In this document: positions 1 to 61,499 of the stretch, piece after piece | How the letters are laid out: the number at the start of each line of letters is the position of its first letter | Position numbering within the stretch: the stretch's first letter is position 1 | Notes under the pieces: model-generated | Seen by the model: only the letters and a program-made list of their open reading frames with translations | Databases searched by the model: none | Told to the model about the DNA's origin: nothing | Position numbers and translations under genes: made by a program | Source of the DNA: Natrialba aegyptia DSM 13077 | GTDB lineage: Archaea; Halobacteriota; Halobacteria; Halobacteriales; Natrialbaceae | Direction: 5' to 3' | DNA length: 61,499 nucleotides | NCBI RefSeq assembly: GCF_000337535.1 | Contig: NZ_AOIP01000059.1 | Span: 1-61,499, forward strand

Positions 1-10
1 GCCCGCTCAG

Positions 11-29
11 AGATGTGTATAAGAGACAG
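11..29 (+). other. Nextera transposon end (adapter contamination)
   Basis: The bases AGATGTGTATAAGAGACAG are the Tn5 mosaic end used in Nextera libraries. They are not native DNA. Any reading frame starting here yields the well-known artefact peptide VYKRQ. Bases 1-10 before it are probably residual or erroneous adapter sequence. Confidence 0.97.
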
Positions 30-293
30 GTGGATACTCCGACCGCTACAGGGGAGCGCGAAGTAGAGTTCGTAGTGGCGGTGGTGGTTGAGCGCCATCA
101 CCGACAGTCGCGTTTCGGGGGAGACGCCGAGTTCGTCGAGTGCGTGTGCGAGTTGTCCCATTCGGTCGGACGCATCGGCGTACGTGTAGCGGTGGGTCCG
201 TCCGTCGAGTTCTTCGGAGACGATTTCTTTGTGGGAAAAGAGGTCAGTGGCCCGTTCGAGCATGACCTGTAGTGTGAGTTCGTAATCGTTCAT
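30..293 (-). CDS. Acyl-CoA ligase (AMP-forming), N-terminal fragment
   Basis: The minus strand encodes the first 88 residues of an adenylate-forming ligase and is cut by the adapter at base 29. The fragment begins MNDYELTLQVMLERATDLF and contains the usual N-terminal pattern: a hydrolysable-acid activating enzyme start, then HRYTYADASDRMGQLAHAL, then a Gly-Val segment leading to VMALNHHRHYELYFA. This resembles medium-chain or fatty acyl-CoA ligases of haloarchaea. The adenylation motifs lie outside the window, so the substrate cannot be read. The start ATG overlaps the TGA of a possible small upstream frame (290-526) as ATGA. The truncation is a library artefact, not a pseudogene. Confidence 0.8.
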
Positions 294-526
294 CGGGGGT
301 CACCGTATGGGTGGATCGGAGCGAAGCTGACGCGGGCGATCCGTCCGTGCGATCGCGGGGTCGGGGTGTGGTGGGTACTGTCGGGAACGTCGTTCCTTCG
401 GCCCGGGGCGATGTTCGCAAGGCCGCGTCTGACCGTGGAGCCGTTGGGCGAGGCGATTGCAGCGAGTTGTTGACTCGCGGTGGTACCGGCGTGGACGGTG
501 GCGTATCGCCTACCCACAGACACCAT
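290..526 (-). CDS. Possible small protein upstream of the acyl-CoA ligase
   Basis: A 78-codon minus-strand frame starts MVSVGRRYATVHAG and ends in a TGA that overlaps the ATG of the ligase. A strong TATA-like element (TATATA near 550-556) lies about 27 nt upstream of its ATG, exactly where a leaderless gene would need it. Against it, the product has no Glu, many Arg and little resemblance to the acidic proteins around it, and I recognise no family. It may be a translated leader, a real short gene, or chance. Confidence 0.25.
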   Translation of the reverse strand: MVSVGRRYATVHAGTTASQQLAAIASPNGSTVRRGLANIAPGRRNDVPDSTHHTPTPRSHGRIARVSFAPIHPYGDPR

Positions 527-548
527 TACGGAATCATGTGATGGGATA

Positions 549-557
549 GCATATATA
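549..557 (-). promoter_or_regulatory. TATA-like element upstream of the ligase region
   Basis: The run CATATATAC is the only strong TATA-like element in the 300 bases upstream of the cut acyl-CoA ligase. It would place a transcription start near 526, leaving either a leaderless 78-codon frame or a leader of about 230 nt before the ligase. Confidence 0.4.
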
Positions 558-595
558 CCTTTTGTAGAACAGTTTCTCGACGGTGCGGTCGGTGG

Positions 596-1930
596 CTACA
601 GTTCCGCTTCGAGTTCGCGAACGGTATCGCGGACGTTGCGAACGCGTTCGGCTTGGCTGTCGTTGGTTTCGGAGAGCGTTTCGATCTCGGTTGCGATGTC
701 CCGAATCTGGTCGACGGACGAGTCGAGCATGCTCGCGATCTCTTCGGCGCTTGCGGCTTGGTCGTCGGTTGCGTCGGCAATTTGATCGACGCCGGTGGCC
801 GCCTCGGTGGCTGCGGTTTCGATTTCGGACTGTTTGTCGTCGACGACCCGTGCGTGTTCGATGGCGTCGTCGACGCGATCGAGCGTCGTTTCGACGCTTT
901 CGATGGTTTCGGCGGTGTTGGTTCGAATCTCTCCGACGATGTCTTCGATGGTGTCGACTTCCGATTTCGATTGATCGGCGAGTTCTTTGACTTCGCTTGC
1001 GACGACGCGAAAGCCCGCGACGTTGGTGTCTGCCTGTGCCGCCTGAATGTTGGCGTTCAGCGCCAGTAGGTTGGTCTCGTCCGCGATATTGTCGATGACA
1101 TCGACGACCGTATCGATTTCTTCGACCCGGTCTTCCAGGAGGCGACTGTTCTCGGCGAGCGTCGTCGTCGCGTCGCGAACCTCGTCGATCGAGGAGACGA
1201 TTTCCGTGGTCGCCGCCCTGGATTCGTCGGCCAGTTCGGCCGCGGTCGCGCTCTGGTCGCTGACCTCGGTGGCGCTGGCGGCGATTTCCTCGACGGTCGC
1301 CGAGAGCGATTCCATCTCGTCGCGGACCGATTCGAGGTTCGCGACCTGGTCGTCGGCGAACGCTTCGAGTTCGGCGTTGGTCTCAGCGGTGGTCTCGCTC
1401 GCGGCGAGCAACTCTTCGACCGCACCGTTGACGGTATCACTGATCGATTCCTGCACGCGTTTTACGTCCTCGCGCTGTTCGACCAGATCGGTAACGATGC
1501 TCACGTACTCGAACGCGCCGATAACGTCGCCGTCGGGAGCTTCGAGGGGTGTCCCAGCGGCGCGAATGTGCCACTCGTCGCCATCGTTCTGACCGGATCG
1601 GACATCGTCCTCCCTGACCGATTCGCCCGTTCTGGCGATTTCTTCTGCCAGCGTTTCGTCGACCCCATCGGTCCCGATAACGTCGATCGCCTTCTCTCCG
1701 ATAGCCCCCTCGTGGCTGATCCCGGTGAGCGCCGCGTGTTCCTCGTTCCAGTGGGTGATGACGCCGTCGTCGTTAACGACCAACACCGGTTCGGGGAACT
1801 CTTCGACTAACTGGTCGAAAAGGTGTCGCCAGAAGTTCCGTTCCGCTCGCAGCCGATCCGCTTCAGTTCGCGTATCCTCGCTCTCGGAGCGTGTGAGATC
1901 CGAGCGCGGGCGCAGACTCGTACTAGCCAT
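596..1930 (-). CDS. Cytoplasmic PAS-domain methyl-accepting chemotaxis transducer (Htr-like)
   Basis: Signal transducer for taxis, expected to couple through CheA/CheW to the archaellum motor. Residues about 35-150 form a PAS domain (FPEPVLVVNDDGVITHWN, then a GAFEYVSIVTD end). The rest is a long coiled-coil MCP signalling domain with the hairpin-tip signature ETNLLALNANIQAAQ followed by GFRVVASEVKELADQS. No membrane segment or HAMP domain is visible, so it probably senses an internal signal such as redox or a bound cofactor. The tip departs from the common AAIEAARAGE to ANIQAAQADT, as in some haloarchaeal transducers. A TTG lies seven codons upstream, but a TATA box about 27 nt before the ATG at 1930 favours the ATG as a leaderless start. 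It lies alone, with no che or arl genes nearby. Confidence 0.9.
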   Translation of the reverse strand: MASTSLRPRSDLTRSESEDTRTEADRLRAERNFWRHLFDQLVEEFPEPVLVVNDDGVITHWNEEHAALTGISHEGAIGEKAIDVIGTDGVDETLAEEIARTGESVREDDVRSGQNDGDEWHIRAAGTPLEAPDGDVIGAFEYVSIVTDLVEQREDVKRVQESISDTVNGAVEELLAASETTAETNAELEAFADDQVANLESVRDEMESLSATVEEIAASATEVSDQSATAAELADESRAATTEIVSSIDEVRDATTTLAENSRLLEDRVEEIDTVVDVIDNIADETNLLALNANIQAAQADTNVAGFRVVASEVKELADQSKSEVDTIEDIVGEIRTNTAETIESVETTLDRVDDAIEHARVVDDKQSEIETAATEAATGVDQIADATDDQAASAEEIASMLDSSVDQIRDIATEIETLSETNDSQAERVRNVRDTVRELEAEL

Positions 1931-1952
1931 TACGACCTGTTTGCTGAACAAG

Positions 1953-1960
1953 TACTAAAT
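1953..1960 (-). promoter_or_regulatory. TATA box of the chemotaxis transducer
   Basis: On the minus strand the element reads ATTTAGTA, centred about 27 nt upstream of ATG 1930. It supports leaderless initiation at that ATG rather than at the upstream TTG. Confidence 0.6.
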
Positions 1961-2341
1961 ATCTACTGGCAGTTACGGCCGAAGGCGGGCCGGACGTCAC
2001 AGCTATCGTGGTAACGACGCATTCGTCAGAAGCGAATACTCCTTCCGGACGACCGAAACATCATCGGAAAGGATTCCGGTTTCGGTACGGATATTTTTAC
2101 ATAGGTATGGTTGTAATACTCCGTATCAGCGTCGTCTCGGCTGTGAGAGACGAAACACAGCAAGTGAACGCATTTCTGCGGGTTGAACTCGAGCGACGAT
2201 CAGGAACTCGTAGCCGAACAGGGGTTCGTATTTCACGAACGAGGGTCAGCGAGTTCCGAATCGAACAGCAGCCGGTTCATCGGCTCGTGACGTGGCGGGT
2301 CGAGAGGACGCGACCGGTCCGGCGGCGGATCGCCGTATCGG
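1961..2341. other. Non-coding stretch between transducer and IclR gene
   Basis: About 380 bases between the transducer promoter and the end of the IclR gene. The frames here are short, basic and unlike neighbouring proteins. One copy of the octamer TGAACTCG lies at 2184. I see no RNA gene or repeat. Confidence 0.5.
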
Positions 2342-3112
2342 CTACGAGTACGTCTGGTTGAGTTCGATAATCGTCGCCGCATGGCGGAGTTTCGGCAGGA
2401 TCGATTCCTGGATTCGGTCCTCGTCCAGTCGGCTGCTCGGACCGGAAACGCTGATCGCACCGGAGATCCGGTCGTCTCTAAAGACGGGCACTGCGACGCA
2501 GTGTAACCCGTTGATACGCTCTTCCCGGTCGTACGCGACCTCCTGCTGTCTGATCGTTTCGAGTTCGTCGAGCAGCGGCTCCCGGTCGGTGATCGTCCGG
2601 TCCGTTTTCGCCGGGAGACCGTGACTGTCGATGATCTGTTCTCGTCGCTCCGGCGGGAGATAGGCGAGTACGGTCTTGCCGAGCGCCGTCGTATGCAAGT
2701 GCACGCATTGGCCGGTGTAGGAATCGATACTGACGGCATCCGAGCCTCGCTCTCGGACGATGAACACACCGTACCCGTTCTCTTCGACGAGGAGATTGGC
2801 CAGTTCACCGGTCTCGTCGGCGACGGTTCTGAGTTCGGGTTTGCCGACGTCGTACAGCTTCTTTTGCGTTCGAGCGTACGCCCCGAGGTCGAGGAACCGA
2901 AGGCCGAGTTCGTACGTCCGGCCGTCACTGACGACGTAGCCCTCGTGTTCCAGCGTTTTGAGATAGTTGTAAGCGCTGCTCTTTGGCAGCTCGAGTCGGT
3001 CGGCGATTGCCGTTACGGTCGCCCCGTCGAGTTCTTTGAGCGCTTCGACGATTCGAAACGTCGTCTGTGCCGTTTTCACGGGTGTTTCCGGTTTCGTGTC
3101 GCTCGTTGTCAT
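2342..3112 (-). CDS. IclR-family transcriptional regulator
   Basis: A 256-residue DNA-binding regulator. The N-terminal winged helix-turn-helix (about residues 14-75, AQTTFRIVEALKELDG then LPKSSAYNYLKTLEHEGYV) is followed by the IclR effector domain (about 90-256, with the HTTALGKTVLAYLP and GLHCVAVPVF signatures). IclR proteins commonly control aromatic-acid, acetate or sugar-acid catabolism by binding a small carboxylate. It lies 186 bases downstream of the E1 alpha/beta genes on the same strand and has its own TATA box near 3139-3146, so it is probably transcribed separately. Likely targets are the E1 operon and the divergent ABC importer, which is inference from position. Confidence 0.92.
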   Translation of the reverse strand: MTTSDTKPETPVKTAQTTFRIVEALKELDGATVTAIADRLELPKSSAYNYLKTLEHEGYVVSDGRTYELGLRFLDLGAYARTQKKLYDVGKPELRTVADETGELANLLVEENGYGVFIVRERGSDAVSIDSYTGQCVHLHTTALGKTVLAYLPPERREQIIDSHGLPAKTDRTITDREPLLDELETIRQQEVAYDREERINGLHCVAVPVFRDDRISGAISVSGPSSRLDEDRIQESILPKLRHAATIIELNQTYS

Positions 3113-3138
3113 TATACACGATAGACCGTTCGCAATGT

Positions 3139-3146
3139 ACTAATAG
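3139..3146 (-). promoter_or_regulatory. TATA box of the first IclR gene
   Basis: The minus strand reads CTATTAGT about 30 nt before ATG 3112, consistent with a leaderless or nearly leaderless transcript. Confidence 0.5.
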
Positions 3147-3298
3147 CTATTCGTCCCTGGCAACTGTTTCGACGGCCGACGCAGTTCGTTCACGATCGGG
3201 GACGACCGTCGAAACGCCCGCTTCTCCCGATTCGGTCGTCGAGACCACGTCAGACACGGGTCCGAAGCCGAGGCCGACCCGTCCTTGCTCGAGTCCCG

Positions 3299-4267
3299 TC
3301 AGTAGGAGACGGTTTTCGTGATCGCTTCCTCGATCCGTGGCGGGTGCGGAACGTAATAGTCCTCCATCGAGAGCAACGGAACGGGGATGTCGAAGCCGGT
3401 CACGCGCTCGATCGGCGCCTCCAGATACAGCAAGACCTCGTCGTTGATCGTCGCGACGAGTTCGCCGGCGAACCCGCCCGTCTTGGCCGCCTCGTGGACC
3501 ACGACGCAGCGGCCGGTCTTTCGAACCGACTCGGTGATCGTCTCCCGGTCGAGCGGGGAGATCGTCCGCAGGTCGATCACCTCGGCGTCGACGCCGTCGA
3601 GGTTGTCGACGGCCTCGAGCGTCTTGTGCATCATCGCACCCCACGAGACGACGGTCACGTCGTCGCCTTCCCGCCGGATCGCCGCTTCGCCGAGCGGCTC
3701 GGTGTAGGCTCCCTCGGGGATGTCCTCGCGCAGCGAACGGTAGACGTGTTTCGGCTCCATGAACAGAACCGGATCGGGATCGCGAATGGCGCTGATGAGC
3801 ATCCCCTTGGCGTCGTGCGGCGTCGACGGGATCGCGACCGTAAGCCCCGGAACGTGGCCGTACGCTCCCTCCAGACTCTCGGAGTGGTGTTCGAGCGCCC
3901 TGACGCCGGCCCCGTAGGGCGTCCGAACGACCATCGGCGCGGTGAGTTCGCCGCGCGTTCGCCACCGAATCCGGCTGGCGTTCGTGACCAACTGGTCGAA
4001 CGCCGGCGGCAGAAAGCCGGAGAACTGAATCTCCGCGATCGGTCGGAACCCGTGAGTCGCCAGGCCGACCGCGCTACCGACGATCGCGATCTCCGAGAGG
4101 GGCGTATCGAGGACCCGGTCCGACCCGAACGCCGCTAAGAGCCCGTCCGTCGCCCGAAAGACGCCGCCGGACTCGGCAACGTCCTGCCCGAAGACCAGCG
4201 TCCGGTCGTCGTTTCGCATCTCCGCGTGCAGTGCGTCGTTGATCGCATCGATGATTGTTGCGTTCAT
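3299..4267 (-). CDS. 2-oxoacid dehydrogenase E1 component, beta subunit
   Basis: Beta chain of a thiamine-diphosphate-dependent 2-oxoacid dehydrogenase (pyruvate, branched-chain 2-oxoacid or acetoin type). The 322-residue protein has the transketolase-like pyrimidine-binding domain (MNATIIDAINDALHAEM, FGQDVAESGGVFRAT, then a TPLSEIAIVGSAVGLA segment) and the C-terminal transketolase domain with DLRTISPLDRETI and the VVVHEAAKTGGFAGE stretch. It starts 4 nt after the stop of the alpha-subunit gene, so the two are co-transcribed. No E2 acyltransferase or E3 dihydrolipoamide dehydrogenase is in the window. Substrate is not readable; haloarchaea carry several such E1 pairs. Confidence 0.93.
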   Translation of the reverse strand: MNATIIDAINDALHAEMRNDDRTLVFGQDVAESGGVFRATDGLLAAFGSDRVLDTPLSEIAIVGSAVGLATHGFRPIAEIQFSGFLPPAFDQLVTNASRIRWRTRGELTAPMVVRTPYGAGVRALEHHSESLEGAYGHVPGLTVAIPSTPHDAKGMLISAIRDPDPVLFMEPKHVYRSLREDIPEGAYTEPLGEAAIRREGDDVTVVSWGAMMHKTLEAVDNLDGVDAEVIDLRTISPLDRETITESVRKTGRCVVVHEAAKTGGFAGELVATINDEVLLYLEAPIERVTGFDIPVPLLSMEDYYVPHPPRIEEAITKTVSY

Positions 4268-4271
4268 GACA

Positions 4272-5429
4272 TTACCCCTTCGGCCGCTGTTCGATGAACT
4301 CGTACATGTCCGGTCGCTCCTCCAGCAGGTCGCGCAATTCCTCGAGTTGGCGCTCCAACTCGGGCGGCATCTCCTCGTGGAGGTACGCGAAGAGTTCGTC
4401 GATGCCGCGTTCCTCGACGGCGTCGGCGGCGTCGACAGCCTCGTCGAACTCCGCCTCGACCTCCTCACGGATCGTGTCCTCGTCGATCGCGTCCCAGCGT
4501 CCGGTCCGCTCCAAGAACGCCCGGTATCGCGCTAACGGATCGCGTTCCTCCCACTCGTCGACCTCGTCGCCGGAGCGATACCGCGTCGGATCGTCGCTCG
4601 TCGTGTGCGCGCTGCGCCGGTAGGTGACGGCTTCGACCAGAACTGGCGCTCCCTCGAGGGCGCGTTCGCGAGCCGTCGAAACCGCGTTGTAGACCGCGAG
4701 CACGTCGTTGCCGTCGACGCGGATGCCGTCGACGCCGTACGCCAGGGCCTTCTGGGCGACCGTCTCGGCGTTCGTCTGTTCGTCGAACGGCAGCGAGATC
4801 GCGTACTGGTTGTTCTGACAGAAGAATACGGCCGGGACACCGAGGACGCCGGCGAAGTTCAGCCCCTCGTGGAACGCGCCGGTCGAGGTCGCCCCGTCGC
4901 CGAGATTCGCGAACGCGATGGCGTCCTCGCCGTCGAGTTCGAGTCCCCAGGCCTTGCCGGTCGCAAGCGGGATGTGCGACCCGATCGAGATGGCCATGCC
5001 GAAGACGTTCGCCCCCTCCATTCGGGAGGCGTCTTCGACGCCCCGCCAGTACAACAGCAGGTCGCGCATCGAGAGACCGTGTAACAACAACGCGCCGGCC
5101 TCGCGTCCGTACGGAAAGATCCAGTCGTCGCGCGAGAGTGCGTAGCCGCTGCCGATGATGCTGGCCTCCTGACCGTGGCCGGACGCGATCGTCCCGAGGC
5201 GGCCGCGTCGCTGGAGTTTCGTCGCTCGCTCGTCGTAGATGCGTTGCAGAAGCATCCAGCGGTAGAGATCGCGGAAGGCCTCGTCGTCGAGATCCGGAAC
5301 TCGTTCGGCGTCGAACGAGCCGTCGGAACGTACCACGCGGTACGTTTCGATCTCTAGATCACCCTGCGAGAGCGGATCGACGCCGATGTCGGCCGCTGCT
5401 GGAGGCACTGTTCGTGGGCTGTCGTCCAT
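4272..5429 (-). CDS. 2-oxoacid dehydrogenase E1 component, alpha subunit
   Basis: Alpha chain that binds thiamine diphosphate and carries out decarboxylation with the beta chain encoded next. The ThDP motif is visible around residue 175 as GDGATSTGAFHEGLNFA, followed by VFFCQNNQYAIS, and the phosphorylation-loop region reads RRSAHTTSDDPTRYRS. Length (385 residues) is normal. Two in-frame ATGs exist (5444 and 5429). The TATA box at 5459-5464 lies only 15 nt from the first but 30 nt from the second, so I prefer 5429 with an almost leaderless transcript. It is the first gene of an alpha-beta pair and faces away from the ABC importer at 5671. Confidence 0.92.
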   Translation of the reverse strand: MDDSPRTVPPAAADIGVDPLSQGDLEIETYRVVRSDGSFDAERVPDLDDEAFRDLYRWMLLQRIYDERATKLQRRGRLGTIASGHGQEASIIGSGYALSRDDWIFPYGREAGALLLHGLSMRDLLLYWRGVEDASRMEGANVFGMAISIGSHIPLATGKAWGLELDGEDAIAFANLGDGATSTGAFHEGLNFAGVLGVPAVFFCQNNQYAISLPFDEQTNAETVAQKALAYGVDGIRVDGNDVLAVYNAVSTARERALEGAPVLVEAVTYRRSAHTTSDDPTRYRSGDEVDEWEERDPLARYRAFLERTGRWDAIDEDTIREEVEAEFDEAVDAADAVEERGIDELFAYLHEEMPPELERQLEELRDLLEERPDMYEFIEQRPKG

Positions 5430-5458
5430 AGTACGCCTCAACATGGCTCCATCAGCCG

Positions 5459-5464
5459 TATAAA
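5459..5464 (-). promoter_or_regulatory. TATA box of the E1 alpha/beta operon
   Basis: TTTATA on the minus strand, 30 nt before ATG 5429. The 5430-5670 spacer between the divergent E1 and ABC-importer operons also holds a small inverted repeat (CGCCGA, 5-nt loop, TCGGCG at 5584-5600) that could be an operator. Confidence 0.65.
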
Positions 5465-5639
5465 TCTTTGCGACTGATTCTCAACGGCAGTTACACGAGT
5501 GCAAGACGCGGTTTCATGAAGACAAGGCGCGGCCCGATGGACCGCCGAGCGACGAAAGCCCGCCGCATGGTTATCACCTCTTTCGCCGACCGAATCGGCG
5601 ATCCGTGCCCGGCGTCGTGAGTGCCGGTTGATCACAATC

Positions 5640-5645
5640 TTTTTA
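5640..5645 (+). promoter_or_regulatory. TATA box of the NMT1-type ABC importer operon
   Basis: TTTTTA ends 26 nt before ATG 5671, the classic spacing for a leaderless haloarchaeal transcript. Confidence 0.65.
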
Positions 5646-5670
5646 CCACCTTACGAGAATTGAGAGGTGT

Positions 5671-6678
5671 ATGCTACCACGTGACAGGAGGACATTCCTC
5701 AAGAGTGGGGCCACAGCCACCGTCGGCCTGACCGGACTGGCCGGCTGTCTCGGCGGGGGAAGCGGTGATGGGACGCTCGGATTCAACTTCACCGTCCCGG
5801 TCGAGAACCTGGGTTCCTTGCTGGATATCCCCGACATCCAGGACCAACTCGACAACATCGGTGCGGAGTACGAACTCGACGTCTCGCAGAACTCGAGCAC
5901 TCCGGATTCGTTGAACGCGCTGGCAGCCGGGGAGTCCGATCTCTGTCTCGTGACGACGGTGAGTTACGCCTCCGCGGTGGTGCAGGAAGCCGTCCCCGGA
6001 AACATCACGATGCTCGCGACGGACTTCTGGGACGCACACGCGGACCACTACGGGTTCACGATCTTCTCACGTAGCGACTCGGACATCACCGAACCGGCGG
6101 ATATGGAGGGAGCGACGCTTGGCGTCAACGCTCTGGGAACCGGAATCCACTCGGTGTACCAGCGCCAACTCCTCGATCTCGGACTCGATCCCGACGAAGA
6201 CGTCGAGTTCGTCGAGCAGGATTTTCCGACGTTCACGGCCGGGCTTGAGGACGGCATCTTCGACGTTGCGATCTACCCCGCGCTGTTCGCGCCCCAGGCT
6301 CGAGACAACGGCTTCAATGAGGTGTTCTCCAGTCAGGACGTCTGGGACGAGGCGTATCCGTTCGCGTACATCGTCGCCTCGAACACCGCTCTCGAAGAGA
6401 AAGAGTCGGCCGTGCGGTCGTGGATGGAAGACTACGTTACGGTCGTCGACTACATGTTCGAGAACCGCGACGAGGTCGTCTCCCTGGCCAGCGACCACTT
6501 CGAACTTCCCGAACCGGTAGTCGATTCGTTCTTCCTGACCGAGGCGGATTACTACCGGGACGATATCGAGATCGATACCGAGCGCCTCCAGTACGCGATG
6601 GACGAGATGCACGACATGGGGTTCACCGACGACACGTTCGACGTCGAGGAGTACGCGACCAACGAGTACCTCCCGTGA
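5671..6678 (+). CDS. ABC importer substrate-binding lipoprotein (NMT1/SsuA/TauA type)
   Basis: Extracytoplasmic binding protein that delivers a small organic anion or heterocycle to the permeases encoded just downstream. It starts with a Tat signal (DRRTFLKSG, then a hydrophobic stretch) and a lipobox LAGC at about residues 23-26, so it is exported folded and lipid-anchored. The body is the type-2 periplasmic fold of the NMT1/THI5-like family: a long two-lobe domain with DLCLVTTVSYASAV and GATLGVNALGTGIHSVY. Relatives bind sulfonates, taurine, nitrate, pyrimidine precursors or aromatic carboxylates. Next to 2-oxoacid dehydrogenase and aromatic genes, an organic acid is likely, but the ligand cannot be read from the sequence. 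Confidence 0.9.
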   Translation: MLPRDRRTFLKSGATATVGLTGLAGCLGGGSGDGTLGFNFTVPVENLGSLLDIPDIQDQLDNIGAEYELDVSQNSSTPDSLNALAAGESDLCLVTTVSYASAVVQEAVPGNITMLATDFWDAHADHYGFTIFSRSDSDITEPADMEGATLGVNALGTGIHSVYQRQLLDLGLDPDEDVEFVEQDFPTFTAGLEDGIFDVAIYPALFAPQARDNGFNEVFSSQDVWDEAYPFAYIVASNTALEEKESAVRSWMEDYVTVVDYMFENRDEVVSLASDHFELPEPVVDSFFLTEADYYRDDIEIDTERLQYAMDEMHDMGFTDDTFDVEEYATNEYLP

Positions 6679-6696
6679 GGACCACGAGATCCGACC

Positions 6697-7542
6697 ATGA
6701 ACCGAACGCAGGCCCACCGACAGCACCCCCCGAACGCAAAATCGACGCACGAGACGATGGTTGACGGACACGTGACGATCACCGAACTCGAAAAAGTGTA
6801 CGAGTCGGGAGACGAACGAACGACGGCGATCGAGGACTTCTCGGTGACGGTTCCGAGCGGCGAGTTCCTCGGCGTCGTCGGTCCGAGCGGCTGTGGCAAG
6901 AGTACGCTACTCTATCTCGTCGCCGGCTTTCTCGAACAGACGACGGGAACGATCGCCGTCGACGGCGACCCGATCGACGGCCCCGGGACCGACCGCGGCG
7001 TCGTCTTCCAGGACTACGCGCTCTTTCCGTGGCGAACGGTCATGGGAAACGTCACGTACGGACTCGAAGAAAAGGGCGTCGGCAAGGAAGAGCGTCGGGC
7101 GACCGCCCAGCGGTTCATCGACATGATGGACCTCGACGGCTTCGAGGACAAGTACCCGAAAGAGCTGTCCGGCGGGATGAAACAGCGCGTCGCGCTCGCC
7201 AGAACGCTCGCGTACGATCCGAAGATCCTCCTGATGGACGAACCCTTCGGCGCGCTCGACCAACCGCTTCGCGAATCGCTCCAGGACCACCTCATCGACA
7301 TCTGGCGCGACCTCGAAAAGACGGTCATCTTCATCACCCACGACGTCGAGGAGGCGGTGTATCTCTCCGAACGCGTGCTGATCATGACCCGCCACCCGGG
7401 GACCAAAAAGACCACCGTCGGTATCGACCTGGACCGCACGCAGCCCCGCGAAGAACTCGTTCTGTCCGACGAGTACACCGCCACGAAGAACGATGTGTGG
7501 CAATCGCTTCGGGAAGAAACGACGCCCGGAGGAGAACGCTGA
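6697..7542 (+). CDS. ABC importer ATPase (SsuB/TauB/NrtD type)
   Basis: ATP-hydrolysing subunit of the importer. Walker A is GPSGCGKST, the Q-loop VFQDYALFPWRTV, the ABC signature LSGGMKQRVALARTLA, Walker B LLMDEPFGALD, and the H-loop FITHDVEEAV. It follows the binding-protein gene by 18 nt. An internal ATG at 6757 (MVDGHVTITELEK) is a plausible alternative start, because the first 20 residues are poorly structured and no ribosome-binding site favours either. The order binding protein, ATPase, permease, permease is a complete importer. Confidence 0.92.
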   Translation: MNRTQAHRQHPPNAKSTHETMVDGHVTITELEKVYESGDERTTAIEDFSVTVPSGEFLGVVGPSGCGKSTLLYLVAGFLEQTTGTIAVDGDPIDGPGTDRGVVFQDYALFPWRTVMGNVTYGLEEKGVGKEERRATAQRFIDMMDLDGFEDKYPKELSGGMKQRVALARTLAYDPKILLMDEPFGALDQPLRESLQDHLIDIWRDLEKTVIFITHDVEEAVYLSERVLIMTRHPGTKKTTVGIDLDRTQPREELVLSDEYTATKNDVWQSLREETTPGGER

Positions 7543-7546
7543 GCGC

Positions 7547-8347
7547 ATGTCGTACGCCGACTTCCGACTGGAGACAGTTGTGGAAACGATACCGAATCCA
7601 CTCAGACGGATCGTCCGATTCGCCTTCGAGTGGATTCCGATCGCGATCGTCGCGGGACTGTGGGAACTGGCGAGCGGAACCGCCGTTTCGAGCGAGATTC
7701 TGCCCCCGCCGTCCGCCGTCTTCGCGGTCTCGTGGGAGTTGCTCGTTTCCGGACGGATCCTCCCGCACTTGCAGGTGTCGCTCTACCGGATCGGCGTCGG
7801 ACTCGGCCTGAGCATCGTCGTCGGCGTCGCACTCGGCGTCGGAATGGCCCGCGTGAAGCCGATCGAGAACTTCTTCGAGGTGTTCCTGGCGCTGATCTAC
7901 CCCGTCCCGAAGGCCGCACTCGTGCCGCTTGCGATCCTCTGGCTCGGCGTCGGTACGGAGACGGCGATCCTGATCGTCTTCCTCGCCTGTTTGCTTCCGA
8001 TCGTCCTGAACAGCTACAACGCCGCGCAAAACGTCGATCGAAACCTGCTCTGGTCGGCGCGGATGATGGGAATGCCCGCGTGGAAACTCCCGATCAAGGT
8101 CGTCGTCCCGGCGACGATACCGAGTATCCTCACCGGGATTCGACAGGCGATCCCGATCGCGTTCATCGCGCTGGTCAGCGCCGAACTCATCGCCTCGAAC
8201 CGCGGCGTCGGCTTCGAAATCCTGCGGCACGGGCAGATCGGAAACTACACGTCGATGTTCGCCGTCCTCGTCGTCATCTCCGGGACGGCGTTCGTCGCCG
8301 TCCGCGGCTACGAGTGGCTCGAACGGAGGGTGGTCACATGGACGTGA
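7547..8347 (+). CDS. ABC importer permease 1 (SsuC/TauC type)
   Basis: Membrane subunit with about six transmembrane helices. The EAA loop that contacts the ATPase reads NLLWSARMMGMPAWKLPIKV and is followed by VVPATIPSILTGIRQAIP, typical of the sulfonate/nitrate/taurine permease family. A longer in-frame start exists within the ATPase gene, but ATG 7547 lies 4 nt after the ATPase stop and begins MSYADFRLE, just before the first hydrophobic segment. It overlaps the next permease gene by 10 nt, suggesting translational coupling. Confidence 0.9.
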   Translation: MSYADFRLETVVETIPNPLRRIVRFAFEWIPIAIVAGLWELASGTAVSSEILPPPSAVFAVSWELLVSGRILPHLQVSLYRIGVGLGLSIVVGVALGVGMARVKPIENFFEVFLALIYPVPKAALVPLAILWLGVGTETAILIVFLACLLPIVLNSYNAAQNVDRNLLWSARMMGMPAWKLPIKVVVPATIPSILTGIRQAIPIAFIALVSAELIASNRGVGFEILRHGQIGNYTSMFAVLVVISGTAFVAVRGYEWLERRVVTWT

Positions 8348-9117
8348 CCAGAACGGTCGGCCTCGATCGCAACGACGCGATCGCCGCCGCCAAATCGATC
8401 TACTCGCTCGTACTGCTGTTGCTCCTGTGGGAGTTCGTCGCGCAGTACGACATGGTCCACTCCTACTTCCTGCCGCCGTTATCGGACGTGCTGGCTACGT
8501 TCTACGAGTTGACTGCCGACGGCACGATGCTCGAACACGCGTACCTGACGTTCCGCCGGGCGATGGCCGGTCTCCTGCTCGCGTGTCTCCTCGGTATCGT
8601 CGTCGGCGTGCTCGCCGCCCGGAACCGCATCGTGGGCTGGTTCTGGGACCCGATCATCGAGGTCGGCTACCCGGTGCCGGTGATCGCGCTCGTTCCCGTC
8701 TTCATGTTCTGGTTCGGAACCGGCGACCTGCCGAAGATCATGCTGGTCGCCGTCGGCTGCTTCTGGCCGGTCGCGATCAACGCCCGCAACGCGACCCGCG
8801 AGGTCGACGAGAACCTCGTCTGGTCGGCGCGAATGATGGGGACCTCGGATCGCCGACTGCTCCGACGGGTCGTCGTTCCGGCGGCAGCACCAGGGATCAT
8901 CTCGGGCGTCCAAATCGCGCTGCCGATCGCGCTGATCGTCACGTTCGTCTTCGAGATGGTCGCCGGCGGCGGCGGGCTGGGCCACCTCGAAATCCAGGGC
9001 GTCCGGTCGTTCGAGTCGGCGCAGGTGTACGCGTCGCTCATCGCCATTATGATCGTGGGATTCACCCTCGACCGCGGGCTGCGATACCTTCGCGGCCGGC
9101 TCCTCGCGTGGACCTGA
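8338..9117 (+). CDS. ABC importer permease 2 (SsuC/TauC type)
   Basis: Second membrane subunit of the importer, 259 residues, related to its neighbour. The EAA loop reads ENLVWSARMMGTSDRRLLR followed by VVVPAAAPGIISGVQIALP. Two different permeases imply a heterodimeric channel, whereas many family members use a homodimer. The chosen ATG overlaps the end of permease 1. The gene ends the operon. The next 207 bases hold no gene I can support. Confidence 0.9.
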   Translation: MDVTRTVGLDRNDAIAAAKSIYSLVLLLLLWEFVAQYDMVHSYFLPPLSDVLATFYELTADGTMLEHAYLTFRRAMAGLLLACLLGIVVGVLAARNRIVGWFWDPIIEVGYPVPVIALVPVFMFWFGTGDLPKIMLVAVGCFWPVAINARNATREVDENLVWSARMMGTSDRRLLRRVVVPAAAPGIISGVQIALPIALIVTFVFEMVAGGGGLGHLEIQGVRSFESAQVYASLIAIMIVGFTLDRGLRYLRGRLLAWT

Positions 9118-9324
9118 CCGACGGAGACCACAGATCGGCAGCCGCTCACGAACGGGTTACTGCCGACCTCGAACTGTCGTCACTGGTCGGCTCCCTGAAC
9201 TCGTTACGGCCTGGGGTGAATCACACTATCCGGTTCATCGGTGGACACCGTATTGCCGGTGAAAATACCGACGCTGCGGGCGCTATCGCGGAAAAACAAG
9301 CCTCACGCGGACGAGAGAAAACGG

Positions 9325-9813
9325 CTATCCGACGCGATACACCGCCAGCCTGACGCCTGTCGGCTGGCGTGTTCCGGCGGCGACGAAGACGTGCCGCGTG
9401 AGCCAGTCTAGTTCCGGGTCGGCGGTTTCGAACGACGGCACCGAGCGAAAGTAGACGGCATCGGGATCGACCGGATCGCCGTCTCGGAGCCGTTCGCTCG
9501 CCTCCGACGGAGCCCGCCGGATGCCGCGATTTTCCACGTACACTCGCGAGTCACCGTCGGTCTCGAAGGCGTACTTCGCTACCAACTCCGTCGGCCGTTC
9601 GGCCCGAAAGAGCTGGTAATCCGCGCCGGCCGACAGCACTCGTCCGTTACACCGACCCGTCACTGTACCGCCGCTAATCGGGATGATGCGACGGTGTCCG
9701 TCGCCCGTCTCGCCGATCTCGATCGGTTCTTCGACCTCGACGGTCAACTCGAGAACGCGCTCGAGTTCAGGTTCGGGTGCGGACGCTCCGTGTGAATTGT
9801 GATCGTCACCCAT
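9325..9813 (-). CDS. DUF3237-family protein
   Basis: A 162-residue protein of the DUF3237 (UPF0311) family, a small beta-barrel fold of unknown activity. The family pattern is visible: ELTVEVEEPIEIGETGDGHRRIIPISGGTVTG near the start, GADYQLFR in the middle, then IYVENRGIRR-like VYVENRGIRR and a terminal FVAAGTRQPTGVRLAVYRV. Members often occur in bacterial aromatic-degradation clusters. It is divergent from the thioesterase gene at 9986 and has a TATA box at 9836-9845, 27 nt upstream of its ATG. A role in aromatic acid metabolism is inferred only from context. Confidence 0.85.
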   Translation of the reverse strand: MGDDHNSHGASAPEPELERVLELTVEVEEPIEIGETGDGHRRIIPISGGTVTGRCNGRVLSAGADYQLFRAERPTELVAKYAFETDGDSRVYVENRGIRRAPSEASERLRDGDPVDPDAVYFRSVPSFETADPELDWLTRHVFVAAGTRQPTGVRLAVYRVG

Positions 9814-9835
9814 GAAAAGAAACGTGAACGCGCCG

Positions 9836-9845
9836 ATACATAACT
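9836..9845 (-). promoter_or_regulatory. TATA box of the DUF3237 gene
   Basis: The minus strand reads AGTTATGTAT, centred 27 nt before ATG 9813. Confidence 0.55.
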
Positions 9846-9950
9846 ATTGTCGGTTGAGGTGGGCGGCTGCCGTCACCGGGGCGAACCGAACGAGGGGGTG
9901 GGTACCAGTGTCCGAGGACGGACTGATCCGTCGGCGGCGTTCGAGAATTC

Positions 9951-9956
9951 TTATAG
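9951..9956 (+). promoter_or_regulatory. TATA box of the thioesterase gene
   Basis: TTATAG (within TTCTTATAGG) lies about 31 nt before ATG 9986 and supports that start over longer in-frame alternatives. Confidence 0.55.
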
Positions 9957-9985
9957 GACTCGACCCTCTCAGTACGAGACACCAC

Positions 9986-10387
9986 ATGAGTTTCACACGA
10001 ACGTGGACGGTTCGATTCTCGGACACGGATCCGTTCGGCATCGCACACTACCCGCGGATGATCGACGCGATCCACGAAACCTCGGATATGCTCATGGAAT
10101 CGATCGGCTGGCCCTTCTGGGAACTGACCGACGAACACGGGATCGGGCTCCCGCTCGTCTCGATGGAGTTCGACTTTACGGGCCAGGTAGAAGCCGGCGA
10201 CAACGTCGAGATCGAACTGACTCCCTCGGTCGGCGAATCGAGCGTGCAACTGGAGTACCGAGCCACGCACGACGATACCGTCGTCTTCAGCGGGACGGAA
10301 CACCGCGTCTGCGTTCCCGTCGACGGCGACGGCGGCGTGCCGGTCCCCAACGAACTCAGAACTGCTCTCGACGGCGTTCGCGACTGA
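9986..10387 (+). CDS. Hotdog acyl-CoA thioesterase (4-hydroxybenzoyl-CoA thioesterase type)
   Basis: A 133-residue single hotdog-domain thioesterase. The N-terminus RFSDTDPFGIAHYPRM matches the DPxGI motif of 4-hydroxybenzoyl-CoA thioesterase, whose Asp (here Asp15) is catalytic in the Pseudomonas enzyme. The following helix and strands (MESIGWPFWELT, GLPLVSMEFDFTGQVEAGD) fit the family. In a gentisate cluster with a CoA ligase and a flavin hydroxylase, the attractive substrate is gentisyl-CoA or 4-hydroxybenzoyl-CoA. That is inference; related YbgC-like enzymes act on short acyl-CoAs. It stands between the DUF3237 gene (divergent) and the branched-chain-type ABC ATPase. Confidence 0.88.
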   Translation: MSFTRTWTVRFSDTDPFGIAHYPRMIDAIHETSDMLMESIGWPFWELTDEHGIGLPLVSMEFDFTGQVEAGDNVEIELTPSVGESSVQLEYRATHDDTVVFSGTEHRVCVPVDGDGGVPVPNELRTALDGVRD

Positions 10388-10584
10388 GTCGTTCCGGTAA
10401 AACGCTGTGGACGATGGGTGCGGACGATGAGATCGCGAGTTGGAGACGAACGAGTTCGCGGCACCGACGGACGGGTGTCCCATACCGATGCGGGCGACCT
10501 GTGAAGCGAACTCGTCGGAAGCGTTGTGGTTCGGCGAGCGGTTGTCAGCGTCTATCGCCACCCATGCGTTTCGTTACCACATCA

Positions 10585-10590
10585 TTTATG
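10585..10590 (+). promoter_or_regulatory. TATA box of the LivGF-type operon
   Basis: TTTATG lies 25-30 nt before ATG 10615. It therefore supports the start MLRVTSVSK rather than the ATGs at 10564 and 10588. Confidence 0.5.
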
Positions 10591-10614
10591 ACGGATGCGT
10601 CGAAAGCGCAGAGC

Positions 10615-11334
10615 ATGCTTCGGGTGACGAGCGTTAGCAAATCGTTCGGCGGGCTGGTCGCCGTCGACGACGTAACTTTCGAGATCGGAGACGAGGAGAT
10701 CGTCGGATTGATCGGGCCGAACGGAGCCGGCAAGACGACGCTATTCAACGCGATTACGGGCGTCCATCCGCCCACCGAGGGGACGATCATCCTGGACGAG
10801 ACGGAGCTTACCGGCAGCAAACCACACGAAATCGCGAGGGCCGGCGTTGCCAGGACTTTCCAGACGGCACGGACGTTCGACGAGGCGACCGTCGTCGAGA
10901 ACGTCGCCATCGGCGCCGTCTTCGGCAACGGCGATTCGAAAGCCCGCGCCGAAACGCGGGCCTACGAACTGCTCGAGTTCATCGGCCTCGACGAGCAGTC
11001 CCACGACCCGGTCGGCGAACTCAACATCGCGGACCGGAAACTGCTCGAGCTCGCCCGGGCGCTTGCGACCGAGCCGGCGTTCGTCCTCGTCGACGAAATC
11101 GGCAGCGGTCTCACGCCGACTGAACTCGAGACGCTGACGGAGACGTTAGAGCGCATCCGTTCCGAGCGCGGGATCTCCGTCTTCTGGATCGAGCACATCG
11201 TCGATGCGATCATGGGTGCGACGGATCGGATCATCGTTCTCAATCAGGGCGCGAAGATCGCCGACGGAACGCCCGCGGAGGTGCAGTCCGATCAACAGGT
11301 TGCCGAGGCGTACCTCGGCGGGGTGGAGGTATGA
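10615..11334 (+). CDS. ABC importer ATPase, LivG type
   Basis: ATPase of a hydrophobic-amino-acid-type (HAAT) importer, a class that also moves aromatic acids. Walker A is GPNGAGKTT. The signature region reads ELNIADRKLLELARALA, in which the usual LSGG loop is replaced by LNIAD, a variation seen in some haloarchaeal LivG proteins. Walker B is VLVDEIGSGL, where the usual DEP is DEI, and the switch is WIEHIVDAIM. The first ATG supported by the TATA box gives 239 residues. It overlaps the LivF-type gene by 4 nt (ATGA). Confidence 0.9.
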   Translation: MLRVTSVSKSFGGLVAVDDVTFEIGDEEIVGLIGPNGAGKTTLFNAITGVHPPTEGTIILDETELTGSKPHEIARAGVARTFQTARTFDEATVVENVAIGAVFGNGDSKARAETRAYELLEFIGLDEQSHDPVGELNIADRKLLELARALATEPAFVLVDEIGSGLTPTELETLTETLERIRSERGISVFWIEHIVDAIMGATDRIIVLNQGAKIADGTPAEVQSDQQVAEAYLGGVEV

Positions 11335-12035
11335 CGCTGCTCGAGGTCGACGGAATCGACGTCTCCTATGGCGATCTGCAGGTGCTCTGGGATGCGTCGA
11401 TGGCAATTGAGAAGTCGGATTCGGTCGTGACGCTGGTCGGTCCGAACGGCGCGGGCAAGACGACGCTGCTCAGAACGCTCTCGGGCCTACTCGAGCCGTC
11501 CGCCGGGACGATCGAGATTCTCGGCTCGGATATCTCGACCCGTCGCGCCGAGGAAATCGTCGACCTCGGCTTCGTCCACGTGCCCGAGGAGCGAAATCTC
11601 TTCGACGAGATGACGGTCGCCGAAAACCTGCGGATGGGATCGTACAAACACCGTGACGAGTTCGAGGAGACGCACGCGGAAGTCGTCGAGATGTTCCCCG
11701 TTCTCGAGGAGCGCCGCGAGCAGAAGGCGGGGACGTTAAGCGGCGGCGAACAGCAGATGCTCGCGATCGGCCGCGGGTTGATGGCACAACCCAACATCCT
11801 CGCGCTGGACGAACCGTCCGGTGCGCTCGCCCCGCAACTCGCCGAGCGGGTGTTCGAGAAGATCGAAGAGATCAGTACGGACGTGACCGTCTTGCTCGTC
11901 GAGCAACACGTCGATCGGGCGCTCGAACTCGCGGACCGGGCCTACCTGCTAGAGAACGGGCGCATCGCCGCCGAGGGAACGGGGTCGGAGTTACTCCAGA
12001 GCGACCACGTCGTGGAGGCGTATCTCCGCGGCTAG
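11331..12035 (+). CDS. ABC importer ATPase, LivF type
   Basis: Second ATPase of the HAAT importer, 234 residues. Walker A GPNGAGKTT, signature LSGGEQQMLAIGRGLM, Walker B ILALDEPSGALAP and H-loop LVEQHVDRAL are intact, in contrast to the degenerate signature of its LivG partner. It overlaps the preceding gene by 4 nt, so both are translated from one mRNA. The binding-protein gene follows 129 nt later on the same strand. Confidence 0.92.
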   Translation: MTLLEVDGIDVSYGDLQVLWDASMAIEKSDSVVTLVGPNGAGKTTLLRTLSGLLEPSAGTIEILGSDISTRRAEEIVDLGFVHVPEERNLFDEMTVAENLRMGSYKHRDEFEETHAEVVEMFPVLEERREQKAGTLSGGEQQMLAIGRGLMAQPNILALDEPSGALAPQLAERVFEKIEEISTDVTVLLVEQHVDRALELADRAYLLENGRIAAEGTGSELLQSDHVVEAYLRG

Positions 12036-12164
12036 CACGCAGCGGTCCCCGAACCGGGCCGACGGCGTCCCATGAGTGCCGCGAGCAGGCACCAACTCAC
12101 TCGCGAGCGGACCGGCGACAAAAAGATTGAAGGATGGCAAGTGTGAGTTGGTACCGTGGTACAA

Positions 12165-13379
12165 ATGCCAGAGACGGGATTACACCGAATACAGCGTCGA
12201 ACGGTGCTGAAATCGACCGGTGCCGGCGTCGGGATCGGACTTATGGCCGGGTGCATGGGCGGGAGCGGGGGCGGCGATACACACACTATTGCGGGGCTAC
12301 AGCCCCACTCGGGACCCTTTGCCCTGTACGGAGACGCCCACACGGCGGGAATCGAGTTCGCGATCGAGGAGATCAACGCCGACGGCGGCATCCTCGATCA
12401 GGAACTCGAACATATCGCGGAGGACACCGGGTCGGAACCGAGCGAGGCGGTGACGATCCTCAACCGGCTCGTCGAAACTGAGGACGCCGTCGCCGCCGTC
12501 GGCCCGGTCTCGAGCGACGTGGGAGTGCTGACCTCGGAGAACGCCGAAGAACTCGAGGTGCCGCTGTTCTTGCACACGTCGGGCGACATCGAGATTCTCT
12601 CGCGGAACTCGAGCTACACGTTCCGGACGGCGCTGCCGCCCGCGCCGGCGTTCATCCAGGCCGTCGCGGACATCATCGAAGACAACGGGTACGAGACGAT
12701 CGGAGCGATCAACGCCGACTACGCGTGGGGCATCGCAGCCGAGGAAGCCATCGAGCAAACCTTCCCGAGCGGTATCGACCTCACGATGCGGACGGCACCG
12801 CAGGGGGAGAGCGATTTCGCGCCGTACCTCCGCGATATGCCGAGCGATCTGGACGTGCTGGTCGGCTCGGGACATCCGCCGGGACTGAACGACATGTTCA
12901 GTCAGATGATGGAGGTCGGGCTCGAACCCGAACTGATGACCGGGGCCGTCGATCCGCCCGAGACGAATTACAACGGGATCGGGGACGCCGTCGCGAACGG
13001 GTTCACGTTCGGTCACCTTCCGGACGTGTACTCCGAGGAGTACCGGGAGATCGCCGACCGGTTCTACGAGGAGACGGGCGGTTATTTCGGCCCGACGCAG
13101 GCAGCCGGATACGTCACGGTGCAGTTGATCGCGGAGGCGATGCGCCAACAGGAGTCGGCCGATCCACAGGACGTTGCAGCGGGAACGCGCCAACTCGAGT
13201 TCGACACGATCTACGCCGAACCGGTCCAGTATACGGAGTGGGGTGAGCTGGACAACTACTCGCTGATCTGGAGCGGGTTCGAGACGCAGGCACCGGCGTA
13301 TTATCCGGACGGCGACTTCGATCTGCACGAGGTCTACCGGACGGATACCCTCTCGGCGATCGATCCGAGGGAATGGTAG
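12165..13379 (+). CDS. ABC importer substrate-binding lipoprotein, LivK/HAAT type
   Basis: Extracellular binding protein of the HAAT importer. A Tat motif (QRRTVLKSTG) and lipobox (MAGC) near residues 10-30 mark it as a Tat-exported lipoprotein. The body is a type-1 periplasmic fold: GPFALYGDAHTAGIEFAIEE, NADGGILDQELE, then VAAVGPVSSDVGVL and the IGAINADYAWG hinge. Relatives bind branched-chain amino acids, amides or aromatic acids such as hydroxycinnamates. A GTG nine bases upstream is an alternative start. The gene converges with the permease gene on the other strand. A T-run at about 13485-13489 may help terminate. Confidence 0.92.
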   Translation: MPETGLHRIQRRTVLKSTGAGVGIGLMAGCMGGSGGGDTHTIAGLQPHSGPFALYGDAHTAGIEFAIEEINADGGILDQELEHIAEDTGSEPSEAVTILNRLVETEDAVAAVGPVSSDVGVLTSENAEELEVPLFLHTSGDIEILSRNSSYTFRTALPPAPAFIQAVADIIEDNGYETIGAINADYAWGIAAEEAIEQTFPSGIDLTMRTAPQGESDFAPYLRDMPSDLDVLVGSGHPPGLNDMFSQMMEVGLEPELMTGAVDPPETNYNGIGDAVANGFTFGHLPDVYSEEYREIADRFYEETGGYFGPTQAAGYVTVQLIAEAMRQQESADPQDVAAGTRQLEFDTIYAEPVQYTEWGELDNYSLIWSGFETQAPAYYPDGDFDLHEVYRTDTLSAIDPREW

Positions 13380-13583
13380 CCCGGGACGGCTATAGTGCAA
13401 CTGAAACGCTTCACACCGATCGTACAGCCCCCGTGCGATCGGGTGTGCAGTGACTTTCAGTGGGGACTGTCGCATACTGCTCTCTTTTTGGGATGGGAGT
13501 CGCGGTCACGTGCGTGCCCTGCGGTGGTCGAGAAAATGCGCAGGAGAGCTGACGGGAGATGACGGGGGTTGTGCCCCTTCTCG

Positions 13584-14612
13584 CTAGCTTTCGCGCCACG
13601 TCGCGATCCGCTCGCGAGTTCGGAATCGATCGTTCAGGATGCGGTCCGCGAACGGGACGACGCCCTGTCGGAAATAGAGGAAGAGGACGATCAGGAGTGC
13701 GCCGAAGATCACCGTTCGCCACTCTCCCGTGGATGCCAGTCCTTCGTCTATCCAGATGACGAGTCCGGCCCCAACGAGTGGCCCGAGGAGTGTCCGCATC
13801 CCACCGACGATAAGGATGATCAGGACGAGCACGTCGATCACCTGGAACTCGAACAGGCCGGGGATAACGAATCCCTCCAGTTGCGCGTACAGCGGACCGA
13901 CGAGCCCGATGATGAAGGCGCTGGTGAACCCCGCGAGAACCTTGTACCGGACCACGTCGACGCCGATCGATTCGGCGGCGACCTCGTCCTGTCGGATCGC
14001 GTCGAAGGCCAATCCGTACGTCGAGTTGCGAAGCCACTCGTAGAAGGCGAACGTCGCGCCGAGGAGCGCGAGCACGAGGTAATAGAGGATCACGTGCTCG
14101 TGGATGCCGAACCCCTCCTGGAGCGACTCGAATCCGAGGCCCGAGAAGATGAGCCCGGTGCTCCCGCCGGTGATGTCGCGGGCACCGACGAAGAACTCGA
14201 TGACCGCAAACTGCAGCGCGAGGGTCAAGATTGCGATCAGGATGACGGTAAACTGGAGCCTCGCCGCAACGTAACAGACGAGCGCACCGATTACGCCGGT
14301 CAGGACGGCACCGACGAGGAGCGTCGCCCACGGCGAGACGCCGAACGCCTCTGCCGAGAGCGCGGTAGTATACGCGCCGATTCCAGTCAGTGCACCAACG
14401 AACAGGAACAGTTGGTCCGTGTGTCCGAAGACGATGTTGAGCGCCATCGCGAGCGTCGCGAAAATCGCTGCGAGGATGATCAGTCGGGAAACGTACGTCG
14501 CACCCTCGCGGAAGACGACCGGAGGAACGAGTGCGAGTAGTCCCAGGACGAGCGGTAACCGAATTGTCTCCCAATCAGTGCCACCGACGCGGGTGAGTAG
14601 TGCGTGTATCAT
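13584..14612 (-). CDS. ABC importer permease, LivM type
   Basis: Membrane subunit, 342 residues with about nine to ten hydrophobic segments. LivM-family signatures include LAMALNIVFGHTDQLFLFVGA near residue 55 (cut here into two shorter parts, LAMALNIVFGH and DQLFLFVGA), FDAIRQDEVAAESIGVDV (the EAA-like loop) and VGGMRTLLGPLVGA near the end. It follows the LivH-type gene by 32 nt in the same operon. The importer is split: ATPases and binding protein on the plus strand, permeases on the minus strand, converging between 13379 and 13584. Confidence 0.92.
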   Translation of the reverse strand: MIHALLTRVGGTDWETIRLPLVLGLLALVPPVVFREGATYVSRLIILAAIFATLAMALNIVFGHTDQLFLFVGALTGIGAYTTALSAEAFGVSPWATLLVGAVLTGVIGALVCYVAARLQFTVILIAILTLALQFAVIEFFVGARDITGGSTGLIFSGLGFESLQEGFGIHEHVILYYLVLALLGATFAFYEWLRNSTYGLAFDAIRQDEVAAESIGVDVVRYKVLAGFTSAFIIGLVGPLYAQLEGFVIPGLFEFQVIDVLVLIILIVGGMRTLLGPLVGAGLVIWIDEGLASTGEWRTVIFGALLIVLFLYFRQGVVPFADRILNDRFRTRERIATWRES

Positions 14613-14644
14613 TGGTATTCCAGTGTCCGTGTGTACCGAGTTCG

Positions 14645-15511
14645 TTATGCGACCTGCTCCGGCTGGAGCAGCAGTGCGACGATCGCGGCCGCGAACAGAG
14701 CGATTTCGGCGACGTATGCGCCGACGTACGCGCTCGTGAACGTGGCAATGAGACCGAGGACGAGTCCCGCCGCGACCGCACCGACGATGCTCGTCACGCC
14801 GCCGACGATGGACACGATCAGCGCCAGGATCGTCAGCTCGAATCCCTCCGCTGCACCGACCTGCTGGGTGAAACTGTAGAGTATCCCCGCGACCGCCGCG
14901 ATGGACGCGCTGAGTACGAACACGAGCGTTCGCATCTTTCGCGGGCTGATTCCGCAGAGAACCGCTCCGGTCTCGTCCTGCAGAACCGTTCGCGTCGCCC
15001 GTCCGAGGTACGTTCGGCGAAAGAAGTAATACAGCCCCGCGAACAGAGCGAGACTGATTACAATAATCGCGATCGAGGAACCTCGGATCTGTGCACCGAA
15101 GACCGTCGTCGACGGAACGCCGACGGACAGCGAGTACGACGACGGACGAGCGATAACGAGCAGTCCGTCGAGGAGCGTCGCCAACCCGAGCGTGACGAAA
15201 ATCCCGAGCAACACCCGCTCTTCGCCCTCGGATCGGTAGACGAACGAGAGCAGCGACTTGTCGACGACCAGGCCGAGTCCGGTGACGGCGACGACGGCGA
15301 GGACGATCGAGAGCGGGAGACTCGACGTGATCCCGAGGAGTTCGATCGCGATGACGACCGCGATCGCCGAAAAGACCCCGATCGAAAGGTTGAGCACGCC
15401 ACCGAGTCCGAACACGATCGTGATTCCGAGTCCGAGCAGAGCCAGGACGAGCCCCTGTGTGATCCCGTCGATCGCAAATTCCATTAGCTGTGTTACCGAC
15501 GCTGATACCAT
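14645..15511 (-). CDS. ABC importer permease, LivH type
   Basis: Membrane subunit, 288 residues. Signatures are GITQGLVLALLGLGITIVFG with NLSIGVFSAIAVV, the coupling loop RRTYLGRATRTVLQDETGA, and SIVGGVTSIVGAVAAGLVLG. It heads the permease operon and is divergent from the IclR gene at 15923. A TATA box at about 15535-15545 places the transcription start next to ATG 15511. An inverted repeat GCTATCAC/GTGATAGC brackets that promoter and may bind the neighbouring IclR protein. Confidence 0.92.
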   Translation of the reverse strand: MVSASVTQLMEFAIDGITQGLVLALLGLGITIVFGLGGVLNLSIGVFSAIAVVIAIELLGITSSLPLSIVLAVVAVTGLGLVVDKSLLSFVYRSEGEERVLLGIFVTLGLATLLDGLLVIARPSSYSLSVGVPSTTVFGAQIRGSSIAIIVISLALFAGLYYFFRRTYLGRATRTVLQDETGAVLCGISPRKMRTLVFVLSASIAAVAGILYSFTQQVGAAEGFELTILALIVSIVGGVTSIVGAVAAGLVLGLIATFTSAYVGAYVAEIALFAAAIVALLLQPEQVA

Positions 15512-15520
15512 TACAGGTGT

Positions 15521-15587
15521 GCTATCACATCACCATATCTTATACATTGTGGTCGACCGGGCGGCCACACACCGCTGTTGTGATAGC
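15521..15587. promoter_or_regulatory. Inverted repeat around the livH-type promoter (candidate operator)
   Basis: GCTATCAC at 15521-15528 is repeated in inverse as GTGATAGC at 15580-15587. The two arms flank the TATA element (minus strand GTATAAGATATG, about 15535-15545). The placement fits an operator for the divergently encoded IclR regulator, which is inference. Confidence 0.4.
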
Positions 15588-15893
15588 GACTCGTGTGGAC
15601 ACGCCGGATTGTGCCACGAGTTCAGACCACACAGGTCGTTCGCTCTCAGGAAACGCATCCCCCATCTCGGATGATCTATAATTTATGATCATCCCCCTCC
15701 GCTGAGAATCCCGTGCAACGAGTTCATATCGGGTTCATGAACTGTTGGCGCGAGTTTCGCAGCGTATTTTACACCAGTACACCTGTAATCGTATTGCGGC
15801 GAAATATTGTTGAGAGGCCAACTACTCCGTTTCGTCACAGCGAACAAGCGAGATTTGTTTCCCGGTCCGATCTACTAGAAGTCTTGAGCATCT
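15588..15893. other. Divergent regulatory spacer, livH-type permease to IclR
   Basis: This is the main part of the roughly 410-base spacer between the two divergent genes. It is more AT-rich than the surroundings and encodes nothing I can support. In-frame ATGs upstream of the IclR gene are excluded by the TATA position at 15894-15902. Confidence 0.5.
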
Positions 15894-15902
15894 CTTATAT
15901 AG
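15894..15902 (+). promoter_or_regulatory. TATA box of the second IclR gene
   Basis: CTTATATAG is centred 25 nt before ATG 15923, fixing a leaderless start and rejecting the 70-codon upstream extension. Confidence 0.65.
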
Positions 15903-15922
15903 ATGCGACAGAAAGAATTCCT

Positions 15923-16690
15923 ATGGAAAATCGTGATATCGGTGGACGATCAATCAAATCGGACGAGACACTGTTCGCCATCATCGAATGCCTGAAGCGA
16001 ACGAACAGCGCAGGCGTCACCGAACTCGCCAATCAGCTCGATCTCGCAAAGAGCACCGTTCACAAACACCTCGTGGCGCTCGAACGCCACCGGTACGTGG
16101 TCAAAGAGGACGGTCAGTATCGTCTCGGACTCCAGTTTTTCACCGCCGGCATCCACGTTCGGAACCAGTACGAGGTCTATCACGCCGCCAAGAATCGAGT
16201 CGACAGGCTCGCAGCCGAGACGAACGAGGCGGCCTGGCTCATCGTTCACGAAAACGGGATGGGGATGTTCATCTACGGCGTTGCCCACAACGAGGCGTTC
16301 ACCTTCGACTCGACGATCGGCACGTGGGTCTACTTACACGCGAACTCGGCCGGCAAGGCGATCCTGGCTCACCTCCCCGACGACGAAGTCTCGGCGATCA
16401 TCGACCGCCACGGACTGCCGGCACAAACCGAGAACACGATCACCGATCGCGAGACCCTGCTCGACGAACTCGCGGATGTTAGAGACCGCGGCTACGCGAT
16501 GAACGCACAGGAGGACCTTCGAGGACTGCACGCGATCGCATCGCCGGTCATCACCGACGGCCGGCCGGTCGCGGCCGTCACCATCGCGGGTGCCGCAAAC
16601 CGGGTTACGGAGGAGCGGATCGAAGACGATCTGTCCGAGCGCCTGCTCGAAGCGGTCGACGACGTCGAACTGCGACTGGTGTACGGGTGA
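15923..16690 (+). CDS. IclR-family transcriptional regulator
   Basis: A 255-residue regulator with an N-terminal winged helix (SDETLFAIIECLKRTNS, LAKSTVHKHLVALERHRYV) and an IclR effector domain (ANSAGKAILAHLPDDEV, GLHAIASPVITDGRPVAAV). It sits between the permease operon and the AMP-forming ligase gene, so it is the best candidate regulator of the aromatic island. It is a distant paralogue of the IclR protein at 2342-3112; both share the order EV.AIIDRHGLPA-like segment and TITDRE..LLDEL motif. Confidence 0.92.
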   Translation: MENRDIGGRSIKSDETLFAIIECLKRTNSAGVTELANQLDLAKSTVHKHLVALERHRYVVKEDGQYRLGLQFFTAGIHVRNQYEVYHAAKNRVDRLAAETNEAAWLIVHENGMGMFIYGVAHNEAFTFDSTIGTWVYLHANSAGKAILAHLPDDEVSAIIDRHGLPAQTENTITDRETLLDELADVRDRGYAMNAQEDLRGLHAIASPVITDGRPVAAVTIAGAANRVTEERIEDDLSERLLEAVDDVELRLVYG

Positions 16691-16830
16691 CAGCCGCACC
16701 CGTCGTCTGGTTGAGCGAGTAAAGGTATCAACCGACGAAGTCGGGCCGAATCGTGCGGGTGGGACGCTTTTGGAAGCTCGGAACGCTGTCCGAAGCAGCA
16801 CGCCGAGCGGCAACGAATCGCGACACCATA

Positions 16831-16840
16831 ATTATTAATA
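16831..16840 (+). promoter_or_regulatory. TATA box of the AMP-forming ligase gene
   Basis: ATTATTAATA is centred about 35 nt before ATG 16871, giving a predicted leader of only some 8-10 nt. Confidence 0.5.
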
Positions 16841-16870
16841 CCCTCGGTATCCCCTCCCACACGTAAGCGG

Positions 16871-18424
16871 ATGAATCAGAATCTTAGAGACGCGTTCGAG
16901 AGAACGGTCCGGTGTCACTCGTCGAAGACGGCGATTATCACCGAGGGTGGACGGTCGCAGACGTACGGGGAGTTGGACGACCGCACGACGCGGCTGGCGA
17001 ACGCGTTGGCCGAGCGCGCTCCGGGTCGACGGCTCGCGACGCTTGCAGTCAACGGGCCGGCGGCGATCGAAGCGATGCTCGCGAGCCAGAAGCGGGGGGT
17101 CGGAAACGTCCAACTCCCGTTTCGGGAGAGCCCCGGCGCGCTGGCGTCGATGCTCGAGCCGACCGATGCGGGCGTTCTCCTCTTCGACGATGCGAACGCC
17201 GAGACGGCGCTTGCGGTACTCGACCGCGTCCCGTTCGAGCGGGCGATACACGCCGGCGAGAGATCGATCGAGCGCGACGGCGTTATCGACTACGACGTAC
17301 TCCTCTCCGACGCCTCGACCGAGCCGGTCGAACCGCAGCCGGAGGGCGAACACGGCGTCTTCTACACGAGCGGGACGACGAGCACGCCGAAGGCCGTGTT
17401 GTTCGACCAGGAACAGCTGTGGTACGGCAGCACGCAAGTCGTCATGGAGATGGGGATCGAACAGACGGACACGGCGCTGGTGACGACGCCGTGGTATCAT
17501 ATGGTCACCTCCGACGCCTGGATCCTTCCGCACATCCAGGCCGGAGCGACGATGGTCGTCCAGTCCGATTTCGATCCGGACGAGGCGCTGACTCTCATCG
17601 AGGAACACGACGTGACGGGAATGCTCGCGGTTCCGACGCAGTTGCACGCGCTGGCGGACGCGCAGGCGGAGATGGAGTACGACATCGAGACGCTCTCGTA
17701 CATCCGCACCGGCGGCTCGATCGTCACGGACGGGCTCATCGAGAAGGCCGCCGAATACCTGACCGACGGCGTGTACAACACCTACGGACTGACCGAAGGC
17801 GGGCCCAACCTGACGTTCGCACACCCCTCCGCCCAGGAGGACCACCCGGGAACGATCGGCACCGAGTCGTTCACGTGTGAACTCCGGGTCGTGGAAGCCG
17901 CCGAACCCGACGAAGATCCCGATCCGACCGCGACCGTCGACCCGGGCGAGACGGGCGAGATACTCATGCGGAATCCGGGAATGTGCGACGGGTACTTAGA
18001 CCGTCCCGAGGAGACCGACCGCCTGTTGGTCGACGGTTGGCTCCGAACCGGCGACTGCGCGACGGTCGACGAGGACGGCTACCTGTACATCGTCGGCCGC
18101 GTCGATAATATGATCGTCAGCGGCGGCGAGAACGTTTATCCGGAAGACGTTGAAGGTATCGTCGAAACGCACGACTCGATCGACGAAGCCGTCGTCGTCG
18201 GCGTCGAAGACGAACGCTGGGGCCACCGCGTCGGTTGCGTCATCTACACCGAAAGCGCGGATGTCGACGTCGACGACCTCGATCAGTTCTGTAAGGACCA
18301 CGACCAGCTCGCGAACTTCAAGCGCCCGCGCGAGTACGCGGTGGCGACCGAGCCGCTCCCCCGAACCGACACCGGAACCGTCGAACGCGAGACGGTCTCG
18401 ACCGAGTTCTTCGGCGGCGAATGA
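16871..18424 (+). CDS. AMP-forming acyl-CoA ligase-like protein lacking the A10 lysine
   Basis: A 517-residue member of the adenylate-forming superfamily. The P-loop-like A3 motif is YTSGTTSTPKAV, A5 is YNTYGLTEGG, A7/A8 is GWLRTGDCATVDEDGYLYIVGR with a VSGGENVYPEDVE hinge. The C-terminal A10 motif, usually P-x4-G-K-x2-R, reads PRTDTGTVER: the catalytic lysine position is Thr503. In characterised ligases this lysine is needed for adenylation, so activity may be lost, rerouted or specialised. Position in the island suggests an aromatic acid substrate (4-hydroxybenzoate or similar). The gene precedes an ADP-forming CoA synthetase pair that could supply the activation step. Confidence 0.9.
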   Translation: MNQNLRDAFERTVRCHSSKTAIITEGGRSQTYGELDDRTTRLANALAERAPGRRLATLAVNGPAAIEAMLASQKRGVGNVQLPFRESPGALASMLEPTDAGVLLFDDANAETALAVLDRVPFERAIHAGERSIERDGVIDYDVLLSDASTEPVEPQPEGEHGVFYTSGTTSTPKAVLFDQEQLWYGSTQVVMEMGIEQTDTALVTTPWYHMVTSDAWILPHIQAGATMVVQSDFDPDEALTLIEEHDVTGMLAVPTQLHALADAQAEMEYDIETLSYIRTGGSIVTDGLIEKAAEYLTDGVYNTYGLTEGGPNLTFAHPSAQEDHPGTIGTESFTCELRVVEAAEPDEDPDPTATVDPGETGEILMRNPGMCDGYLDRPEETDRLLVDGWLRTGDCATVDEDGYLYIVGRVDNMIVSGGENVYPEDVEGIVETHDSIDEAVVVGVEDERWGHRVGCVIYTESADVDVDDLDQFCKDHDQLANFKRPREYAVATEPLPRTDTGTVERETVSTEFFGGE

Positions 18425-18717
18425 CGACGCCTGCATTCATCCCGACGGGACGGTATTTCCGGGCTCGAAACAGGGCGGAACCGGTGTACACCGAACTGCT
18501 GCCGCACGCGTACGATCTGCCCCCGCAGGACGACGGGGCGGCGCGGTAGCGCGCGTTCCTCTTCGATTCGGAAACGGCGACGCCCGTCGGTACGGGCTAC
18601 CGGGGACGACCGACGCGCCCTTCGAGGCGGTCGATGCGGCGACGAGCGGCGCATCGTCATCATCCGAGACTACACGCGGGGAAAACGTTTTCACGCCGTT
18701 GAAACAACACGGTTGCT
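18425..18717. other. Spacer before the ADP-forming acyl-CoA synthetase operon
   Basis: About 290 bases without a convincing gene. A 12-base perfect palindrome, GAAAACGTTTTC, lies at 18681-18692, 26-37 nt upstream of ATG 18718, where a TATA element or operator would be expected. Confidence 0.4.
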
Positions 18718-20106
18718 ATGGCCGTACAAGACGTATTCGACCCCAGCGGAATTGCCGTCGTCGGGGCGTCCGACACGCCGGGAAAGATGGGGTACGAAGC
18801 CGTACAGAACGCGATCGAATTCGACGGGCCGGTCTACCCGGTCAACCCCTCCGCCTCGGGGTCGGTGTTCGGCCGGGAGTTCGTCGACTCGGTGGGAGCC
18901 ATCGACGGTCCCGTCGATCTCGCGCTCGTCTGCGTTCCGGCACCGGTCGTGCCGAGCGTTATCGCGGAGTGCGGCGAGGCGGGAATCGGCGGGGCGGTCA
19001 TCTTCGCCGGCGGGTTCGCCGAAGCGGGAGCGGACGGCGAGCAGTTGCAGGACGAACTCGTCGCGGCGGCGACCGAGGGCGAGAACGAAGTCGACCTCCT
19101 CGGACCGAACACGAGCGGCTTTCTGGTTCCCGACGAAAGCCTGTACGCGACGTTTGCGACGGGCATCGAGACGGTTCCGGCGGGGAACCTGGCGATCGTC
19201 GCACAGAGCGGCGGGCTGGCCTACTCGCTCGCGTTTCAGGCGGAAAATCGCGGCATCGGCGTCTCCGCGATGGTCGGCCTCGGCAACCGAGCGACCGTCG
19301 GCTTCGACGAGGCGATTGCGTACTTCGACGGCGACGACCGGACCGATGCGATAGTGCTACACGTCGAAGGGACGGACGACGCGCGCAGCCTCCTCGAAAC
19401 CTGCCGGGCCGCGGAGACGCCGATCCTCGCCTACAACGTCGGCGAGCAAGACGTCGGCGACTTCGCCGAATCCCACACGGGAGCGCTGACCGGTCGATAC
19501 GAACTCTACGAAGCCGGATTCGCCCAGTACGGCGTGCCGACCGTCCGGTCGACGGCCGAACTCCTCGACGGTGGACGCGTGCTCGCGACCTGTCCCCGAC
19601 CCGACGGGCCGAACGTCGGCGTCGTGACCGCCCAGGCGGGACCGGGGATCGCCATCGCGGACCGACTGAAGGCCGCCGGTGCGACGCTGCCCTCGCTCGA
19701 CCCGGAGACGCAAGCCGTCATCGAAGACATCCTCCCCGGCATCACCTTCTCCGCGAATCCGGTCGACACCGGGCGGCCGATGCCCGCCTTCGGCGACGTC
19801 GTCGCCGCCGTCGCACGCGACGACACCATCGACATCGTCCTCGTCTACGAACTGTACGAGGACGGCATCGGCTACCCGACCGAAACGCTCGAGGAACTCG
19901 TCAGCGCGGTCGACAAACCGATCGTCTTCGCCACCGGCGGCCCCGACGACACCCTGCGCGAGGAACTCCCCGAACTCGAGGCCCTCGGCGTACCGACCTA
20001 CCGAACGCCGGAGGCCGGCGCGGACGCCGTCGCCGCGCTCGTCCGGGCCGCGAAACGAACCCGGGCCCCTGATGCCGTGAGCCCCGGCGCAGAGGTGAGT
20101 CGATGA
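18718..20106 (+). CDS. Acyl-CoA synthetase (ADP-forming), alpha subunit
   Basis: Alpha subunit of an NDP-forming acyl-CoA synthetase, which converts acyl-CoA, ADP and phosphate to acid, CoA and ATP, or the reverse. An N-terminal CoA-binding Rossmann domain (FDPSGIAVVGASDTPGKMG) is followed by the two ligase-CoA domains. The phosphohistidine loop ESHTGALTG around residue 245 and the LLGPNTSGFLVP and GITFSANPVDTGRP segments are intact. It overlaps the beta gene by 4 nt (ATGA). In archaea the family uses acetate, branched-chain acids, arylacetates and benzoate-like acids, so it may activate the aromatic substrate or make ATP from its products. Confidence 0.92.
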   Translation: MAVQDVFDPSGIAVVGASDTPGKMGYEAVQNAIEFDGPVYPVNPSASGSVFGREFVDSVGAIDGPVDLALVCVPAPVVPSVIAECGEAGIGGAVIFAGGFAEAGADGEQLQDELVAAATEGENEVDLLGPNTSGFLVPDESLYATFATGIETVPAGNLAIVAQSGGLAYSLAFQAENRGIGVSAMVGLGNRATVGFDEAIAYFDGDDRTDAIVLHVEGTDDARSLLETCRAAETPILAYNVGEQDVGDFAESHTGALTGRYELYEAGFAQYGVPTVRSTAELLDGGRVLATCPRPDGPNVGVVTAQAGPGIAIADRLKAAGATLPSLDPETQAVIEDILPGITFSANPVDTGRPMPAFGDVVAAVARDDTIDIVLVYELYEDGIGYPTETLEELVSAVDKPIVFATGGPDDTLREELPELEALGVPTYRTPEAGADAVAALVRAAKRTRAPDAVSPGAEVSR

Positions 20107-20858
20107 CCGACCCTCTCACACCCGTCGACGCGGCGTTGACGGATGGCCGGACCGCGCTGACCGAATCCGAAGCGAAAACAGTAATCGCCGATCGGGGGCT
20201 TGTAACCCCGACGGGTGAACTCGTGCACGCTCCCGATGCGGCCGTCGAAGCGGCCGAGCGACTCGGTTTCCCAGTCGTCGCGAAGGTTGCCGCGCCGTCG
20301 ATCCAGCACAAGAGCGAGTGGGCCGGCGGCGTCGGCGTGAACGTGAACCTCGCCGACGCCGATGCCGTTCGAACGGCCACAACGCGAATCTTCGATGCCG
20401 CGGCCGACCGGAATCTCGACGAAGCAGTCCTCATCGAAGAAGGGATCGACATCGAGGCCGGCCTCGAAGTGATCGTCGGTGCCACGCGAGACCCGTCGTT
20501 CGGCCCGACCGTCCTCGTCGGTCTCGGCGGAATCGCCGTCGAAATCCTTCGGGACACGAGCCACAGAATCGCCCCGGTCTCGACGGCGACGGCACTCGAG
20601 ATGACGCGTGAACTCGAGGCCTCGCCGCTGTTCGACGGCTACCGCGGATCTCCGGCAGTCGACCGGGAAGCGGTCGCCGAGGCGATCGTCGCCGTCGGCG
20701 ATCTGGTGGCCGAACGCGAGGCGGTCCGCGAAGTCGAGATCAATCCGCTGCTCGCGAGACCGGACGGAGCGGTCGCCCTCGACGCGCTCGTCTCGCTCGA
20801 CGGCGAACGCCACGACGACGGAGGCCGTCGCAGTAGGCGGAGACAAAACCGGTCGTGA
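20103..20858 (+). CDS. Acyl-CoA synthetase (ADP-forming), beta subunit
   Basis: ATP-grasp subunit, 251 residues, partner of the alpha subunit encoded just upstream. The ATP-grasp fold is visible as LTESEAKTVIADRGL, GFPVVAKVAAPSIQHKSEWAGGV, VLIEEGIDIEAGLEVIVG, PTVLVGLGGIAVEIL and the metal-binding VREVEINPLLA. It holds the second phosphotransfer site. The last 15 residues are very basic (GGRRSRRRQNRS), unlike the acidic surroundings, and may be a frame extension beyond the conserved fold. Confidence 0.92.
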   Translation: MTDPLTPVDAALTDGRTALTESEAKTVIADRGLVTPTGELVHAPDAAVEAAERLGFPVVAKVAAPSIQHKSEWAGGVGVNVNLADADAVRTATTRIFDAAADRNLDEAVLIEEGIDIEAGLEVIVGATRDPSFGPTVLVGLGGIAVEILRDTSHRIAPVSTATALEMTRELEASPLFDGYRGSPAVDREAVAEAIVAVGDLVAEREAVREVEINPLLARPDGAVALDALVSLDGERHDDGGRRSRRRQNRS

Positions 20859-20931
20859 CTCCGTCGGCGTCGCGAAACGGCGAAACGAAAGAAACGGCTG
20901 ATCGTACGCGTCGAGGGTCGAACGCTGTCAG

Positions 20932-21807
20932 CTACTCGTTTAACTGGCTCTTCTCCACGTCGACGTCCTCGAAGGACAGGTCGCGCTCGGTCACGTCGAC
21001 GACCATCGATCCGACGCTCTCGATTTCGGCGTCGATCGTATCCCCACCGGTAATCGCGCTGACGCCTTCCGGCGTGCCGGTAGTGATGACATCGCCGGCT
21101 TCGATCGTCGCGCCGATCGAGGCGTACTCGACGATGTCAGCACAGCTGTAGATCATCTCGCCCGTGTTCTCCTGCTGGCGGGTCTCGCCGTTGAGCTGCA
21201 GTTCCATCTCGAGGTCGTGCGGATCGTCGATTTCGTCCGGCGTCGCGACGCAGGGGCCGATGATCGTGAAGGTGTCGTAGGACTTTCGGTTCGAGCGGTC
21301 CTGATCGCCCCGAACCGAGACGTCGAGCAGGATCGTGTATCCCAGAATGGCGTCCCAGACATCGTCGCTATCGATATCTTTGACGTCCTCACCCATGACG
21401 AACGCGAGTTCGATCTCGTGGTCGACGCGCCGGTCGCTGAACGGTACTTCGATGCCGTCTTCCGGGCCGGCGACGCTCGAGGGGGCCTTGAGGAAGTAGC
21501 CCTTATCCTCGATGGTGAACCACTCCTGGGTGACGATATCTTTGTCCGCGAGGGCCTCCTCGACGTGGTTCTCGTAGTTCAGCGGCGCGGCGATGACCTT
21601 TCCGGGGCGGCGAACGGGTGATTCGATACGTACCTCGCCGCGGTCGTAGTCCGCATCGGCGTCGCTGAACTCGCTCGCGTCGAGATTGCGGGTCGCGTAC
21701 TCCCGGAGCGGGTCGTTCGTCTCGAGACCGAGGCGGTCGGTAACGTCTACGATGCCGTCGTCGGTCAACAGGCCGAGCCTGTCGTCGTTGAATCGGACAA
21801 GTCGCAT
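20932..21807 (-). CDS. Fumarylacetoacetate hydrolase-family protein (probable fumarylpyruvate hydrolase)
   Basis: A 291-residue FAH-fold hydrolase or isomerase. The sequence GKVIAAPLNYENHVEEA, the metal-binding acid cluster around DHEIELAFVMG, GYTILLDVSVRGDQ and the TTGTPEGVSAI loop are diagnostic. Next to gentisate dioxygenase it most likely cleaves fumarylpyruvate, or maleylpyruvate directly, to pyruvate plus fumarate or malate. The TATA box at 21832-21837 fixes the leaderless start at ATG 21807, not the longer frame. It is divergent from the gentisate dioxygenase gene with only about 170 bases between. Confidence 0.92.
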   Translation of the reverse strand: MRLVRFNDDRLGLLTDDGIVDVTDRLGLETNDPLREYATRNLDASEFSDADADYDRGEVRIESPVRRPGKVIAAPLNYENHVEEALADKDIVTQEWFTIEDKGYFLKAPSSVAGPEDGIEVPFSDRRVDHEIELAFVMGEDVKDIDSDDVWDAILGYTILLDVSVRGDQDRSNRKSYDTFTIIGPCVATPDEIDDPHDLEMELQLNGETRQQENTGEMIYSCADIVEYASIGATIEAGDVITTGTPEGVSAITGGDTIDAEIESVGSMVVDVTERDLSFEDVDVEKSQLNE

Positions 21808-21831
21808 AGTACATGCACTGCGATACGCCCA

Positions 21832-21837
21832 CATAAA
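21832..21837 (-). promoter_or_regulatory. TATA box of the FAH-family gene
   Basis: TTTATG on the minus strand, centred 27 nt before ATG 21807. Confidence 0.65.
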
Positions 21838-21944
21838 TCATCCTTTCTCGTCTACTGACCCGTTCGGCGGCTCAGTGAGACACAGACCGGAGGCGAACAG
21901 CCGCGGTTGCAGCCATCGACGACGGCGACAGTGCCTCCAACACA

Positions 21945-21951
21945 CTTATGG
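21945..21951 (+). promoter_or_regulatory. TATA box of gentisate 1,2-dioxygenase
   Basis: CTTATGG is centred 27 nt before ATG 21975. The ATG inside this box (21948) is therefore not a start. The two divergent TATA boxes are about 110 bases apart, room for one shared operator. Confidence 0.6.
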
Positions 21952-21974
21952 TATCGTTCATCAAACATGCGACT

Positions 21975-23054
21975 ATGGCAGAACAAGAGCCAGAGGAACT
22001 CCTCGAGTTGAGTTCCGACACGCGGAGCACCCTCGAGCAACACAACCTCCGCCCGCTCTGGGAAGTAGAAGACGACATGGGGCATCTCCTCGACGACCTC
22101 GAAGCGGACATCTGGAAGTGGGAGGACATCGAGGCCGCTATCGACGGCATCGAGGCGGACGTGCCGATCGCCGACCTCCCGCCGGGCTTCCAGCGACGGG
22201 TTGCGGTGCCGATCAACGCCGAACACGCGATTTCGAACACGATCTACGTCGGCGTGCAGACGGTCTCGCCCGGCGAAACCGCACCCTCCCACCGCCACGC
22301 AGCAAGCGCCCTTCGGTTCACCATCGACGGCCACGAAGACATGAAGACGGTCGTCGCCGGCGAGGAGTTCCCCATGAAGGACAATGACCTCGTCACCACG
22401 CCACAGTGGGAGTGGCACGACCACATCAACGACTCCGACGAAACGGCCGCCTGGCTCGACGTGCTCGACCTGCCGCTGTTCCTGGATACGCTGAACAACA
22501 CGCACGTCTTCGAGAATCACGAACTCGAACGACAGCCGGTGACGAAGTCGCAGGGATACTGGGCCTCCCAGTACGGGCGCGGCCGCCCCGCCGGCGAGCG
22601 AAAAGACGGCTCCATTCCCGGACCGTTCGAGGGTAATCAGGAGCCGACGCCGCCGTATCGCTTCGGGTGGGACGAGATGGAGGAGTCGCTCCGTCAACGC
22701 GCGGACAATGACGAACCGGACCCCTACGACGGCTACAGCCTCGCGTACGTCAATCCGGCCACGGGGGAGGAGCCGCTGTTCCCGACCATGTCCTTCCGGG
22801 CGCAGCTGCTAAACGACGGGCCGACGGACGCACACTTCCACAACGCGACGGAAGTCTACTTCGTCATAGAAGGTGAGGGCGCGACCCACGTCGACGGCGA
22901 GGCCCTCGAATGGGGACAGTGGGACATCTTTGTCGTGCCGCCGGACGCACCCCATCACCACGAACCGGACGACGAAGCGATCCTCCTCGGTATGACCGAC
23001 CGACCGATTCTGGAGGCGATGAACTTCTACGCCGAAGCCGGTATCGATGGCTAA
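21975..23054 (+). CDS. Gentisate 1,2-dioxygenase
   Basis: Ring-cleaving Fe(II) bicupin dioxygenase that opens gentisate to maleylpyruvate. The 359-residue protein starts MAEQEPEELLELS. The first cupin carries the metal motif PSHRHAASALRFTIDG near residue 100 and the second the related DAHFHNATEVYFVIEGEG near 285. The conserved middle segment (LDLPLFLDTLNN, then an arginine-rich linker) is typical of the gentisate/1-hydroxy-2-naphthoate family. Haloarchaeal gentisate dioxygenases are known biochemically from Haloferax and Haloarcula growing on aromatic acids. It is divergent from the FAH hydrolase gene. Confidence 0.95.
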   Translation: MAEQEPEELLELSSDTRSTLEQHNLRPLWEVEDDMGHLLDDLEADIWKWEDIEAAIDGIEADVPIADLPPGFQRRVAVPINAEHAISNTIYVGVQTVSPGETAPSHRHAASALRFTIDGHEDMKTVVAGEEFPMKDNDLVTTPQWEWHDHINDSDETAAWLDVLDLPLFLDTLNNTHVFENHELERQPVTKSQGYWASQYGRGRPAGERKDGSIPGPFEGNQEPTPPYRFGWDEMEESLRQRADNDEPDPYDGYSLAYVNPATGEEPLFPTMSFRAQLLNDGPTDAHFHNATEVYFVIEGEGATHVDGEALEWGQWDIFVVPPDAPHHHEPDDEAILLGMTDRPILEAMNFYAEAGIDG

Positions 23055-23145
23055 TTCGATCCGGACTCGGAACTCGTCCGTGCAAGTCCCACTCCCCACC
23101 TCGCGCATGGGTCCGCAGTGGCTGGCGGCAAACGAGGCAGTACTC

Positions 23146-23151
23146 TTATAG
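23146..23151 (+). promoter_or_regulatory. TATA box of the zinc-ribbon microprotein
   Basis: TTATAG (within CTCTTATAG) is centred 27 nt before ATG 23175, so the microprotein has its own promoter and a leaderless mRNA. Confidence 0.65.
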
Positions 23152-23174
23152 ATTGTCGCCCCTAGCGTTTCCGT

Positions 23175-23360
23175 ATGGCCGAGTTCGAGAATCCGTACGT
23201 CGAGGAGGATCCGTTCGTCCAAGCGCACTTCGACTGTCTGGACTGCGGCGGAAAGCTCTGGGAATACGCGGTCCAGGGACAGATGGTCTGTGAGGAGTGT
23301 TACGGCGTCTTCCGGTCGGAGCAAGTGTTTGACGCCGCTGTCGAACGGACTGCAGACTGA
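23175..23360 (+). CDS. Zinc-ribbon microprotein
   Basis: A 61-residue acidic protein with two CxxC knuckles: CLDCGGKLW near residue 21 and CEECYGVF near 40, a pattern that binds one zinc. Such small CxxC proteins are numerous in haloarchaea and mostly of unknown function. A TATA box at the correct spacing and codon use like its neighbours make this a real gene. It lies between gentisate dioxygenase and an aldehyde dehydrogenase, so a role in the aromatic pathway (regulator, iron or zinc chaperone) is possible but not shown. Confidence 0.85.
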   Translation: MAEFENPYVEEDPFVQAHFDCLDCGGKLWEYAVQGQMVCEECYGVFRSEQVFDAAVERTAD

Positions 23361-23587
23361 GACCGACTCCAGACTCCAATTACGTGTCCGCGTGCGCCGG
23401 CGTTTCGAGTCGAGTTCACCGTCGCATTCGACCGGGTGCTCGAGTTCAGTGTCGGGTGCGTCGTCGCCCTGAGCGGCCGCCGCGACGGGGGTTCGAAATC
23501 GCGGGCGGCGGATAGAGCCGCCGTTGAGCCGGTAACACCGGTGTCCACTCTGCAAACATTGATCTGCTTGCCGCCGAATGGAATGGT

Positions 23588-25087
23588 ATGGGGCAACAGA
23601 TGGAGTCTCCGTATGGCATCGATGCGGACTGGAATCGTCTGTACATCGACGGAGAGTGGCGGGAAGCGGCGAGTGGGGCGACGATCGACGTGGCGGATCC
23701 GTCGACGCGAGAGACCGTCGCGACGGTTCCGGCCGGAACTGAGACCGACGTCGACGCGGCCTACGAAGCAGCCGCCGAGGCACAGGACGAGTGGGCACAA
23801 ACGCCGCCGGCCCGACGGCAAGAAGTCGTCCAGGAGATGCTGGGGCTGCTCGATGAACACCGCGAGCAGATCATCGACCTGCTGGCCCACGAGGCCGGCG
23901 GGACGCGGGGAATGGGCGAAACCTCTCTCCAGCTAGCATCGGATCAAGCCGCAGAAGCGGCGACGCTGCCCCGCCGAATGAAAGGCGAGCACGCCGCGTC
24001 GAACGTTCCCGGCAAAGAGAACATCGTTCAGCGCGTTCCCAAGGGCGTCGTCACGGTGATTTCGCCGTGGAACTTCCCGCTGAATCTCTCGATGCGCGCC
24101 GTCGCGCCGGCGATCGCCGCGGGCAACGCGGTCGTCCTCAAACCCGCGACGAACACGCCGATCGTCGGCGGCCTCCTGTTCGCACGCCTGTTCGAAGCCG
24201 CCGGACTGCCCGAAGGCGTGTTAAACGTCGTCACCGGCCGCGGCTCCGAGATCGGCGATCGCGTCGCGAGCCACCCCGAGAGCGACGTCGTCGCCTTCAC
24301 CGGTTCCACCGCGGTCGGTCGCCGCGTCGCCGCGGCCGCCGGCGAGAACCTCGCGGTCCCTGCGATGGAACTCGGCGGCAACAACGCCCACGTCGTCACC
24401 GACGAGGCCGATATCGACGCAGCCGTCGACGCCGCCGCGTTCGGAAGCTTCGTCCACCAGGGGCAGGTGTGTATCTCCATCAATCGCCACCTCGTCCACG
24501 AGGACGTTTACGACGAGTACGTCGCGAAACTGACCGACCGCGCCGAGCGTCTACCGGTCGGCAGCGCGCACGAGGAGACGGTCGTCGGCCCGATCATCGA
24601 CGAATCCCAGCGCGACGAAATGCTCGAGTACGTCGATCGGACGATCGACGCCGGCGCAACCCTCGAAACCGGCGGCGAAACGGTCGAACTGGAGGGCGTC
24701 GACGACTCGCTGGTCGTCGCGCCGACCGTGCTCTCGGGCGTGACGAACGACATGCCGGCCGCCTGCAACGAGCACTTCGGTCCCATCGCGCCGGTCATCC
24801 CGTTCTCGACCGTCGACGAAGCAGTTGAACTCGCAAACGCCACGGCGTACGGCCTGTCGGGTTCGGTTCACGCCGGCGACGTCGGCGCGGGCAAACGCAT
24901 CGCCGAACGGTTAGAGACCGGCATGGTCCACGTCAACGACCAACCGATCAACGACGAGGCGCACGTTCCGTTCGGCGGCACCGGTGCCTCTGGCGTCGGC
25001 GGCTATAACAGCGAGGCGTTCCTGGACGAGATCACCGAGCAAAAGTGGATCTCGCTCCAGCACGAACCCCGCGAGTTCCCGTTCTGA
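23588..25087 (+). CDS. NAD(P)-dependent aldehyde dehydrogenase
   Basis: A 499-residue member of the aldehyde dehydrogenase superfamily. The catalytic cysteine lies in GQVCISINR, the general-base glutamate in MELGGNN, and the cofactor-binding stretch in FTGSTAVGRRV; the N-terminal SPWNFPLNLS is also conserved. The position suggests oxidation of an aromatic aldehyde (4-hydroxybenzaldehyde, vanillin or salicylaldehyde) feeding the island, as in benzaldehyde/vanillin dehydrogenases. The start has no clear TATA box; a second ATG twelve codons... is not needed for the conserved fold, and MESPYG at 23600 is a plausible alternative. Confidence 0.9.
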   Translation: MGQQMESPYGIDADWNRLYIDGEWREAASGATIDVADPSTRETVATVPAGTETDVDAAYEAAAEAQDEWAQTPPARRQEVVQEMLGLLDEHREQIIDLLAHEAGGTRGMGETSLQLASDQAAEAATLPRRMKGEHAASNVPGKENIVQRVPKGVVTVISPWNFPLNLSMRAVAPAIAAGNAVVLKPATNTPIVGGLLFARLFEAAGLPEGVLNVVTGRGSEIGDRVASHPESDVVAFTGSTAVGRRVAAAAGENLAVPAMELGGNNAHVVTDEADIDAAVDAAAFGSFVHQGQVCISINRHLVHEDVYDEYVAKLTDRAERLPVGSAHEETVVGPIIDESQRDEMLEYVDRTIDAGATLETGGETVELEGVDDSLVVAPTVLSGVTNDMPAACNEHFGPIAPVIPFSTVDEAVELANATAYGLSGSVHAGDVGAGKRIAERLETGMVHVNDQPINDEAHVPFGGTGASGVGGYNSEAFLDEITEQKWISLQHEPREFPF

Positions 25088-25214
25088 TCGGCGAGCACAA
25101 GACAGAGCGGACGACGAAAAACGGGCGGTCGGCGAGCCCGCTTTCTCACGGGGCAGCGGACCGGCACACGAGGCGGTACCCGAACCGGACCGACGCGGAC
25201 GACAATGGAATGGA

Positions 25215-25220
25215 TTTACA
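25215..25220 (+). promoter_or_regulatory. TATA box of the small unknown gene
   Basis: TTTACA is centred about 27 nt before ATG 25244 and argues against the longer in-frame start at 25205, which lies upstream of the box. Confidence 0.55.
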
Positions 25221-25243
25221 ATACCCGACCGCCAAGTGAGCCC

Positions 25244-25567
25244 ATGGCACTCGAAAGCGACGTGAGAGCAGCCGCCGAACAACGTGACGACCTTCCGACC
25301 GCCGCAGACGTACACGACCCCGATACCGAGATTCCACTCACCGACCTGTTCGATGCAGAGTTCGTCCAGGCCCACACCGAGTTCAGTTCGTTCGACGACC
25401 TGGTTGCGGCGAGTCCCAGTCCCGCCGACGCCGCGGCTGAACTCGAGACCGTTCCGGAGGGCGAGTGGGACGAGTTCGTCGCGGAGACGACCGACTTCGC
25501 AGACGAGAAGGCGTTGGTGCTGGCTGCGCGCGATCACTGGGTCGGCAAGCAACTCGAACTCGTCTGA
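25244..25567 (+). CDS. Small acidic protein of unknown function
   Basis: A 107-residue, strongly acidic soluble protein (MALESDVRAAAEQRDDLP start, DHWVGKQLELV end). I do not recognise a family. It has no membrane segment, cysteine or obvious catalytic motif. A correctly spaced TATA box and haloarchaeal codon use support it. It lies between the aldehyde dehydrogenase and the flavin hydroxylase, on the strand opposite to the latter, so it is one of two candidates in the island for a missing small component such as an isomerase or accessory protein. Confidence 0.7.
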   Translation: MALESDVRAAAEQRDDLPTAADVHDPDTEIPLTDLFDAEFVQAHTEFSSFDDLVAASPSPADAAAELETVPEGEWDEFVAETTDFADEKALVLAARDHWVGKQLELV

Positions 25568-25663
25568 GTTGGTGCAGGTATCGGCGTCTCTGAAGTGATG
25601 GTGACGAGTTTGTGAAAACGTGTAACGGTCCTCGTATTCGGTGAACCGATGACGACTCGGGAG

Positions 25664-26893
25664 TCAGTAGTTCCCGGTCGACACGATCGGCGGCGTTCCG
25701 TGCGGACCGTAGGGAGCGTCGTCGAGCCACTCGCCCGCAGTCTCGAACTGATCCGCAAGCGAGGCCGCTGCCTCCTTCTGTAACACCGTCACCGGATCCT
25801 CGCCCTGGAGGTATTCGAGCGCCTGTCCCGCCGCGTCGAGATTGAACTCGGCGGCTTTCTCGCGCCGGGCCGCGTACAGTTCGACCTCGTCGCGGACGAC
25901 CGCGTCGGTCTTCGCATCGATAGCGGCCGCAATCGCCGAAGCTGCCTCGTCCGCGTCGGCGATGCCCGAGTTCATCCCGCGAGCGCCGAAGGGCGCGAGC
26001 AGGTGCGCCGCTTCACCGGCGAGCAGCACCCGGCGGTCGTCGTCGATGAAGGTGTCCGCCATCACCTGGAGGAAGTAGTAACTCGAGACCCACTGCAGGT
26101 TGTCCTCGTAGCGCTCGCCCATGATGTCGCGGATGAACTCGCGCATCCGCTCTTCGCTGCTGAGTTCCTCGGGGTCGTCGCCCTCGATGCACTGAATGTC
26201 GAGTCGCCAGCCGCCGGTGAAGGGGACGAGCAACACGTTGCGGCCGTCGGCCGCGGGCGCGTCGTAGTGGAATACCCGCTCGAGTTCGCGCTGTTCGTCT
26301 TCGATCTCCTCGATGTCGGCGATGAGGAAGGCGTTCTCGGACTGGTCGCCCTCGAAGTTCGCGCCGATCTCCTTGCGAACGGTCGAGCCGCCGCCGTCCG
26401 CGCCGATCAGGAACTCGCCGCGCCATTCGCGGCCGTCGGCCGTCTCGACGCGGACGCCGTCGGGTGAGGACTCGACGATATCGACCTCGGCATCCCAGTG
26501 GATGTCGATGCCGGCCTCGGCAAGCGCGTCGTGCATGTAGTCCTCGGTGACGACCTGCGGGACGCTGGTAAAGTGTGGAATGTCACCCGAGCCGCCGGGG
26601 GAGTCGTACGTTCGGCTGAACACTTCCGCGCCCCGGAAGAGCGTGCGTCGCGTCGGCCAGACGAGGCCCTCGTCGACGAGGTCGGTGCCGAGTCCCGGAT
26701 GAACTCGTTCGAGCGTCCGGAGCGTGGATCCGTGGACGTAGATGGCGCGACTGCCGGAACGATCCCGGTCTGCAGATTCGGCTTCGAGAATCGTTGCGTC
26801 GATTCCTCGCGCGTGTAAGGCGAGTGCTGCGCTCATTCCGACCGGTCCAGCGCCGGCTATCAGTACGGGAGATGCCGTCGTATCACCGCTCAT
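25664..26893 (-). CDS. FAD-dependent aromatic hydroxylase
   Basis: A 409-residue flavoprotein monooxygenase of the p-hydroxybenzoate hydroxylase/MhpA class. The Rossmann motif is GAGPVGMSAALALHARG, the DG motif LIGADGGGSTVRKEIG, and the third flavin motif reads LLAGEAAHLLAPFGARGMNSG, where the usual GD of GDAAH is GE. Next to gentisate dioxygenase it should make gentisate or gentisyl-CoA: options are 3-hydroxybenzoate 6-hydroxylase, salicylate 5-hydroxylase-like, or 4-hydroxybenzoyl-CoA 1-hydroxylase with NIH shift. The CoA ligase and thioesterase in the island favour the CoA route. A TATA box at 26919-26925 supports the ATG start. Confidence 0.9.
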   Translation of the reverse strand: MSGDTTASPVLIAGAGPVGMSAALALHARGIDATILEAESADRDRSGSRAIYVHGSTLRTLERVHPGLGTDLVDEGLVWPTRRTLFRGAEVFSRTYDSPGGSGDIPHFTSVPQVVTEDYMHDALAEAGIDIHWDAEVDIVESSPDGVRVETADGREWRGEFLIGADGGGSTVRKEIGANFEGDQSENAFLIADIEEIEDEQRELERVFHYDAPAADGRNVLLVPFTGGWRLDIQCIEGDDPEELSSEERMREFIRDIMGERYEDNLQWVSSYYFLQVMADTFIDDDRRVLLAGEAAHLLAPFGARGMNSGIADADEAASAIAAAIDAKTDAVVRDEVELYAARREKAAEFNLDAAGQALEYLQGEDPVTVLQKEAAASLADQFETAGEWLDDAPYGPHGTPPIVSTGNY

Positions 26894-26918
26894 ACTACGA
26901 GTGGTTAGGGCAAACCGT

Positions 26919-26925
26919 GATAATT
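26919..26925 (-). promoter_or_regulatory. TATA box of the FAD hydroxylase
   Basis: The minus strand reads AATTATC, centred about 29 nt before ATG 26893. Confidence 0.5.
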
Positions 26926-27450
26926 GTTGTGGTCGCTCACTGCGTCCGAGTAAGGGTGGGGACACCCTGCCGACGAGATCTGAAGCACGCACGCGGCCGT
27001 AGTATGTACGGTATCCAGCGATCCAGCGCGAGCCACCCGGAAGGAGAGACCAGTGGCGGCGTTCTATGGGCGGAACGGGCCGAGTCCGGCGGGACTGGCC
27101 CGAGCGAGTTACACGCTGTGCGTTACAGCGGTATGTGCGTAAAACCTGACCGTTTGTCCGATGGTAACTGCTCTCGGATGATATCCACGCACATACGACG
27201 CGTGTATTACAAAAATTCAAAATAAGTCCATCTAGATTCCGATTTCACAGATTCAATCCGCATTAGCGAGAATTGTAATCCGTGGTCCGACGGAGACGCG
27301 TTCACCGTTCCTCACGATCGAGAACACGTACACCGGTCGTCTGTGCGATCAGGTCGACGTCGGTTCTCGGCTCGGCGTGAGAAGACAATGTGTGACGAAA
27401 CGACAGTATTGGTGTAAGTTGGTCAGTAACAATCACGCATGATCGATGAC
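26926..27450. other. Long non-coding spacer between hydroxylase and GATE-domain gene
   Basis: About 525 bases between divergent genes. GC content falls towards 27190-27260 and again near 27450. Short frames exist (for example 27003-27225 on the plus strand) but have no promoter, no recognisable family and mixed codon use. No RNA gene or repeat was seen. Confidence 0.5.
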
Positions 27451-27457
27451 TTTATTG
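27451..27457 (+). promoter_or_regulatory. TATA box of the GATE-domain membrane protein
   Basis: TTTATTG is centred 27 nt before ATG 27481, so the 14-codon upstream extension in the same frame is not translated. Confidence 0.6.
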
Positions 27458-27480
27458 TTAATGAAAAATACCCTCGGACC

Positions 27481-28941
27481 ATGTTCGGGAGGACCGCGTG
27501 GGAGAGTGACGAGCACACGCCTGGAGAGAACGCCGAGCCGGAGGACAAAACGATCGACAATGTGACGCTGATCGAGAAGCGTCCCCAACCGTTACTACGG
27601 TTCGTTCTCGCCTTCGGGATCGGATCGTTCTTCTTTCTGTTTCCGATCGAATGGGAAGGACAGACGACGATCCCGCTCGATGTCGTCGTCGGTCTCATTC
27701 AGGAATCGTACCCGTTTCTCGTGGAGGTGTTTACGTTCGGCTTGATTCTCGGTGGCGGCCTCTTGACGACCGTCTCGATGCTTCACTATCAGGGGCTCGT
27801 GACGGTCGACCAGCAACTCGTCGACCGGTTGGAACTCGACTACTGGCAGACCTCGACGCTATTCTGGGCGCTTCGCCTGCTCGGGGTCGTCGTCGCCGCG
27901 CCGATCCTGCTCGAAACCGGTCCGGAATGGCTTCTCAGCGACGATACGTCGGGCGTCGTCTGGGGCGGCCTCCTGTTGACGATCGCGCTCGTAATTCCGA
28001 TCGGGGCGATGTTCGTCAACCTGCTCGCCGAACTCGGCGGCCTCCAGTTCGTCGGCACGCTGTCTCAGCCGGTGATGCGGCCCCTGTTCAACCTCCCCGG
28101 CCGCGCGGCCCTGGACAGCGCGGCGTCCTGGCTCGGGTCGTTCAGTATCGGCTACTACCTCACGCGAAACGTCTTCGACCGCGGCGGCTACAACAAACGC
28201 GAGGTCTTTGCGATCTGCACCTGCTTCGCGACGGGGAACCTGGGAACGGTCGGCGCGATCGCGGCCGTGCTCGACATCCTGCACATCTTCCCGATCGTCG
28301 TCTTCCTCTACCTGATTAGCGTCATCGCAACGGCGGTCATCCTCGTTCGCGTGCCGCCGCTGTCGACCGTTCCAAACGAGTACGTCGCGACCCCAGATCC
28401 CGAACCGGAGTTCCGCGGCTCGGTCGGCGATTACATCCGGTTCGCGTTCAACGAGGCGGTCAGAACCGCCGAACAGGGAGCCTCGATTCCGCGGTCCGCG
28501 GTTGAAGGGCTCATCGACGGGATGAAACTGACGGCGATGATGCTCGGAACGATCCTCTCGATCGGGATCACCGTCGTGACGCTCAACGAGTACACGTCCG
28601 TCTTCGAAGTGATCTCGCAGCCGCTGGTCCCCGTCCTGGCGGCCCTGAGTATTCCGGACCCGCAGATAGCCGCCTCGGCGATCATCATCGGCGGCGCGGA
28701 GATGTTCATCGCGGCGACGCTCGTCGTCGGCACCGACGTGATCACGAAAGCGTTCGTCGTGATCGTCGTGAGTTCGCAGGCGATCTTCTTCGCCGCGTCG
28801 GCCCCGATGATGGTTGACATGTTCGACGACATTCCGATCCGGTTCCGGGACCTCTTCGTACTGTTCGTCATGCGAACGGTCCTCCTCGTTCCGATCACCG
28901 CAGCCCTGGTTCACGCTGCGGCGTTCGTCGGCCTCCTGTGA
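27481..28941 (+). CDS. YjiH-like nucleoside-recognition (GATE) domain membrane protein
   Basis: A 486-residue polytopic membrane protein with about ten helices and two related halves, matching the YjiH/nucleoside-recognition GATE family. Visible landmarks are GSFSIGYYLTRNVFDRGGYN, FATGNLGTVGAIAAVLDI and, in the second half, SIPDPQIAASAIIIGGAEMFIAAT shortened here to IPDPQIAASAIIIGGAEM. The family is thought to transport nucleosides or small solutes; the substrate is unknown. It has its own leaderless promoter and no clear operon partner. Confidence 0.85.
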   Translation: MFGRTAWESDEHTPGENAEPEDKTIDNVTLIEKRPQPLLRFVLAFGIGSFFFLFPIEWEGQTTIPLDVVVGLIQESYPFLVEVFTFGLILGGGLLTTVSMLHYQGLVTVDQQLVDRLELDYWQTSTLFWALRLLGVVVAAPILLETGPEWLLSDDTSGVVWGGLLLTIALVIPIGAMFVNLLAELGGLQFVGTLSQPVMRPLFNLPGRAALDSAASWLGSFSIGYYLTRNVFDRGGYNKREVFAICTCFATGNLGTVGAIAAVLDILHIFPIVVFLYLISVIATAVILVRVPPLSTVPNEYVATPDPEPEFRGSVGDYIRFAFNEAVRTAEQGASIPRSAVEGLIDGMKLTAMMLGTILSIGITVVTLNEYTSVFEVISQPLVPVLAALSIPDPQIAASAIIIGGAEMFIAATLVVGTDVITKAFVVIVVSSQAIFFAASAPMMVDMFDDIPIRFRDLFVLFVMRTVLLVPITAALVHAAAFVGLL

Positions 28942-29028
28942 TGACGAACACGACACGGCAACCGGCGTTCGAGGACGCGTAGTGCAAGCCGAACCCACGC
29001 GAGTTCAGAATCCGGCGATCGGACCCGC

Positions 29029-29424
29029 TTACTCGCCGGCGGTGGAGAACAGGACCGGGCGCTCCGATCGAAGCATCACCTGCTGTGCGACGCTGCCGAA
29101 CAGCGCTTTTCCGGTCGGGGATCGGTTTCTGCCGCCGATACTGAGCAGGTCGGCATCGACGGCCGCAGCCGTTTCGAGGATGTTCCGTACGGCATCCCCG
29201 CTCGACTGGCGCACCTCGACCTCGAAGCCCGCCGCCTCGAGTTCAGCGGTGGCGTACTGGACCGCCTTGAGATTCGCGGCATCGGCTTCGTCGTCGTCGG
29301 TCCGGAAGACGTGATAGACGAGTACCCGCACGCGATCCTGCTCGAGCGGCAGGCTCGTAATCGAGTCGACCTGTTCGGTGATTCGTTCGCCGTCCGTATC
29401 GGCACAGAGGAGTATCGTTTGCAT
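29029..29424 (-). CDS. Universal stress protein (UspA family)
   Basis: A 131-residue UspA-fold protein. It begins MQTILLCADTDGER and has the ATP-binding G-x2-G-x9-G region as GGRNRSPTGKALFGSVAQQVM. The start is the ATG at 29424; a longer frame is basic and unlike the family. UspA proteins bind ATP or AMP and modulate stress responses and transporters. It is convergent with the GATE-domain gene (88 bases apart) and no TATA box is evident. Confidence 0.9.
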   Translation of the reverse strand: MQTILLCADTDGERITEQVDSITSLPLEQDRVRVLVYHVFRTDDDEADAANLKAVQYATAELEAAGFEVEVRQSSGDAVRNILETAAAVDADLLSIGGRNRSPTGKALFGSVAQQVMLRSERPVLFSTAGE

Positions 29425-29726
29425 AGGTCGGGTGAGACTGGAACGGAGACCGTGAGTCGAGTGACTGCGCTCGGCTGCACTCGGCCGGCGTGCCGACGCA
29501 GGGCACTGACCACTGGTCGTATCGATAGCAGTTAGCACGCCTCAGGCATATAGCTGTTTGTTTCGCGCACCGTCATGTCGATCGAACCGAACTGAGAGGT
29601 GGGGTGAAACGAGAGATTCCCGACCGTTCAGCCCCACTGCGGGAGAGACTCGACCGATTCGAGAGCGGTAGTCGCCGAGACAGCGTGCCGGGGAACGAGT
29701 GACTCGGTCGGCGCGCTGTCGAACGC
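29425..29726. other. Divergent spacer between UspA and the FAD/Fe-S oxidoreductase
   Basis: About 300 bases. It holds the upstream region of the UspA gene, without a clear TATA box, and of the oxidoreductase gene. I see no gene or RNA in it. Confidence 0.5.
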
Positions 29727-29732
29727 TTTATC
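29727..29732 (+). promoter_or_regulatory. TATA box of the FAD/Fe-S oxidoreductase
   Basis: TTTATC predicts a transcription start near 29756. That excludes the GTG at 29736 and ATG at 29748 and favours ATG 29775, with a leader of about 20 nt. Confidence 0.5.
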
Positions 29733-29774
29733 GTTGTGAAACGTGTGATGGCCTATCGAAGTGATCAGTTGAGG

Positions 29775-32700
29775 ATGACTGCGAGTTCAAATACTGTATT
29801 CGATGCGGGAGGCGATGCCAGCGACGAAATACCCGATCAACGGGCCGCCGACGAGTTCGTCGCGGGCGAGGTGGATCGACCCGCGCTCGTCGCCGATCTT
29901 CGCGGGCGACTCGAGGGCGACGTTCGGTTCGACTCCTACACGCGCCAGTTGTACGCGACCGACGCGAGCGCCTACGAGATGACGCCGATCGGCGTCGTCT
30001 TCCCGGTGTCGACCGACGACGTCGCCGAAACCGTCGCCTATTGCGCACGGCGAGAGATTCCCGTCTTGCCGCGGGGCGGCGGGACGAGTCTCGCGGGACA
30101 GGCGGTCAACGAAGCCGTCGTGCTCGATTTCACCCGCTACATGGACGGCGTCGAAGCGATCGATCCCGACGCGCGTCGAGCGCGCGTCCAGGCGGGAACC
30201 GTCCTCGGCGAACTCAACGACGAACTCGCGCCGCACGGCCTGAAGTTCGCCCCCGACCCGGCCGCCGGGGACCGCAGCGTCATCGGCGGTGCGATCGGCA
30301 ACAACTCGACGGGAGCACACTCGCTGGTCTACGGCAAGACCGACGCCTACGTCGAAGAATGCGAGGTCGTGCTGGCCGACGGGACGGTCGCGACGCTCGG
30401 CGAGACGGCCGTCGACGAGATTCGTTTGGCGGCCGATTCCGAGGGAACCATCCTCGAGCAGGTGTACGCTGAACTCGTCCGGATCATCGACGAGGAAAGC
30501 GACGAGGTACGAGAACGGTTTCCCGACCTGAAGCGCAACGTCTCGGGGTACAACCTGGACGTGCTCGTCGAGGAGGCCGAGAGCGGAACGGTCAACCTCG
30601 CGCGGCTACTGGCGGGCAGCGAGGGGACCCTCGCCGTCGTCACCGAGGCCGAGGTGTCGCTCGAACCCGTCCCCGAGACGAAGGCCGTCTCGCTGCTGTT
30701 CTACGAGAGCGTCCTCGACGCCGTGACCGACGTGCAGCACGTCCTCGAACACGAGCCGGCCGCGGTCGAACTCATCGACGACGTGCTCCTCGGGCTGGCC
30801 CGCGAGACGACCGAGTTCGAGGAGGCGGCGTCGCTCGTTCCGGCCGACGCCGAGGCGGGACTGCTGATCGAGTTCTACGCCGCGGACGACGAGCACGGGC
30901 GCGAGCGGACGGCCGGGCTCCTCGCGGACAGGGTTCCGGGGACGGATACCGAGGCGGAACCACCCGCCGAACGCCCGGAAATCGACCAAACGCTCGCGTT
31001 CGCCGGACTGGAAGCACACGACGAGGACGAGCGGGACATGTTCTGGACGCTTCGGAAGTCCGGCCTGCCGATCCTCCTCTCGCGGACCTCCGACGAAAAG
31101 CACATCAGCTTCATCGAAGACTGTGCGATTCCGCCGGCGCACCTCCCGGAGTTCGTCGAGCGCTTCCAGGCGCTGCTCACCGAGAAAGACCGCGACGACG
31201 ACGCCGCGTTCTACGCCCACGCCGGCCCCGGCGTCCTCCACGTCCGCCCGCTGGTCAACACGAAGGCCGCGACGGACCGCGAGGACATGGAAGCCATCGC
31301 GGACGAAGTGACGGATATGGTCGTCGAGTTCGGTGGCAGCGTCTCGGGCGAACACGGCGACGGCCACGCACGCACCCAGTGGAACCGCAAGCTCTACGGC
31401 GACGACCTCTGGCAGGCGTTCCGCGACCTGAAGACCGCGTTCGACCCCGACTGGCTGCTCAACCCGGGCAACGTCTGTGGCGACCACGACATGACCGAGC
31501 ACCTCCGGTACGACGACGACTACGAGTACGACGCCGGGTTCGAACCGTCGATGAACTGGGAGAACGAGAACGGCATGCAGGGCATGGTCGAACTCTGTCA
31601 CGGCTGCGGCGGCTGTCGGGGCTCCCAGGAGACCACCGGCGGCGTCATGTGTCCGACCTACCGGGCCGCAGACGAGGAGATCACCGCCACACGAGGGCGG
31701 GCGAACCTCCTTCGGCAGGCGATGAGCGGCGACCTGCCCGACGATCCGACCGACGACGAGTTCGCCGAGGAGGTGCTCGATCTCTGTATCGGCTGCAAGG
31801 GTTGCAAGCGAGACTGCCCGAGCGGTGTCGACGTCGCGAAGCTCAAAACCGAGGTCATGCACGAGCGCCACCGGGAACACGGGGCGAGCCTTCGCGACCG
31901 ACTCTTCGCGAACTTCGATACGCTCGCGGCCGTCGGCAGCGCGATGGCACCGGTTTCGAACCTGCTGAACTCGTTTCCGGGGTCTGGCGCGATCGCAGAG
32001 AAGACAATCGGAATCGCGAGCGATCGGTCGCTTCCCGCGTTCAGCCGCGAGACGCTACAGGATTGGTTCGAGAAGCGAGGCGGCGCGGCCGCCTCGAAGA
32101 AGCGGGCGGAGCGAGCCTCTCGGGCGGACGCGGCGGGTGCCGAACGAAAAGCCGTTCTCTTCGCGGATACGTACACGAACTACAGCCACCCGGAAGTCGG
32201 CAAGGCCGCGGTGCGCGTTCTCGAGGCCGCCGGCGTCCGCGTCGACGTGGCCGACCGGACCGACAGCGGCCGTCCGGCGCTGTCGAAGGGATTCGTCGAC
32301 AACGCGCGCGACGCGATGGAGACGAACATCGCGGAACTGGAGCCGCGCATTCGTGACGGCTGGGACGTCGTCCTCGCGGAACCCTCCGACGCCGTGATGT
32401 TCCAATCCGACAGCCTCGATCTCTGCTCGGGCCGCGCGGTCGAATCGCTCGCGGCGAACTCCTACGGCGTCTGCGAGTACGTCGACACGTTCCGACTCGA
32501 CGAGAACGTCGAGTGGGAGCCCCCCGCCGAGTCGCTCGCGTACCACGGGCACTGCCACCAGAAGGCCGAAAAGAAGGATCACCACGCCGTCGGCGTCCTT
32601 CGGCGGGCGGGGTACGCGGTCGATCCGCTCGACTCGGGCTGCTGTGGTATGGCCGGCACGTTCGGCTACGAGGCGGAACACTACTCACTGAGCCGCTCGA

Positions 32701-32897
32701 TCGGCGACATCCTCTTCGAGCAGATCGAAGACAGCGGTGCCGATGTCGTCACTGCCCCGGGAACGTCCTGCCGAACGCAACTCGGCGACGGGCGAATCGA
32801 ACCGGTCCCGGCCGACAGCTCGTTCGCCGGCAGCGCGCTGGACCGCACGGAACCCCCGACGCCGGTTGAACTCCTCGCGCACGCTGTGGCGCGATAG
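29775..32897 (+). CDS. FAD-linked oxidase fused to Fe-S/CCG domains (D-lactate or glycolate dehydrogenase-like)
   Basis: A 1040-residue fusion that should oxidise a 2-hydroxy acid and pass electrons to the quinone pool. The N-terminal half is a PCMH FAD-binding domain (PRGGGTSLAGQAVNEAVVLDF in part, GNNSTGAHSLVYGKT) plus an FAD-oxidase C-terminal domain (FYAHAGPGVLHVRPL, SGEHGDGHARTQW). The C-terminal half has ferredoxin-type clusters (CHGCGGCRGS, CIGCKGCKRDCP) and heterodisulfide-reductase CCG motifs (HGHCHQKAEKK, DSGCCGMAGTFGY). In bacteria these parts are separate GlcD/GlcF or Dld subunits; haloarchaea and some bacteria fuse them. Haloarchaeal members are usually called D-lactate dehydrogenase; glycolate is equally possible. 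Confidence 0.9.
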   Translation: MTASSNTVFDAGGDASDEIPDQRAADEFVAGEVDRPALVADLRGRLEGDVRFDSYTRQLYATDASAYEMTPIGVVFPVSTDDVAETVAYCARREIPVLPRGGGTSLAGQAVNEAVVLDFTRYMDGVEAIDPDARRARVQAGTVLGELNDELAPHGLKFAPDPAAGDRSVIGGAIGNNSTGAHSLVYGKTDAYVEECEVVLADGTVATLGETAVDEIRLAADSEGTILEQVYAELVRIIDEESDEVRERFPDLKRNVSGYNLDVLVEEAESGTVNLARLLAGSEGTLAVVTEAEVSLEPVPETKAVSLLFYESVLDAVTDVQHVLEHEPAAVELIDDVLLGLARETTEFEEAASLVPADAEAGLLIEFYAADDEHGRERTAGLLADRVPGTDTEAEPPAERPEIDQTLAFAGLEAHDEDERDMFWTLRKSGLPILLSRTSDEKHISFIEDCAIPPAHLPEFVERFQALLTEKDRDDDAAFYAHAGPGVLHVRPLVNTKAATDREDMEAIADEVTDMVVEFGGSVSGEHGDGHARTQWNRKLYGDDLWQAFRDLKTAFDPDWLLNPGNVCGDHDMTEHLRYDDDYEYDAGFEPSMNWENENGMQGMVELCHGCGGCRGSQETTGGVMCPTYRAADEEITATRGRANLLRQAMSGDLPDDPTDDEFAEEVLDLCIGCKGCKRDCPSGVDVAKLKTEVMHERHREHGASLRDRLFANFDTLAAVGSAMAPVSNLLNSFPGSGAIAEKTIGIASDRSLPAFSRETLQDWFEKRGGAAASKKRAERASRADAAGAERKAVLFADTYTNYSHPEVGKAAVRVLEAAGVRVDVADRTDSGRPALSKGFVDNARDAMETNIAELEPRIRDGWDVVLAEPSDAVMFQSDSLDLCSGRAVESLAANSYGVCEYVDTFRLDENVEWEPPAESLAYHGHCHQKAEKKDHHAVGVLRRAGYAVDPLDSGCCGMAGTFGYEAEHYSLSRSIGDILFEQIEDSGADVVTAPGTSCRTQLGDGRIEPVPADSSFAGSALDRTEPPTPVELLAHAVAR

Positions 32898-33025
32898 GAG
32901 GGCGGGGCGGCGGCTACTCGAGACCCGTTCTGATCCATCCGTCGGTCGCCGTCTGGCGGCCATCAATCATCGTCGTTGGGTCCCAGATCTCGATCGACCC
33001 GACCGGATCTCTCGAGTAGGTAGAC

Positions 33026-33033
33026 TTTTTATG
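33026..33033 (+). promoter_or_regulatory. TATA box of the Lrp/AsnC-like regulator
   Basis: TTTTTATG is centred about 28 nt before ATG 33058. It overlaps an upstream in-frame ATG, which is therefore not the start. Confidence 0.6.
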
Positions 33034-33057
33034 ATAACACGCACAGGAGAAATCACG

Positions 33058-33615
33058 ATGACGACAACCGATTCGCTCGACGTCTCCCCGCGCGATATCG
33101 TCATTCTCAAAGCGCGAGTCGATTACCCGACGGCGTCGACGCGGGAACTCAGCCGGATCCTCGAGTCGGAGTACGGAATCACGCTCTCCCACAACCGGGT
33201 TAACGAAATCCTTCATACGATGTCCGAGGAGGAGATCTTCCGGGAAGCAATCTTGCCGAACCGGGAGATTTTCCGGCACTATCTGTTCCGCATCGCGTTC
33301 GACTTTCCGAACTTCGACGATAACTGGCGGTCGTGCTACGATGCGCTCGTCAACGACCCGCACATTCTAATGTTCTTCACTGCGGACAGCAACTACCACT
33401 GGCACGCGATCGCGCAGTTTCGAACCAACGAGGAGATGGAACGGTGGGTACACGAGTTCTTCAAAACGCACGGGGACTTGCTCTCGGAGTTTCACAACAC
33501 GATGCTTCACAGCGTCCACAAGTTCCAGACGGAAGCGGCGATCTTCGACGACATTCTCGCGGAGACGGCGGAGGGACGACAGTATCTCGATTACGAAGAA
33601 TGGGAGGAAGGGTGA
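33058..33615 (+). CDS. Lrp/AsnC-like transcriptional regulator
   Basis: A 185-residue DNA-binding protein. The N-terminal winged helix (SPRDIVILKARVDYPTASTR, LSRILESEYGITLSHNRVNE) resembles Lrp/AsnC. The rest (about residues 75-165) has the alternating pattern of a RAM-like effector domain, including HILMFFTADSNYHWHAIAQF and a closing TMLHSVHKF strand. It directly precedes the orphan ADP-forming acyl-CoA synthetase alpha gene and may regulate it. The assignment to Lrp/AsnC is by fold pattern, not by a close match. Confidence 0.7.
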   Translation: MTTTDSLDVSPRDIVILKARVDYPTASTRELSRILESEYGITLSHNRVNEILHTMSEEEIFREAILPNREIFRHYLFRIAFDFPNFDDNWRSCYDALVNDPHILMFFTADSNYHWHAIAQFRTNEEMERWVHEFFKTHGDLLSEFHNTMLHSVHKFQTEAAIFDDILAETAEGRQYLDYEEWEEG

Positions 33616-33624
33616 GAAGAGGGC

Positions 33625-33663
33625 GAGTGAGAGAGGAGAGTGAGAGAGGAGAGTGAGAAGAGG
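33625..33663. repeat. 13-bp tandem repeat, three units
   Basis: The unit GAGTGAGAGAGGA occurs twice exactly (33625-33637, 33638-33650) and a third time imperfectly (33651-33663). It is a purine-only run just after the stop of the regulator gene and 50 bases before the next promoter. Confidence 0.8.
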
Positions 33664-33712
33664 GGGTTGTATCGGGCGAACCGCGTTAGATGGTACCACA
33701 AAATCCCCGCCA

Positions 33713-33718
33713 TTTATG
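33713..33718 (+). promoter_or_regulatory. TATA box of the orphan acyl-CoA synthetase alpha gene
   Basis: TTTATG is centred 27 nt before ATG 33743, so the 30-codon upstream extension is not translated. Confidence 0.65.
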
Positions 33719-33742
33719 GTCCAATACTCGCTGCAGTTCAGT

Positions 33743-35080
33743 ATGAGCCTACCCGCTCTCTTCGATCCGGATGGCGTCGCCGTTATCGGTGCGTCGGCGA
33801 CGCCGGGAAAGCTCGGGAACGATGCGATGTCTAACGTCGAAGCCTCCGACACCGAGATCTATCCCGTAAATCCCTCGAGTTCGGGGACCGTCTTCGGCTA
33901 CGAGTTCGTCGACTCGGTGCGGGAGACCGACGCGGAACTGGCGTTGTGTTGTGTCCCTCGGCACCTGCAACCGGACGTGATCGAGGAGTGCGGTGAGGCG
34001 GGCGTCGAGGCGGCCGTGATCTTCGCCGGCGGATTCGCCGAGATGGGTGGCGACGGTGCGGAGCTGCAAAACACGATTGCGGAGACCGCGGCGGCGTACG
34101 ACATGACAGTTCTCGGGCCGAACACGGCCGGATACGCGATCCCCCACAAGGATCTGTACGGGTCGTTCGTTCCTCGAATCCGCGACGTGGAGACCGGAAA
34201 CATCGGACTCGTTACCCAGAGTGCCGGCGTCGGGATCACCATGTCGTTTCAACTGACTCGTGAGGGATACGGTATCTCGGCGATGTTCGGCCTCGGAAAC
34301 CGGATGAACACGGGCTTTGCCGACGTGATTCCGGCGCTCGACGACGATCCGCGGACCGACGCAATCGTCATGCACGTCGAGGGGACAGAGGACGTCGACG
34401 CACTCCTGCAGGCCTGCCAAACCGCCGAGACGCCGATCGCCGCGTTCAAAGTCGGCGAACACGACATCGCCGATCTCGCGCGAGCGCACACCGCCGCGCC
34501 GGCGCAGGACAATGCCATCTACGAGGCCGGCTTCGACCAGCCCGGATTGGTGACCGTTTCGTCGACGACCGAACTGCTCGATGCCGGCAGAGCCCTGGCC
34601 GACTCGCCGACGCCCGACGGCCCGAACGTCGGTCTCGTCACGGCCCAGGCCGGACCAGGAATCATCATGACTGACTACCTCAAAGGCACCGCGGCGACGT
34701 TTCCGGACCTGACCGACGAGACCCGCGAGCGACTCGACGACATCCTTCCGGGCATCACGTACACGGAAAACCCGGTCGACACGGGCCGACCGATGCCCGA
34801 GTTCGGTGCCGTCATCGACGCCGTTGCACGCGACGACAACGTCGACATCGTGCTGGTCTATGAAATCTACGAGGACTCGCTCGGCTATCCCGTCGCTGAA
34901 CTCGAGACGCTCTCCGCCGAGGTCGACAAACCGATCTGCTTTACGGTCGCCGGCCCCGACCACGCACTCGACGACGAGCGCCGACAGATGGAGGCAGCCG
35001 GAATTCCGACGTTCGACACGCCTGAGCGCGGGGCACAAGCCGTCGGCGCACTGCTCAACTCGATTTCGGAGGCCGAATGA
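33743..35080 (+). CDS. Acyl-CoA synthetase (ADP-forming) alpha-like subunit without beta partner
   Basis: A 445-residue paralogue of the alpha subunit at 18718-20106. The CoA-binding start FDPDGVAVIGASATPGKLGN, VLGPNTAGYAIP and GITYTENPVDTGRP are conserved. The phosphohistidine loop reads RAHTAAPAQDNAIYE where the paralogue has ESHTGALTGRYELYE: the His is kept, but the glycines around it are lost. No beta (ATP-grasp) gene is adjacent; the next gene is a DASS transporter. It may use a beta subunit encoded elsewhere or have a different role. Confidence 0.88.
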   Translation: MSLPALFDPDGVAVIGASATPGKLGNDAMSNVEASDTEIYPVNPSSSGTVFGYEFVDSVRETDAELALCCVPRHLQPDVIEECGEAGVEAAVIFAGGFAEMGGDGAELQNTIAETAAAYDMTVLGPNTAGYAIPHKDLYGSFVPRIRDVETGNIGLVTQSAGVGITMSFQLTREGYGISAMFGLGNRMNTGFADVIPALDDDPRTDAIVMHVEGTEDVDALLQACQTAETPIAAFKVGEHDIADLARAHTAAPAQDNAIYEAGFDQPGLVTVSSTTELLDAGRALADSPTPDGPNVGLVTAQAGPGIIMTDYLKGTAATFPDLTDETRERLDDILPGITYTENPVDTGRPMPEFGAVIDAVARDDNVDIVLVYEIYEDSLGYPVAELETLSAEVDKPICFTVAGPDHALDDERRQMEAAGIPTFDTPERGAQAVGALLNSISEAE

Positions 35081-35209
35081 CGCGTGGTGGACATCGTAGC
35101 TGTCGAGTAGTTCGGCCGTACCGGCGAACGGTCGGCCGCAGCGGTAATCGTCAGCGAGTAATCCCGGTTCGAAGCCCCGGTTCAGAGTGAGGTTCCAAAA
35201 CCGCGACGG

Positions 35210-35216
35210 TTTTACC
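35210..35216 (+). promoter_or_regulatory. TATA box of the DASS transporter
   Basis: TTTTACC lies about 27 nt before ATG 35240. Confidence 0.5.
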
Positions 35217-35239
35217 GTTCTACTATCGAATAGGAACCA

Positions 35240-36634
35240 ATGGATCGGTCAGACGCGATCGAAATCCTCCGCAGACCGAGGGTAGCGTTCCCCATCGCTG
35301 CTGGTATCGGTCTTGCGGTCTGGTTCTCTATGGCTTCGACCGCGATGGCGACGATGCTCTCGATTACGCTGTTCTGTATCGTTCTCTGGGTTCTCACGCC
35401 GATTCCGCCGTCGTACACGGGCCTGATCGCACTCGGTCTCATCGCCGTGACGTTCTCGACGGATCTGGCGCTCGTTGGCTTCCAGAAACCCGCAACCTGG
35501 CTTATCGGATTCGGGCTGTTGATGGGGGAAGCCACCCGCCAGAGCGGGCTCGCCACGAGAGTCGGACGATGGGTCGCGACCAGAAGTGTCGGCAACCCGA
35601 CCGAGGTCGGCTCGCGTCGCACCTATCGACGATTGCTGCTCGCACTCTCGCTCGGCGCACACGCGCTCGCCTTCCTCGTTCCGTCAGCCCTCGTCCGCAT
35701 TCTCGCACTCGCCCCGATCCTTCGAGAACTTGGTTCACTGTTCGATTCCCGAGAGGCGCGCGTCGGGCTCTACATCGGGCCGCTGTTTGCCACGTTCTAC
35801 GGCTCAGCCGGGATTCTAACTGCTGACCTCCCGAACATCATTATCTCGGGCTTCAGCCAGTCGATCGCCGACCACACGATTTCGTGGTCGGAGTGGTGGC
35901 TCCACATGTATCCGATCCTGGGATTCGTGCGCGTCCTGCTGGTTATCGGTATCGTCTATCTCCTCTTTCGACCGCCAGCAGGTTCGAACGTCGCCCTCCC
36001 TGACGACGAGACCGGTTCCGATGGAAGAGACGAACGACGGATGCTCGTTTTCTTGCTCGTCGGAGCGGGAATCTGGGCGACGGACTTCGTGCACGGATTT
36101 CATCCGGTAATCGGCGCTATCGTCGTCGTCATTCTGGCGTTTCTTCCGCGGATCGGAATCGCCGAGTTCGAGACGATCGGCAGAAAGGTGGATTTCTCGA
36201 TCCTGTTCTTTATCGCCGCGGTGTTTGCGATCGGCGACGGACTCACGCAGACGGGCTTTACCGACGAAGCGTCGACGTATCTCCTCGCGCTCATTCCGAC
36301 GGATGCACCGCTCGTGGTGATTCTCATGTCGGTTTTCTTTATTACGTTCGTGCTCACGTTTCTGATGGAAGGGTTAGCGGTCGCGAGCGTCCTCACGCCG
36401 ATTCTGATTCCGTACATCGAGGCCGCAGGACTCCCAGTCACACCGGTGTTACTTGCAGAAGTGACCGCACTGAGTTCGTACTTCTTCCCGTATCAATCGG
36501 CGGTGCTCATCGTTATTCTGAACGAGGGCGATATCGAAACTCGGGAACTGATCATCGCAACGGTCGCCTGTTCAGCCGCAACGATAGCGCTCTTACTCCC
36601 GATCCAGTTCGGACTATTTGATATCCTCTATTAA
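35240..36634 (+). CDS. DASS/SLC13-family carboxylate transporter
   Basis: A 464-residue membrane protein with about eleven to twelve helices, fitting the divalent anion:sodium symporter (CitT/SLC13) family. Landmarks are VLWVLTPIPPSYTGLIALGL near residue 50, SAGILTADLPNIIISGFS near 195 and SSYFFPYQSAVLIVILNEGD near 415, the two halves of the inverted repeat. Members import di- and tricarboxylates, sulfate or monocarboxylates with sodium. Its position after an acyl-CoA synthetase subunit suggests an organic acid. It has its own promoter. Confidence 0.88.
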   Translation: MDRSDAIEILRRPRVAFPIAAGIGLAVWFSMASTAMATMLSITLFCIVLWVLTPIPPSYTGLIALGLIAVTFSTDLALVGFQKPATWLIGFGLLMGEATRQSGLATRVGRWVATRSVGNPTEVGSRRTYRRLLLALSLGAHALAFLVPSALVRILALAPILRELGSLFDSREARVGLYIGPLFATFYGSAGILTADLPNIIISGFSQSIADHTISWSEWWLHMYPILGFVRVLLVIGIVYLLFRPPAGSNVALPDDETGSDGRDERRMLVFLLVGAGIWATDFVHGFHPVIGAIVVVILAFLPRIGIAEFETIGRKVDFSILFFIAAVFAIGDGLTQTGFTDEASTYLLALIPTDAPLVVILMSVFFITFVLTFLMEGLAVASVLTPILIPYIEAAGLPVTPVLLAEVTALSSYFFPYQSAVLIVILNEGDIETRELIIATVACSAATIALLLPIQFGLFDILY

Positions 36635-37035
36635 TGTAGCTGCAGAATAGAGGATCGATTCCACAACGAAAAGATGGTCAGAATTACAGATAGTGATCGT
36701 GATCACGAGTTCAGTAGTTCGACAGCAAAGCGGTTACAAAAGGACGGTTCCGGCTCTCCAGGGAAATGGTGAGAAGCGTACTAAACGGGGCCTGAACGCA
36801 GATAACGAGGACAATACGAGAGCAACGAAAAGCCGTATCGATAGTCTCGAAACGAACAGCAAGGACTGATCGTCACAGTTCGAACGACCATCGGATGAGC
36901 GGAGAGAAAAGGAGACATACATATCATATATGGGAAAGAAATTCGAATGTGTCTGTATTTTTATCTCATCCTGTGGTTTGTCTCATCCTGAGTGGCCAGA
37001 CAAGGATCGTTTGAGAGTAGAAGAGAGGTAAGACA
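36635..37035. other. AT-richer spacer with a short direct repeat
   Basis: About 400 bases between convergent genes. TCTCATCCTG occurs twice, at 36964-36973 and 36981-36990. A GTG-started 58-codon frame (36693-36869) is basic and unconvincing. A short palindrome CGTGATCACG lies near 36699-36708. No RNA gene was seen. Confidence 0.5.
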
Positions 37036-37497
37036 TTACCGGCCTCGCCAACTCCAGAGACCGAGCACCACGAGCAACAGCGCGAGGACGAGGAGAACGG
37101 TCCAATCGCTGATCTCGCCGACGGTAAGATTCTGCGATTCGATGAGTGCAGTCTCCTCGAGCAAGAACAAGATGAGAAAGAGCATCCCGAAGAGGGACGC
37201 GATCGCAACACCGATTCCCTCTCGGAGCATCCATTTGAACTCCTCGGCATCAGCCTGAGAGGCGTCCGTTGGCTCCTCGACCGGGTTGCTCGTCGGTTCC
37301 GTCATCGGGTAGGCGGTACTATTCCACGGTGTACCGAGATAGCCGACGACGTACGAGAGGAGAACCCCCGCTACCAAGATGATCCCAAATATCAGTACAC
37401 CGGCAGTTGCGTTCGGCGGCGCAAGAAGGACCGTCATGACGGCGGCGGCGACGATCGCTCCACCGAGCATCACCAAGAATCGTCTGAATGGAGCCAT
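37036..37497 (-). CDS. Small four-helix membrane protein of unknown function
   Basis: A 153-residue integral membrane protein. Two N-terminal helices (VMLGGAIVAAAVMTVLLA, GVLIFGIILVAGVLLSYVV) are followed by a polar acidic loop (about residues 60-88) and two further helices (IGVAIASLFGMLFLILFLL, VLLVLALLLVVLGLW). I recognise no family. A TATA box 27 nt before the ATG supports it. It is divergent from the HTH_10 regulator at 37701. Confidence 0.75.
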   Translation of the reverse strand: MAPFRRFLVMLGGAIVAAAVMTVLLAPPNATAGVLIFGIILVAGVLLSYVVGYLGTPWNSTAYPMTEPTSNPVEEPTDASQADAEEFKWMLREGIGVAIASLFGMLFLILFLLEETALIESQNLTVGEISDWTVLLVLALLLVVLGLWSWRGR

Positions 37498-37519
37498 GGA
37501 CTCCCCTATTTCGCGCGGG

Positions 37520-37526
37520 ATTATAT
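37520..37526 (-). promoter_or_regulatory. TATA box of the four-helix membrane protein
   Basis: ATATAAT on the minus strand is centred about 26 nt before ATG 37497. Confidence 0.6.
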
Positions 37527-37667
37527 TCCCATCACACGGTCGCGTGACTGTCTCACGGGGTAACTAGTTGGATCTAAGTATAAGACCGAGTAGAGGATTT
37601 GAGAGTGGAGTCGACGGAGCAAACATCTGAGCGTTGGCTGTGGTCGGCGTTCGGGAAGCCGAACACA

Positions 37668-37673
37668 GTATAC
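37668..37673 (+). promoter_or_regulatory. TATA box of the HTH_10 regulator
   Basis: GTATAC lies about 30 nt before ATG 37701. Confidence 0.45.
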
Positions 37674-37700
37674 ATGACGATACTACTCGAATAGACACCT

Positions 37701-38453
37701 ATGCAGGAGTTCGCTTTTACAGTCACGTACGACAGCGGCGCGGATGACCTGATGGATGTCTTCATCGATCATTCTGAACTCTACGCTCGAACGGTCGCCT
37801 GTCATGCCACTACCGAGACGATGTGGCGCGTGGATGACGTGACCGGGTCGCGGGAAGCGCTGTCAGCGTACGACCAGCGACTCGCAAGACTCTCGCGCTG
37901 TTCTACGCTGCAGGGAATGGGTGGCTGTCAGATCGACTGGACACATGAGGTTCTCGCTACGGAACCGACGCGTCGAGTGATTTACTCGCGTCAATCCGAA
38001 GGAAACGGCTGCCGATCGATTCCGTATCTGGCAGCGAAATATCTCGGTGATGGCACATTGTGTCGCGCCGAGCAACACGGTGCGACGTACGAGTGGCGGC
38101 TTCTCGCAGACGACGAAACAGCCATGAGTCCGATTTACGATGAGCTCAGCGCAAATCTTCGCGACGGGCTCGAACTCGCGTTCGAGCGAGTCGAATCGAC
38201 ACCGAACTGGGAGACGAACGCGATCACTGGGGCCGAACTGCCGCAGAAGCAACGGGAAGCACTCGAGTTAGGCGTCGAATACGGCTACTATCAAACACCC
38301 CGCCAGAGTTCGGTTCAGGATATCGCTGCTGCCGAAGGAATCCCGGTTTCGACGCTCCAGTACCGGCTGACGCGTGCAGAAGCGTGGCTTGCAACGACGT
38401 TCCTTTCGAACGGCCCCGTTGAGCGCGGTCAGCAGCAAGCCCCCCGTGAGTGA
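37701..38453 (+). CDS. HTH_10 (bacterio-opsin activator-type) transcriptional regulator
   Basis: A 250-residue haloarchaeal regulator. The last 60 residues form the HTH_10 domain: LPQKQREALELGVEYGYYQT, then SVQDIAAAEGIPVSTLQYRL with RAEAWLA. The N-terminal part (about 1-165) is the partner sensor domain found in Bat-like proteins, here without a PAS or GAF signature; it has five cysteines (for example GGCQIDWTHE and NGCRSIPY) that could sense redox or metal. It directly precedes the aminotransferase-RidA pair on the same strand, so those genes are the likely targets. That link is inference. Confidence 0.88.
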   Translation: MQEFAFTVTYDSGADDLMDVFIDHSELYARTVACHATTETMWRVDDVTGSREALSAYDQRLARLSRCSTLQGMGGCQIDWTHEVLATEPTRRVIYSRQSEGNGCRSIPYLAAKYLGDGTLCRAEQHGATYEWRLLADDETAMSPIYDELSANLRDGLELAFERVESTPNWETNAITGAELPQKQREALELGVEYGYYQTPRQSSVQDIAAAEGIPVSTLQYRLTRAEAWLATTFLSNGPVERGQQQAPRE

Positions 38454-38514
38454 CAGGTCACGGCGGCCGGTAGTCCGAGAGCAAAACAGGAGTCGGCGAG
38501 AACGTAGTCAGAAT

Positions 38515-38526
38515 TTGTATACACAA
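38515..38526. promoter_or_regulatory. Motif TTGTATACACAA upstream of the first aminotransferase
   Basis: This near-palindrome lies about 25-35 nt upstream of the TATA box at 38548, where activators or BRE-linked factors bind. Its complement contains TTGTGTAT, a string also seen near the promoters of BCCT (44366) and the second aminotransferase (46266). Confidence 0.35.
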
Positions 38527-38547
38527 AACATGGATACTGTGGACAAG

Positions 38548-38557
38548 TTATTAATAT
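38548..38557 (+). promoter_or_regulatory. TATA box of the first aminotransferase operon
   Basis: TTATTAATAT is centred 27 nt before ATG 38579. Confidence 0.65.
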
Positions 38558-38578
38558 CTGTTTCACCTGTGGTGACGT

Positions 38579-39961
38579 ATGACGGCAGGACCACCGATCG
38601 AGGAGCTTCACTTCGATGATGCACCGAACGTTGACTCCGTTCCCGGGCCGAAAACCCGGTCGCTACTCGAGAAACAACGGGATATCGACAGTAGTGCGGT
38701 CGCGTACCCGAACGATATCCCGATCGCCTTTGAAGAGGGAAACGGCGCGACGGTTCGCGACGCCGACGGGAACACGTACATCGACCTCTTCGCGGGAATC
38801 GGCGTGCTCAACGTCGGTCACGCGAATCCGTACGTGCTCGAGGCCGTCCACGAACAGGCCGACAAGTTCGTTCACACCGTCGACTTCCCGACGGAGGCGC
38901 GACTCGAACTGATCGAGAAACTCGATGAGATCGCACCCAGCGGGCTTCAAGGGAACAATCGCGTCGTCTTCGGTGGCCCGACGGGCAGTGACGCCATCGA
39001 GGCGTCGATCAAACTCTCCAAGTACAACTCCGACGGGGACGGGCTCATCGCTTTCCGCGGTTCCTACCACGGCGCAACGACCGGCGCGATGAGCGTCACG
39101 TCGAACACGAAGCTCAAGAAACACTACGCGCCGCTGCTCTCGGACGTCGTCCACGCACCGTACCCCTTCCCCTTCCGACAGGACAAGACGCCCGAGGCGG
39201 CGGTCGATCACGCACTCGAGGAGGTACAGGCCATCGTCGAAGACCCCTACGGCGGCCTGGCGAATCCGGCCGCCATCGTCGTCGAACCGATCCAGGGCGA
39301 AGGCGGCATCGTCACCCCTCCGGCGGGATTCCTCCAGGGACTGCGCGATATCGCGGACGACAACGACGTCACGCTCGTCTTCGACGAAATCCAGAGCGGC
39401 CTCGGTCGCACCGGCCAGTGGTGGGCCAGCGACTGGGAGGACGTCACGCCGGATGTCATGACCTCCGCGAAAGCACTCGGCGGCGTCGGCTTCCCGCTCT
39501 CGGCGACGATGTACAAAGAAGAACTCGACACCTGGGGCTCGGGCGACCACGCCGGCACGTATCGCGGCCACGTCGTCGGCATGCGCGCCGGTACCCGCGC
39601 CATCGAGTACATGCAGGACCACGACCTGCTGGCCCACGCTCGCGACCTCGGCGAGTTCATCCGGGGGCGACTCCGCGAAGCCGCCGACGAAACGGATCGA
39701 CTCGCCGATATCCGCGGCAAGGGGCTGTTCATCGGGGCCGAGTTCGTCGACGCCGACGGCAATCCGGACGGCGACCTCGTCGATGCGATCCAGCAGTACT
39801 GCTTCGAACACGGCGTCCTCGTCTGGACGGCCGGCCGCCATGGGAACGTACTCCGCCTCCTCCCGCCGCTCGTCCTGACACACGACCTCGCGGCGACGGC
39901 GCTCGACATCGTCGTCGATGCGATCGAACACACGACCGAAGACACGGTGCAGGCCGCCTGA
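38579..39961 (+). CDS. Class-III PLP-dependent aminotransferase (GABA/diaminobutyrate type)
   Basis: A 460-residue omega-aminotransferase, fold type I. The glycine-rich PLP site is [16 protein letters not shown], the pyridine-binding Asp lies in [14 protein letters not shown], and the Schiff-base lysine in [15 protein letters not shown]. The N-terminal [21 protein letters not shown] is typical. The closest family types are 4-aminobutyrate, diaminobutyrate and related omega-amino-acid aminotransferases; the exact substrate cannot be read. A RidA gene follows 24 nt later, and RidA proteins remove reactive enamine or imine intermediates of PLP enzymes. Confidence 0.92.
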
Positions 39962-39985
39962 ACTCGATTTCTTCGGAGGAAACCC

Positions 39986-40375
39986 ATGACTGACACCGAC
40001 CCCATCGAAACCGACGGCGCACCGAGCAACGACAACCCGTACTCGCAGGGCGTCCGCGCCGGCGACACGCTCTACGTCTCCGGCTACGGACCCGTCGACC
40101 CGGAAACCGGCGACCCCGTCGACGGCGATATCCGTGCGCAGACGAACCGAGTGCTCGAAAATATCGCCGCCGTCGTCGACGAAGCCGGCGGCGACGGACT
40201 GGACGACGTCGTGAAGGTGACCGTCTACCTGACCGAACTCGACGACTACGAACGGGTCAACGCCGCCTACGGCGAACAGTTCGGCGAGGTGCCGCCCGCA
40301 CGCGTCTGCGTGGAAGTCTCGCGGCTCCCCGAGGACGTTCGGGTCGAGATGGACGCGACCGCGTATCTCGGCTGA
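39986..40375 (+). CDS. RidA-family enamine/imine deaminase
   Basis: A 129-residue YjgF/YER057c/UK114 protein that hydrolyses reactive enamines released by PLP enzymes. The family pattern is clear: PYSQGVRAGDTLYVSGYGPVD near residue 18, VYLTELDDYERVNAAYGEQF in the middle, and PPARVCVEVSRLPEDVRVEMD with the conserved Arg near 104. A Shine-Dalgarno GGAGGA (39975-39980) lies 5 nt before ATG, as expected for an internal operon gene. It is co-transcribed with the aminotransferase. Confidence 0.93.
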   Translation: MTDTDPIETDGAPSNDNPYSQGVRAGDTLYVSGYGPVDPETGDPVDGDIRAQTNRVLENIAAVVDEAGGDGLDDVVKVTVYLTELDDYERVNAAYGEQFGEVPPARVCVEVSRLPEDVRVEMDATAYLG

Positions 40376-40464
40376 CCGCTGCCGAATACCGACCGATCGA
40401 CTTCCCTTCGACACCGATACCACACGGCTGAACTCCGGAAAGAAGCGAACGGTTCGAGACGAGT

Positions 40465-41661
40465 TCAGTCCTCGGAACGATTCTCAGTGTCGGTGTCGGC
40501 GTTCGTTTTCTCCGACTCTTCGAGTTCGGTGTCGGCTGTTGCATCCTCGGTGTCGACCGTCGTCTCCGATTCGGCGGCCGCCGGCGCGGCTTCGGCCCCG
40601 GGTGTCGTTTGCTCGCGTTGCGCGTCGGGAGTTGGCACACCGGTCCGTTCTCGAGCGAAGCAATCGAGAACGAGCTTTGCGCCGCCGAGGGCGACGGGGC
40701 CGATAAAGAGCCCGACAGCGCCGAAGACGACGAGCCCGCCGAAGATGCCGACGATGACGATGGCGGCGTTGTAAGCGCTGGTCTGGCCGATCAGCGCGGG
40801 GCGGAAATACGAGTCCGAGAAGGTGACGAACAGCCCGTAGACGACCATCGCGGCGGCGGCGGTCACACGCCCGACTGCGGCGAGATACGCCGCCGCCGGA
40901 ATCCAGACGCCGAACGCGCCGACGAGCGGCAGTAGCGTCAGAACGAACGTTGCAACGGTAAGAAAGATGACGGCCGGGACGCCGGCGACGAAAAGCCCGA
41001 TACCGAGCAGTACCGCCTGAATGGCCGCAACGGCGACGTTTCCGACGACCGAGGCCCACATGAGCTGGTCCAGTCCCGTCCGGAGTTCATCCAGAATCGC
41101 GTCGTCGACCGGGAGAACCCACTGAACCCATGCGAGAAGCCGCTTTCCGTCCCGTAACAGCGCGAAGAGGATGAACAGCGTGATCGTTAACCCGATGAAC
41201 AGGCTCGGCAGGCTACCGGCGAAATTGAGGACTCCCATCGCGAGTTGCTCGAGTCCCGTCGCGATCCGATCCTGGTTCGATTCGTAGAGTTCGACGAGAT
41301 CGACGGCGTAGCCGTTGAACTGGATCGCCTCCTCGATTGCCGCGACATCGAATTCACCCTGATTGATGGAGTTAACGACATCCAGTGCCTGCCGGACGGC
41401 GATCGTGATGACGTAGATGAGCGGGAGCAGGACGACGAGCAGTGTGGCGATGACGATGGTAATCGCCGCAATCGTCGGCCTGATATACTGTTCGAGACGT
41501 TCCTGGACCGGAAAGAGGATGTAGGCGAGAACGACGCCGAACAGGACGTACTGGAGATACGGCAGGAGAACGAACAGTGCGAGAAGCGCGCTCAGCACCG
41601 CGAGTGCGGTGAGACCGGGTTGCTTGAGAATCCACGCCGTGCGGTCGTAACTATCGTCCAT
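40465..41661 (-). CDS. AI-2E-family (TqsA/PerM-like) membrane permease
   Basis: A 398-residue membrane protein of the AI-2E transporter superfamily, about eight helices. Landmarks are LLPYLQYVLFGVVLAYILFP near the start, a large extracytoplasmic loop, and the C-terminal GVWIPAAAYLAAVG and GGLVVFGAVGLFIGPVALGG. The last 50 residues are a low-complexity acidic tail rich in Thr and Glu. Family members export signals or exchange ions; in haloarchaea the substrate is unknown. A TATA box at 41682-41688 selects ATG 41661. Confidence 0.9.
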   Translation of the reverse strand: MDDSYDRTAWILKQPGLTALAVLSALLALFVLLPYLQYVLFGVVLAYILFPVQERLEQYIRPTIAAITIVIATLLVVLLPLIYVITIAVRQALDVVNSINQGEFDVAAIEEAIQFNGYAVDLVELYESNQDRIATGLEQLAMGVLNFAGSLPSLFIGLTITLFILFALLRDGKRLLAWVQWVLPVDDAILDELRTGLDQLMWASVVGNVAVAAIQAVLLGIGLFVAGVPAVIFLTVATFVLTLLPLVGAFGVWIPAAAYLAAVGRVTAAAAMVVYGLFVTFSDSYFRPALIGQTSAYNAAIVIVGIFGGLVVFGAVGLFIGPVALGGAKLVLDCFARERTGVPTPDAQREQTTPGAEAAPAAAESETTVDTEDATADTELEESEKTNADTDTENRSED

Positions 41662-41681
41662 GAGATGTGATTCAACAGTCC

Positions 41682-41688
41682 GATAAAT
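41682..41688 (-). promoter_or_regulatory. TATA box of the AI-2E-family permease
   Basis: ATTTATC on the minus strand lies about 25 nt before ATG 41661. Confidence 0.55.
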
Positions 41689-41833
41689 GAGTCCACGGCC
41701 GCGATACGCCAACCGACCCGCGTCGATGACGAATTCTCAGGCATTAATCTCCCGTGTGTCGGCCGGGAATCGGAGTGGAAACGGTTGTTTGAACGCACGG
41801 GACGAAGATCCTGAACGGATATACATCAATTGT

Positions 41834-41886
41834 GTGTAAGCAGTATATGATTACCGACCACTATTAAGTATCCGGTGTGCTTACAC
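41834..41886. promoter_or_regulatory. Inverted repeat bracketing the M20 amidohydrolase promoter
   Basis: GTGTAAGCA at 41834-41842 recurs inverted as TGCTTACAC at 41878-41886. The arms flank the TATA box (TATTAAGTA, 41862-41870) and reach the predicted transcription start, a good layout for a repressor operator. Confidence 0.5.
41862..41870 (+). promoter_or_regulatory. TATA box of the M20 amidohydrolase
   Basis: TATTAAGTA is centred about 30 nt before ATG 41896. Confidence 0.5.
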
Positions 41887-41895
41887 GCGTCATGA

Positions 41896-43182
41896 ATGCC
41901 CTACGACGTGCGCACTAGCGTAACCGATCTTCGGCGAGCGTTCCACCGGCATCCGGAACCCGGCTGGCGCGAGTTCAGGACGACGGCTCGCGTCGTGTCC
42001 GAACTCGAACGTATCGGCGTGGACGAGATCGCGGTCGGACGGGAGGCGCTTGCGACCGGCGAGCGAATGGCCGTCCCGTCGGACGCCGAACTCGAGCCCT
42101 GGGTCGAGCAGGCGCGCGAGGCGGGCGTCCGGTCGGATATTCTCGAGCGAACCGCTGGCGGCCACACCGGTGCGGTCGCCGTTCTCGAACGGGGATCGGG
42201 GCCGACCGTCGGATTGCGGGTCGATCTCGATGCGATCTCGATGACGGAGTCGGCGGAAGACGATCATCAGCCTGCTGCGGAAGGATTCCGATCCGCAAAC
42301 GAGGGCTACATGCACGCCTGCGGACACGACGCTCACATCGCGATCGCACTCGGGACGATCGAAGCGATCAAAGACAGCGACTTTACGGGGACGTTGAAGG
42401 TCTTCTTCCAGCCGGCCGAGGAGATCTCCGGCGGCGGGAAGGCGATGGCCGAAGGCGGCTACGCCGACGACGTGGACCACCTGTTTGCGACGCACATCGG
42501 CCTCGATCACCCGACCGGCGAAATCGTCGCCGGCGTCGAAAAACCGCTTGCGATGGCCCACCTGACGGCCACGTTCGAAGGAGCGAGCGCCCACGCCGGA
42601 AAGGCACCGAACGAAGGCGGCAATACGATGCAAGCGGCGGCAACGGCCATCCAGAACGCATACGCGATCCCCCGCCACAGCGACGGTATGACTCGCGTCA
42701 ACATCGGCTACATCGAAGGCGGCACCGCGAGCAACGTCATCGCCGAAGAACTCACGATCGAGGCCGAGGTTCGCGGTGAAACCACCGGGCTGATGGAGTA
42801 CATGCGCACCGAACTCGAGCGCGTCCTCTACGCTGCCGCGGAGATGCACGATTGCGACGTGACGCCACGGGTTATCAGCGAGTCGCCACGAACGGACAGC
42901 GATCCCGCGCTACGCGAACTCGTCGCGTCGGCCGCCCGACCAGCCGGCGGCGTCGACCACGTGATCGAAACGACGGAGTTCGGCGTCAGCGAAGACGTTA
43001 CCTACCTCATGGACCGGGTCCAACGAGCCGGCGGCCTCGCGTCGTACGTCCTCATCGGAACCGATCACCCGACGAATCACCACACGCCGACGTTCGATAT
43101 CGACGAGGAGAGTCTCGAGATTGGCGTACGAGTGCTGTCGGATGCAATCTGTGCGTGTTCGCACCGGCAGCCGTTGCGGTGA
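41896..43182 (+). CDS. M20-family amidohydrolase (AbgB/IAA-amino-acid hydrolase type)
   Basis: A 428-residue zinc peptidase-like amidohydrolase that removes acyl groups from N-acyl amino acids or amides. Metal-site motifs are GYMHACGHDAHIA near residue 138 and FFQPAEEISGGG near 178, with a dimerisation domain starting at TFEGASAHAGKAPNEGGN. The head (FHRHPEPGWREFRTT) matches aminobenzoyl-glutamate hydrolase and indole-acetyl-amino-acid hydrolase relatives. The neighbours (BCCT transporter and two omega-aminotransferases) suggest breakdown of an N-acylated amine or compatible solute. That link is inference. Confidence 0.9.
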   Translation: MPYDVRTSVTDLRRAFHRHPEPGWREFRTTARVVSELERIGVDEIAVGREALATGERMAVPSDAELEPWVEQAREAGVRSDILERTAGGHTGAVAVLERGSGPTVGLRVDLDAISMTESAEDDHQPAAEGFRSANEGYMHACGHDAHIAIALGTIEAIKDSDFTGTLKVFFQPAEEISGGGKAMAEGGYADDVDHLFATHIGLDHPTGEIVAGVEKPLAMAHLTATFEGASAHAGKAPNEGGNTMQAAATAIQNAYAIPRHSDGMTRVNIGYIEGGTASNVIAEELTIEAEVRGETTGLMEYMRTELERVLYAAAEMHDCDVTPRVISESPRTDSDPALRELVASAARPAGGVDHVIETTEFGVSEDVTYLMDRVQRAGGLASYVLIGTDHPTNHHTPTFDIDEESLEIGVRVLSDAICACSHRQPLR

Positions 43183-43208
43183 CGAGTTCTGAACTCGTGA
43201 TTATTTTC
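43182..43208 (+). terminator. Possible terminator after the M20 gene
   Basis: ACGAGTTC-T-GAACTCGT is a 17-base hyphenated palindrome starting at the stop codon, followed by the T-rich GATTATTTTCT. The arms are also copies of the over-represented octamer CGAGTTCN/TGAACTCG, so the hairpin may have another meaning. Confidence 0.4.
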
Positions 43209-43339
43209 TGCAACGGCAGATAACCAGGCAGAGCCATCGATCGACTGAACTCGATCACGCAGTGACGGCTTGGGTTGCCAGGAGAACCACCGACCGCCCA
43301 AGAATGTCTTTAGAATATCATGTTAGCTGAATCAGAAGG

Positions 43340-43346
43340 ATTAATT
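43340..43346 (+). promoter_or_regulatory. TATA box of the conserved hypothetical at 43370
   Basis: ATTAATT is centred about 27-29 nt before ATG 43370. Confidence 0.5.
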
Positions 43347-43369
43347 CGCGGGCTCTCTGTGTATCCGGT

Positions 43370-44017
43370 ATGAGCCAGGACGATGTGCCGGCGTCCCTTC
43401 GAACGGCAGCGGACTCGGATCGGCCGCGTGGCATACTCACACCCTCCGATCGCGACTTCCTGCTCGGGCGGAAAACGGATTACACCGATCACTCGAAAAA
43501 ACAAAAGCGGAACCGAATCCGGCGTCGGGTGCGAAACGCGATTCTCGACTTCAGTATCCTCTTTGAATACATGGAGGAACGCGACCGGGAAACCGTATTC
43601 GACCCGGACAACGAGGACCGAGACGCCTATACGCAGGGAATCACCGATATGCTCGCCTTTCTCCACCTGGGAACGATGGGCTATCACACGCCGTTCAAGG
43701 ACATGCTTTCGGAGGGCGTGGGCAAGGCCGAACAGCGCCTGGCCGGCTCGAACTACCGGATGGTCAACGTCGAGTTCAACGTCGATCCGGTCGGGCAGAT
43801 CGACGTGGACGAGGTAATCGAGAAACTCGACAACGAGGAGTTCGCCCAGCTTACCGACGAAGAACTTCGGGCGTTCGTGCGACTGTTGACGATGTCCGAC
43901 GGGTTCTCGCCCGAGGCGACGCGCGAGGAGATCAAGGATCGGGTCGACGAGTTCGGAGAGCGTGTCAGCGACAGCGCCGAGACCCGCACGCAGAAACTCG
44001 AGGAATTGACGAACTGA
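43370..44017 (+). CDS. Conserved haloarchaeal protein of unknown function
   Basis: A 215-residue acidic soluble protein. It has the pattern RGILTPSDRDFLLGRK, a basic helix KKQKRNRIRRRVRNAILDFS that could contact nucleic acid, and a helical C-terminus rich in Asp and Glu. I have seen this start pattern (ILTPxDRxFLxG) as a widespread haloarchaeal family, but no function is known to me. No membrane segment is present. The promoter shares the string GTATCCGGT with that of the M20 gene upstream. Confidence 0.75.
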   Translation: MSQDDVPASLRTAADSDRPRGILTPSDRDFLLGRKTDYTDHSKKQKRNRIRRRVRNAILDFSILFEYMEERDRETVFDPDNEDRDAYTQGITDMLAFLHLGTMGYHTPFKDMLSEGVGKAEQRLAGSNYRMVNVEFNVDPVGQIDVDEVIEKLDNEEFAQLTDEELRAFVRLLTMSDGFSPEATREEIKDRVDEFGERVSDSAETRTQKLEELTN

Positions 44018-44335
44018 GCGACCGGCGCTTTCGCTTCGGTTCGGTGCCGCCCAAACGAGTCGCTTTCGCCCGGATCACCACAGCATGAACTCTCCCGGTC
44101 GGTAGTCAATATCTGTAATTGATTGGTGGAATAGCTGTTCGAGCCGTCTATCGTCTGTTTATAGCGCAGCCGTAGCTGAGGTGGTAATCGGATCTCGTCG
44201 CGTGTCTCGGATTTCGTCCACGGATAGTACTCGTCGGTTTTGATTTATAGCGAAAATCGAGAGTATGCCGAACAACCATCCAATCAGGTCCGGAACTCGA
44301 TAGTGGCTACTTCCGGGACTTATGAACACAATCCG
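44018..44335. other. Non-coding stretch upstream of the BCCT gene
   Basis: About 320 bases with falling GC content towards the BCCT promoter. I see no gene, RNA or repeat in it. Confidence 0.5.
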
Positions 44336-44341
44336 TATATG
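44336..44341 (+). promoter_or_regulatory. TATA box of the BCCT transporter
   Basis: TATATG predicts a transcription start near 44365, more than 100 nt before the BCCT start codon. This is one of the few long leaders in the window. Confidence 0.45.
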
Positions 44342-44371
44342 ACGGACGAAAGTGAGAAACGTTTATTGTGT

Positions 44372-44413
44372 ATGGTATCAACTGATTCGGTATGCTATCG
44401 CGCAGCATGGTAA
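44372..44413 (+). promoter_or_regulatory. Possible 13-codon upstream ORF in the BCCT leader
   Basis: ATG 44372 opens a 13-residue frame (MVSTDSVCYRAAW) ending in TAA. It would be the first codon near the predicted 5' end and lies out of frame with BCCT. It could be a leader peptide that tunes translation of the transporter. The evidence is position only. Confidence 0.3.
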
Positions 44414-44471
44414 CTGGGTGGACGAGATACAGCAACGAAGTTGCTTGTCGCTCGGAACAGAGGGGAGGACG

Positions 44472-46115
44472 ATGAGCGACGCCGAGGAGGGAGTGGTCGA
44501 CGAGTTCTTCGAAGAGATCGATCCGATCGTCTTCGCGTTCGGTGCGCTGTTGACGGTCGGGGTGATCGCGGCGTTCTTCATCAACCAGAGTGCCGTTACG
44601 AAGACAATCAATACCGTTTACAGCGGGGTCGTCGAGTACTTGAACTGGGCGCTGTTGGTAATCGTCTTTCTGATCGTCCTGTTCCTCCTCTTTCTGATCA
44701 TCGGGCCGTGGGGGAAGATCAAGATGGGAGACGAGGAACCCGAGTACAGCTTCCTGTCGTTTTTTGCGATGTTGTACTCCGCGGGGTTCGCAGCGGGAGT
44801 CGTATTTTGGGGACCAACGGAGGCGCTGTTTTACTACAACGACCCGTCACCGCTGTTCGGCGTCGAGGGCGGGACGAGCGAGGCGATTCCGATCGCGATC
44901 CAGCAGACGTTGTTCCACTGGGCGCTGCCGCAGCTGGCCGTGTTTACGATCATGGGGCTTGCCATCGCCTACTTCGCGTACAACTACGAGAACGTCCCGC
45001 TTCGGGTCTCCTCAGCGTTGACGCCGATCATCGGTGCGGAGAACCTCGACGGGCCGTTCGCGAAGGTCGTCGACATTCTCGCGGTGTTCGCGACGATCGG
45101 GGGCGTGGCGACCTCGCTCGGCTTCATCGGGAGCCAGTTCATCGCCGGCCTCAACTACCAGTGGGGAATCGATCTGGGGAACGTCGGCATCCTCCTCGTG
45201 GTGACGACGATGACGCTTCTGTTTACGATTTCGATGGTACTCGGGGTCGACAGGGGGATCCGCCGGCTGTCGAACTTCAATATGATCCTGTTCGTCGCGC
45301 TCATGCTCGCGACGTTCATCCTGGGGCCGACGCTGTTCTTGCTCCTGCTCGGCTCGCAAGCGATGGGCGGCATGATCGCCGACTTCACGTCGATGAGCCT
45401 CTACACCGGCACCGGTACCAATGGCGGTACGACGTGGATGAACGACTGGACGGTCTTCTACTGGGCGTGGGCACTCTCGTGGTCCCCGTTCGCCGGACTG
45501 TTCATCGCTCGCATCTCCAAGGGTCGGACCGTCCGCGAAGTCGCGTTTACGGGTATCGGTGCGACCTCGGCCGCGACCATCCCGTGGTTCACGTTCGTCG
45601 GCGGCACCGCGCTGCGATACCACCACACCGGAACGGCCGACTTCAGCACGGTGGTCGCCAACAATACGCCGGAGGTTTCGGGCTTCATCCTCTTCGAAGC
45701 GTTCCCCTTTGGAACCGTGTTCATGATCGCATTCATGATCCTCGTGACGACGTTCTTCATCACGTCGGCGGACTCCTCGACACTCGCCGTCTCGATGATG
45801 ACCACCGGCGGGAAAGCGAGGCCGTCGAGCATCAACCGGGTCTTCTGGGGCGTCGTCCTCGGTCTGACCGCCGCGATCCTCATGATCATCGGCGGCGAGA
45901 GCGGGACGGGTGCGCTACAGAACGCGGTCATCATCACCGGTGCGCCGTTCGCGTTCGTCTGCTTCGCCGCGATGCTCTCGCTCATCAAGGACTTCAGCTC
46001 GAGCTACGGCCGGGTGTTACTGCAGGACGAAACCGTCCTCATCGGCTCGAGCCGGAAAACGGACTCCGAACCGCCGGCCGGCCCCGGCGGCCCCGCCGAA
46101 ATGGACGACGACTGA
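44472..46115 (+). CDS. BCCT-family betaine/choline/carnitine transporter
   Basis: A 547-residue secondary transporter with twelve helices. The BCCT signature segment is WTVFYWAWALSWSPFAGLFI followed by ARISKGRTVREV; VFWGPTEALFYYNDP and FITSADSSTLAVSMMTTGG are further family marks. It imports glycine betaine, choline, carnitine or a related trimethylammonium compound with sodium or protons, for osmoprotection or as nutrient. A strong Shine-Dalgarno GGAGG (44464-44468) lies 3 nt before the ATG, unlike the leaderless genes around it, so the ATG at 44472 is chosen. The adjacent aminotransferases and amidohydrolase suggest nutrient use. Confidence 0.92.
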   Translation: MSDAEEGVVDEFFEEIDPIVFAFGALLTVGVIAAFFINQSAVTKTINTVYSGVVEYLNWALLVIVFLIVLFLLFLIIGPWGKIKMGDEEPEYSFLSFFAMLYSAGFAAGVVFWGPTEALFYYNDPSPLFGVEGGTSEAIPIAIQQTLFHWALPQLAVFTIMGLAIAYFAYNYENVPLRVSSALTPIIGAENLDGPFAKVVDILAVFATIGGVATSLGFIGSQFIAGLNYQWGIDLGNVGILLVVTTMTLLFTISMVLGVDRGIRRLSNFNMILFVALMLATFILGPTLFLLLLGSQAMGGMIADFTSMSLYTGTGTNGGTTWMNDWTVFYWAWALSWSPFAGLFIARISKGRTVREVAFTGIGATSAATIPWFTFVGGTALRYHHTGTADFSTVVANNTPEVSGFILFEAFPFGTVFMIAFMILVTTFFITSADSSTLAVSMMTTGGKARPSSINRVFWGVVLGLTAAILMIIGGESGTGALQNAVIITGAPFAFVCFAAMLSLIKDFSSSYGRVLLQDETVLIGSSRKTDSEPPAGPGGPAEMDDD

Positions 46116-46241
46116 TTCCATCCCGTCGATCAATCGAGAGCGCGCCGATTGACTCACTCAACCGTCTTCCCGTCCGGTTTTCTCGTCAACTGCCTGCTAG
46201 CCGTTCCGGCGCTCCGATCCGAAACACCGGTGATAACAAGA

Positions 46242-46248
46242 TTTAATG
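46242..46248 (+). promoter_or_regulatory. TATA box of the second aminotransferase
   Basis: TTTAATG is centred 27 nt before ATG 46272. The sequence at the start, ATTGTGTATGG (46265-46275), is identical to 44365-44375 at the predicted BCCT transcription start. Confidence 0.6.
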
Positions 46249-46271
46249 TACGTCATAAACATAAATTGTGT

Positions 46272-47651
46272 ATGGATAGGGACACAGCGAAACCGGACGT
46301 GGACGCCTTTCCCGGGTCAAACGCCCGCAAGTGGGTCGAGTTCCACGGCAAGAACGCGGCTCCGAGCGAGTACTCCCACGAGTTCGTCTGGGATGTGACG
46401 CGCGAGGCGGACGGGCCGTTCGTCACCGACGTCGACGGCAACGTGTTGCTCGATTTTACCTGCCACATCGGGGCGGCACCGCTCGGCTACAACAACGAGA
46501 AGGTCACCGCCAAACTCCGGGAGTTCGACCTCGTCGAGCCGATGAAGATCGCCGGCCAGGACATGTACTTCGGTGCCGGACCGACGCCCGAGGAATCGGC
46601 CGTTCCGGGGTCGAGCCATTTGATGGACAAACTGACCGAGGTCTCGAGTCAGTACGGCATGGACACTGTCTTCCTCTCGAACTCGGGTGCGGAGGTCATG
46701 GAGAACGCGATGAAGATCACTCACGACTACCGTGCCCCCTCGAAGTACGGCGTCGCGTTCGACGGGAGTTTCCACGGGCGGACGTTCGGGACGCTGTCGA
46801 TCACGAAGTCGAAGGAGGTCTACACGCGTCACTATCCCCAGCTAAGCGGGATCGAGACGGTGCCGTTCTGTGACTGCACCGGCGAGGATGACGGCGACTG
46901 CAACTGTGAGTGTGGCTTTTTCGCCGGCGAGGAGTCCCAGCTACGGACCATGCTCGCACCGGAGGGCGGCCGCATCAATCCCGACGAAATCGCCTTTCTC
47001 ACGCTCGAGCCGATTCAGGGCGTCGGCGGCTACCGCTTCCCCAGCGAGGCGTTCATGCGAGAGGTCGCCGACGTGACCGACAAATACGACATTCCGCTGG
47101 TCGTCGACGAGATCCAGTCGGGTATCGGGCGCACGGGCGAAATCTGGGCTTCGGATCACTACCCGATCGAACCCGACGTGATCGCCAGCGCGAAGGCCCT
47201 GCGAGTCGGTGCGACGATCTCTCGGTCCGAGATCTTCCCCGCGGAGAAAAACCGACTCGGGTCGACGTTCGGCGGCGGCGATCTGCTCGGATCGATGATG
47301 GGGACGTTCACGCTCGAGGCCATTCAGGAACACGATCTGCTCGCGAACGCGACCCGGCGCGGCGAGCAGGCCAAGGAACTGCTTCGTGACGACTCGCCCG
47401 CCTCCGTTGAGGACGTCCGCGGAAAGGGGCTGATGCTCGCCGTCGAGTTCGATACGGCCGACCGACGGGACGCCGTCGTGACGGCGTCGCTGGAACGCGG
47501 ACTGCTGACGCTCGGCTGCGGCGAGAAAACGATCCGTCTGCTCCCGCCGCTCGATTCGAGCGAACGCGAAATCGAACTCGGGATCGGGATCTTTCTCGAC
47601 GCGATCGACGCCGCCGACGCGGTTGATGCGAGCGCGAAAGCGCTCCGCTGA
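46272..47651 (+). CDS. Class-III PLP-dependent aminotransferase with Cys-rich insert
   Basis: A 459-residue fold-type-I aminotransferase. The PLP site is SNSGAEVMENAMKITHDY, the ring-binding Asp lies in LVVDEIQSGIGRTG, and the Schiff-base lysine in IASAKALRVGATIS. Between about residues 199 and 217 an insert reads CDCTGEDDGDCNCECGF, with five cysteines that could bind a metal or Fe-S cluster. The remainder matches archaeal omega-aminotransferases related to ornithine, lysine or broad-specificity enzymes, including the racemase-like Pyrococcus group. The TATA box fixes a leaderless start at 46272; a longer frame is rejected. The substrate is unknown. Confidence 0.9.
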   Translation: MDRDTAKPDVDAFPGSNARKWVEFHGKNAAPSEYSHEFVWDVTREADGPFVTDVDGNVLLDFTCHIGAAPLGYNNEKVTAKLREFDLVEPMKIAGQDMYFGAGPTPEESAVPGSSHLMDKLTEVSSQYGMDTVFLSNSGAEVMENAMKITHDYRAPSKYGVAFDGSFHGRTFGTLSITKSKEVYTRHYPQLSGIETVPFCDCTGEDDGDCNCECGFFAGEESQLRTMLAPEGGRINPDEIAFLTLEPIQGVGGYRFPSEAFMREVADVTDKYDIPLVVDEIQSGIGRTGEIWASDHYPIEPDVIASAKALRVGATISRSEIFPAEKNRLGSTFGGGDLLGSMMGTFTLEAIQEHDLLANATRRGEQAKELLRDDSPASVEDVRGKGLMLAVEFDTADRRDAVVTASLERGLLTLGCGEKTIRLLPPLDSSEREIELGIGIFLDAIDAADAVDASAKALR

Positions 47652-47752
47652 ACTCGTTGTGCGATATCGCGTCACTCGGGAAAACGTGATTCCGGGTGTC
47701 GGTTCCAGTTCCGGTCCCAGTATTGGTACCGGTGGCGTGAAGGCCGGGCGGC

Positions 47753-49228
47753 TCAGTCTTCGCCGGGGACGCCGGTGCCGACGCCGCTACCCGGTGATGC
47801 GGTCTCATCGGCACCGCTCCCTTCCTTGTAGACAATCTGCCACCCAGTGATGCCCATGATCAGAAGGACAAGCGGCGAGAAGAAACCAAAGAAGTAGTAG
47901 GGGGCATATTCCAGCGTGGAAACGCCGAGCGTGCCGGCCATAAACAGGCCGCCGCTGCCCCAGGGGATAAGCGCACTCGTCGTCGTCCCGGACGCCTCGA
48001 TGGCGCGCGAGAGGTTCTTCGCTTTCAGTCCCTGTTCCTCGTAGAGGTTCCGGAGGGTCATTCCCGGAACGACGATGCTCACGTACTGCTCGGCGGCGAG
48101 GATATTCATAGAGACCGCGGAGAGGGCGGTGACGCCCGTCAAACTCGCGACCCCGCGACAGAGCCGGCCAAGGTGGTGGGCGAGGACGGCGAGAATCCCG
48201 GTCCGCTCGAGCATGCCGCCGAGCGAGAGCGCGGCGATGGCGATCGTCACGATCCAGGCACCGTCGATCATCCCCGAAGTATCGAGGAGGCCGTCCACGA
48301 GTTCCATTCCCGTTTCGGGTCCGGTCCCGGACTGGGCGGCCGACCACGCGGCGGCGAATCCGGTACCCTGGACGAGCATCGACGTGAACACGCCCGCGAA
48401 GACGCCCGTTCCGAGCGCGGGGAGCGCCGGAATACCGTAGACCGCGAGCCCAAAGGTGACGACGATCGGCAGGAAGACGAGCGGCGAGATAACGTAACTC
48501 CCCTGGAGAGCCGTTTGGATCGAGTCGAGGCGGCCGGCGGGGATCGATCCGGCGGCGTCCAGTCCGATGGCGGCGTACAGCACGACCGAGAGGCCGAACG
48601 CGACGAGGGTTCCGGCCCGCATCGCGTTGATGTGGTCGTACAGATCGGTGTTCGTCACCGCGGCGGCGAGGTTCGTCGTATCCGAGAGCGGGGACTGCTT
48701 GTCGCCCGCGTAGGCTCCGCTGAGGATCGCCCCGGCGGTCATCGGCTCGGGAATGCCGAGTCCGGACCCGATACCGATGAACGCGACGCCGAGGGCGCCC
48801 GCCGTCGTCCACGACGAGCCGACCGCAAAGGAGATGATCGCGGCGAGGATGGCGGTTACCGGGAGGAACACCGCGGGCGTGAGAAATTCCAACCCGTAGT
48901 ACATCAGGCCCGGAATCGTCCCGGCTTGAATCCACGAGGAGATGAGCGCGTAGACGGTGAACATGATGATGATCACCTTCATCCCCATGAGGAGACTGTC
49001 CGTGATCCCGTCGTACAGGTCGTCCCAGGAGAGACCGAGGTGATACCGGGCGAACAGGCCGGTGAAAGCGATGCCCCAGAGGAGCGGGAACTGCGGGTCC
49101 AGGTCGAACGCGACGATGCCGACGCTGAGGAAGACGATCATGCCCGCGATGGGAACGAGCGCCGCCGCGAGCGACGGGCGTTCGTCGGGATCGATATCCT
49201 CGAACAGTCGCGGCTCGAACGCTACCAT
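47753..49228 (-). CDS. NhaC-family Na+/H+ antiporter
   Basis: A 491-residue membrane antiporter with about eleven to twelve helices. NhaC-family marks are AISFAVGSSWTTAGALGVAF in part, GAILSGAYAGDKQSPLSDTTNLA and TGVTALSAVSMNILAAEQY. NhaC exchanges sodium for protons; some relatives exchange malate and lactate or amino-acid-linked acids. It lies downstream of hutH on the same strand with a 198-base gap, so it could be read as an extension of the hut operon or from its own promoter; a TATA-like run lies near 49300-49311. Confidence 0.9.
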   Translation of the reverse strand: MVAFEPRLFEDIDPDERPSLAAALVPIAGMIVFLSVGIVAFDLDPQFPLLWGIAFTGLFARYHLGLSWDDLYDGITDSLLMGMKVIIIMFTVYALISSWIQAGTIPGLMYYGLEFLTPAVFLPVTAILAAIISFAVGSSWTTAGALGVAFIGIGSGLGIPEPMTAGAILSGAYAGDKQSPLSDTTNLAAAVTNTDLYDHINAMRAGTLVAFGLSVVLYAAIGLDAAGSIPAGRLDSIQTALQGSYVISPLVFLPIVVTFGLAVYGIPALPALGTGVFAGVFTSMLVQGTGFAAAWSAAQSGTGPETGMELVDGLLDTSGMIDGAWIVTIAIAALSLGGMLERTGILAVLAHHLGRLCRGVASLTGVTALSAVSMNILAAEQYVSIVVPGMTLRNLYEEQGLKAKNLSRAIEASGTTTSALIPWGSGGLFMAGTLGVSTLEYAPYYFFGFFSPLVLLIMGITGWQIVYKEGSGADETASPGSGVGTGVPGED

Positions 49229-49426
49229 TGGATCACCGTATTAGCAAGACGATCCGGAAGACGAGTCGGTCGGTCGCACACTGTGTACCCTGTTATCATA
49301 CTCTATGAATAATAGTCGAAGAGTACTGCAAATAGCAGCAGTTTCCATTCGGGCAGTCCTTTAAATACCCTCGATCGACTCACGGCTTTGGTAGTGGGTC
49401 GCAGCAGCACACTAAAAACAGTGTCG

Positions 49427-51001
49427 CTACGCCAGTCCGGCGTCGATCGCCGTCTCGACGTTCTCGAACAGTTGGTCCGACCGGAGAAGCGCCAGCATTC
49501 GATCGATGTCCCCGTGAAGCGGCCGGTCCTCGTCGAGATGAGAGACGTGTTCGCGGACGGTCCGATAGGCCGCGTGCGTTCCGATTCCGGGATCGAGTTC
49601 AGCGACGAAATCGAGCGCCTGCGCCGCACAGAGCAGTTCGATACCGACGACGCGGAGCGTAGACGAGACCGTTTCTCTGGCGATGTGAGCGCTCTGGGCG
49701 CTCATACTCACGTGGTCTTCCTGGTTCCCGCTAACCGGGATACTATCCGTCGACGGCCGACCCTGGGACCGATTCGTACTCACGAGGTCCGCCGCCGTGT
49801 ACTGGGCGATCATGTACCCCGATCGGAGGCCGCTCCCTTCGGTCAGGAACGGCGGCAAGTGCGCTTCTTGAACGTTCGGATTGAGCATCCGATCCATCCG
49901 CCGTTCCGAAATCGACGCGAGTTCAGCCAGGGCGCTCGTGACGTAATCCAACCGCAACGCCAGCGGTTGGCCGTGGAAGTTGCCGCCCGAGAGAACCGCA
50001 GCCCGATCGGTCCCGCTGGCGCGGTCGTCCGCTTCGTCGGCGGGGAACACGAGCGGGTTGTCCGTCGCACTGTTGAGTTCCGTCTCGACGGCCTCACGGA
50101 GGTGCTGGATCGAATCCCGAACCGCGCCGTGAACCTGCGGGAGACACCGGAGCGAGTACGCGTCCTGCACCCGATCGCAGTTGCGGTGGGACTCGACGAT
50201 TTCGGAATCGCGGGTCAGCCGACGGATATTTTCGGCGCTTTCGGTTTGGCCTCGGTGTGGCCGAACGTTCTGGATGCTGGGATGTGAACTCGCAGTGGTA
50301 CTCATCGTCGCCTCCGTCGTCATCGCACCCGCGATATCCGCCGCGCGCATCGCTCGCTCGGCGTCGCGGACGACGAGCGCGGCCAGACCGACGGTTAGCT
50401 GCGTACCGTTGATAATCCCCAATCCCTCTTTCGCCCGGAGCGTCACCGGTTCGAGTTCAGCTCGCGCCAGCGCTTCGTCGCCGGGCAGTCGGTCGTCGCC
50501 GACGGTGGCTTCACCCTCGCCGATGAGGACGAGCGCGAGGTGGGCAAGCGGCGCGAGATCGCCGCTTGCACCGAGGCTCCCCTTGGCTCTCACGACGGGG
50601 TGAACGCCGTTGTTTAGCATCCCGACGAGCAGATCGACGATGCGTTCCCGGACACCGCTGTATCCTTTCACCAGGGCGTTGAGTCGGGTTACGAGCATCG
50701 CTCGGACTTCCGATCGCTCGAGTTCATCGCCGGTGCCCGCGGCGTGACTCCGAACGAGATTCTGCTGGAGCGTTTCGATGTCGCCCTCGGGGATCCGTTC
50801 CTGGACGAGTTCACCGAAGCCGGTGTTGACGCCGTAGACGGCCTGTCCGGAGTCGACGATGTCGACGATGCGCTCTCGCGACTCGCGAACGCGCTCGCGG
50901 GCGGATTCGGGGACCGAGACGGGTGCGCCCGCTCGGGCGACGCGTTCGACGGCCGCCAGCGTGAGCGTTTCGCCGTCGACGACAACCGGGTCGTCAGTCA
51001 C
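49427..51001 (-). CDS. hutH: Histidine ammonia-lyase
   Basis: First enzyme of histidine breakdown: histidine to urocanate plus ammonia. The MIO cofactor forms from Ala-Ser-Gly in GSLGASGDLAPLAHLAL around residue 145. Active-site stretches VYGVNTGFGELV, GNFHGQPLALRLDYV and SGNQEDHVSMSAQSA are intact. The 524 residues are normal for the family. It overlaps hutI by 8 nt and is the last hut gene of the operon hutU-hutG-hutI-hutH. Confidence 0.96.
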   Translation of the reverse strand: MTDDPVVVDGETLTLAAVERVARAGAPVSVPESARERVRESRERIVDIVDSGQAVYGVNTGFGELVQERIPEGDIETLQQNLVRSHAAGTGDELERSEVRAMLVTRLNALVKGYSGVRERIVDLLVGMLNNGVHPVVRAKGSLGASGDLAPLAHLALVLIGEGEATVGDDRLPGDEALARAELEPVTLRAKEGLGIINGTQLTVGLAALVVRDAERAMRAADIAGAMTTEATMSTTASSHPSIQNVRPHRGQTESAENIRRLTRDSEIVESHRNCDRVQDAYSLRCLPQVHGAVRDSIQHLREAVETELNSATDNPLVFPADEADDRASGTDRAAVLSGGNFHGQPLALRLDYVTSALAELASISERRMDRMLNPNVQEAHLPPFLTEGSGLRSGYMIAQYTAADLVSTNRSQGRPSTDSIPVSGNQEDHVSMSAQSAHIARETVSSTLRVVGIELLCAAQALDFVAELDPGIGTHAAYRTVREHVSHLDEDRPLHGDIDRMLALLRSDQLFENVETAIDAGLA

Positions 51002-52232
51002 GGTGCACCACCGTTCCGTCCGTGATTACTGTTTGCACGTTCGAGACGCCGAAGTTGTACGGGATGTGTTGATAGTTGGTCACGGTTGCGATTGCAAGGT
51101 CGCCGGGTGCGCCCTCCCGAATGGTGCCCGTGCCGTCGGTGCGGTCGACGGCGCGGGCGGCGATACTGGTTGCACCGCGGATCGCTGCGGCCGGTGTCAT
51201 TCGCATGCCGTTACAGGCGAGTTCGACGACGGATTCCATGCTCTGTGAGAAGCAGTTCGGATTGAAGTCGGTCGCGAGGGCGACCGGCACGTCCGCTGCC
51301 TCGAAGGCCGCCGCGTCCGCATATGGCGCGCCGAGCGAGAACGCCGTCCCCGGCAGGAGCACCGGCGTCACGCCCGCCTCGCCGAGCGCTTCGATATCCT
51401 CGTCGGTCGCCTGCAACAGGTGGTCGGCGCTGGCTGCACCGCAGTCGGCGGCCAGTTGCGAGCCGCCGAGTCGCTCGAACTCCTCGGCGTGGATCTTCGG
51501 CGTTAGGCCCAGTTCCTGGCCCGCCTCGAGAATCCGTCGGGACTGTGAAACCGAGAAGACGCCAGCCTCGCAGAACACGTCGCAGAACTCGGCGAGGCCG
51601 GCGTCCGCAACCGCCGGCAGTTGCTCCTCGATCACGCGGTCGACGTACTCTTCGGTGTCCGCGCCCTCGGGAACCGCGTGTGCGCCCATAAACGTCGGGA
51701 CGACATCGATCGGGTGCTGGTCGGCCGCCTCGTCGATCGCTTCGAGTAACTTCAGTTCCGTCTCGACGTCGAGCCCGTAGCCGGATTTCACCTCGACCGT
51801 CGTCGTGCCGTGGGCGAGCATGGTATCGAGGTGTTCGAGCAGATTCGCGACGAGTTCAGCGCGCTCCGCCTCGCGGGTCGCCCGAACCGTCCGCAAGATG
51901 CCGCCGCCCTCCTCCAGGATGTCCTGGTAGCTCGCGCCGGCAAGTTTCGCGGTGAACTCGTCGACCCGGTCGCCAGCGAAGACGGCGTGCGTGTGGGGAT
52001 CGACGAAGCCCGGCAGGACCGTCCGCCCGGTAGCGTCGACGGACTCCGTCGCGTTCTCCGGCGGATGTGCACGCGTTACGTCTGTCGTGGGGCCGACGGC
52101 GACGACGATGCCGTCCTCGATCGCGACGGCACCGTTTTCGATGACCTCGAGTTCGTCATCCGAACCATCACCGTCACCACCGCCGGTCGGCGTCACGACC
52201 TGTGCGGCGTCGTGGACGACGAGATCGGTCAT
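50994..52232 (-). CDS. hutI: Imidazolonepropionase
   Basis: Third enzyme of the pathway: 4-imidazolone-5-propionate to N-formimino-glutamate. It is a 412-residue amidohydrolase. The metal motif is [18 protein letters not shown], followed by [19 protein letters not shown] in part, [16 protein letters not shown] and [14 protein letters not shown]. The start at 52232 overlaps the stop of hutG by 4 nt (ATGA); longer frames upstream lie inside hutG and are rejected. Confidence 0.95.
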
Positions 52233-53143
52233 GCGTTCCACCCCGCGAGGAAGTGTGCGATCGTCCGCGCGGCGGCGTCGACCGTTCGGCCGTCGGTATC
52301 CAGCGGCGGCGCACACTCGACGACCTCGAATCCGGCGAGTCGGTCGTCGCTGGCGACGAGCCGAACGAGGCGGAACAGTTCCCGCGGCGTCAGTCCGCCC
52401 GGCGTCGGTGCGCTCGACCCGCAGTAGGGTGCATCGAGAACGTCGATGTCGACGCTACAGTAGAGCCGGTCGACGCCGTCGAGCGCCGAGAGCGCCCGGT
52501 CGACGGCCTGCAGGAGGTCGTCCGCGACCTCCTCGGCGGTCACGATCTCTCCGTCGCGTTCGCGCACGAAATCGTGATACCCCGAACTCGTTTCGAAGTG
52601 CCGCGCGCCGACGCAGGCGTAGCCGTCCAGTCCAGCGTCGTACAACTGGCGGTAGGGCGTCCCGCTGGTCGGTCGCTCCCCGAACTCGCGCACGTCGAGG
52701 TGGGCGTCGAAATTGACGACGCCGACGCTCGCGTCCTCGAGCAGCGGCGCGACGTTCGCGAAGGTCAGCGAGTTGTCGCCGCCGAGAAAGACGGGGAACG
52801 CGTCGCTGTCGTGGACCGACGCCGCGGCCTCGCGGACCGCGTGCTGTACCGTGGCGACGGATCCGTCCGGAATCGCCACGTCGCCGACATCGCCGATATC
52901 GCGCAGCGGTCCGGCGTCGAAGTGATGGCTCTTCACCGCCGCGAGCGACTCCCTGATAGCGCTCGGCCCCTCGGCAGCACCGTCTCGGGAGATGACACCA
53001 CCGTCGTACGGTTCGCCGACGATCACCGCGTTGAACTCGTCGGCGTCGTCGACGGTCGTTCCGGTAACGACATCACCGACCTGTTCGTCGACCGGGTCCG
53101 ACGACGGACCCGACCAGTCCCGTGGCGTGGTAAACGAATTCAT
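52229..53143 (-). CDS. hutG: Formimidoylglutamase (arginase/agmatinase family)
   Basis: Last step of the pathway: N-formimino-glutamate to glutamate plus formamide. It is a 304-residue ureohydrolase. The second and third metal motifs are [11 protein letters not shown] and [11 protein letters not shown]. The first motif, usually GGDHS, is GGDNS, so one manganese-ligand histidine is replaced by Asn near residue 118. The operon position is unambiguous. It overlaps hutU by 4 nt and hutI by 4 nt. Confidence 0.94.
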
Positions 53144-54885
53144 TCGTGATCGTGCATTGGAACGCGGACGTTCGATGCCGAAGCCTCGTCGATCGCGTCC
53201 TCGTAACCGGCGTCGGCGTGGCGAATCACGCCCATGCCGGGATCGGTCGTAAAGACCCGACGGGCTTTTTCGGCGGCCAGATCCGACCCGTCGAGGACGA
53301 CGTGGTTGTTGGCGTGGACGGCGTTACCGATACCGACGCCGCCGCCGTCGTGGACGCTCACGATATCGGCCCCGGCAGCGCAGTTGAGAAGGGCGTTCAG
53401 GATCGGCCAGTCAGCGACGGCGTCGGAACCGTCCTGCATCGCCTCGGTCTCCCGATTCGGGCTGGCGACGCTCCCGGCGTCGAGGTGATCGCGCGTGACG
53501 ACGATCGGCGCCGTGATTTCGCCGTCGGCGACGAGTTCGTTGATCCGGAGTGCGAACCGTGCGCGCTCGGTGAGCCCGTCGGGGTCGTCCTCGGCGCGGT
53601 AGCCGAGCCAGCAGACGCGACTCGGGAGTCCCTGGAACGACACCTGCTCCTGTGCGAGATCGATCCAGCGGTGGAGGTTCTCCTTGTCCGGAAACAGATC
53701 GCGCACGGCATCGTCGGTACGGTGAATGTCCGCCTCGTCGCCGGAGAGGGCGACCCAGCGGAACGGTCCCTTCCCACGGCAAAACAGCGGTCGGATGTAC
53801 GCCGGCACGAAGCCGGGGAAGTCGAAGGCGTTCTCCACGTCCCGGTGATCCTGTACCTGCCCGCGGATGTTGTTGCCGTACTCGAACGCGACCGCGCCAC
53901 GTTCTTGCATTTCGAGGATGCCCTCAACGTGGCGCGTCATGGTGTCGAGGCTCTCTTCGACGTAGGTCCCGGGGTCCGTCTCGCGGAGTCGGTCGGCCTC
54001 GTCGACGGTATAGCCCGCCGGATAGTAGCCCTCGAGTTCGTCGTGGGCGCTCGTCTGGTCGGTGACGATATCGGGCACGAACTCGCGCTCGAGCATTCCG
54101 TCGAACATGTCCGCGGCGTTCATGTGGAGGGCGATAGAGAGCGCCTCTCCGTCGGCTGCGGCCTCCCGAGCCATTTCGATGGCCTCGTCGAGATCGTCGG
54201 TCGTTTCCATGCAGTAGTCCGTCTCGAGTCGCCTGTCGATGCGGCGTTCGTCCACCTCGGCGGCGATGCAGACGCCGTGGTTCATCGTCACGGCGAGCGG
54301 TTGGGCTCCGCCCATGCCGCCGAGACCGCCGGTGACGGTGATCGTCCCGCGCAAGCCCTCGCTCTCGGGGAAGTGCTGGCGCGCGACCTCGGCCAGCGTC
54401 TCGAACGTCCCCTGGATGATTCCCTGCGTACCGATGTAGGCCCAGGAGCCGGCGGTCATCTGGCCGTACATGATCAGTCCTTTCGACTCGAGTTCGTGGA
54501 AGTGCTCCCAGTCGTCCCACTTGCCGACGAGGTTCGAGTTCGCGATCAGCACTCGCGGCGCTCGCTCGTGGGTCGTGAACCGACCGACCGGTTTCCCCGA
54601 CTGAACGAGCAACGTTTCGTCGCTCTCGAGATCCCGGAGTTCCGCGAGAATCCCGTCGTAGGCGTCCCAGCTGCGAGCCGCTCGGCCGGTTCCGCCGTAG
54701 ACGACGAGATCCTCCGGGCGCTCGCCGACATCCGGATCGAGATTGTTGTTGAGCAGGCGAAGCGCCGCCTCCTGCCGCCAGCCGTTGCATTCGAGGTCCG
54801 TCCCGGTCGGTGCACCCTGGTACTCGAGCCATTGCGACGACGGCTCGCCGATTTCGTGCTCGGAACGCTCCGTTGACTGTTCCAT
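53140..54885 (-). CDS. hutU: Urocanate hydratase
   Basis: Second step: urocanate to imidazolonepropionate, using tightly bound NAD+. The 581-residue protein contains the NAD-binding [17 protein letters not shown] and the active-site region [16 protein letters not shown], plus [18 protein letters not shown] near the end; these are highly conserved in the family. It is the first gene of the operon. ATG 54885 is chosen; a 22-codon upstream extension overlaps the AT-rich promoter region and is not plausible. It faces the divergent regulator gene. Confidence 0.96.
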
Positions 54886-54910
54886 GCGTGTGTCTAACAA
54901 CGGGAACCCC

Positions 54911-54950
54911 GATAGGATCGGTTCTCCATTTGGAAAAGGTTTTTTAAGCA
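54911..54950. promoter_or_regulatory. Shared divergent promoter of the hut operon and its regulator
   Basis: The spacer between hutU and the divergent regulator is only 77 bases. It holds an AT-rich core, AAGGTTTTTTAAGC (about 54936-54949), usable as a TATA element on either strand. Promoters therefore overlap, so one protein bound here could switch both genes. Confidence 0.5.
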
Positions 54951-54962
54951 ACGGCGTGACGA

Positions 54963-55613
54963 ATGTCCGTGTACAAAGCCGTTTTTCGCATCCAGAGCGA
55001 CGACCCCTATTCGAACTCGACGGCGAACAACAACACGAGTATCGAACTCTGGTGTAACGACCACTGCGACCTGCTTCACGTCACCGGCGAACGCCAGGAC
55101 GACGTGGTCGCCTACGTGAACGCGGAGGTCGGAGTACAAGAACAGATCAGAAACGGAAACGACCGAACAGTCATCACCGAAGCGTGCCTGAAACAGCACG
55201 GCGAGAGCTACATCGAGGCCCCGCTTGCGGCAAACGACTGTCTTCTCTTACCGCCGTTGCGGTACGAGGACGGCGCGAAAGTCGTTCGGGTTCTCGCACT
55301 CGATTCCGCGAATCTGACGGCGTTCTACGCCGATGTTGCCGACGAGCACACCGTGACCGTCGAATCGAAAAAGGAACTCCAAACCGTCGCCTCGGAGACG
55401 CCGGTGCTGTCGGTGGGCTCGTTCCTGCCGACGCTCTCGGATCGACAGCGCGCCGTCTTCCTGGCCGCTCATAATCAGGGATACTACGAGATCCCGCGCG
55501 AGACGACGACCGCCGAAATCGCGGAGACGGTCGGCGTCGGTCGTCGAACGGCAGAACACCACCTCAGACGCGCTGAAGAAAAACTCGCGGACGCGTTCGC
55601 CGCATACCTGTAG
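54963..55613 (+). CDS. hutR: HTH_10 regulator of the hut operon (HutR-like)
   Basis: A 216-residue Bat-type regulator. The C-terminal HTH_10 domain reads [20 protein letters not shown] and [20 protein letters not shown] with [11 protein letters not shown]. The N-terminal half is a sensor domain rich in beta strands ([18 protein letters not shown]). HTH_10 regulators sit divergently next to hut operons in several haloarchaea, which supports control of hutUGIH by histidine or urocanate. The link is by synteny and not proven here. Confidence 0.85.
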
Positions 55614-55711
55614 CCCACTTCTCGACGCTGCCACCTCGCTGAACTCGTCGCTTAAGCAGTGATATGTAAGATAGATATTTCAAATAGCCGCGCGTGAGGA
55701 CACGGAAACCC

Positions 55712-55739
55712 CACAGTTCACAGTTCGCACTTCGCAGTT
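55712..55739. repeat. Four tandem heptads upstream of the small Cys protein
   Basis: CACAGTT, CACAGTT, CGCACTT and CGCAGTT follow each other without gap. The heptads are similar but not identical, as in a slipped-strand repeat or a set of protein-binding half-sites. Confidence 0.7.
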
Positions 55740-55817
55740 TTCAATCCACCATCAGCAATGGGTTAGGCGGTGTGAAAAATTACTAGCTATTTGAGGTAAT
55801 GAATACTGTCTGGTCCA

Positions 55818-55943
55818 ATGCCAGCATGTGATGAACACTCAACAGCCATTCGTCAGGAAGCAGATACCGTCGAAGAGAACGCACACCACACCGAACACTG
55901 TTTTGAAGACGATACACTCGTCCTCGAGTGCACAACGAAATAA
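55818..55943 (+). CDS. Possible 41-residue acidic Cys protein
   Basis: A short frame starts MPACDEHSTAIRQEADTVEE and ends EDDTLVLECTTK. It is acidic, has three cysteines and three histidines that could bind a metal, and its amino-acid balance is typical of haloarchaeal proteins, which chance frames rarely match. An AT-rich element lies about 35-40 nt upstream. I recognise no family. It could also be a remnant of a longer gene. Confidence 0.4.
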   Translation: MPACDEHSTAIRQEADTVEENAHHTEHCFEDDTLVLECTTK

Positions 55944-56006
55944 CGATCATCGGCCGTGGTGAATCGCTTTTCAATGAGGATTTGGTCGGATCGTTTACTT
56001 GACCGT

Positions 56007-57293
56007 TCAATCCTGGACCTCATCAATCGACTCGGAAATATCATCAGCCTGAATATCGCTGTAGGCCTCGTGGGTCATCTCGACTGACTCGTGTTCTGTT
56101 TCCATCTCCAGAAACGGTCGTCCAATAATGAGAAGGAAGACCACACCAACAGCGAGAATTCCGCCAGACATCACCAGCACCCACAAGGGCGAGGTAGCGT
56201 CTGCAACCCGTCCGCTTGCGACCTGTGCTGGGACACTCACTAACGAACTCACCAGAGCCAGCGAACTGATTATAGTCGCCCGGGCGGAAGAACCAATGCG
56301 GTTGTTGACATATCCACTAGCGAGCGAGTGTGTCGCGTCGAATATTCCCCGAGCAAATACGAACACCGGAAGAGCCAACAGTGGGATAATTGCGAGTGAC
56401 AATAACCCCCCAGCGATGAACAATGGAACGGCGAAAAACCAGCGACGGTACCCAACTCGGGTCTTAATCACACCTGTGTTGTAACTAATGATCGCAGCGA
56501 GGAGACTGAATGCGGCGTACAACCAGCCAAGAAGGGACTTGACGGTACCAGATGCTACGCCAGCGTTCACAAGTACAGTTTTCGTAACCGGCTGGACTTG
56601 AAGAATAAGTATCTCAATGATAGGGACGAAAAGCATGAAATAGTAGACAATGAACCAGCGAAGCGATGGGCGAGAAAGCGACGTACCAATCACGCGGAAG
56701 ATGTCTCCAGCACCCAGTGATTGTGATTCGCTCGATCTAGTCGGTTCCGGTAACGGGCCGAGGGCGAGAAGGCCAAGAGCACTCACAGCAGCCGCGACGA
56801 AAAACGGAAGCGAAAGATCGATCTGACCGAGATATCCGCCGAGAATCGACCCAAGACCTCCGACGAACAATCCGGCCGCTACCCCGCGTCCCTTGACCGT
56901 TGTGAATGCCATGCTGGACGACCGTTCGGCGAGCGTATCGTATAACCACGCGTCGTCGCTTCCGGATCGAAAGTTGTACCCCATTGACCAGATAATGTAG
57001 AAACCGATCAAGACTGGAAATGTTCCAGTAAGTCCGATACCAATTAGAGCGACTGTGATGAGAACCGTACCAACCAGCAAACTATTGCGACGGCCAAGTC
57101 GATCCCCAAGGTACCCCGTCGGGACTTCACCGAGTACTGTCGTTAGTGCATAAAGTCCTTCGAGGAGTGCGACCTGTGTGTATGTTAACCCTTGTGCAAG
57201 CAAATAGAGAATGAGAATCGGTCGGTAGAACCCGACTGCTTTCGTTGCCTTATAGCAGTAATAGAGCTTAACTGGTTGTTGGGACAATCGCAT
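56007..57293 (-). CDS. Major facilitator superfamily transporter
   Basis: A 428-residue transporter with twelve predicted helices in two halves. The MFS loop 2-3 motif is GYLGDRLGRRNSLLVG near residue 68; the second half begins near the FIVYYFMLFVPIIEI helix. The C-terminal tail is acidic. It resembles drug or metabolite exporters, but the substrate cannot be read. Third codon positions are often A or T, unlike the neighbouring hut genes, suggesting recent transfer. It is divergent from the zinc-ribbon regulator at 57402, which probably controls it. Confidence 0.9.
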   Translation of the reverse strand: MRLSQQPVKLYYCYKATKAVGFYRPILILYLLAQGLTYTQVALLEGLYALTTVLGEVPTGYLGDRLGRRNSLLVGTVLITVALIGIGLTGTFPVLIGFYIIWSMGYNFRSGSDDAWLYDTLAERSSSMAFTTVKGRGVAAGLFVGGLGSILGGYLGQIDLSLPFFVAAAVSALGLLALGPLPEPTRSSESQSLGAGDIFRVIGTSLSRPSLRWFIVYYFMLFVPIIEILILQVQPVTKTVLVNAGVASGTVKSLLGWLYAAFSLLAAIISYNTGVIKTRVGYRRWFFAVPLFIAGGLLSLAIIPLLALPVFVFARGIFDATHSLASGYVNNRIGSSARATIISSLALVSSLVSVPAQVASGRVADATSPLWVLVMSGGILAVGVVFLLIIGRPFLEMETEHESVEMTHEAYSDIQADDISESIDEVQD

Positions 57294-57372
57294 ACGCTAC
57301 TCTATGGATGCAGAAATGAAAATTCTCTGAGCATATTATTACACATAGATAATTGATATATTCTCAGTAGCG

Positions 57373-57380
57373 ACTATATC
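57373..57380 (+). promoter_or_regulatory. TATA box of the zinc-ribbon regulator
   Basis: ACTATATC is centred about 25 nt before ATG 57402. The 108-base spacer between the divergent MFS and regulator genes is strongly AT-rich. Confidence 0.55.
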
Positions 57381-57401
57381 CCTTTCGCGACGACACAGTG
57401 T

Positions 57402-58268
57402 ATGGACGATCGTTCGGAGATCGGAGAGATCCTAGCAGCAATCGGAAATGAACACCGGATCGCAATTCTCTATGAACTCCAGCAAGCGTATCGCCATGAT
57501 CGATCCAGCCTTCCGTACGCAACCCTCAAGCGACGGATTGGCGTCCGAGATAGTGGGAATTTTAACTATCACCTCCAGCAGCTCGTTGGACGGTTCGTAT
57601 TCCAGGCAGACGATGGTGGATATGCACTTACGTATGCCGGTCGCAAGATCGTTAGTGCTCTCTCTGCGGGTATTTTCACTGAACAAGCTGGCGAGCGGCG
57701 CTTCGATGCTCCGGGAACCTGTTACGCCTGTGATGAGGCAGCCCTCATCGCACGGTATGAACAGGAACGTTTGTACATCACCTGCCAGTCGTGCGGTGAA
57801 GAAGTGTTTCATGGGCCGTTCCCACCGGCCCCGGTTGCGCACCGTGATGATCGACTCCGCGCGTTCGAGAGATGGTCACGGCGATGGAACGCCCTTGCGA
57901 CTACAGGTACGTGCCCGGAATGTGGCTCAGAAATGAACACGACGTTGACCGCTCAGGAACCAACGACGAGTATCGGGAATGTGAGCCATCGATTCTTGTA
58001 TACTTGTACGAATTGCTGGGCACGTGTGTATCTCCCGATCGGTTGTGCAGTTCGCGATCATCCGGCCGTTATCGGATTCCATACCTCTCATGATGTCGAA
58101 CTCGATACCCAACCGCTGTGGGATCTCCCTTGGGCGCTGAGTTGTGAATATACCACCTTCGATAGCGATCAGTCCTGTGTTCATCTCCGGATACCAATCG
58201 AGACCGATGAACTTCACCTCTCCGTCAACGATGGCGGAACTATCGTCTCGATAGCTGAGACCGGGTAG
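57402..58268 (+). CDS. ArsR-like helix-turn-helix regulator with two zinc ribbons
   Basis: A 288-residue regulator. The first 90 residues are a winged helix (ILAAIGNEHRIAILYELQQ, then DSGNFNYHLQQLVGRFVF and YALTYAGRKIVSAL). Two zinc-ribbon modules follow: CYACDEA with CQSCGEEVF near residues 107-132, and CPECGSEMN with CTNCWARVYL near 175-210. This architecture is a recognised haloarchaeal group of unknown ligand (DUF7351-like). It is divergent from the MFS exporter, the classical layout of an efflux gene and its regulator. Like the MFS gene it is AT-richer than the rest of the window. Confidence 0.85.
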   Translation: MDDRSEIGEILAAIGNEHRIAILYELQQAYRHDRSSLPYATLKRRIGVRDSGNFNYHLQQLVGRFVFQADDGGYALTYAGRKIVSALSAGIFTEQAGERRFDAPGTCYACDEAALIARYEQERLYITCQSCGEEVFHGPFPPAPVAHRDDRLRAFERWSRRWNALATTGTCPECGSEMNTTLTAQEPTTSIGNVSHRFLYTCTNCWARVYLPIGCAVRDHPAVIGFHTSHDVELDTQPLWDLPWALSCEYTTFDSDQSCVHLRIPIETDELHLSVNDGGTIVSIAETG

Positions 58269-58492
58269 GTTGCTTCGTCACCATATAAACCTATATTCAC
58301 CTATCCACCTCACACGGGTAAGTCTAATTAAGGTATTTTGATTCATCTTCAGTACAATATTTTAAGCGATACTATCCACCAGAAATAGATCGAAATGACC
58401 CATGTAGGACGAATCCTAAACTACCCCGAGAGCGGTTTCCAAGCGGTTAATCCAACCATGACGGCCACAACGATACTCGGCTTTAATCCCAG
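58269..58492. other. AT-rich spacer after the zinc-ribbon regulator
   Basis: A strongly AT-rich run (about 58320-58370) with TATA-like elements precedes a 41-codon frame (58395-58520) whose product I do not recognise. It is not called as a gene; see the small frame at 58493. Confidence 0.4.
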
Positions 58493-58594
58493 ATGGTTCG
58501 CGGCGTTGGAACAGTTGTGATGTTCGTGATCGTACTGATATACCTCTTCAAGTCGAGTATCGAACTGATCCTTGGTGGTGGCTCGTCGTCGTGA
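58493..58594 (+). CDS. Possible 33-residue single-helix membrane peptide
   Basis: ATG 58493 opens a frame encoding a hydrophobic helix (GVGTVVMFVIVLIYLF) followed by KSSIELILGGGSSS. A stop codon lies three codons upstream, so the start is this ATG. Such tiny one-helix proteins exist in haloarchaea, but no TATA box at the right spacing is visible and the helix could be chance. It overlaps the end of another short frame in a different phase. Confidence 0.3.
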   Translation: MVRGVGTVVMFVIVLIYLFKSSIELILGGGSSS

Positions 58595-58737
58595 ACTCGT
58601 CTGTCGTCTCTTAGTGGTCCGCTACGGTGGGGCCATTTCGAGGCCGACAGTAGCACTCACAAGCCGTTCGTAACCGGGTCTCGTTCGCCGACACTCGGTG
58701 CGAATATACGGTTCACCGACATGGTTATCGCTCTGAA

Positions 58738-59664
58738 TTACGTTCCGTTGGATCGTTGCTCGGCGTCGATTTCACGGGCCGCAGCGAGGATTAGCTCATC
58801 GTCGATGTGCTCGAGTAGTTGCTGCTGCCCGCGCTCGCTCCGACGGTCGATTTCGTCGTCGGAGAGATACATTGCGAATCGGCGGTCGATCTCTTGCTCG
58901 CGAATCGTCGCGAGTCGTTCCGCCCCGAGGTCGTGATCAGCAGGTAACCGATCATCGAAATATTCGCGCCATCGATCCCGGTCGCTCCACTCGTCGTCGA
59001 GTTCAGTGTCCATGCGCATCCAGTCGTAGTAGTTTGCCACGGGCTCTGGATACCCTTCCGCCCGTCGAACGGCCTCGATGACGGTGATACCGACTTGTGC
59101 GCCGCGGCCGGCGGCCATGAGTGCCTGATAGCCCGTCTCGCCGTACGGCGATGCGATGAAGAGTCCGTCGACCGGTGTCGATCCGTCGCTCTCGGCGTAC
59201 TGTTTATCGAAGTGTTCGTGTTCCTCGCCATCGTGTTCGTGCGTCTCGAACATCGCCGTGTCATCGTCGAGGCCGCGCATGTACTCGCCGTCGTAGCGTG
59301 TGGCCGCGACCACGCAGCGAGCGGTGACCGGGTCGCCATCTTGCGTGTGAACGAGGAACCCATCGGCGTCGTCACGGCGCTCGATCGACTCCACGAGATC
59401 GGGAACGATCTCACAGCCCGCCTCCTCGGCGTGATCGTGCATTAGCTCGTACAGCGTCTCGATGTCGATCCCCGCGGGGAAGCCGAGGTAGTTCTCGAGG
59501 TACGCACATCGCTGAATCGAGGAGCGTCCGCGATCGAAGATGACCGTGTCCAGGTCGGCTCTGGCGGTGAAAATGCCCGCCGCACAGCCCGCGGGACCGC
59601 CGCCGACCACGACGATGTCGTAATCGAACGCCGTCTCCCCTCGAGCGGTCTCGATCGAACTCAC
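58738..59664 (-). CDS. FAD-dependent oxidoreductase (thioredoxin-reductase-like)
   Basis: A 308-residue flavoprotein with a Rossmann start VVVGGGPAGCAAGIFTARA and the second dinucleotide-binding region near VAATRYDGEYMRGL; GLFIASPYGETGYQALMAAG near residue 170-190 matches the FAD-closing motif. The CxxC redox pair of true thioredoxin reductases is absent, so it is a ferredoxin-NADP-reductase or opine-type relative. The GTG start overlaps the stop of the binding-protein gene by 4 nt, so the two are co-transcribed. A role in reducing ferric-siderophore or related substrate is possible by context only. Confidence 0.85.
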   Translation of the reverse strand: MSSIETARGETAFDYDIVVVGGGPAGCAAGIFTARADLDTVIFDRGRSSIQRCAYLENYLGFPAGIDIETLYELMHDHAEEAGCEIVPDLVESIERRDDADGFLVHTQDGDPVTARCVVAATRYDGEYMRGLDDDTAMFETHEHDGEEHEHFDKQYAESDGSTPVDGLFIASPYGETGYQALMAAGRGAQVGITVIEAVRRAEGYPEPVANYYDWMRMDTELDDEWSDRDRWREYFDDRLPADHDLGAERLATIREQEIDRRFAMYLSDDEIDRRSERGQQQLLEHIDDELILAAAREIDAEQRSNGT

Positions 59665-60851
59665 TGCTCGAACACCCCATTGATGATGTCCGCGACCTCC
59701 TGGCGGTCGAACAGTTGTTCGTCTTCGGGGACGTCCGGAAACTGCTCCGGATCGAATTCGCCGAACTCCGTCGGAACGAGCTGGCGAGCAGCTAATTCCG
59801 TTTGGAACAGATTCGTTATCGGTCCCTGCTGGAACGACCCGCCGGGATAGATATTCCGCTCTCGTGCTGCCGTTAGTTGACTGCCGACCGGATGCTCGAG
59901 TATCGGCGTGACGAACTGATCGACGAACGCCTCTCCGTCGAACTCGCCGTCTTCGGTCGTCAGCCGAACGCCGCTGTGGACGACGAGTAGTTCGGGGTCG
60001 GTCTCCAACAGCCGCTCGTAATCTATTTCGCCACCATCGGCACTCTCGTCGGAAAACGCGCTCGTAATGCCGAGATCGCGATACTGCTTCATTTCGACGC
60101 CTTCGCTGCTGATCGTCATGGGAGAGAACCTCCCCTCGCTCGGGGACGATCCGAAGTTGACGAGTCCGATCTCGGGTCGCTCACTCGCGGCGTCCAGCCG
60201 AGCGCGAATGTCGGCTTGCATCTCCTCGTTGACCCTGGCAAACGCCTCGTAGCGCTCGCGTTCCTGAAAGAGGTCCGCGAGTCGGTCGAACGCCTCGTAC
60301 AGCGAGGGGAGTTCGTAGTCGTGGAATTCTCGCCGCCGGACGATGTTGTTCCCAAAGACGGGCGCGACGGTGTCGACGAGTTCCTGCGTATCGGATTCGT
60401 CCCACGAGCTGTCGTTGCCGGGCAAATAGTTCGGATCGGTGAGAAACACGTCCGGGTTGCGCTCGTAGAAGAACTCTTTATCCCATTTCCCGTCCGAATA
60501 GGGTGCCACAACGTCCGTCGGCCAGTCGACACCCACGCGATCGAAGACGTAGGCCGGCGGGTACCACCCCGCCGGCTGAAAGCCGTCTCGCTGTCCCAGC
60601 GCGATCGCCATATCGGCCCAGGGTCCGGTGATCGCCATCCACGTCTCGGGGACCTCCTCGAGGGAGAGACAACCGACGGGCTCGATACAGGCCTCGTACG
60701 ATCCCCGGTCGTCGTTCCGTTGTGTCGGGTCGTCCTGTCCGACCAGGTCCGAACAGCCGGCCAGTACGCTTCCCGCGGCCAGCGTGGTGCCGTATTTCAG
60801 CGTGTCTCTGCGTGTCGGTGTCTCGGTCGTGCTATCGGTATTGTCACTCAT
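59661..60851 (-). CDS. ABC importer substrate-binding lipoprotein (iron/siderophore type)
   Basis: A 396-residue Tat lipoprotein (RRDTLKYGTTLAAGSVLAGC in part: PTRRDTLKYG then LAGC). The body is a type-3 periplasmic fold as in FepB/FhuD/BtuF proteins: a long helix joins two lobes, with WMAITGPWADMAIALGQ near residue 70 and DPELLVVHSG near 290. Family members bind ferric siderophores, heme or cobalamin. The C-terminal 80 residues are closely related to those of the cut gene at 61221-61480, so the two are tandem paralogues. No permease or ATPase is in the window. Confidence 0.9.
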   Translation of the reverse strand: MSDNTDSTTETPTRRDTLKYGTTLAAGSVLAGCSDLVGQDDPTQRNDDRGSYEACIEPVGCLSLEEVPETWMAITGPWADMAIALGQRDGFQPAGWYPPAYVFDRVGVDWPTDVVAPYSDGKWDKEFFYERNPDVFLTDPNYLPGNDSSWDESDTQELVDTVAPVFGNNIVRRREFHDYELPSLYEAFDRLADLFQERERYEAFARVNEEMQADIRARLDAASERPEIGLVNFGSSPSEGRFSPMTISSEGVEMKQYRDLGITSAFSDESADGGEIDYERLLETDPELLVVHSGVRLTTEDGEFDGEAFVDQFVTPILEHPVGSQLTAARERNIYPGGSFQQGPITNLFQTELAARQLVPTEFGEFDPEQFPDVPEDEQLFDRQEVADIINGVFEQ

Positions 60852-61046
60852 GTGCGGATGTCTCGTTACTGGTGTCTGTGATCTGTCGGCGGCCGAATCG
60901 CTGTTCAGCTTCGCGGAAGTCGGGAACGTCGTCGCCGTCTCCAGCGCGGTCCGTGAGGCGCACGTGCGCGGACTGATTCGAGCCGGAGTGGAGTCAACGT
61001 GTCTTCCGCCTATCGTATCGGTAGTAGTGTGGATCATCGATTGTCG

Positions 61047-61220
61047 TTATCGTCTGACCGCAACTGGCTGATCGGCGGCGATAAACGGCTCACCGTCCCC
61101 GTCGGCGAACGCGAGGCCGCCACACTCGCTGCGACTGACTCGCCACGACGGCAGGTCGGGGATGTCGTAGTCCGACGGTTCGCGGAACGCTCCCGCGATC
61201 GCCCACTCTCGAGCGCGCAT
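61047..61220 (-). CDS. 57-residue protein between tandem ABC binding-protein genes
   Basis: A short frame of 57 residues starts at ATG 61220, immediately after the stop of the upstream binding-protein gene, and ends at a TAA near 61047. It begins MRAREWAIAGAFREPSDYD and ends GEPFIAADQPVAVRR, with one cysteine in SECGGLAFAD. Amino-acid composition and codon use are typical of haloarchaeal genes, and the spacing suggests translational coupling. I do not recognise a family with confidence. It may be an accessory factor of the iron-uptake genes. Confidence 0.6.
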   Translation of the reverse strand: MRAREWAIAGAFREPSDYDIPDLPSWRVSRSECGGLAFADGDGEPFIAADQPVAVRR

Positions 61221-61480
61221 TCACCGATCACCCGCGATGATCTCCGCAACCGCCTGTCGGTCGAATAACTGGTTAGTTTCGGGCACTTCCGGGAACGACT
61301 CGGGATCGAATGCGCCGAACGCTTCGGGATAGAGCTGCTGGGCCGTCATCTCCGTCTGAAGGAGATTCACGATTGGACCCTGTTCGCCGTACTGGCCGGG
61401 ATAGACGGCCCCTTCTTGGACGGCGGTCAGCTGGCTGCCGATCGCGTCTTCTTCCATCGGCGCGACGTACTGTTCGCGAA
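61221..61480 (-). CDS. ABC substrate-binding lipoprotein, C-terminal fragment
   Basis: The minus strand encodes the last 86 residues of a second iron/siderophore-type binding protein, cut by the adapter at 61481. It is closely similar to the end of the protein at 59661-60851: GSQLTAVQEGAVYPGQYGEQ against GSQLTAARERNIYPGGSFQQ, then FDPESFPEVPETNQLFDRQ against FDPEQFPDVPEDEQLFDRQ. The pair is therefore a tandem duplication. The truncation is artificial. Confidence 0.85.
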
Positions 61481-61499
61481 CTGTCTCTTATACACATCT
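61481..61499 (-). other. Nextera transposon end (adapter contamination)
   Basis: CTGTCTCTTATACACATCT is the reverse complement of the element at 11-29. Reading through it yields the artefact peptide MCIRDS. The window is a contig with both ends untrimmed. Confidence 0.97.

Follow-up and report, generated by a model that had tools for sequence, protein, structure and literature searches.

The gene that we call LIG, coding for an AMP-forming acyl/aryl-CoA ligase, lies in a 61,499-nucleotide stretch of Natrialba aegyptia DSM 13077 DNA (contig NZ_AOIP01000059.1), which was analysed as a whole and is referred to below as the window. The following genes and motifs were located in the window.

9986..10387, + strand: hotdog thioesterase (4HBT_2), candidate gentisyl-CoA thioesterase; start codon approximate
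15713..16690, + strand: IclR-family regulator directly upstream of LIG; true start probably near 15920
16871..18424, + strand: LIG, AMP-forming acyl/aryl-CoA ligase, 517 amino acids plus stop, open frame; Pfam PF00501 and PF13193
17363..17395, + strand: LIG A3/P-loop motif YTSGTTSTPKA, intact; T166, S167, G168, T170 and K174 invariant in 63/63 orthologues
17774..17797, + strand: LIG A5 motif YNTYGLTE; E309 invariant
18038..18055, + strand: LIG A7 motif WLRTGD; D395 invariant
18095..18142, + strand: LIG A8 motif GRVDNMIVSGGENVYP; R410, D412 and N413 invariant
18356..18391, + strand: LIG A10 motif LPRTDTGTVERE, read from the translation
18377..18379, + strand: codon ACC for Thr503, which occupies the adenylating-lysine position, by translation and alignment
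18718..20106, + strand: ADP-forming acyl-CoA synthetase alpha subunit (acdA-like); phosphohistidine motif SHTGA intact
20103..20858, + strand: ADP-forming acyl-CoA synthetase beta (ATP-grasp) subunit (acdB-like)
20932..21834, - strand: fumarylacetoacetate-hydrolase family protein, candidate fumarylpyruvate hydrolase
21948..23054, + strand: gentisate 1,2-dioxygenase-like cupin
25664..26890, - strand: FAD-dependent aromatic hydroxylase-like protein (FAD_binding_3)

The LIG product matches PF00501 with 189.3 bits (curated cut-off 29.9) and PF13193 with 40.4 bits (cut-off 24.5). Five residues were invariant in a published survey of 374 ANL enzymes: a Glu, a Gly, an Asp, an Arg and the A10 Lys (PMC6122825). 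The first four correspond to E309, G362, D395 and R410 in LIG and are invariant in all 63 orthologues that we collected, and the sequence-only reading of this locus was right in describing the motifs ahead of A10 as intact. The fifth is replaced. The A10 segment of LIG reads LPRTDTGTVER, with TGT starting at residue 501, which places Thr503 in the lysine slot at the position given by that earlier reading. The lysine of haloarchaeal paralogues (LPKNPSGK[IV]QK, LPRTTTGKVQK) aligns to exactly this column, and 17/17 of the paralogues compared carry Lys there. Among the AMP-binding proteins of the Natrialba genome with a readable A10 motif, Thr occurs at this position only in LIG and in MenE. By homology and fold LIG belongs to the ANL superfamily; what fails is the assumption that it uses the canonical A10-lysine chemistry. 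A separate peculiarity lies in A8, where an Asp-to-Asn change (N413) is invariant across the LIG family.

Alignment with homologues, which had been proposed as a check, showed that the threonine is conserved in a subfamily. The orthologue set comprises 63 distinct haloarchaeal sequences of 52-97% identity, with orthologues present in 55 of 391 Halobacteria genomes. The A10 residue in this set is Thr in 52/63, Lys in 10/63 and Asn in 1/63. The Thr codons are ACG (26), ACC (23) and ACA (3), and dN/dS between pairs of Thr-type members is 0.10-0.32. Threonine in LIG is therefore ancient and maintained. The single Asn member reads LPRSDTGNLLR (locus L117, 9315-10844, - strand). In one genome (G410, locus L091) LIG occurs as a pair of paralogues some 6 kb from each other, and each of them carries Thr (TGTIKR and TGTLKR).

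The distribution of the two residues was traced on a LIG family tree made from an alignment lacking the A10 region. On this tree the Lys members fall into three distinct groups, each a nested minority, and a single clade of Lys members is rejected (AU test, p=3.5e-6). Three Lys/Thr changes are needed without an outgroup and four with a Lys-type outgroup. Read for the fewest changes, the tree suggests an early Thr and two or three later returns to Lys; without a fixed root, such returns are not fully separable from repeated loss of Lys. The neighbouring residue D500 follows the exchange, being present in 51/53 members with Thr and 0/10 with Lys. The independent contrasts between D500 and Thr agree, but there are only three of them, a number at which significance is unreachable (sign test, p=0.25). 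A D500-T503 cation site was considered as a requirement and rejected since Thr-type MenE mostly has Ala or Val at the D500 position.

We also searched LIG for a residue that could stand in for the missing lysine. Just two lysines are invariant in the 63-orthologue alignment, K174 in the P-loop and K484 (FKRPR), the latter also found in most Lys-type paralogues. No compensating lysine separates Thr from Lys members in this alignment together with the paralogues, and no residue replacing the A10 lysine was found in LIG. The suggestion that LIG uses another lysine thus found no support. An AlphaFold2 model made from the family alignment (pLDDT 89.7) lies about 3.4 A from adenylation-state structures (feruloyl-CoA synthetase and 4-chlorobenzoate:CoA ligase, CBL) and about 11 A from thioester-state ones. 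The modelled fold can accordingly be said to adopt the adenylation state, a statement about fold and not about activity.

The gene neighbourhood is shared by both forms of the enzyme. Within about 9 kb of LIG, a gentisate dioxygenase is found in 50/62 loci, an FAD hydroxylase in 32/62 and a thioesterase in 27/62, and an IclR gene is located upstream in most loci. LIG is thus linked to a ring hydroxylase, a thioesterase and a gentisate dioxygenase, the linkage looked for in a ligase of a CoA-dependent gentisate pathway. The dioxygenase is linked to LIG in 40/51 Thr loci and 10/10 Lys loci, and the synthetase alpha gene in 36/51 and 8/10, respectively. As these linkages are alike, the Thr and Lys forms share one setting. 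Beside the FAD hydroxylase, 28/62 LIG loci conserve a 120-residue acidic protein (window 25205-25567, + strand, without a Pfam or NCBIfam match) that may belong to the gentisate pathway. The window also contains a second ADP-forming synthetase alpha-type protein (33653-35080, + strand), in which the phosphohistidine motif is changed from HTGA to HTAA, and a fragment of an AMP-binding protein (51-233, - strand) that is cut by the left end of the contig.

The ADP-forming synthetase had been described as directly downstream of LIG and as a possible source of the activation step. It is indeed the next gene downstream, but a 293 bp gap (18424 to 18718) lies in between, and the synthetase is encoded as separate alpha and beta subunits. 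ADP-forming synthetases generate acyl-CoA via an acyl-phosphate and a phosphohistidine, not via acyl-AMP. Thus, this enzyme could not feed a partner that performs only thioesterification. The phosphohistidine motif of the alpha subunit is intact in its orthologues, so the synthetase can be expected to make acyl-CoA alone. Judged by its linkage frequencies it does not favour Thr over Lys forms, and a close alpha orthologue is missing from three genomes with Thr-type LIG (G290, G407 and G311). As a partner of LIG the synthetase is therefore common, not obligatory, and the proposal that it does the activating for LIG is not borne out.

A scan of AMP-binding proteins in the Natrialba genome identified the second Lys-to-Thr enzyme as MenE, located directly behind menC (G000:C6:89966-91390, locus L167/L133) and scoring above the TIGR01923 cut-off. 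The A10 residue of MenE is Thr in 50/50 Halobacteria genomes examined (three sets of 29, 17 and 4), with the motif LPRTxSGT[VI]DR in nearly all 50 (including L146-L195) and an intact P-loop in most of the sequences read. The MenE proteins of one genus (code g33; L181, L186, L194 and L195) have C-terminal domains with long, highly acidic insertions of low complexity, as well as long tails, and keep the A10 Thr motif despite these insertions. In Bacillus subtilis MenE, Lys471 contacts the ATP alpha-phosphate, and growth is impaired when this lysine is acetylated (PMC11619455). Menaquinone is used by haloarchaea, and a published reconstruction of their pathway includes menE, for which HVO_1375 is curated (PMC8305020). 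Judged from this physiology, Thr-type MenE seems to perform both steps of the reaction in vivo. Given this reliance on menaquinone and the presence of Thr in every MenE examined, a Lys-to-Thr change seems compatible with a complete two-step reaction. Note that MenE is only a partial analogy for LIG because cofactor synthesis can perhaps be served by a slow enzyme, whereas catabolism demands a higher flux. A quick tree joined LIG and haloarchaeal MenE with 85% support, whereas a careful tree groups LIG with Lys paralogues and not with MenE (AU test on LIG-MenE sisterhood, p=0.24).

Taken together, we consider it probable, though far from certain, that LIG catalyses both steps of an AMP-forming CoA ligase, most likely on an aromatic acid destined for gentisate, and forms the adenylate with no A10 lysine. 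The substrate and pathway in this proposal are suggested by the neighbouring genes. Evidence for the proposal comes from the maintenance of Thr under dN/dS values of 0.10-0.32, from the other ATP-handling residues, which are intact, from the exchange of Thr and Lys forms within one gene neighbourhood, from Thr-type MenE and from the match of the model to adenylation-state structures. In such a mechanism the enzyme would take up ATP and the acid while in its adenylation conformation, as CBL does. The charge on the alpha-phosphate and carboxylate would then be held, less strongly than by lysine, by Mg2+, the P-loop hydroxyls and the Thr503 hydroxyl, perhaps helped by K+ of the multimolar-KCl cytoplasm. 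The C-terminal domain would rotate and CoA would displace AMP normally because published work ties the A10 lysine to the first half-reaction. The resulting aroyl-CoA would be hydroxylated, a thioesterase would free gentisate and gentisate dioxygenase would open the ring. The chief caution against this proposal is one of quantity: the K492A mutation lowers kcat/Km of CBL 500-fold and the K487A mutation lowers FadD13 activity by 96% (PMC6122825). The adjacent ADP-forming synthetase, a second CoA-forming system, could also cover the need for acyl-CoA. As a broader and more tentative possibility, Halobacteria may have dispensed with the A10 lysine in two families (all MenE examined and most LIG), with adenylate formation stabilised otherwise, for example by a hydroxyl together with K+ or Mg2+.

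The sequence-only reading had also raised thioester formation alone as a function. In this form LIG would be a naturally non-adenylating ligase similar to PtmA2, attaching CoA to an acyl-adenylate that is made by another enzyme, which we regard as unlikely while still a reading to be weighed. Loss of the lysine needed for the first step fits this idea, the PDB matches of LIG include PtmA2 structures, and there is a precedent in PtmA1 and PtmA2, two ANL enzymes that appear to split the half-reactions between them (PMC6594144). However, the P-loop, which has a role in adenylation, is invariant in the LIG family, and Lys and Thr members interchange repeatedly in the same neighbourhood, with Thr-type MenE pointing in the same direction. 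There is also no consistently linked gene to provide the adenylate. Specifically, a second AMP-binding gene similar to PtmA1 is present near LIG in some loci only and not consistently within 20-kb neighbourhoods, and the established chemistry of the ADP-forming synthetase yields no acyl-AMP.

Less likely again is loss of efficient CoA-ligase function in favor of another role, such as binding or sensing of acyl-adenylate or acyl-CoA, or formation of an amide or ester, with the synthetase responsible for catabolic activation. The synthetase alpha gene with its intact phosphohistidine motif near most Thr loci, and the amide-bond synthetases among the structural neighbours of LIG, are consistent with such a role. 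Against it stand the invariance of the thioesterification motif A8 and of all ATP-site residues, the three Thr genomes without a close synthetase-alpha orthologue and the Lys members in the same setting that resemble normal ligases.

A further idea, to which we give little weight, concerns the reason for the change and not an alternative activity. Threonine could have been selected as an escape from reversible lysine acetylation, giving a slower and constitutively active ligase. The A10 lysine is a known acetylation target in CoA ligases, including K471 of B. subtilis MenE (PMC11619455; PMC8388817), but other ligases of the Natrialba genome have kept the lysine.

Finally, a sequencing error or a single decaying copy, for which the expectation of Lys at A10 is the sole argument, can be dismissed given Thr in 52/63 members from dozens of independently sequenced genomes, three Thr codons, intact frames and dN/dS values well below 1; Lys homologues in identical context, which were to have signalled such an error or decay, do exist, but as nested minorities in three places.

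If LIG and MenE function as proposed, then a residue held to be both invariant and catalytic would be exchangeable repeatedly in evolution while the full two-step reaction is kept. What began as one odd residue has grown into an exception, extending across the class, to a position described as invariant. The lysine missing from MenE across the class, and the repeated swapping of Lys and Thr in LIG, amount to a natural experiment on the contribution of this lysine, and haloarchaeal Thr enzymes make the textbook reliance of adenylation on it directly testable. The same lysine is also the site where cells switch these enzymes off by acetylation. The observations bear on adenylation that does without this lysine and on automatic annotation where it depends on complete motifs.

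Comparison with known systems places these features in context. The genes around LIG form a set similar to the haloarchaeal gdoA/acdB/tieA group, with gentisate dioxygenase, ADP-forming CoA-synthetase subunit and thioesterase genes. This group was reportedly described by Fairley et al. in 2006, in work that is not known to include this AMP-forming ligase. PtmA2 of platensimycin biosynthesis (PDB 5UPQ) is a natural ANL enzyme that is reported to carry out the nucleophilic half-reaction only (PMC6594144); LIG differs from it in having no consistently linked adenylating partner of the PtmA1 type. The o-succinylbenzoate:CoA ligase MenE (TIGR01923; B. subtilis PDB 5BUR) shares the A10 Thr with LIG in its haloarchaeal form, while the B. 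subtilis enzyme uses Lys471 where LIG has Thr503 (PMC11619455). LIG is distinguished from MenE by its score of 233.7 bits against the TIGR01923 cut-off of 330.15 and by its linkage to gentisate genes, outside any men locus. The best PDB match of LIG in both sequence and structure is the Amycolatopsis thermoflava feruloyl-CoA synthetase (PDB 8WEU/8WEV), whose A10 Lys (lp.t.sGki) faces the LIG Thr in the alignment. CBL (PDB 1T5D/3CW8) is likewise among the nearest solved sequences and structures, at about 27-28% identity in the structural alignment. It has in common with LIG the fold, the order of motifs, the GRVD[DN]MI.SGGEN region of A8 and the LD.FC...LA.FKRP region, and differs in having the catalytic Lys492 where LIG has Thr503.

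Follow-up and report, generated by a model that had tools for sequence, protein, structure and literature searches.

A haloarchaeal gentisate cluster with a candidate maleylpyruvate hydrolase and a zinc-ribbon microprotein linked to gentisate dioxygenase

The gentisate locus of Natrialba aegyptia

The DNA analysed here is a stretch of 61,499 nucleotides from Natrialba aegyptia DSM 13077 (contig NZ_AOIP01000059.1; hereafter the window). It carries the genes named in a preliminary description of this DNA, namely those for a gentisate 1,2-dioxygenase (GDO), an FAH-family hydrolase and two small proteins. The features of the locus are as follows.

15713–16690, plus strand: IclR-family regulator (PF01614, 124 bits); homologue in 41/65 loci
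16871–20858, plus strand: upper-pathway genes for an AMP-dependent CoA ligase and for two ADP-forming acyl-CoA synthetase subunits; of 65 loci, 46, 53 and 51 have homologues
20932–21807, minus strand: long FAH-family hydrolase, proposed maleylpyruvate hydrolase, 291 aa from MRLVRF (PF01557, 180 bits)
21936–21950, plus strand: GDO promoter element TCCAACACACTTATG (BRE/TATA), −39 to −25 from the ATG at 21975
21975–23054, plus strand: GDO, a bicupin protein (Cupin_2, two stretches), predicted ring cleavage to maleylpyruvate
23145–23151, plus strand: TATA box CTTATAG of the zinc-ribbon gene, positioned for a leaderless transcript (upstream-region conservation)
23175–23360, plus strand: CxxC-x14-CxxC zinc-ribbon microprotein of 61 residues, from a GDO-linked family
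23588–25087, plus strand: aldehyde dehydrogenase (PF00171, 539 bits), peripheral to the core; homologue in 24/65 GDO-type loci
25205–25567, plus strand: acidic protein, companion of the FAD monooxygenase, at most 400 bp from it in 22 of the 24 loci having both
25664–27220, minus strand: FAD-dependent monooxygenase, upper pathway (PF01494, 152 bits)
29736–32897, plus strand: YdiJ-like FAD/Fe-S D-2-hydroxyacid dehydrogenase (NF049975, 511 bits, below its cut-off of 1350); homologue in 26/65 loci

The FAH open reading frame spans positions 20932–21834 of the minus strand, and alignment with a solved relative places its start most likely at 21807. Similarly, comparison of upstream regions indicates 21975 as the likely start of GDO within an open reading frame of 21948–23054 on the plus strand. 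The acidic protein probably begins at the conserved start at 25205, which gives 120 aa, and not at 25244 (107 residues). The long N-terminus of the monooxygenase reading frame is doubtful because the FAD domain starts near 26.87 kb.

We use GDO as a family label and infer gentisate as the substrate. The protein has two cupin domains and its nearest solved relatives are gentisate dioxygenases; all six solved sequences that it matched carry the name gentisate 1,2-dioxygenase, with "putative" added for the best match. Against the equivalog model TIGR02272 it scored 207–208 bits, under the 442-bit cut-off. Three control genomes matched this model and none passed the cut-off, including Corynebacterium glutamicum, which is described as growing on gentisate (PMC3392265). 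If the cupin enzyme had a different substrate, such as 5-aminosalicylate or salicylate, the maleylpyruvate question would not arise. We consider this very improbable: the 5-aminosalicylate dioxygenase model did score 214 bits versus 208 for the gentisate model, both far below cut-off, but the names of the six solved matches argue against it, as does the degradation of aromatics via gentisate that is described for haloarchaea (PMC4005966).

Both core genes on the plus strand have conserved promoters of their own. The GDO element was delineated by column conservation over 61 upstream regions (61/64 loci); a loose form of the motif is present in 44 of these 61 regions, and the window has a single copy. 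The zinc-ribbon gene has its own promoter in 60/60 cases, with A or T at both −27 and −26 in all 60 upstream regions.

The preliminary description had left both small proteins unexplained and had pointed to their conservation next to GDO as informative. The two genes behaved differently in this respect: the zinc ribbon stayed strictly with GDO (see below), whereas the acidic protein followed the FAD monooxygenase. Strong orthologues of the acidic protein (E ≤ 1.4e-27) were found in 48/392 genomes, which shows that its gene is real, and weaker relatives raise the number of genomes with matches to 117/392. Genome G202 contains it beside an FAD monooxygenase and has no GDO match. Given its link to the monooxygenase and its presence in a genome without GDO, we rejected the acidic protein as an isomerase or GDO partner, and it is not a candidate for the maleylpyruvate step. 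Its single-sequence model was poor (mean pLDDT 58) and uninformative.

Maleylpyruvate isomerases and the long FAH-family hydrolase

The observation that the locus lacks a recognisable maleylpyruvate isomerase had been made from the window, and a known, co-regulated isomerase elsewhere in the genome would have overturned it. The survey set comprised 392 genomes, 63 of them GDO-bearing. Genome-wide, zeta-class maiA (TIGR01262) was above cut-off in 0/63 GDO genomes, that of the window included, and mycothiol-type MDMPI_N (PF11716) likewise in 0/63. DinB_2 (PF12867) was found in 0/80 genomes searched, 40 of them GDO-bearing and again including the window's genome. Weak matches to TIGR01262 (≤23 bits) occurred in 28/63 GDO genomes, and there were 2 weak matches to MDMPI_N. 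In addition, no maiA relative was present in 65 haloarchaeal GDO-type loci. The original observation therefore holds at the level of whole genomes.

The FAH-family hydrolase, on the other hand, was found with GDO in the genomes and loci surveyed where known isomerase genes are absent: an orthologue is present in 62/63 GDO genomes versus 0/80 sampled genomes without GDO. The closest solved relative of the window protein is 6JVV/6JVW (E 2e-48), named "maleylpyruvate hydrolase" by its depositors. The alignment with 6JVV is nearly full-length, including the N-terminal part (286 columns), and the HExE and RKxYDTF stretches are common to both, although identity is 36%. Other solved relatives are weaker, the next one at 3.7e-36 and 4MAQ, which its depositors named "putative fumarylpyruvate hydrolase", at 1.7e-19. 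Thus, going by depositors' names, the window protein is nearer to the solved maleylpyruvate hydrolase than to the fumarylpyruvate hydrolase. The reciprocal control gave the opposite pattern: a short FAH protein of Actibacterium, whose gene adjoins maiA, had its stronger match, at 7.6e-78, in a "putative fumarylpyruvate hydrolase", and reached 6JVV only at 5.7e-22.

Bacterial gene contexts agree with this division. We viewed 14 contexts of long FAH genes, covering 6–8 kb per side. A GDO homologue was present in 12 of them, as the next listed gene in nine, and 10 of the 12 plasmid contexts with long FAH and GDO had no linked maiA within that distance. Where maiA did occur (2/14), it directly followed a second, short FAH gene both times; long FAH, GDO and maiA are all together on two bacterial plasmids. 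A gene for 2-hydroxychromene-2-carboxylate isomerase lies near long FAH on two bacterial plasmids. Both of these plasmid findings count against direct hydrolysis. In further short-FAH loci with GDO, maiA was beside that FAH in 4/4. The short FAH of about 235 aa therefore pairs with maiA in bacteria, and the haloarchaeal loci have the long type. In comparison with the classical glutathione route, the GDO step and the hydrolase superfamily are the same, but that route has short FAH and maiA, whereas the 65 haloarchaeal loci have long FAH and no maiA relative. In a tree, the haloarchaeal proteins, the bacterial long ones and 6JVV were split from the short ones and paralogues with a support of 49/96, so this branch is not firm; three paralogue branches are long. 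A GDO relative of Sagittula had neither FAH nor maiA in the viewed stretch and was left out of all counts.

These data point to a pathway in which GDO would open gentisate to maleylpyruvate, and the long FAH protein would cut the latter to maleate and pyruvate. An isomerase would be unnecessary, since the hydrolase would cut maleylpyruvate itself. Of the two options raised in the preliminary description, direct cleavage by the FAH protein is thus favoured by the likeness to 6JVV, the distribution among genomes and the bacterial contexts, and an unrecognised isomerase is not needed. Direct maleylpyruvate hydrolysis is a route already known in bacteria, and reportedly (Liu 2013) it is carried out by HbzF of Pseudomonas alcaligenes. 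The likeness to the HbzF system, whose gene hbzF is used in PMC5658364, lies in the conversion of ring-opened gentisate to maleate and pyruvate by a hydrolase without an isomerase.

Alternatively, fumarylpyruvate might arise through an isomerase that is unlinked and unrecognised, or through the cellular thiol gamma-glutamylcysteine, and the FAH protein would then be a fumarylpyruvate hydrolase. FAH-family activities are hard to distinguish by sequence. Against this stand the lack of maiA and MDMPI_N above cut-off in 63 GDO genomes and of DinB_2 in 40, the closer relation to the enzyme named maleylpyruvate hydrolase, and the 10/12 bacterial contexts without linked maiA. We therefore regard this alternative as unlikely, while giving it some weight.

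Taken together, it is probable that the gentisate pathway of this locus has the direct-hydrolysis form, that the zinc ribbon is a GDO companion and that the acidic protein goes with the FAD monooxygenase. What was observed is gene content, linkage, co-occurrence and closest relatives; the catalytic activities and the role of the zinc ribbon are predicted from these. If the hydrolase takes maleylpyruvate directly, thiol-dependent isomerases are not required and a gap in archaeal aromatic degradation closes. Direct hydrolysis would also suggest which bacterial FAH sequences belong to that route.

Possible fates of maleate

Were maleate formed, GDO genomes would be expected to process it. PF17645 alone proved a blunt marker (20/40 GDO genomes versus 9/40 others), and for this reason the search was narrowed to the maleate cis-trans isomerase clade. 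The search covered 384 of the 392 genomes, so that up to 8 may be missed, and found the clade in eight genomes, all eight GDO-bearing. The best solved relative of this enzyme is the maleate cis-trans isomerase 4FQ5/4FQ7 (3.2e-78), and in four of the eight genomes its gene is no more than 10 kb from a copy of GDO or FAH. The restriction to GDO genomes fits direct hydrolysis to maleate. The clade was not found in the window's genome, which has nothing closer than a 36% identical relative outside the cluster.

A gene pair leuC-leuD beside the hydrolase is the shape of the maleate-hydratase branch. Such a pair was present in two bacterial long-FAH loci, whereas searches with LeuCD queries found no relative in 65 haloarchaeal loci. 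HbzIJ is the maleate hydratase linked to HbzF, and in this respect the haloarchaeal loci differ from the HbzF system, since the same queries detected no HbzIJ relative in them; the host is moreover archaeal, and the comparison is by description rather than by HbzF sequence. The expectation that GDO genomes process maleate is thus matched by the isomerase clade in eight genomes only and by no LeuCD in the loci. That most GDO genomes are without a recognisable maleate-specific enzyme counts in favour of the alternative via fumarylpyruvate.

Under direct hydrolysis, maleate could enter central metabolism via maleate cis-trans isomerase in some species (the eight found). In other species, that of the window included, a candidate route would start with isopropylmalate isomerase, a housekeeping enzyme that might hydrate maleate to D-malate. 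If so, the clustered YdiJ-like dehydrogenase could serve as the D-malate oxidase.

A zinc-ribbon microprotein linked to gentisate dioxygenase

The first of the two small genes is real and is strictly linked to GDO. It lies on the GDO strand at a distance of at most 292 bp in 64/64 loci, upstream of GDO in 49 and downstream in 15. It is present in 62/62 genomes with this GDO, and a strong match was found in 0/330 others; three weak matches in genomes without GDO (36–42% over about 40 residues) were not counted as orthologues. These numbers indicate that the zinc ribbon is a newly recognised, dedicated companion of the haloarchaeal GDO, as judged from sequence comparison. Haloferax sulfurifontis and Haloferax denitrificans are among the species that have it. 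The correlation of distances did not tell the partners apart (r 0.416 with GDO and r 0.416 with FAH), and GDO is preferred over FAH as the partner because adjacency separates them: the gap between zinc ribbon and FAH has a median of 3.0 kb in 60 loci.

The family is well conserved, with 19 invariant columns among 22 aligned sequences and a median dN/dS of 0.15 over 59 sequences. Cysteines C21, C24, C39 and C42 are present in 60/60 sequences and G25 in 58/60. With fewer than 100 residues and a CxxCG followed by a second Cys/His pair 7–40 residues away, the protein falls within the CPxCG zinc-finger microproteins as defined in PMC2253796; several haloarchaeal CPxCG-type proteins are reported to bind no zinc (PMC11241148). 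The AlphaFold model has a mean pLDDT of 75. A structure search yielded no match at E ≤ 0.001, and matches to RNA polymerase- and TFIIS-type structures were not significant. The TFIIB zinc-binding model was matched weakly (E 0.0012), below cut-off.

Linkage and conservation suggest that the microprotein most likely acts on the GDO enzyme, in metal loading, reactivation or assembly. XylT-type ferredoxins re-reduce or load iron for some bacterial ring-cleaving dioxygenases. By comparison, we tentatively propose, as one possibility among several, that haloarchaeal GDO is an obligate two-part system in which the microprotein, a zinc ribbon or, if it binds iron, a rubredoxin-like protein, would load the iron of the dioxygenase or bring it back to the reduced state. 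If so, no earlier microprotein partner of a cupin dioxygenase is known to us. In any case, with its strict linkage to GDO the zinc ribbon is a clear-cut and testable example of a microprotein associated with one enzyme.

Less likely, the microprotein acts on GDO expression as a small transcription regulator of the adjacent gene, by analogy with Brz and bop in Halobacterium. Brz is a small zinc-finger protein whose gene immediately precedes bop in the same orientation, and it is described as required for high bop mRNA levels (PMC2253796). Like Brz of Halobacterium salinarum and the CPxCG microproteins (PMC2253796, PMC11241148), the protein is small, has paired Cys motifs and is encoded beside its partner gene in the same direction; the separate conserved promoters of the zinc ribbon and GDO and the TFIIB likeness also favour such a role. 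The two differ in that the Brz motif has both Cys and His and the zinc ribbon accompanies a catabolic dioxygenase. Against a regulatory role, 41/65 loci already have a homologue of the IclR regulator, the gene order is variable, and the invariant N-terminus and the LWEY strand seem to resemble a protein-docking surface. A regulatory role is accordingly a minority possibility.

Far less probable is that the zinc ribbon itself isomerises maleylpyruvate, with a zinc-held cysteine thiolate in place of glutathione or mycothiol. In its favour, the three cluster genes found in all 62 genomes, namely GDO, zinc ribbon and FAH, make one per textbook step, and mycothiol-dependent isomerases are zinc enzymes. 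But the four cysteines all look structural, a chain of 54–61 residues offers little space for an active site, the gene stays by GDO and not by FAH, and the direct route requires no isomerase.

Two atypical GDO matches affect the counts. Genome G347 has a divergent GDO-like gene (46% identical) without a zinc ribbon or FAH orthologue and beside two PaaA_PaaC-family proteins; it was treated as a paralogue of other function and does not enter the counts over 64 loci, but does enter those over 63 genomes. In G381, a second GDO piece is broken (60%, internal stops, contig end; two match rows), and no zinc ribbon was found at this piece, whose start runs off the contig. On plasmids, the zinc ribbon was present in 24/24 cases; the plasmid records give it as "hypothetical protein" in 22 of the 24 and have no listed gene in two.

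Gene content of the gentisate cluster and known isomerase families

The window represents one contig of a 4.6-Mb haloarchaeal draft genome. The gene coordinates in the preliminary description were correct, and minor corrections concerned the start codons of the genes for gentisate 1,2-dioxygenase (GDO), the FAH-family hydrolase and the acidic protein. The relevant genes are the following.

Genes of the gentisate cluster and its surroundings
Within 15.7-27.2 kb: IclR regulator, AMP-dependent CoA ligase and two ADP-forming acyl-CoA synthetase subunits
Within 15.7-27.2 kb, minus strand: FAH-family hydrolase, likely start 21807
Within 15.7-27.2 kb: GDO, likely start 21975
Within 15.7-27.2 kb: zinc ribbon, 61 residues
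Within 15.7-27.2 kb: aldehyde dehydrogenase
25205-25567: acidic protein, likely start 25205 (relatives begin MEWIY or MEWVY)
25664-27220, minus strand: FAD monooxygenase
27439-28941: Gate-domain membrane protein
29736-32897: YdiJ-like dehydrogenase

Gentisate degradation by haloarchaea has been reviewed (PMC4005966), and the annotated GDO of Haloferax volcanii, HVO_A0090, appears at +13.4 among the proteins changed under iron starvation (PMC11349517). The reported lack of a recognisable maleylpyruvate isomerase was borne out by searches of whole genomes. A GDO match was present in 63 of 392 genomes of the order. None of these 63 contained a match at the cut-off to the models for MaiA, the zeta-class isomerase (28 weak matches, best 23 bits), or MDMPI_N (two weak matches), and DinB_2 had no match in 80 genomes, half of which (40) carry GDO. 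Since these genome-wide searches came out negative, the absence covers whole genomes for these families. Queries with bacterial MaiA, MDMPI-like proteins and 2-hydroxychromene-2-carboxylate isomerase also found nothing in 65 GDO-type loci at E <= 1e-4.

Probable direct hydrolysis of maleylpyruvate and possible fates of maleate

Most likely, the FAH-family hydrolase accounts for the missing isomerase by a known route, operating here in an archaeon, in which maleylpyruvate is cut directly to maleate and pyruvate. Such direct hydrolysis, by HbzF, has been put to use (PMC5658364). An orthologue of the hydrolase (about 67-100% identical, E <= 1e-105) was present in 62 of the 63 GDO genomes and in none of 80 sampled genomes lacking GDO, where the best match was a 41% identical paralogue (1.7e-43). 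The one exception, genome G347, encodes a GDO-like protein that is 46% identical and lies in a different setting. The solved structure closest in sequence is 6JVV/6JVW, named maleylpyruvate hydrolase (2e-48; 36% identity), while 4MAQ, a 'putative fumarylpyruvate hydrolase', scored 1.7e-19. As a control, the short (~235-aa) FAH protein encoded before maiA in Actibacterium ranked 4MAQ first (7.6e-78) and gave 5.7e-22 for 6JVV. In a phylogenetic tree the short FAH proteins were set apart with support 100/100. Thus, the nearest solved relative and the co-occurrence with GDO favour the direct cleavage that was one of two options in the preliminary description, but the union of haloarchaeal proteins, bacterial long FAH proteins and 6JVV was supported at 49/96 only, and the activity is one predicted from sequence.

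Bacterial relatives were viewed in 14 plasmid contexts of long FAH genes (6-8 kb on each side), picked among the matches listed. A GDO homologue was present in 12, and in nine of these it was the next listed gene, in plasmid gene tables that are incomplete. Sequence searches of the same flanks found maiA in two contexts (L267 and L270), both times directly after a second, short FAH gene; 2-hydroxychromene-2-carboxylate isomerase also occurred in two (L267 and L271). A minimal set, in Shinella, consists of gtdA, the long FAH gene and 3-hydroxybenzoate 6-monooxygenase. Bradyrhizobium has the long FAH gene with a cupin, leuC and leuD, and in Novosphingobium leuC-leuD lie near the long FAH gene without GDO. 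In the direct route of P. alcaligenes the maleate hydratase is LeuCD-like. Among six further loci with a short FAH gene, maiA adjoined that gene in all four that contain GDO and was found in neither of the two that do not.

If the hydrolase yields maleate, use of maleate should be visible in some genomes. We searched a new draw of 384 genomes, outside which up to 8 of the 392 may lie, for maleate isomerase. A clade of candidates (>= 66% identity), matching the maleate cis-trans isomerase 4FQ7 at 3.2e-78, was present in eight genomes, all among the 63 with GDO; beyond it, identities dropped to 40% or less. For four of these eight copies, GDO or FAH is encoded no more than 10 kb away. Genome G222 has, in a row, an FAH copy, genes for an amidohydrolase and a Rieske protein, and the maleate isomerase, with a decayed zinc-ribbon-like stretch nearby (weak, E 0.008); together (locus L258 = G222:C33, 4101-4514 and 11062-15526) they are perhaps the remains of a second gentisate cluster. 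As judged from sequence, these results support maleate as an intermediate in the species with this clade.

No member of the clade was detected in the other GDO genomes among the 384, including that of the window, which encodes one 36% identical relative away from the cluster (1.9e-26 to maleate isomerase versus 1e-18 to arylmalonate decarboxylase). A YdiJ-like dehydrogenase is present in 26 of 65 loci. We propose that maleate would be hydrated to D-malate by isopropylmalate isomerase, and that the YdiJ-like dehydrogenase would then act on the product. Homologues of the Gate-domain protein were observed in the maleate isomerase locus of five of the eight species (L259, L261, L263, L264 and L265); because they share these loci, this membrane protein is perhaps a dicarboxylate or aromatic-acid carrier.

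The zinc ribbon and the acidic protein

The tie to GDO considered for both small genes held for the zinc ribbon but not for the acidic protein, which is a neighbour of the FAD monooxygenase. Strong zinc-ribbon matches (E <= 3.7e-23) were found in 62 of 392 genomes, i.e. all GDO genomes except G347, and three weak ones (36-42% over about 40 residues) in genomes lacking GDO. The gene is on the GDO strand in all 64 loci with this GDO, upstream in 49 and downstream in 15, with 42-292 bp between the matched stretches; its median distance to the FAH gene is 3.0 kb (60 loci). G381 has a second, broken piece of GDO at the end of a contig, and no zinc ribbon was found beside it. Among 72,556 plasmid records, some from species shared with the genome set, it occurred in 24, identical to the set carrying haloarchaeal GDO and FAH, and the remaining 176 GDO-matching records lacked it at E <= 0.001. 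When 84,980 species were scanned with two conserved peptides, an approach that detects close relatives only, 46 loci were obtained, haloarchaeal without exception. Natrialba asiatica DSM 12278 encodes a zinc ribbon with 100% identity to that of the window.

An alignment of 22 zinc ribbons contains 19 invariant columns, including four cysteines, F4, N6, Y8, H18, W29, E30 and Y31, and the median dN/dS (0.15) is below those of GDO (0.18) and FAH (0.24). A or T occupies positions -27 and -26 in all 60 upstream regions, fitting a leaderless promoter of its own. GDO is preceded by a conserved promoter element (window 21936-21950, close to TCCANYACACTTATG) that is longer than a plain TATA box, occurs in a loose form in 44 of 61 upstream regions and is accompanied by more conserved bases at -17, -11 and -10. 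Each gene thus seems to have its own promoter, and yet their adjacency is constant, so the pair is kept together regardless.

The predicted model has a zinc-ribbon shape (pLDDT 75), and a structure search with it gave no significant match. The closest parallel in the literature is Brz, a zinc-finger microprotein encoded directly upstream of bop and required for high bop mRNA levels (PMC2253796). We infer that a role in acting on the enzyme is somewhat more probable than a Brz-like one and much more probable than isomerase activity. Our literature search found no link between a zinc finger and haloarchaeal gentisate degradation, though a 2006 paper on haloarchaeal gdoA expression may mention a neighbouring ORF. 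This strictly GDO-linked protein is the part that deserves experiment. On bacterial plasmids L267 (9825-10148) and L270 (14388-14750), the gene immediately preceding gtdA encodes a 2Fe-2S protein, which may correspond in bacteria to a GDO helper.

Strong orthologues of the acidic protein (E <= 1.4e-27) were found in 48 of the 392 genomes, and GDO is present in 47 of these 48; when weaker relatives are included (E <= 0.001), 117 genomes have a match. Of the 24 GDO loci containing both genes, 22 have it within 400 bp of the FAD monooxygenase and 21 have the two on opposite strands. Genome G202 lacks a GDO match; its acidic protein adjoins an aldehyde dehydrogenase and an FAD monooxygenase. We conclude that the acidic protein belongs to the upper pathway. 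A 4HBT-type thioesterase accompanies CoA ligase and FAD monooxygenase in 45 of 65 GDO-type loci (L294, 8999-9400, is an example). This combination presumably resembles an upper pathway from 4-hydroxybenzoyl-CoA to gentisate by NIH shift. Finally, the divergent GDO-like cupin enzyme of G347 (L157 = G347:C7, 8937-9995), which is accompanied by neither zinc ribbon nor FAH orthologue and adjoins genes for two PaaA_PaaC-family proteins and a RidA-family protein, is possibly another ring-cleaving enzyme.
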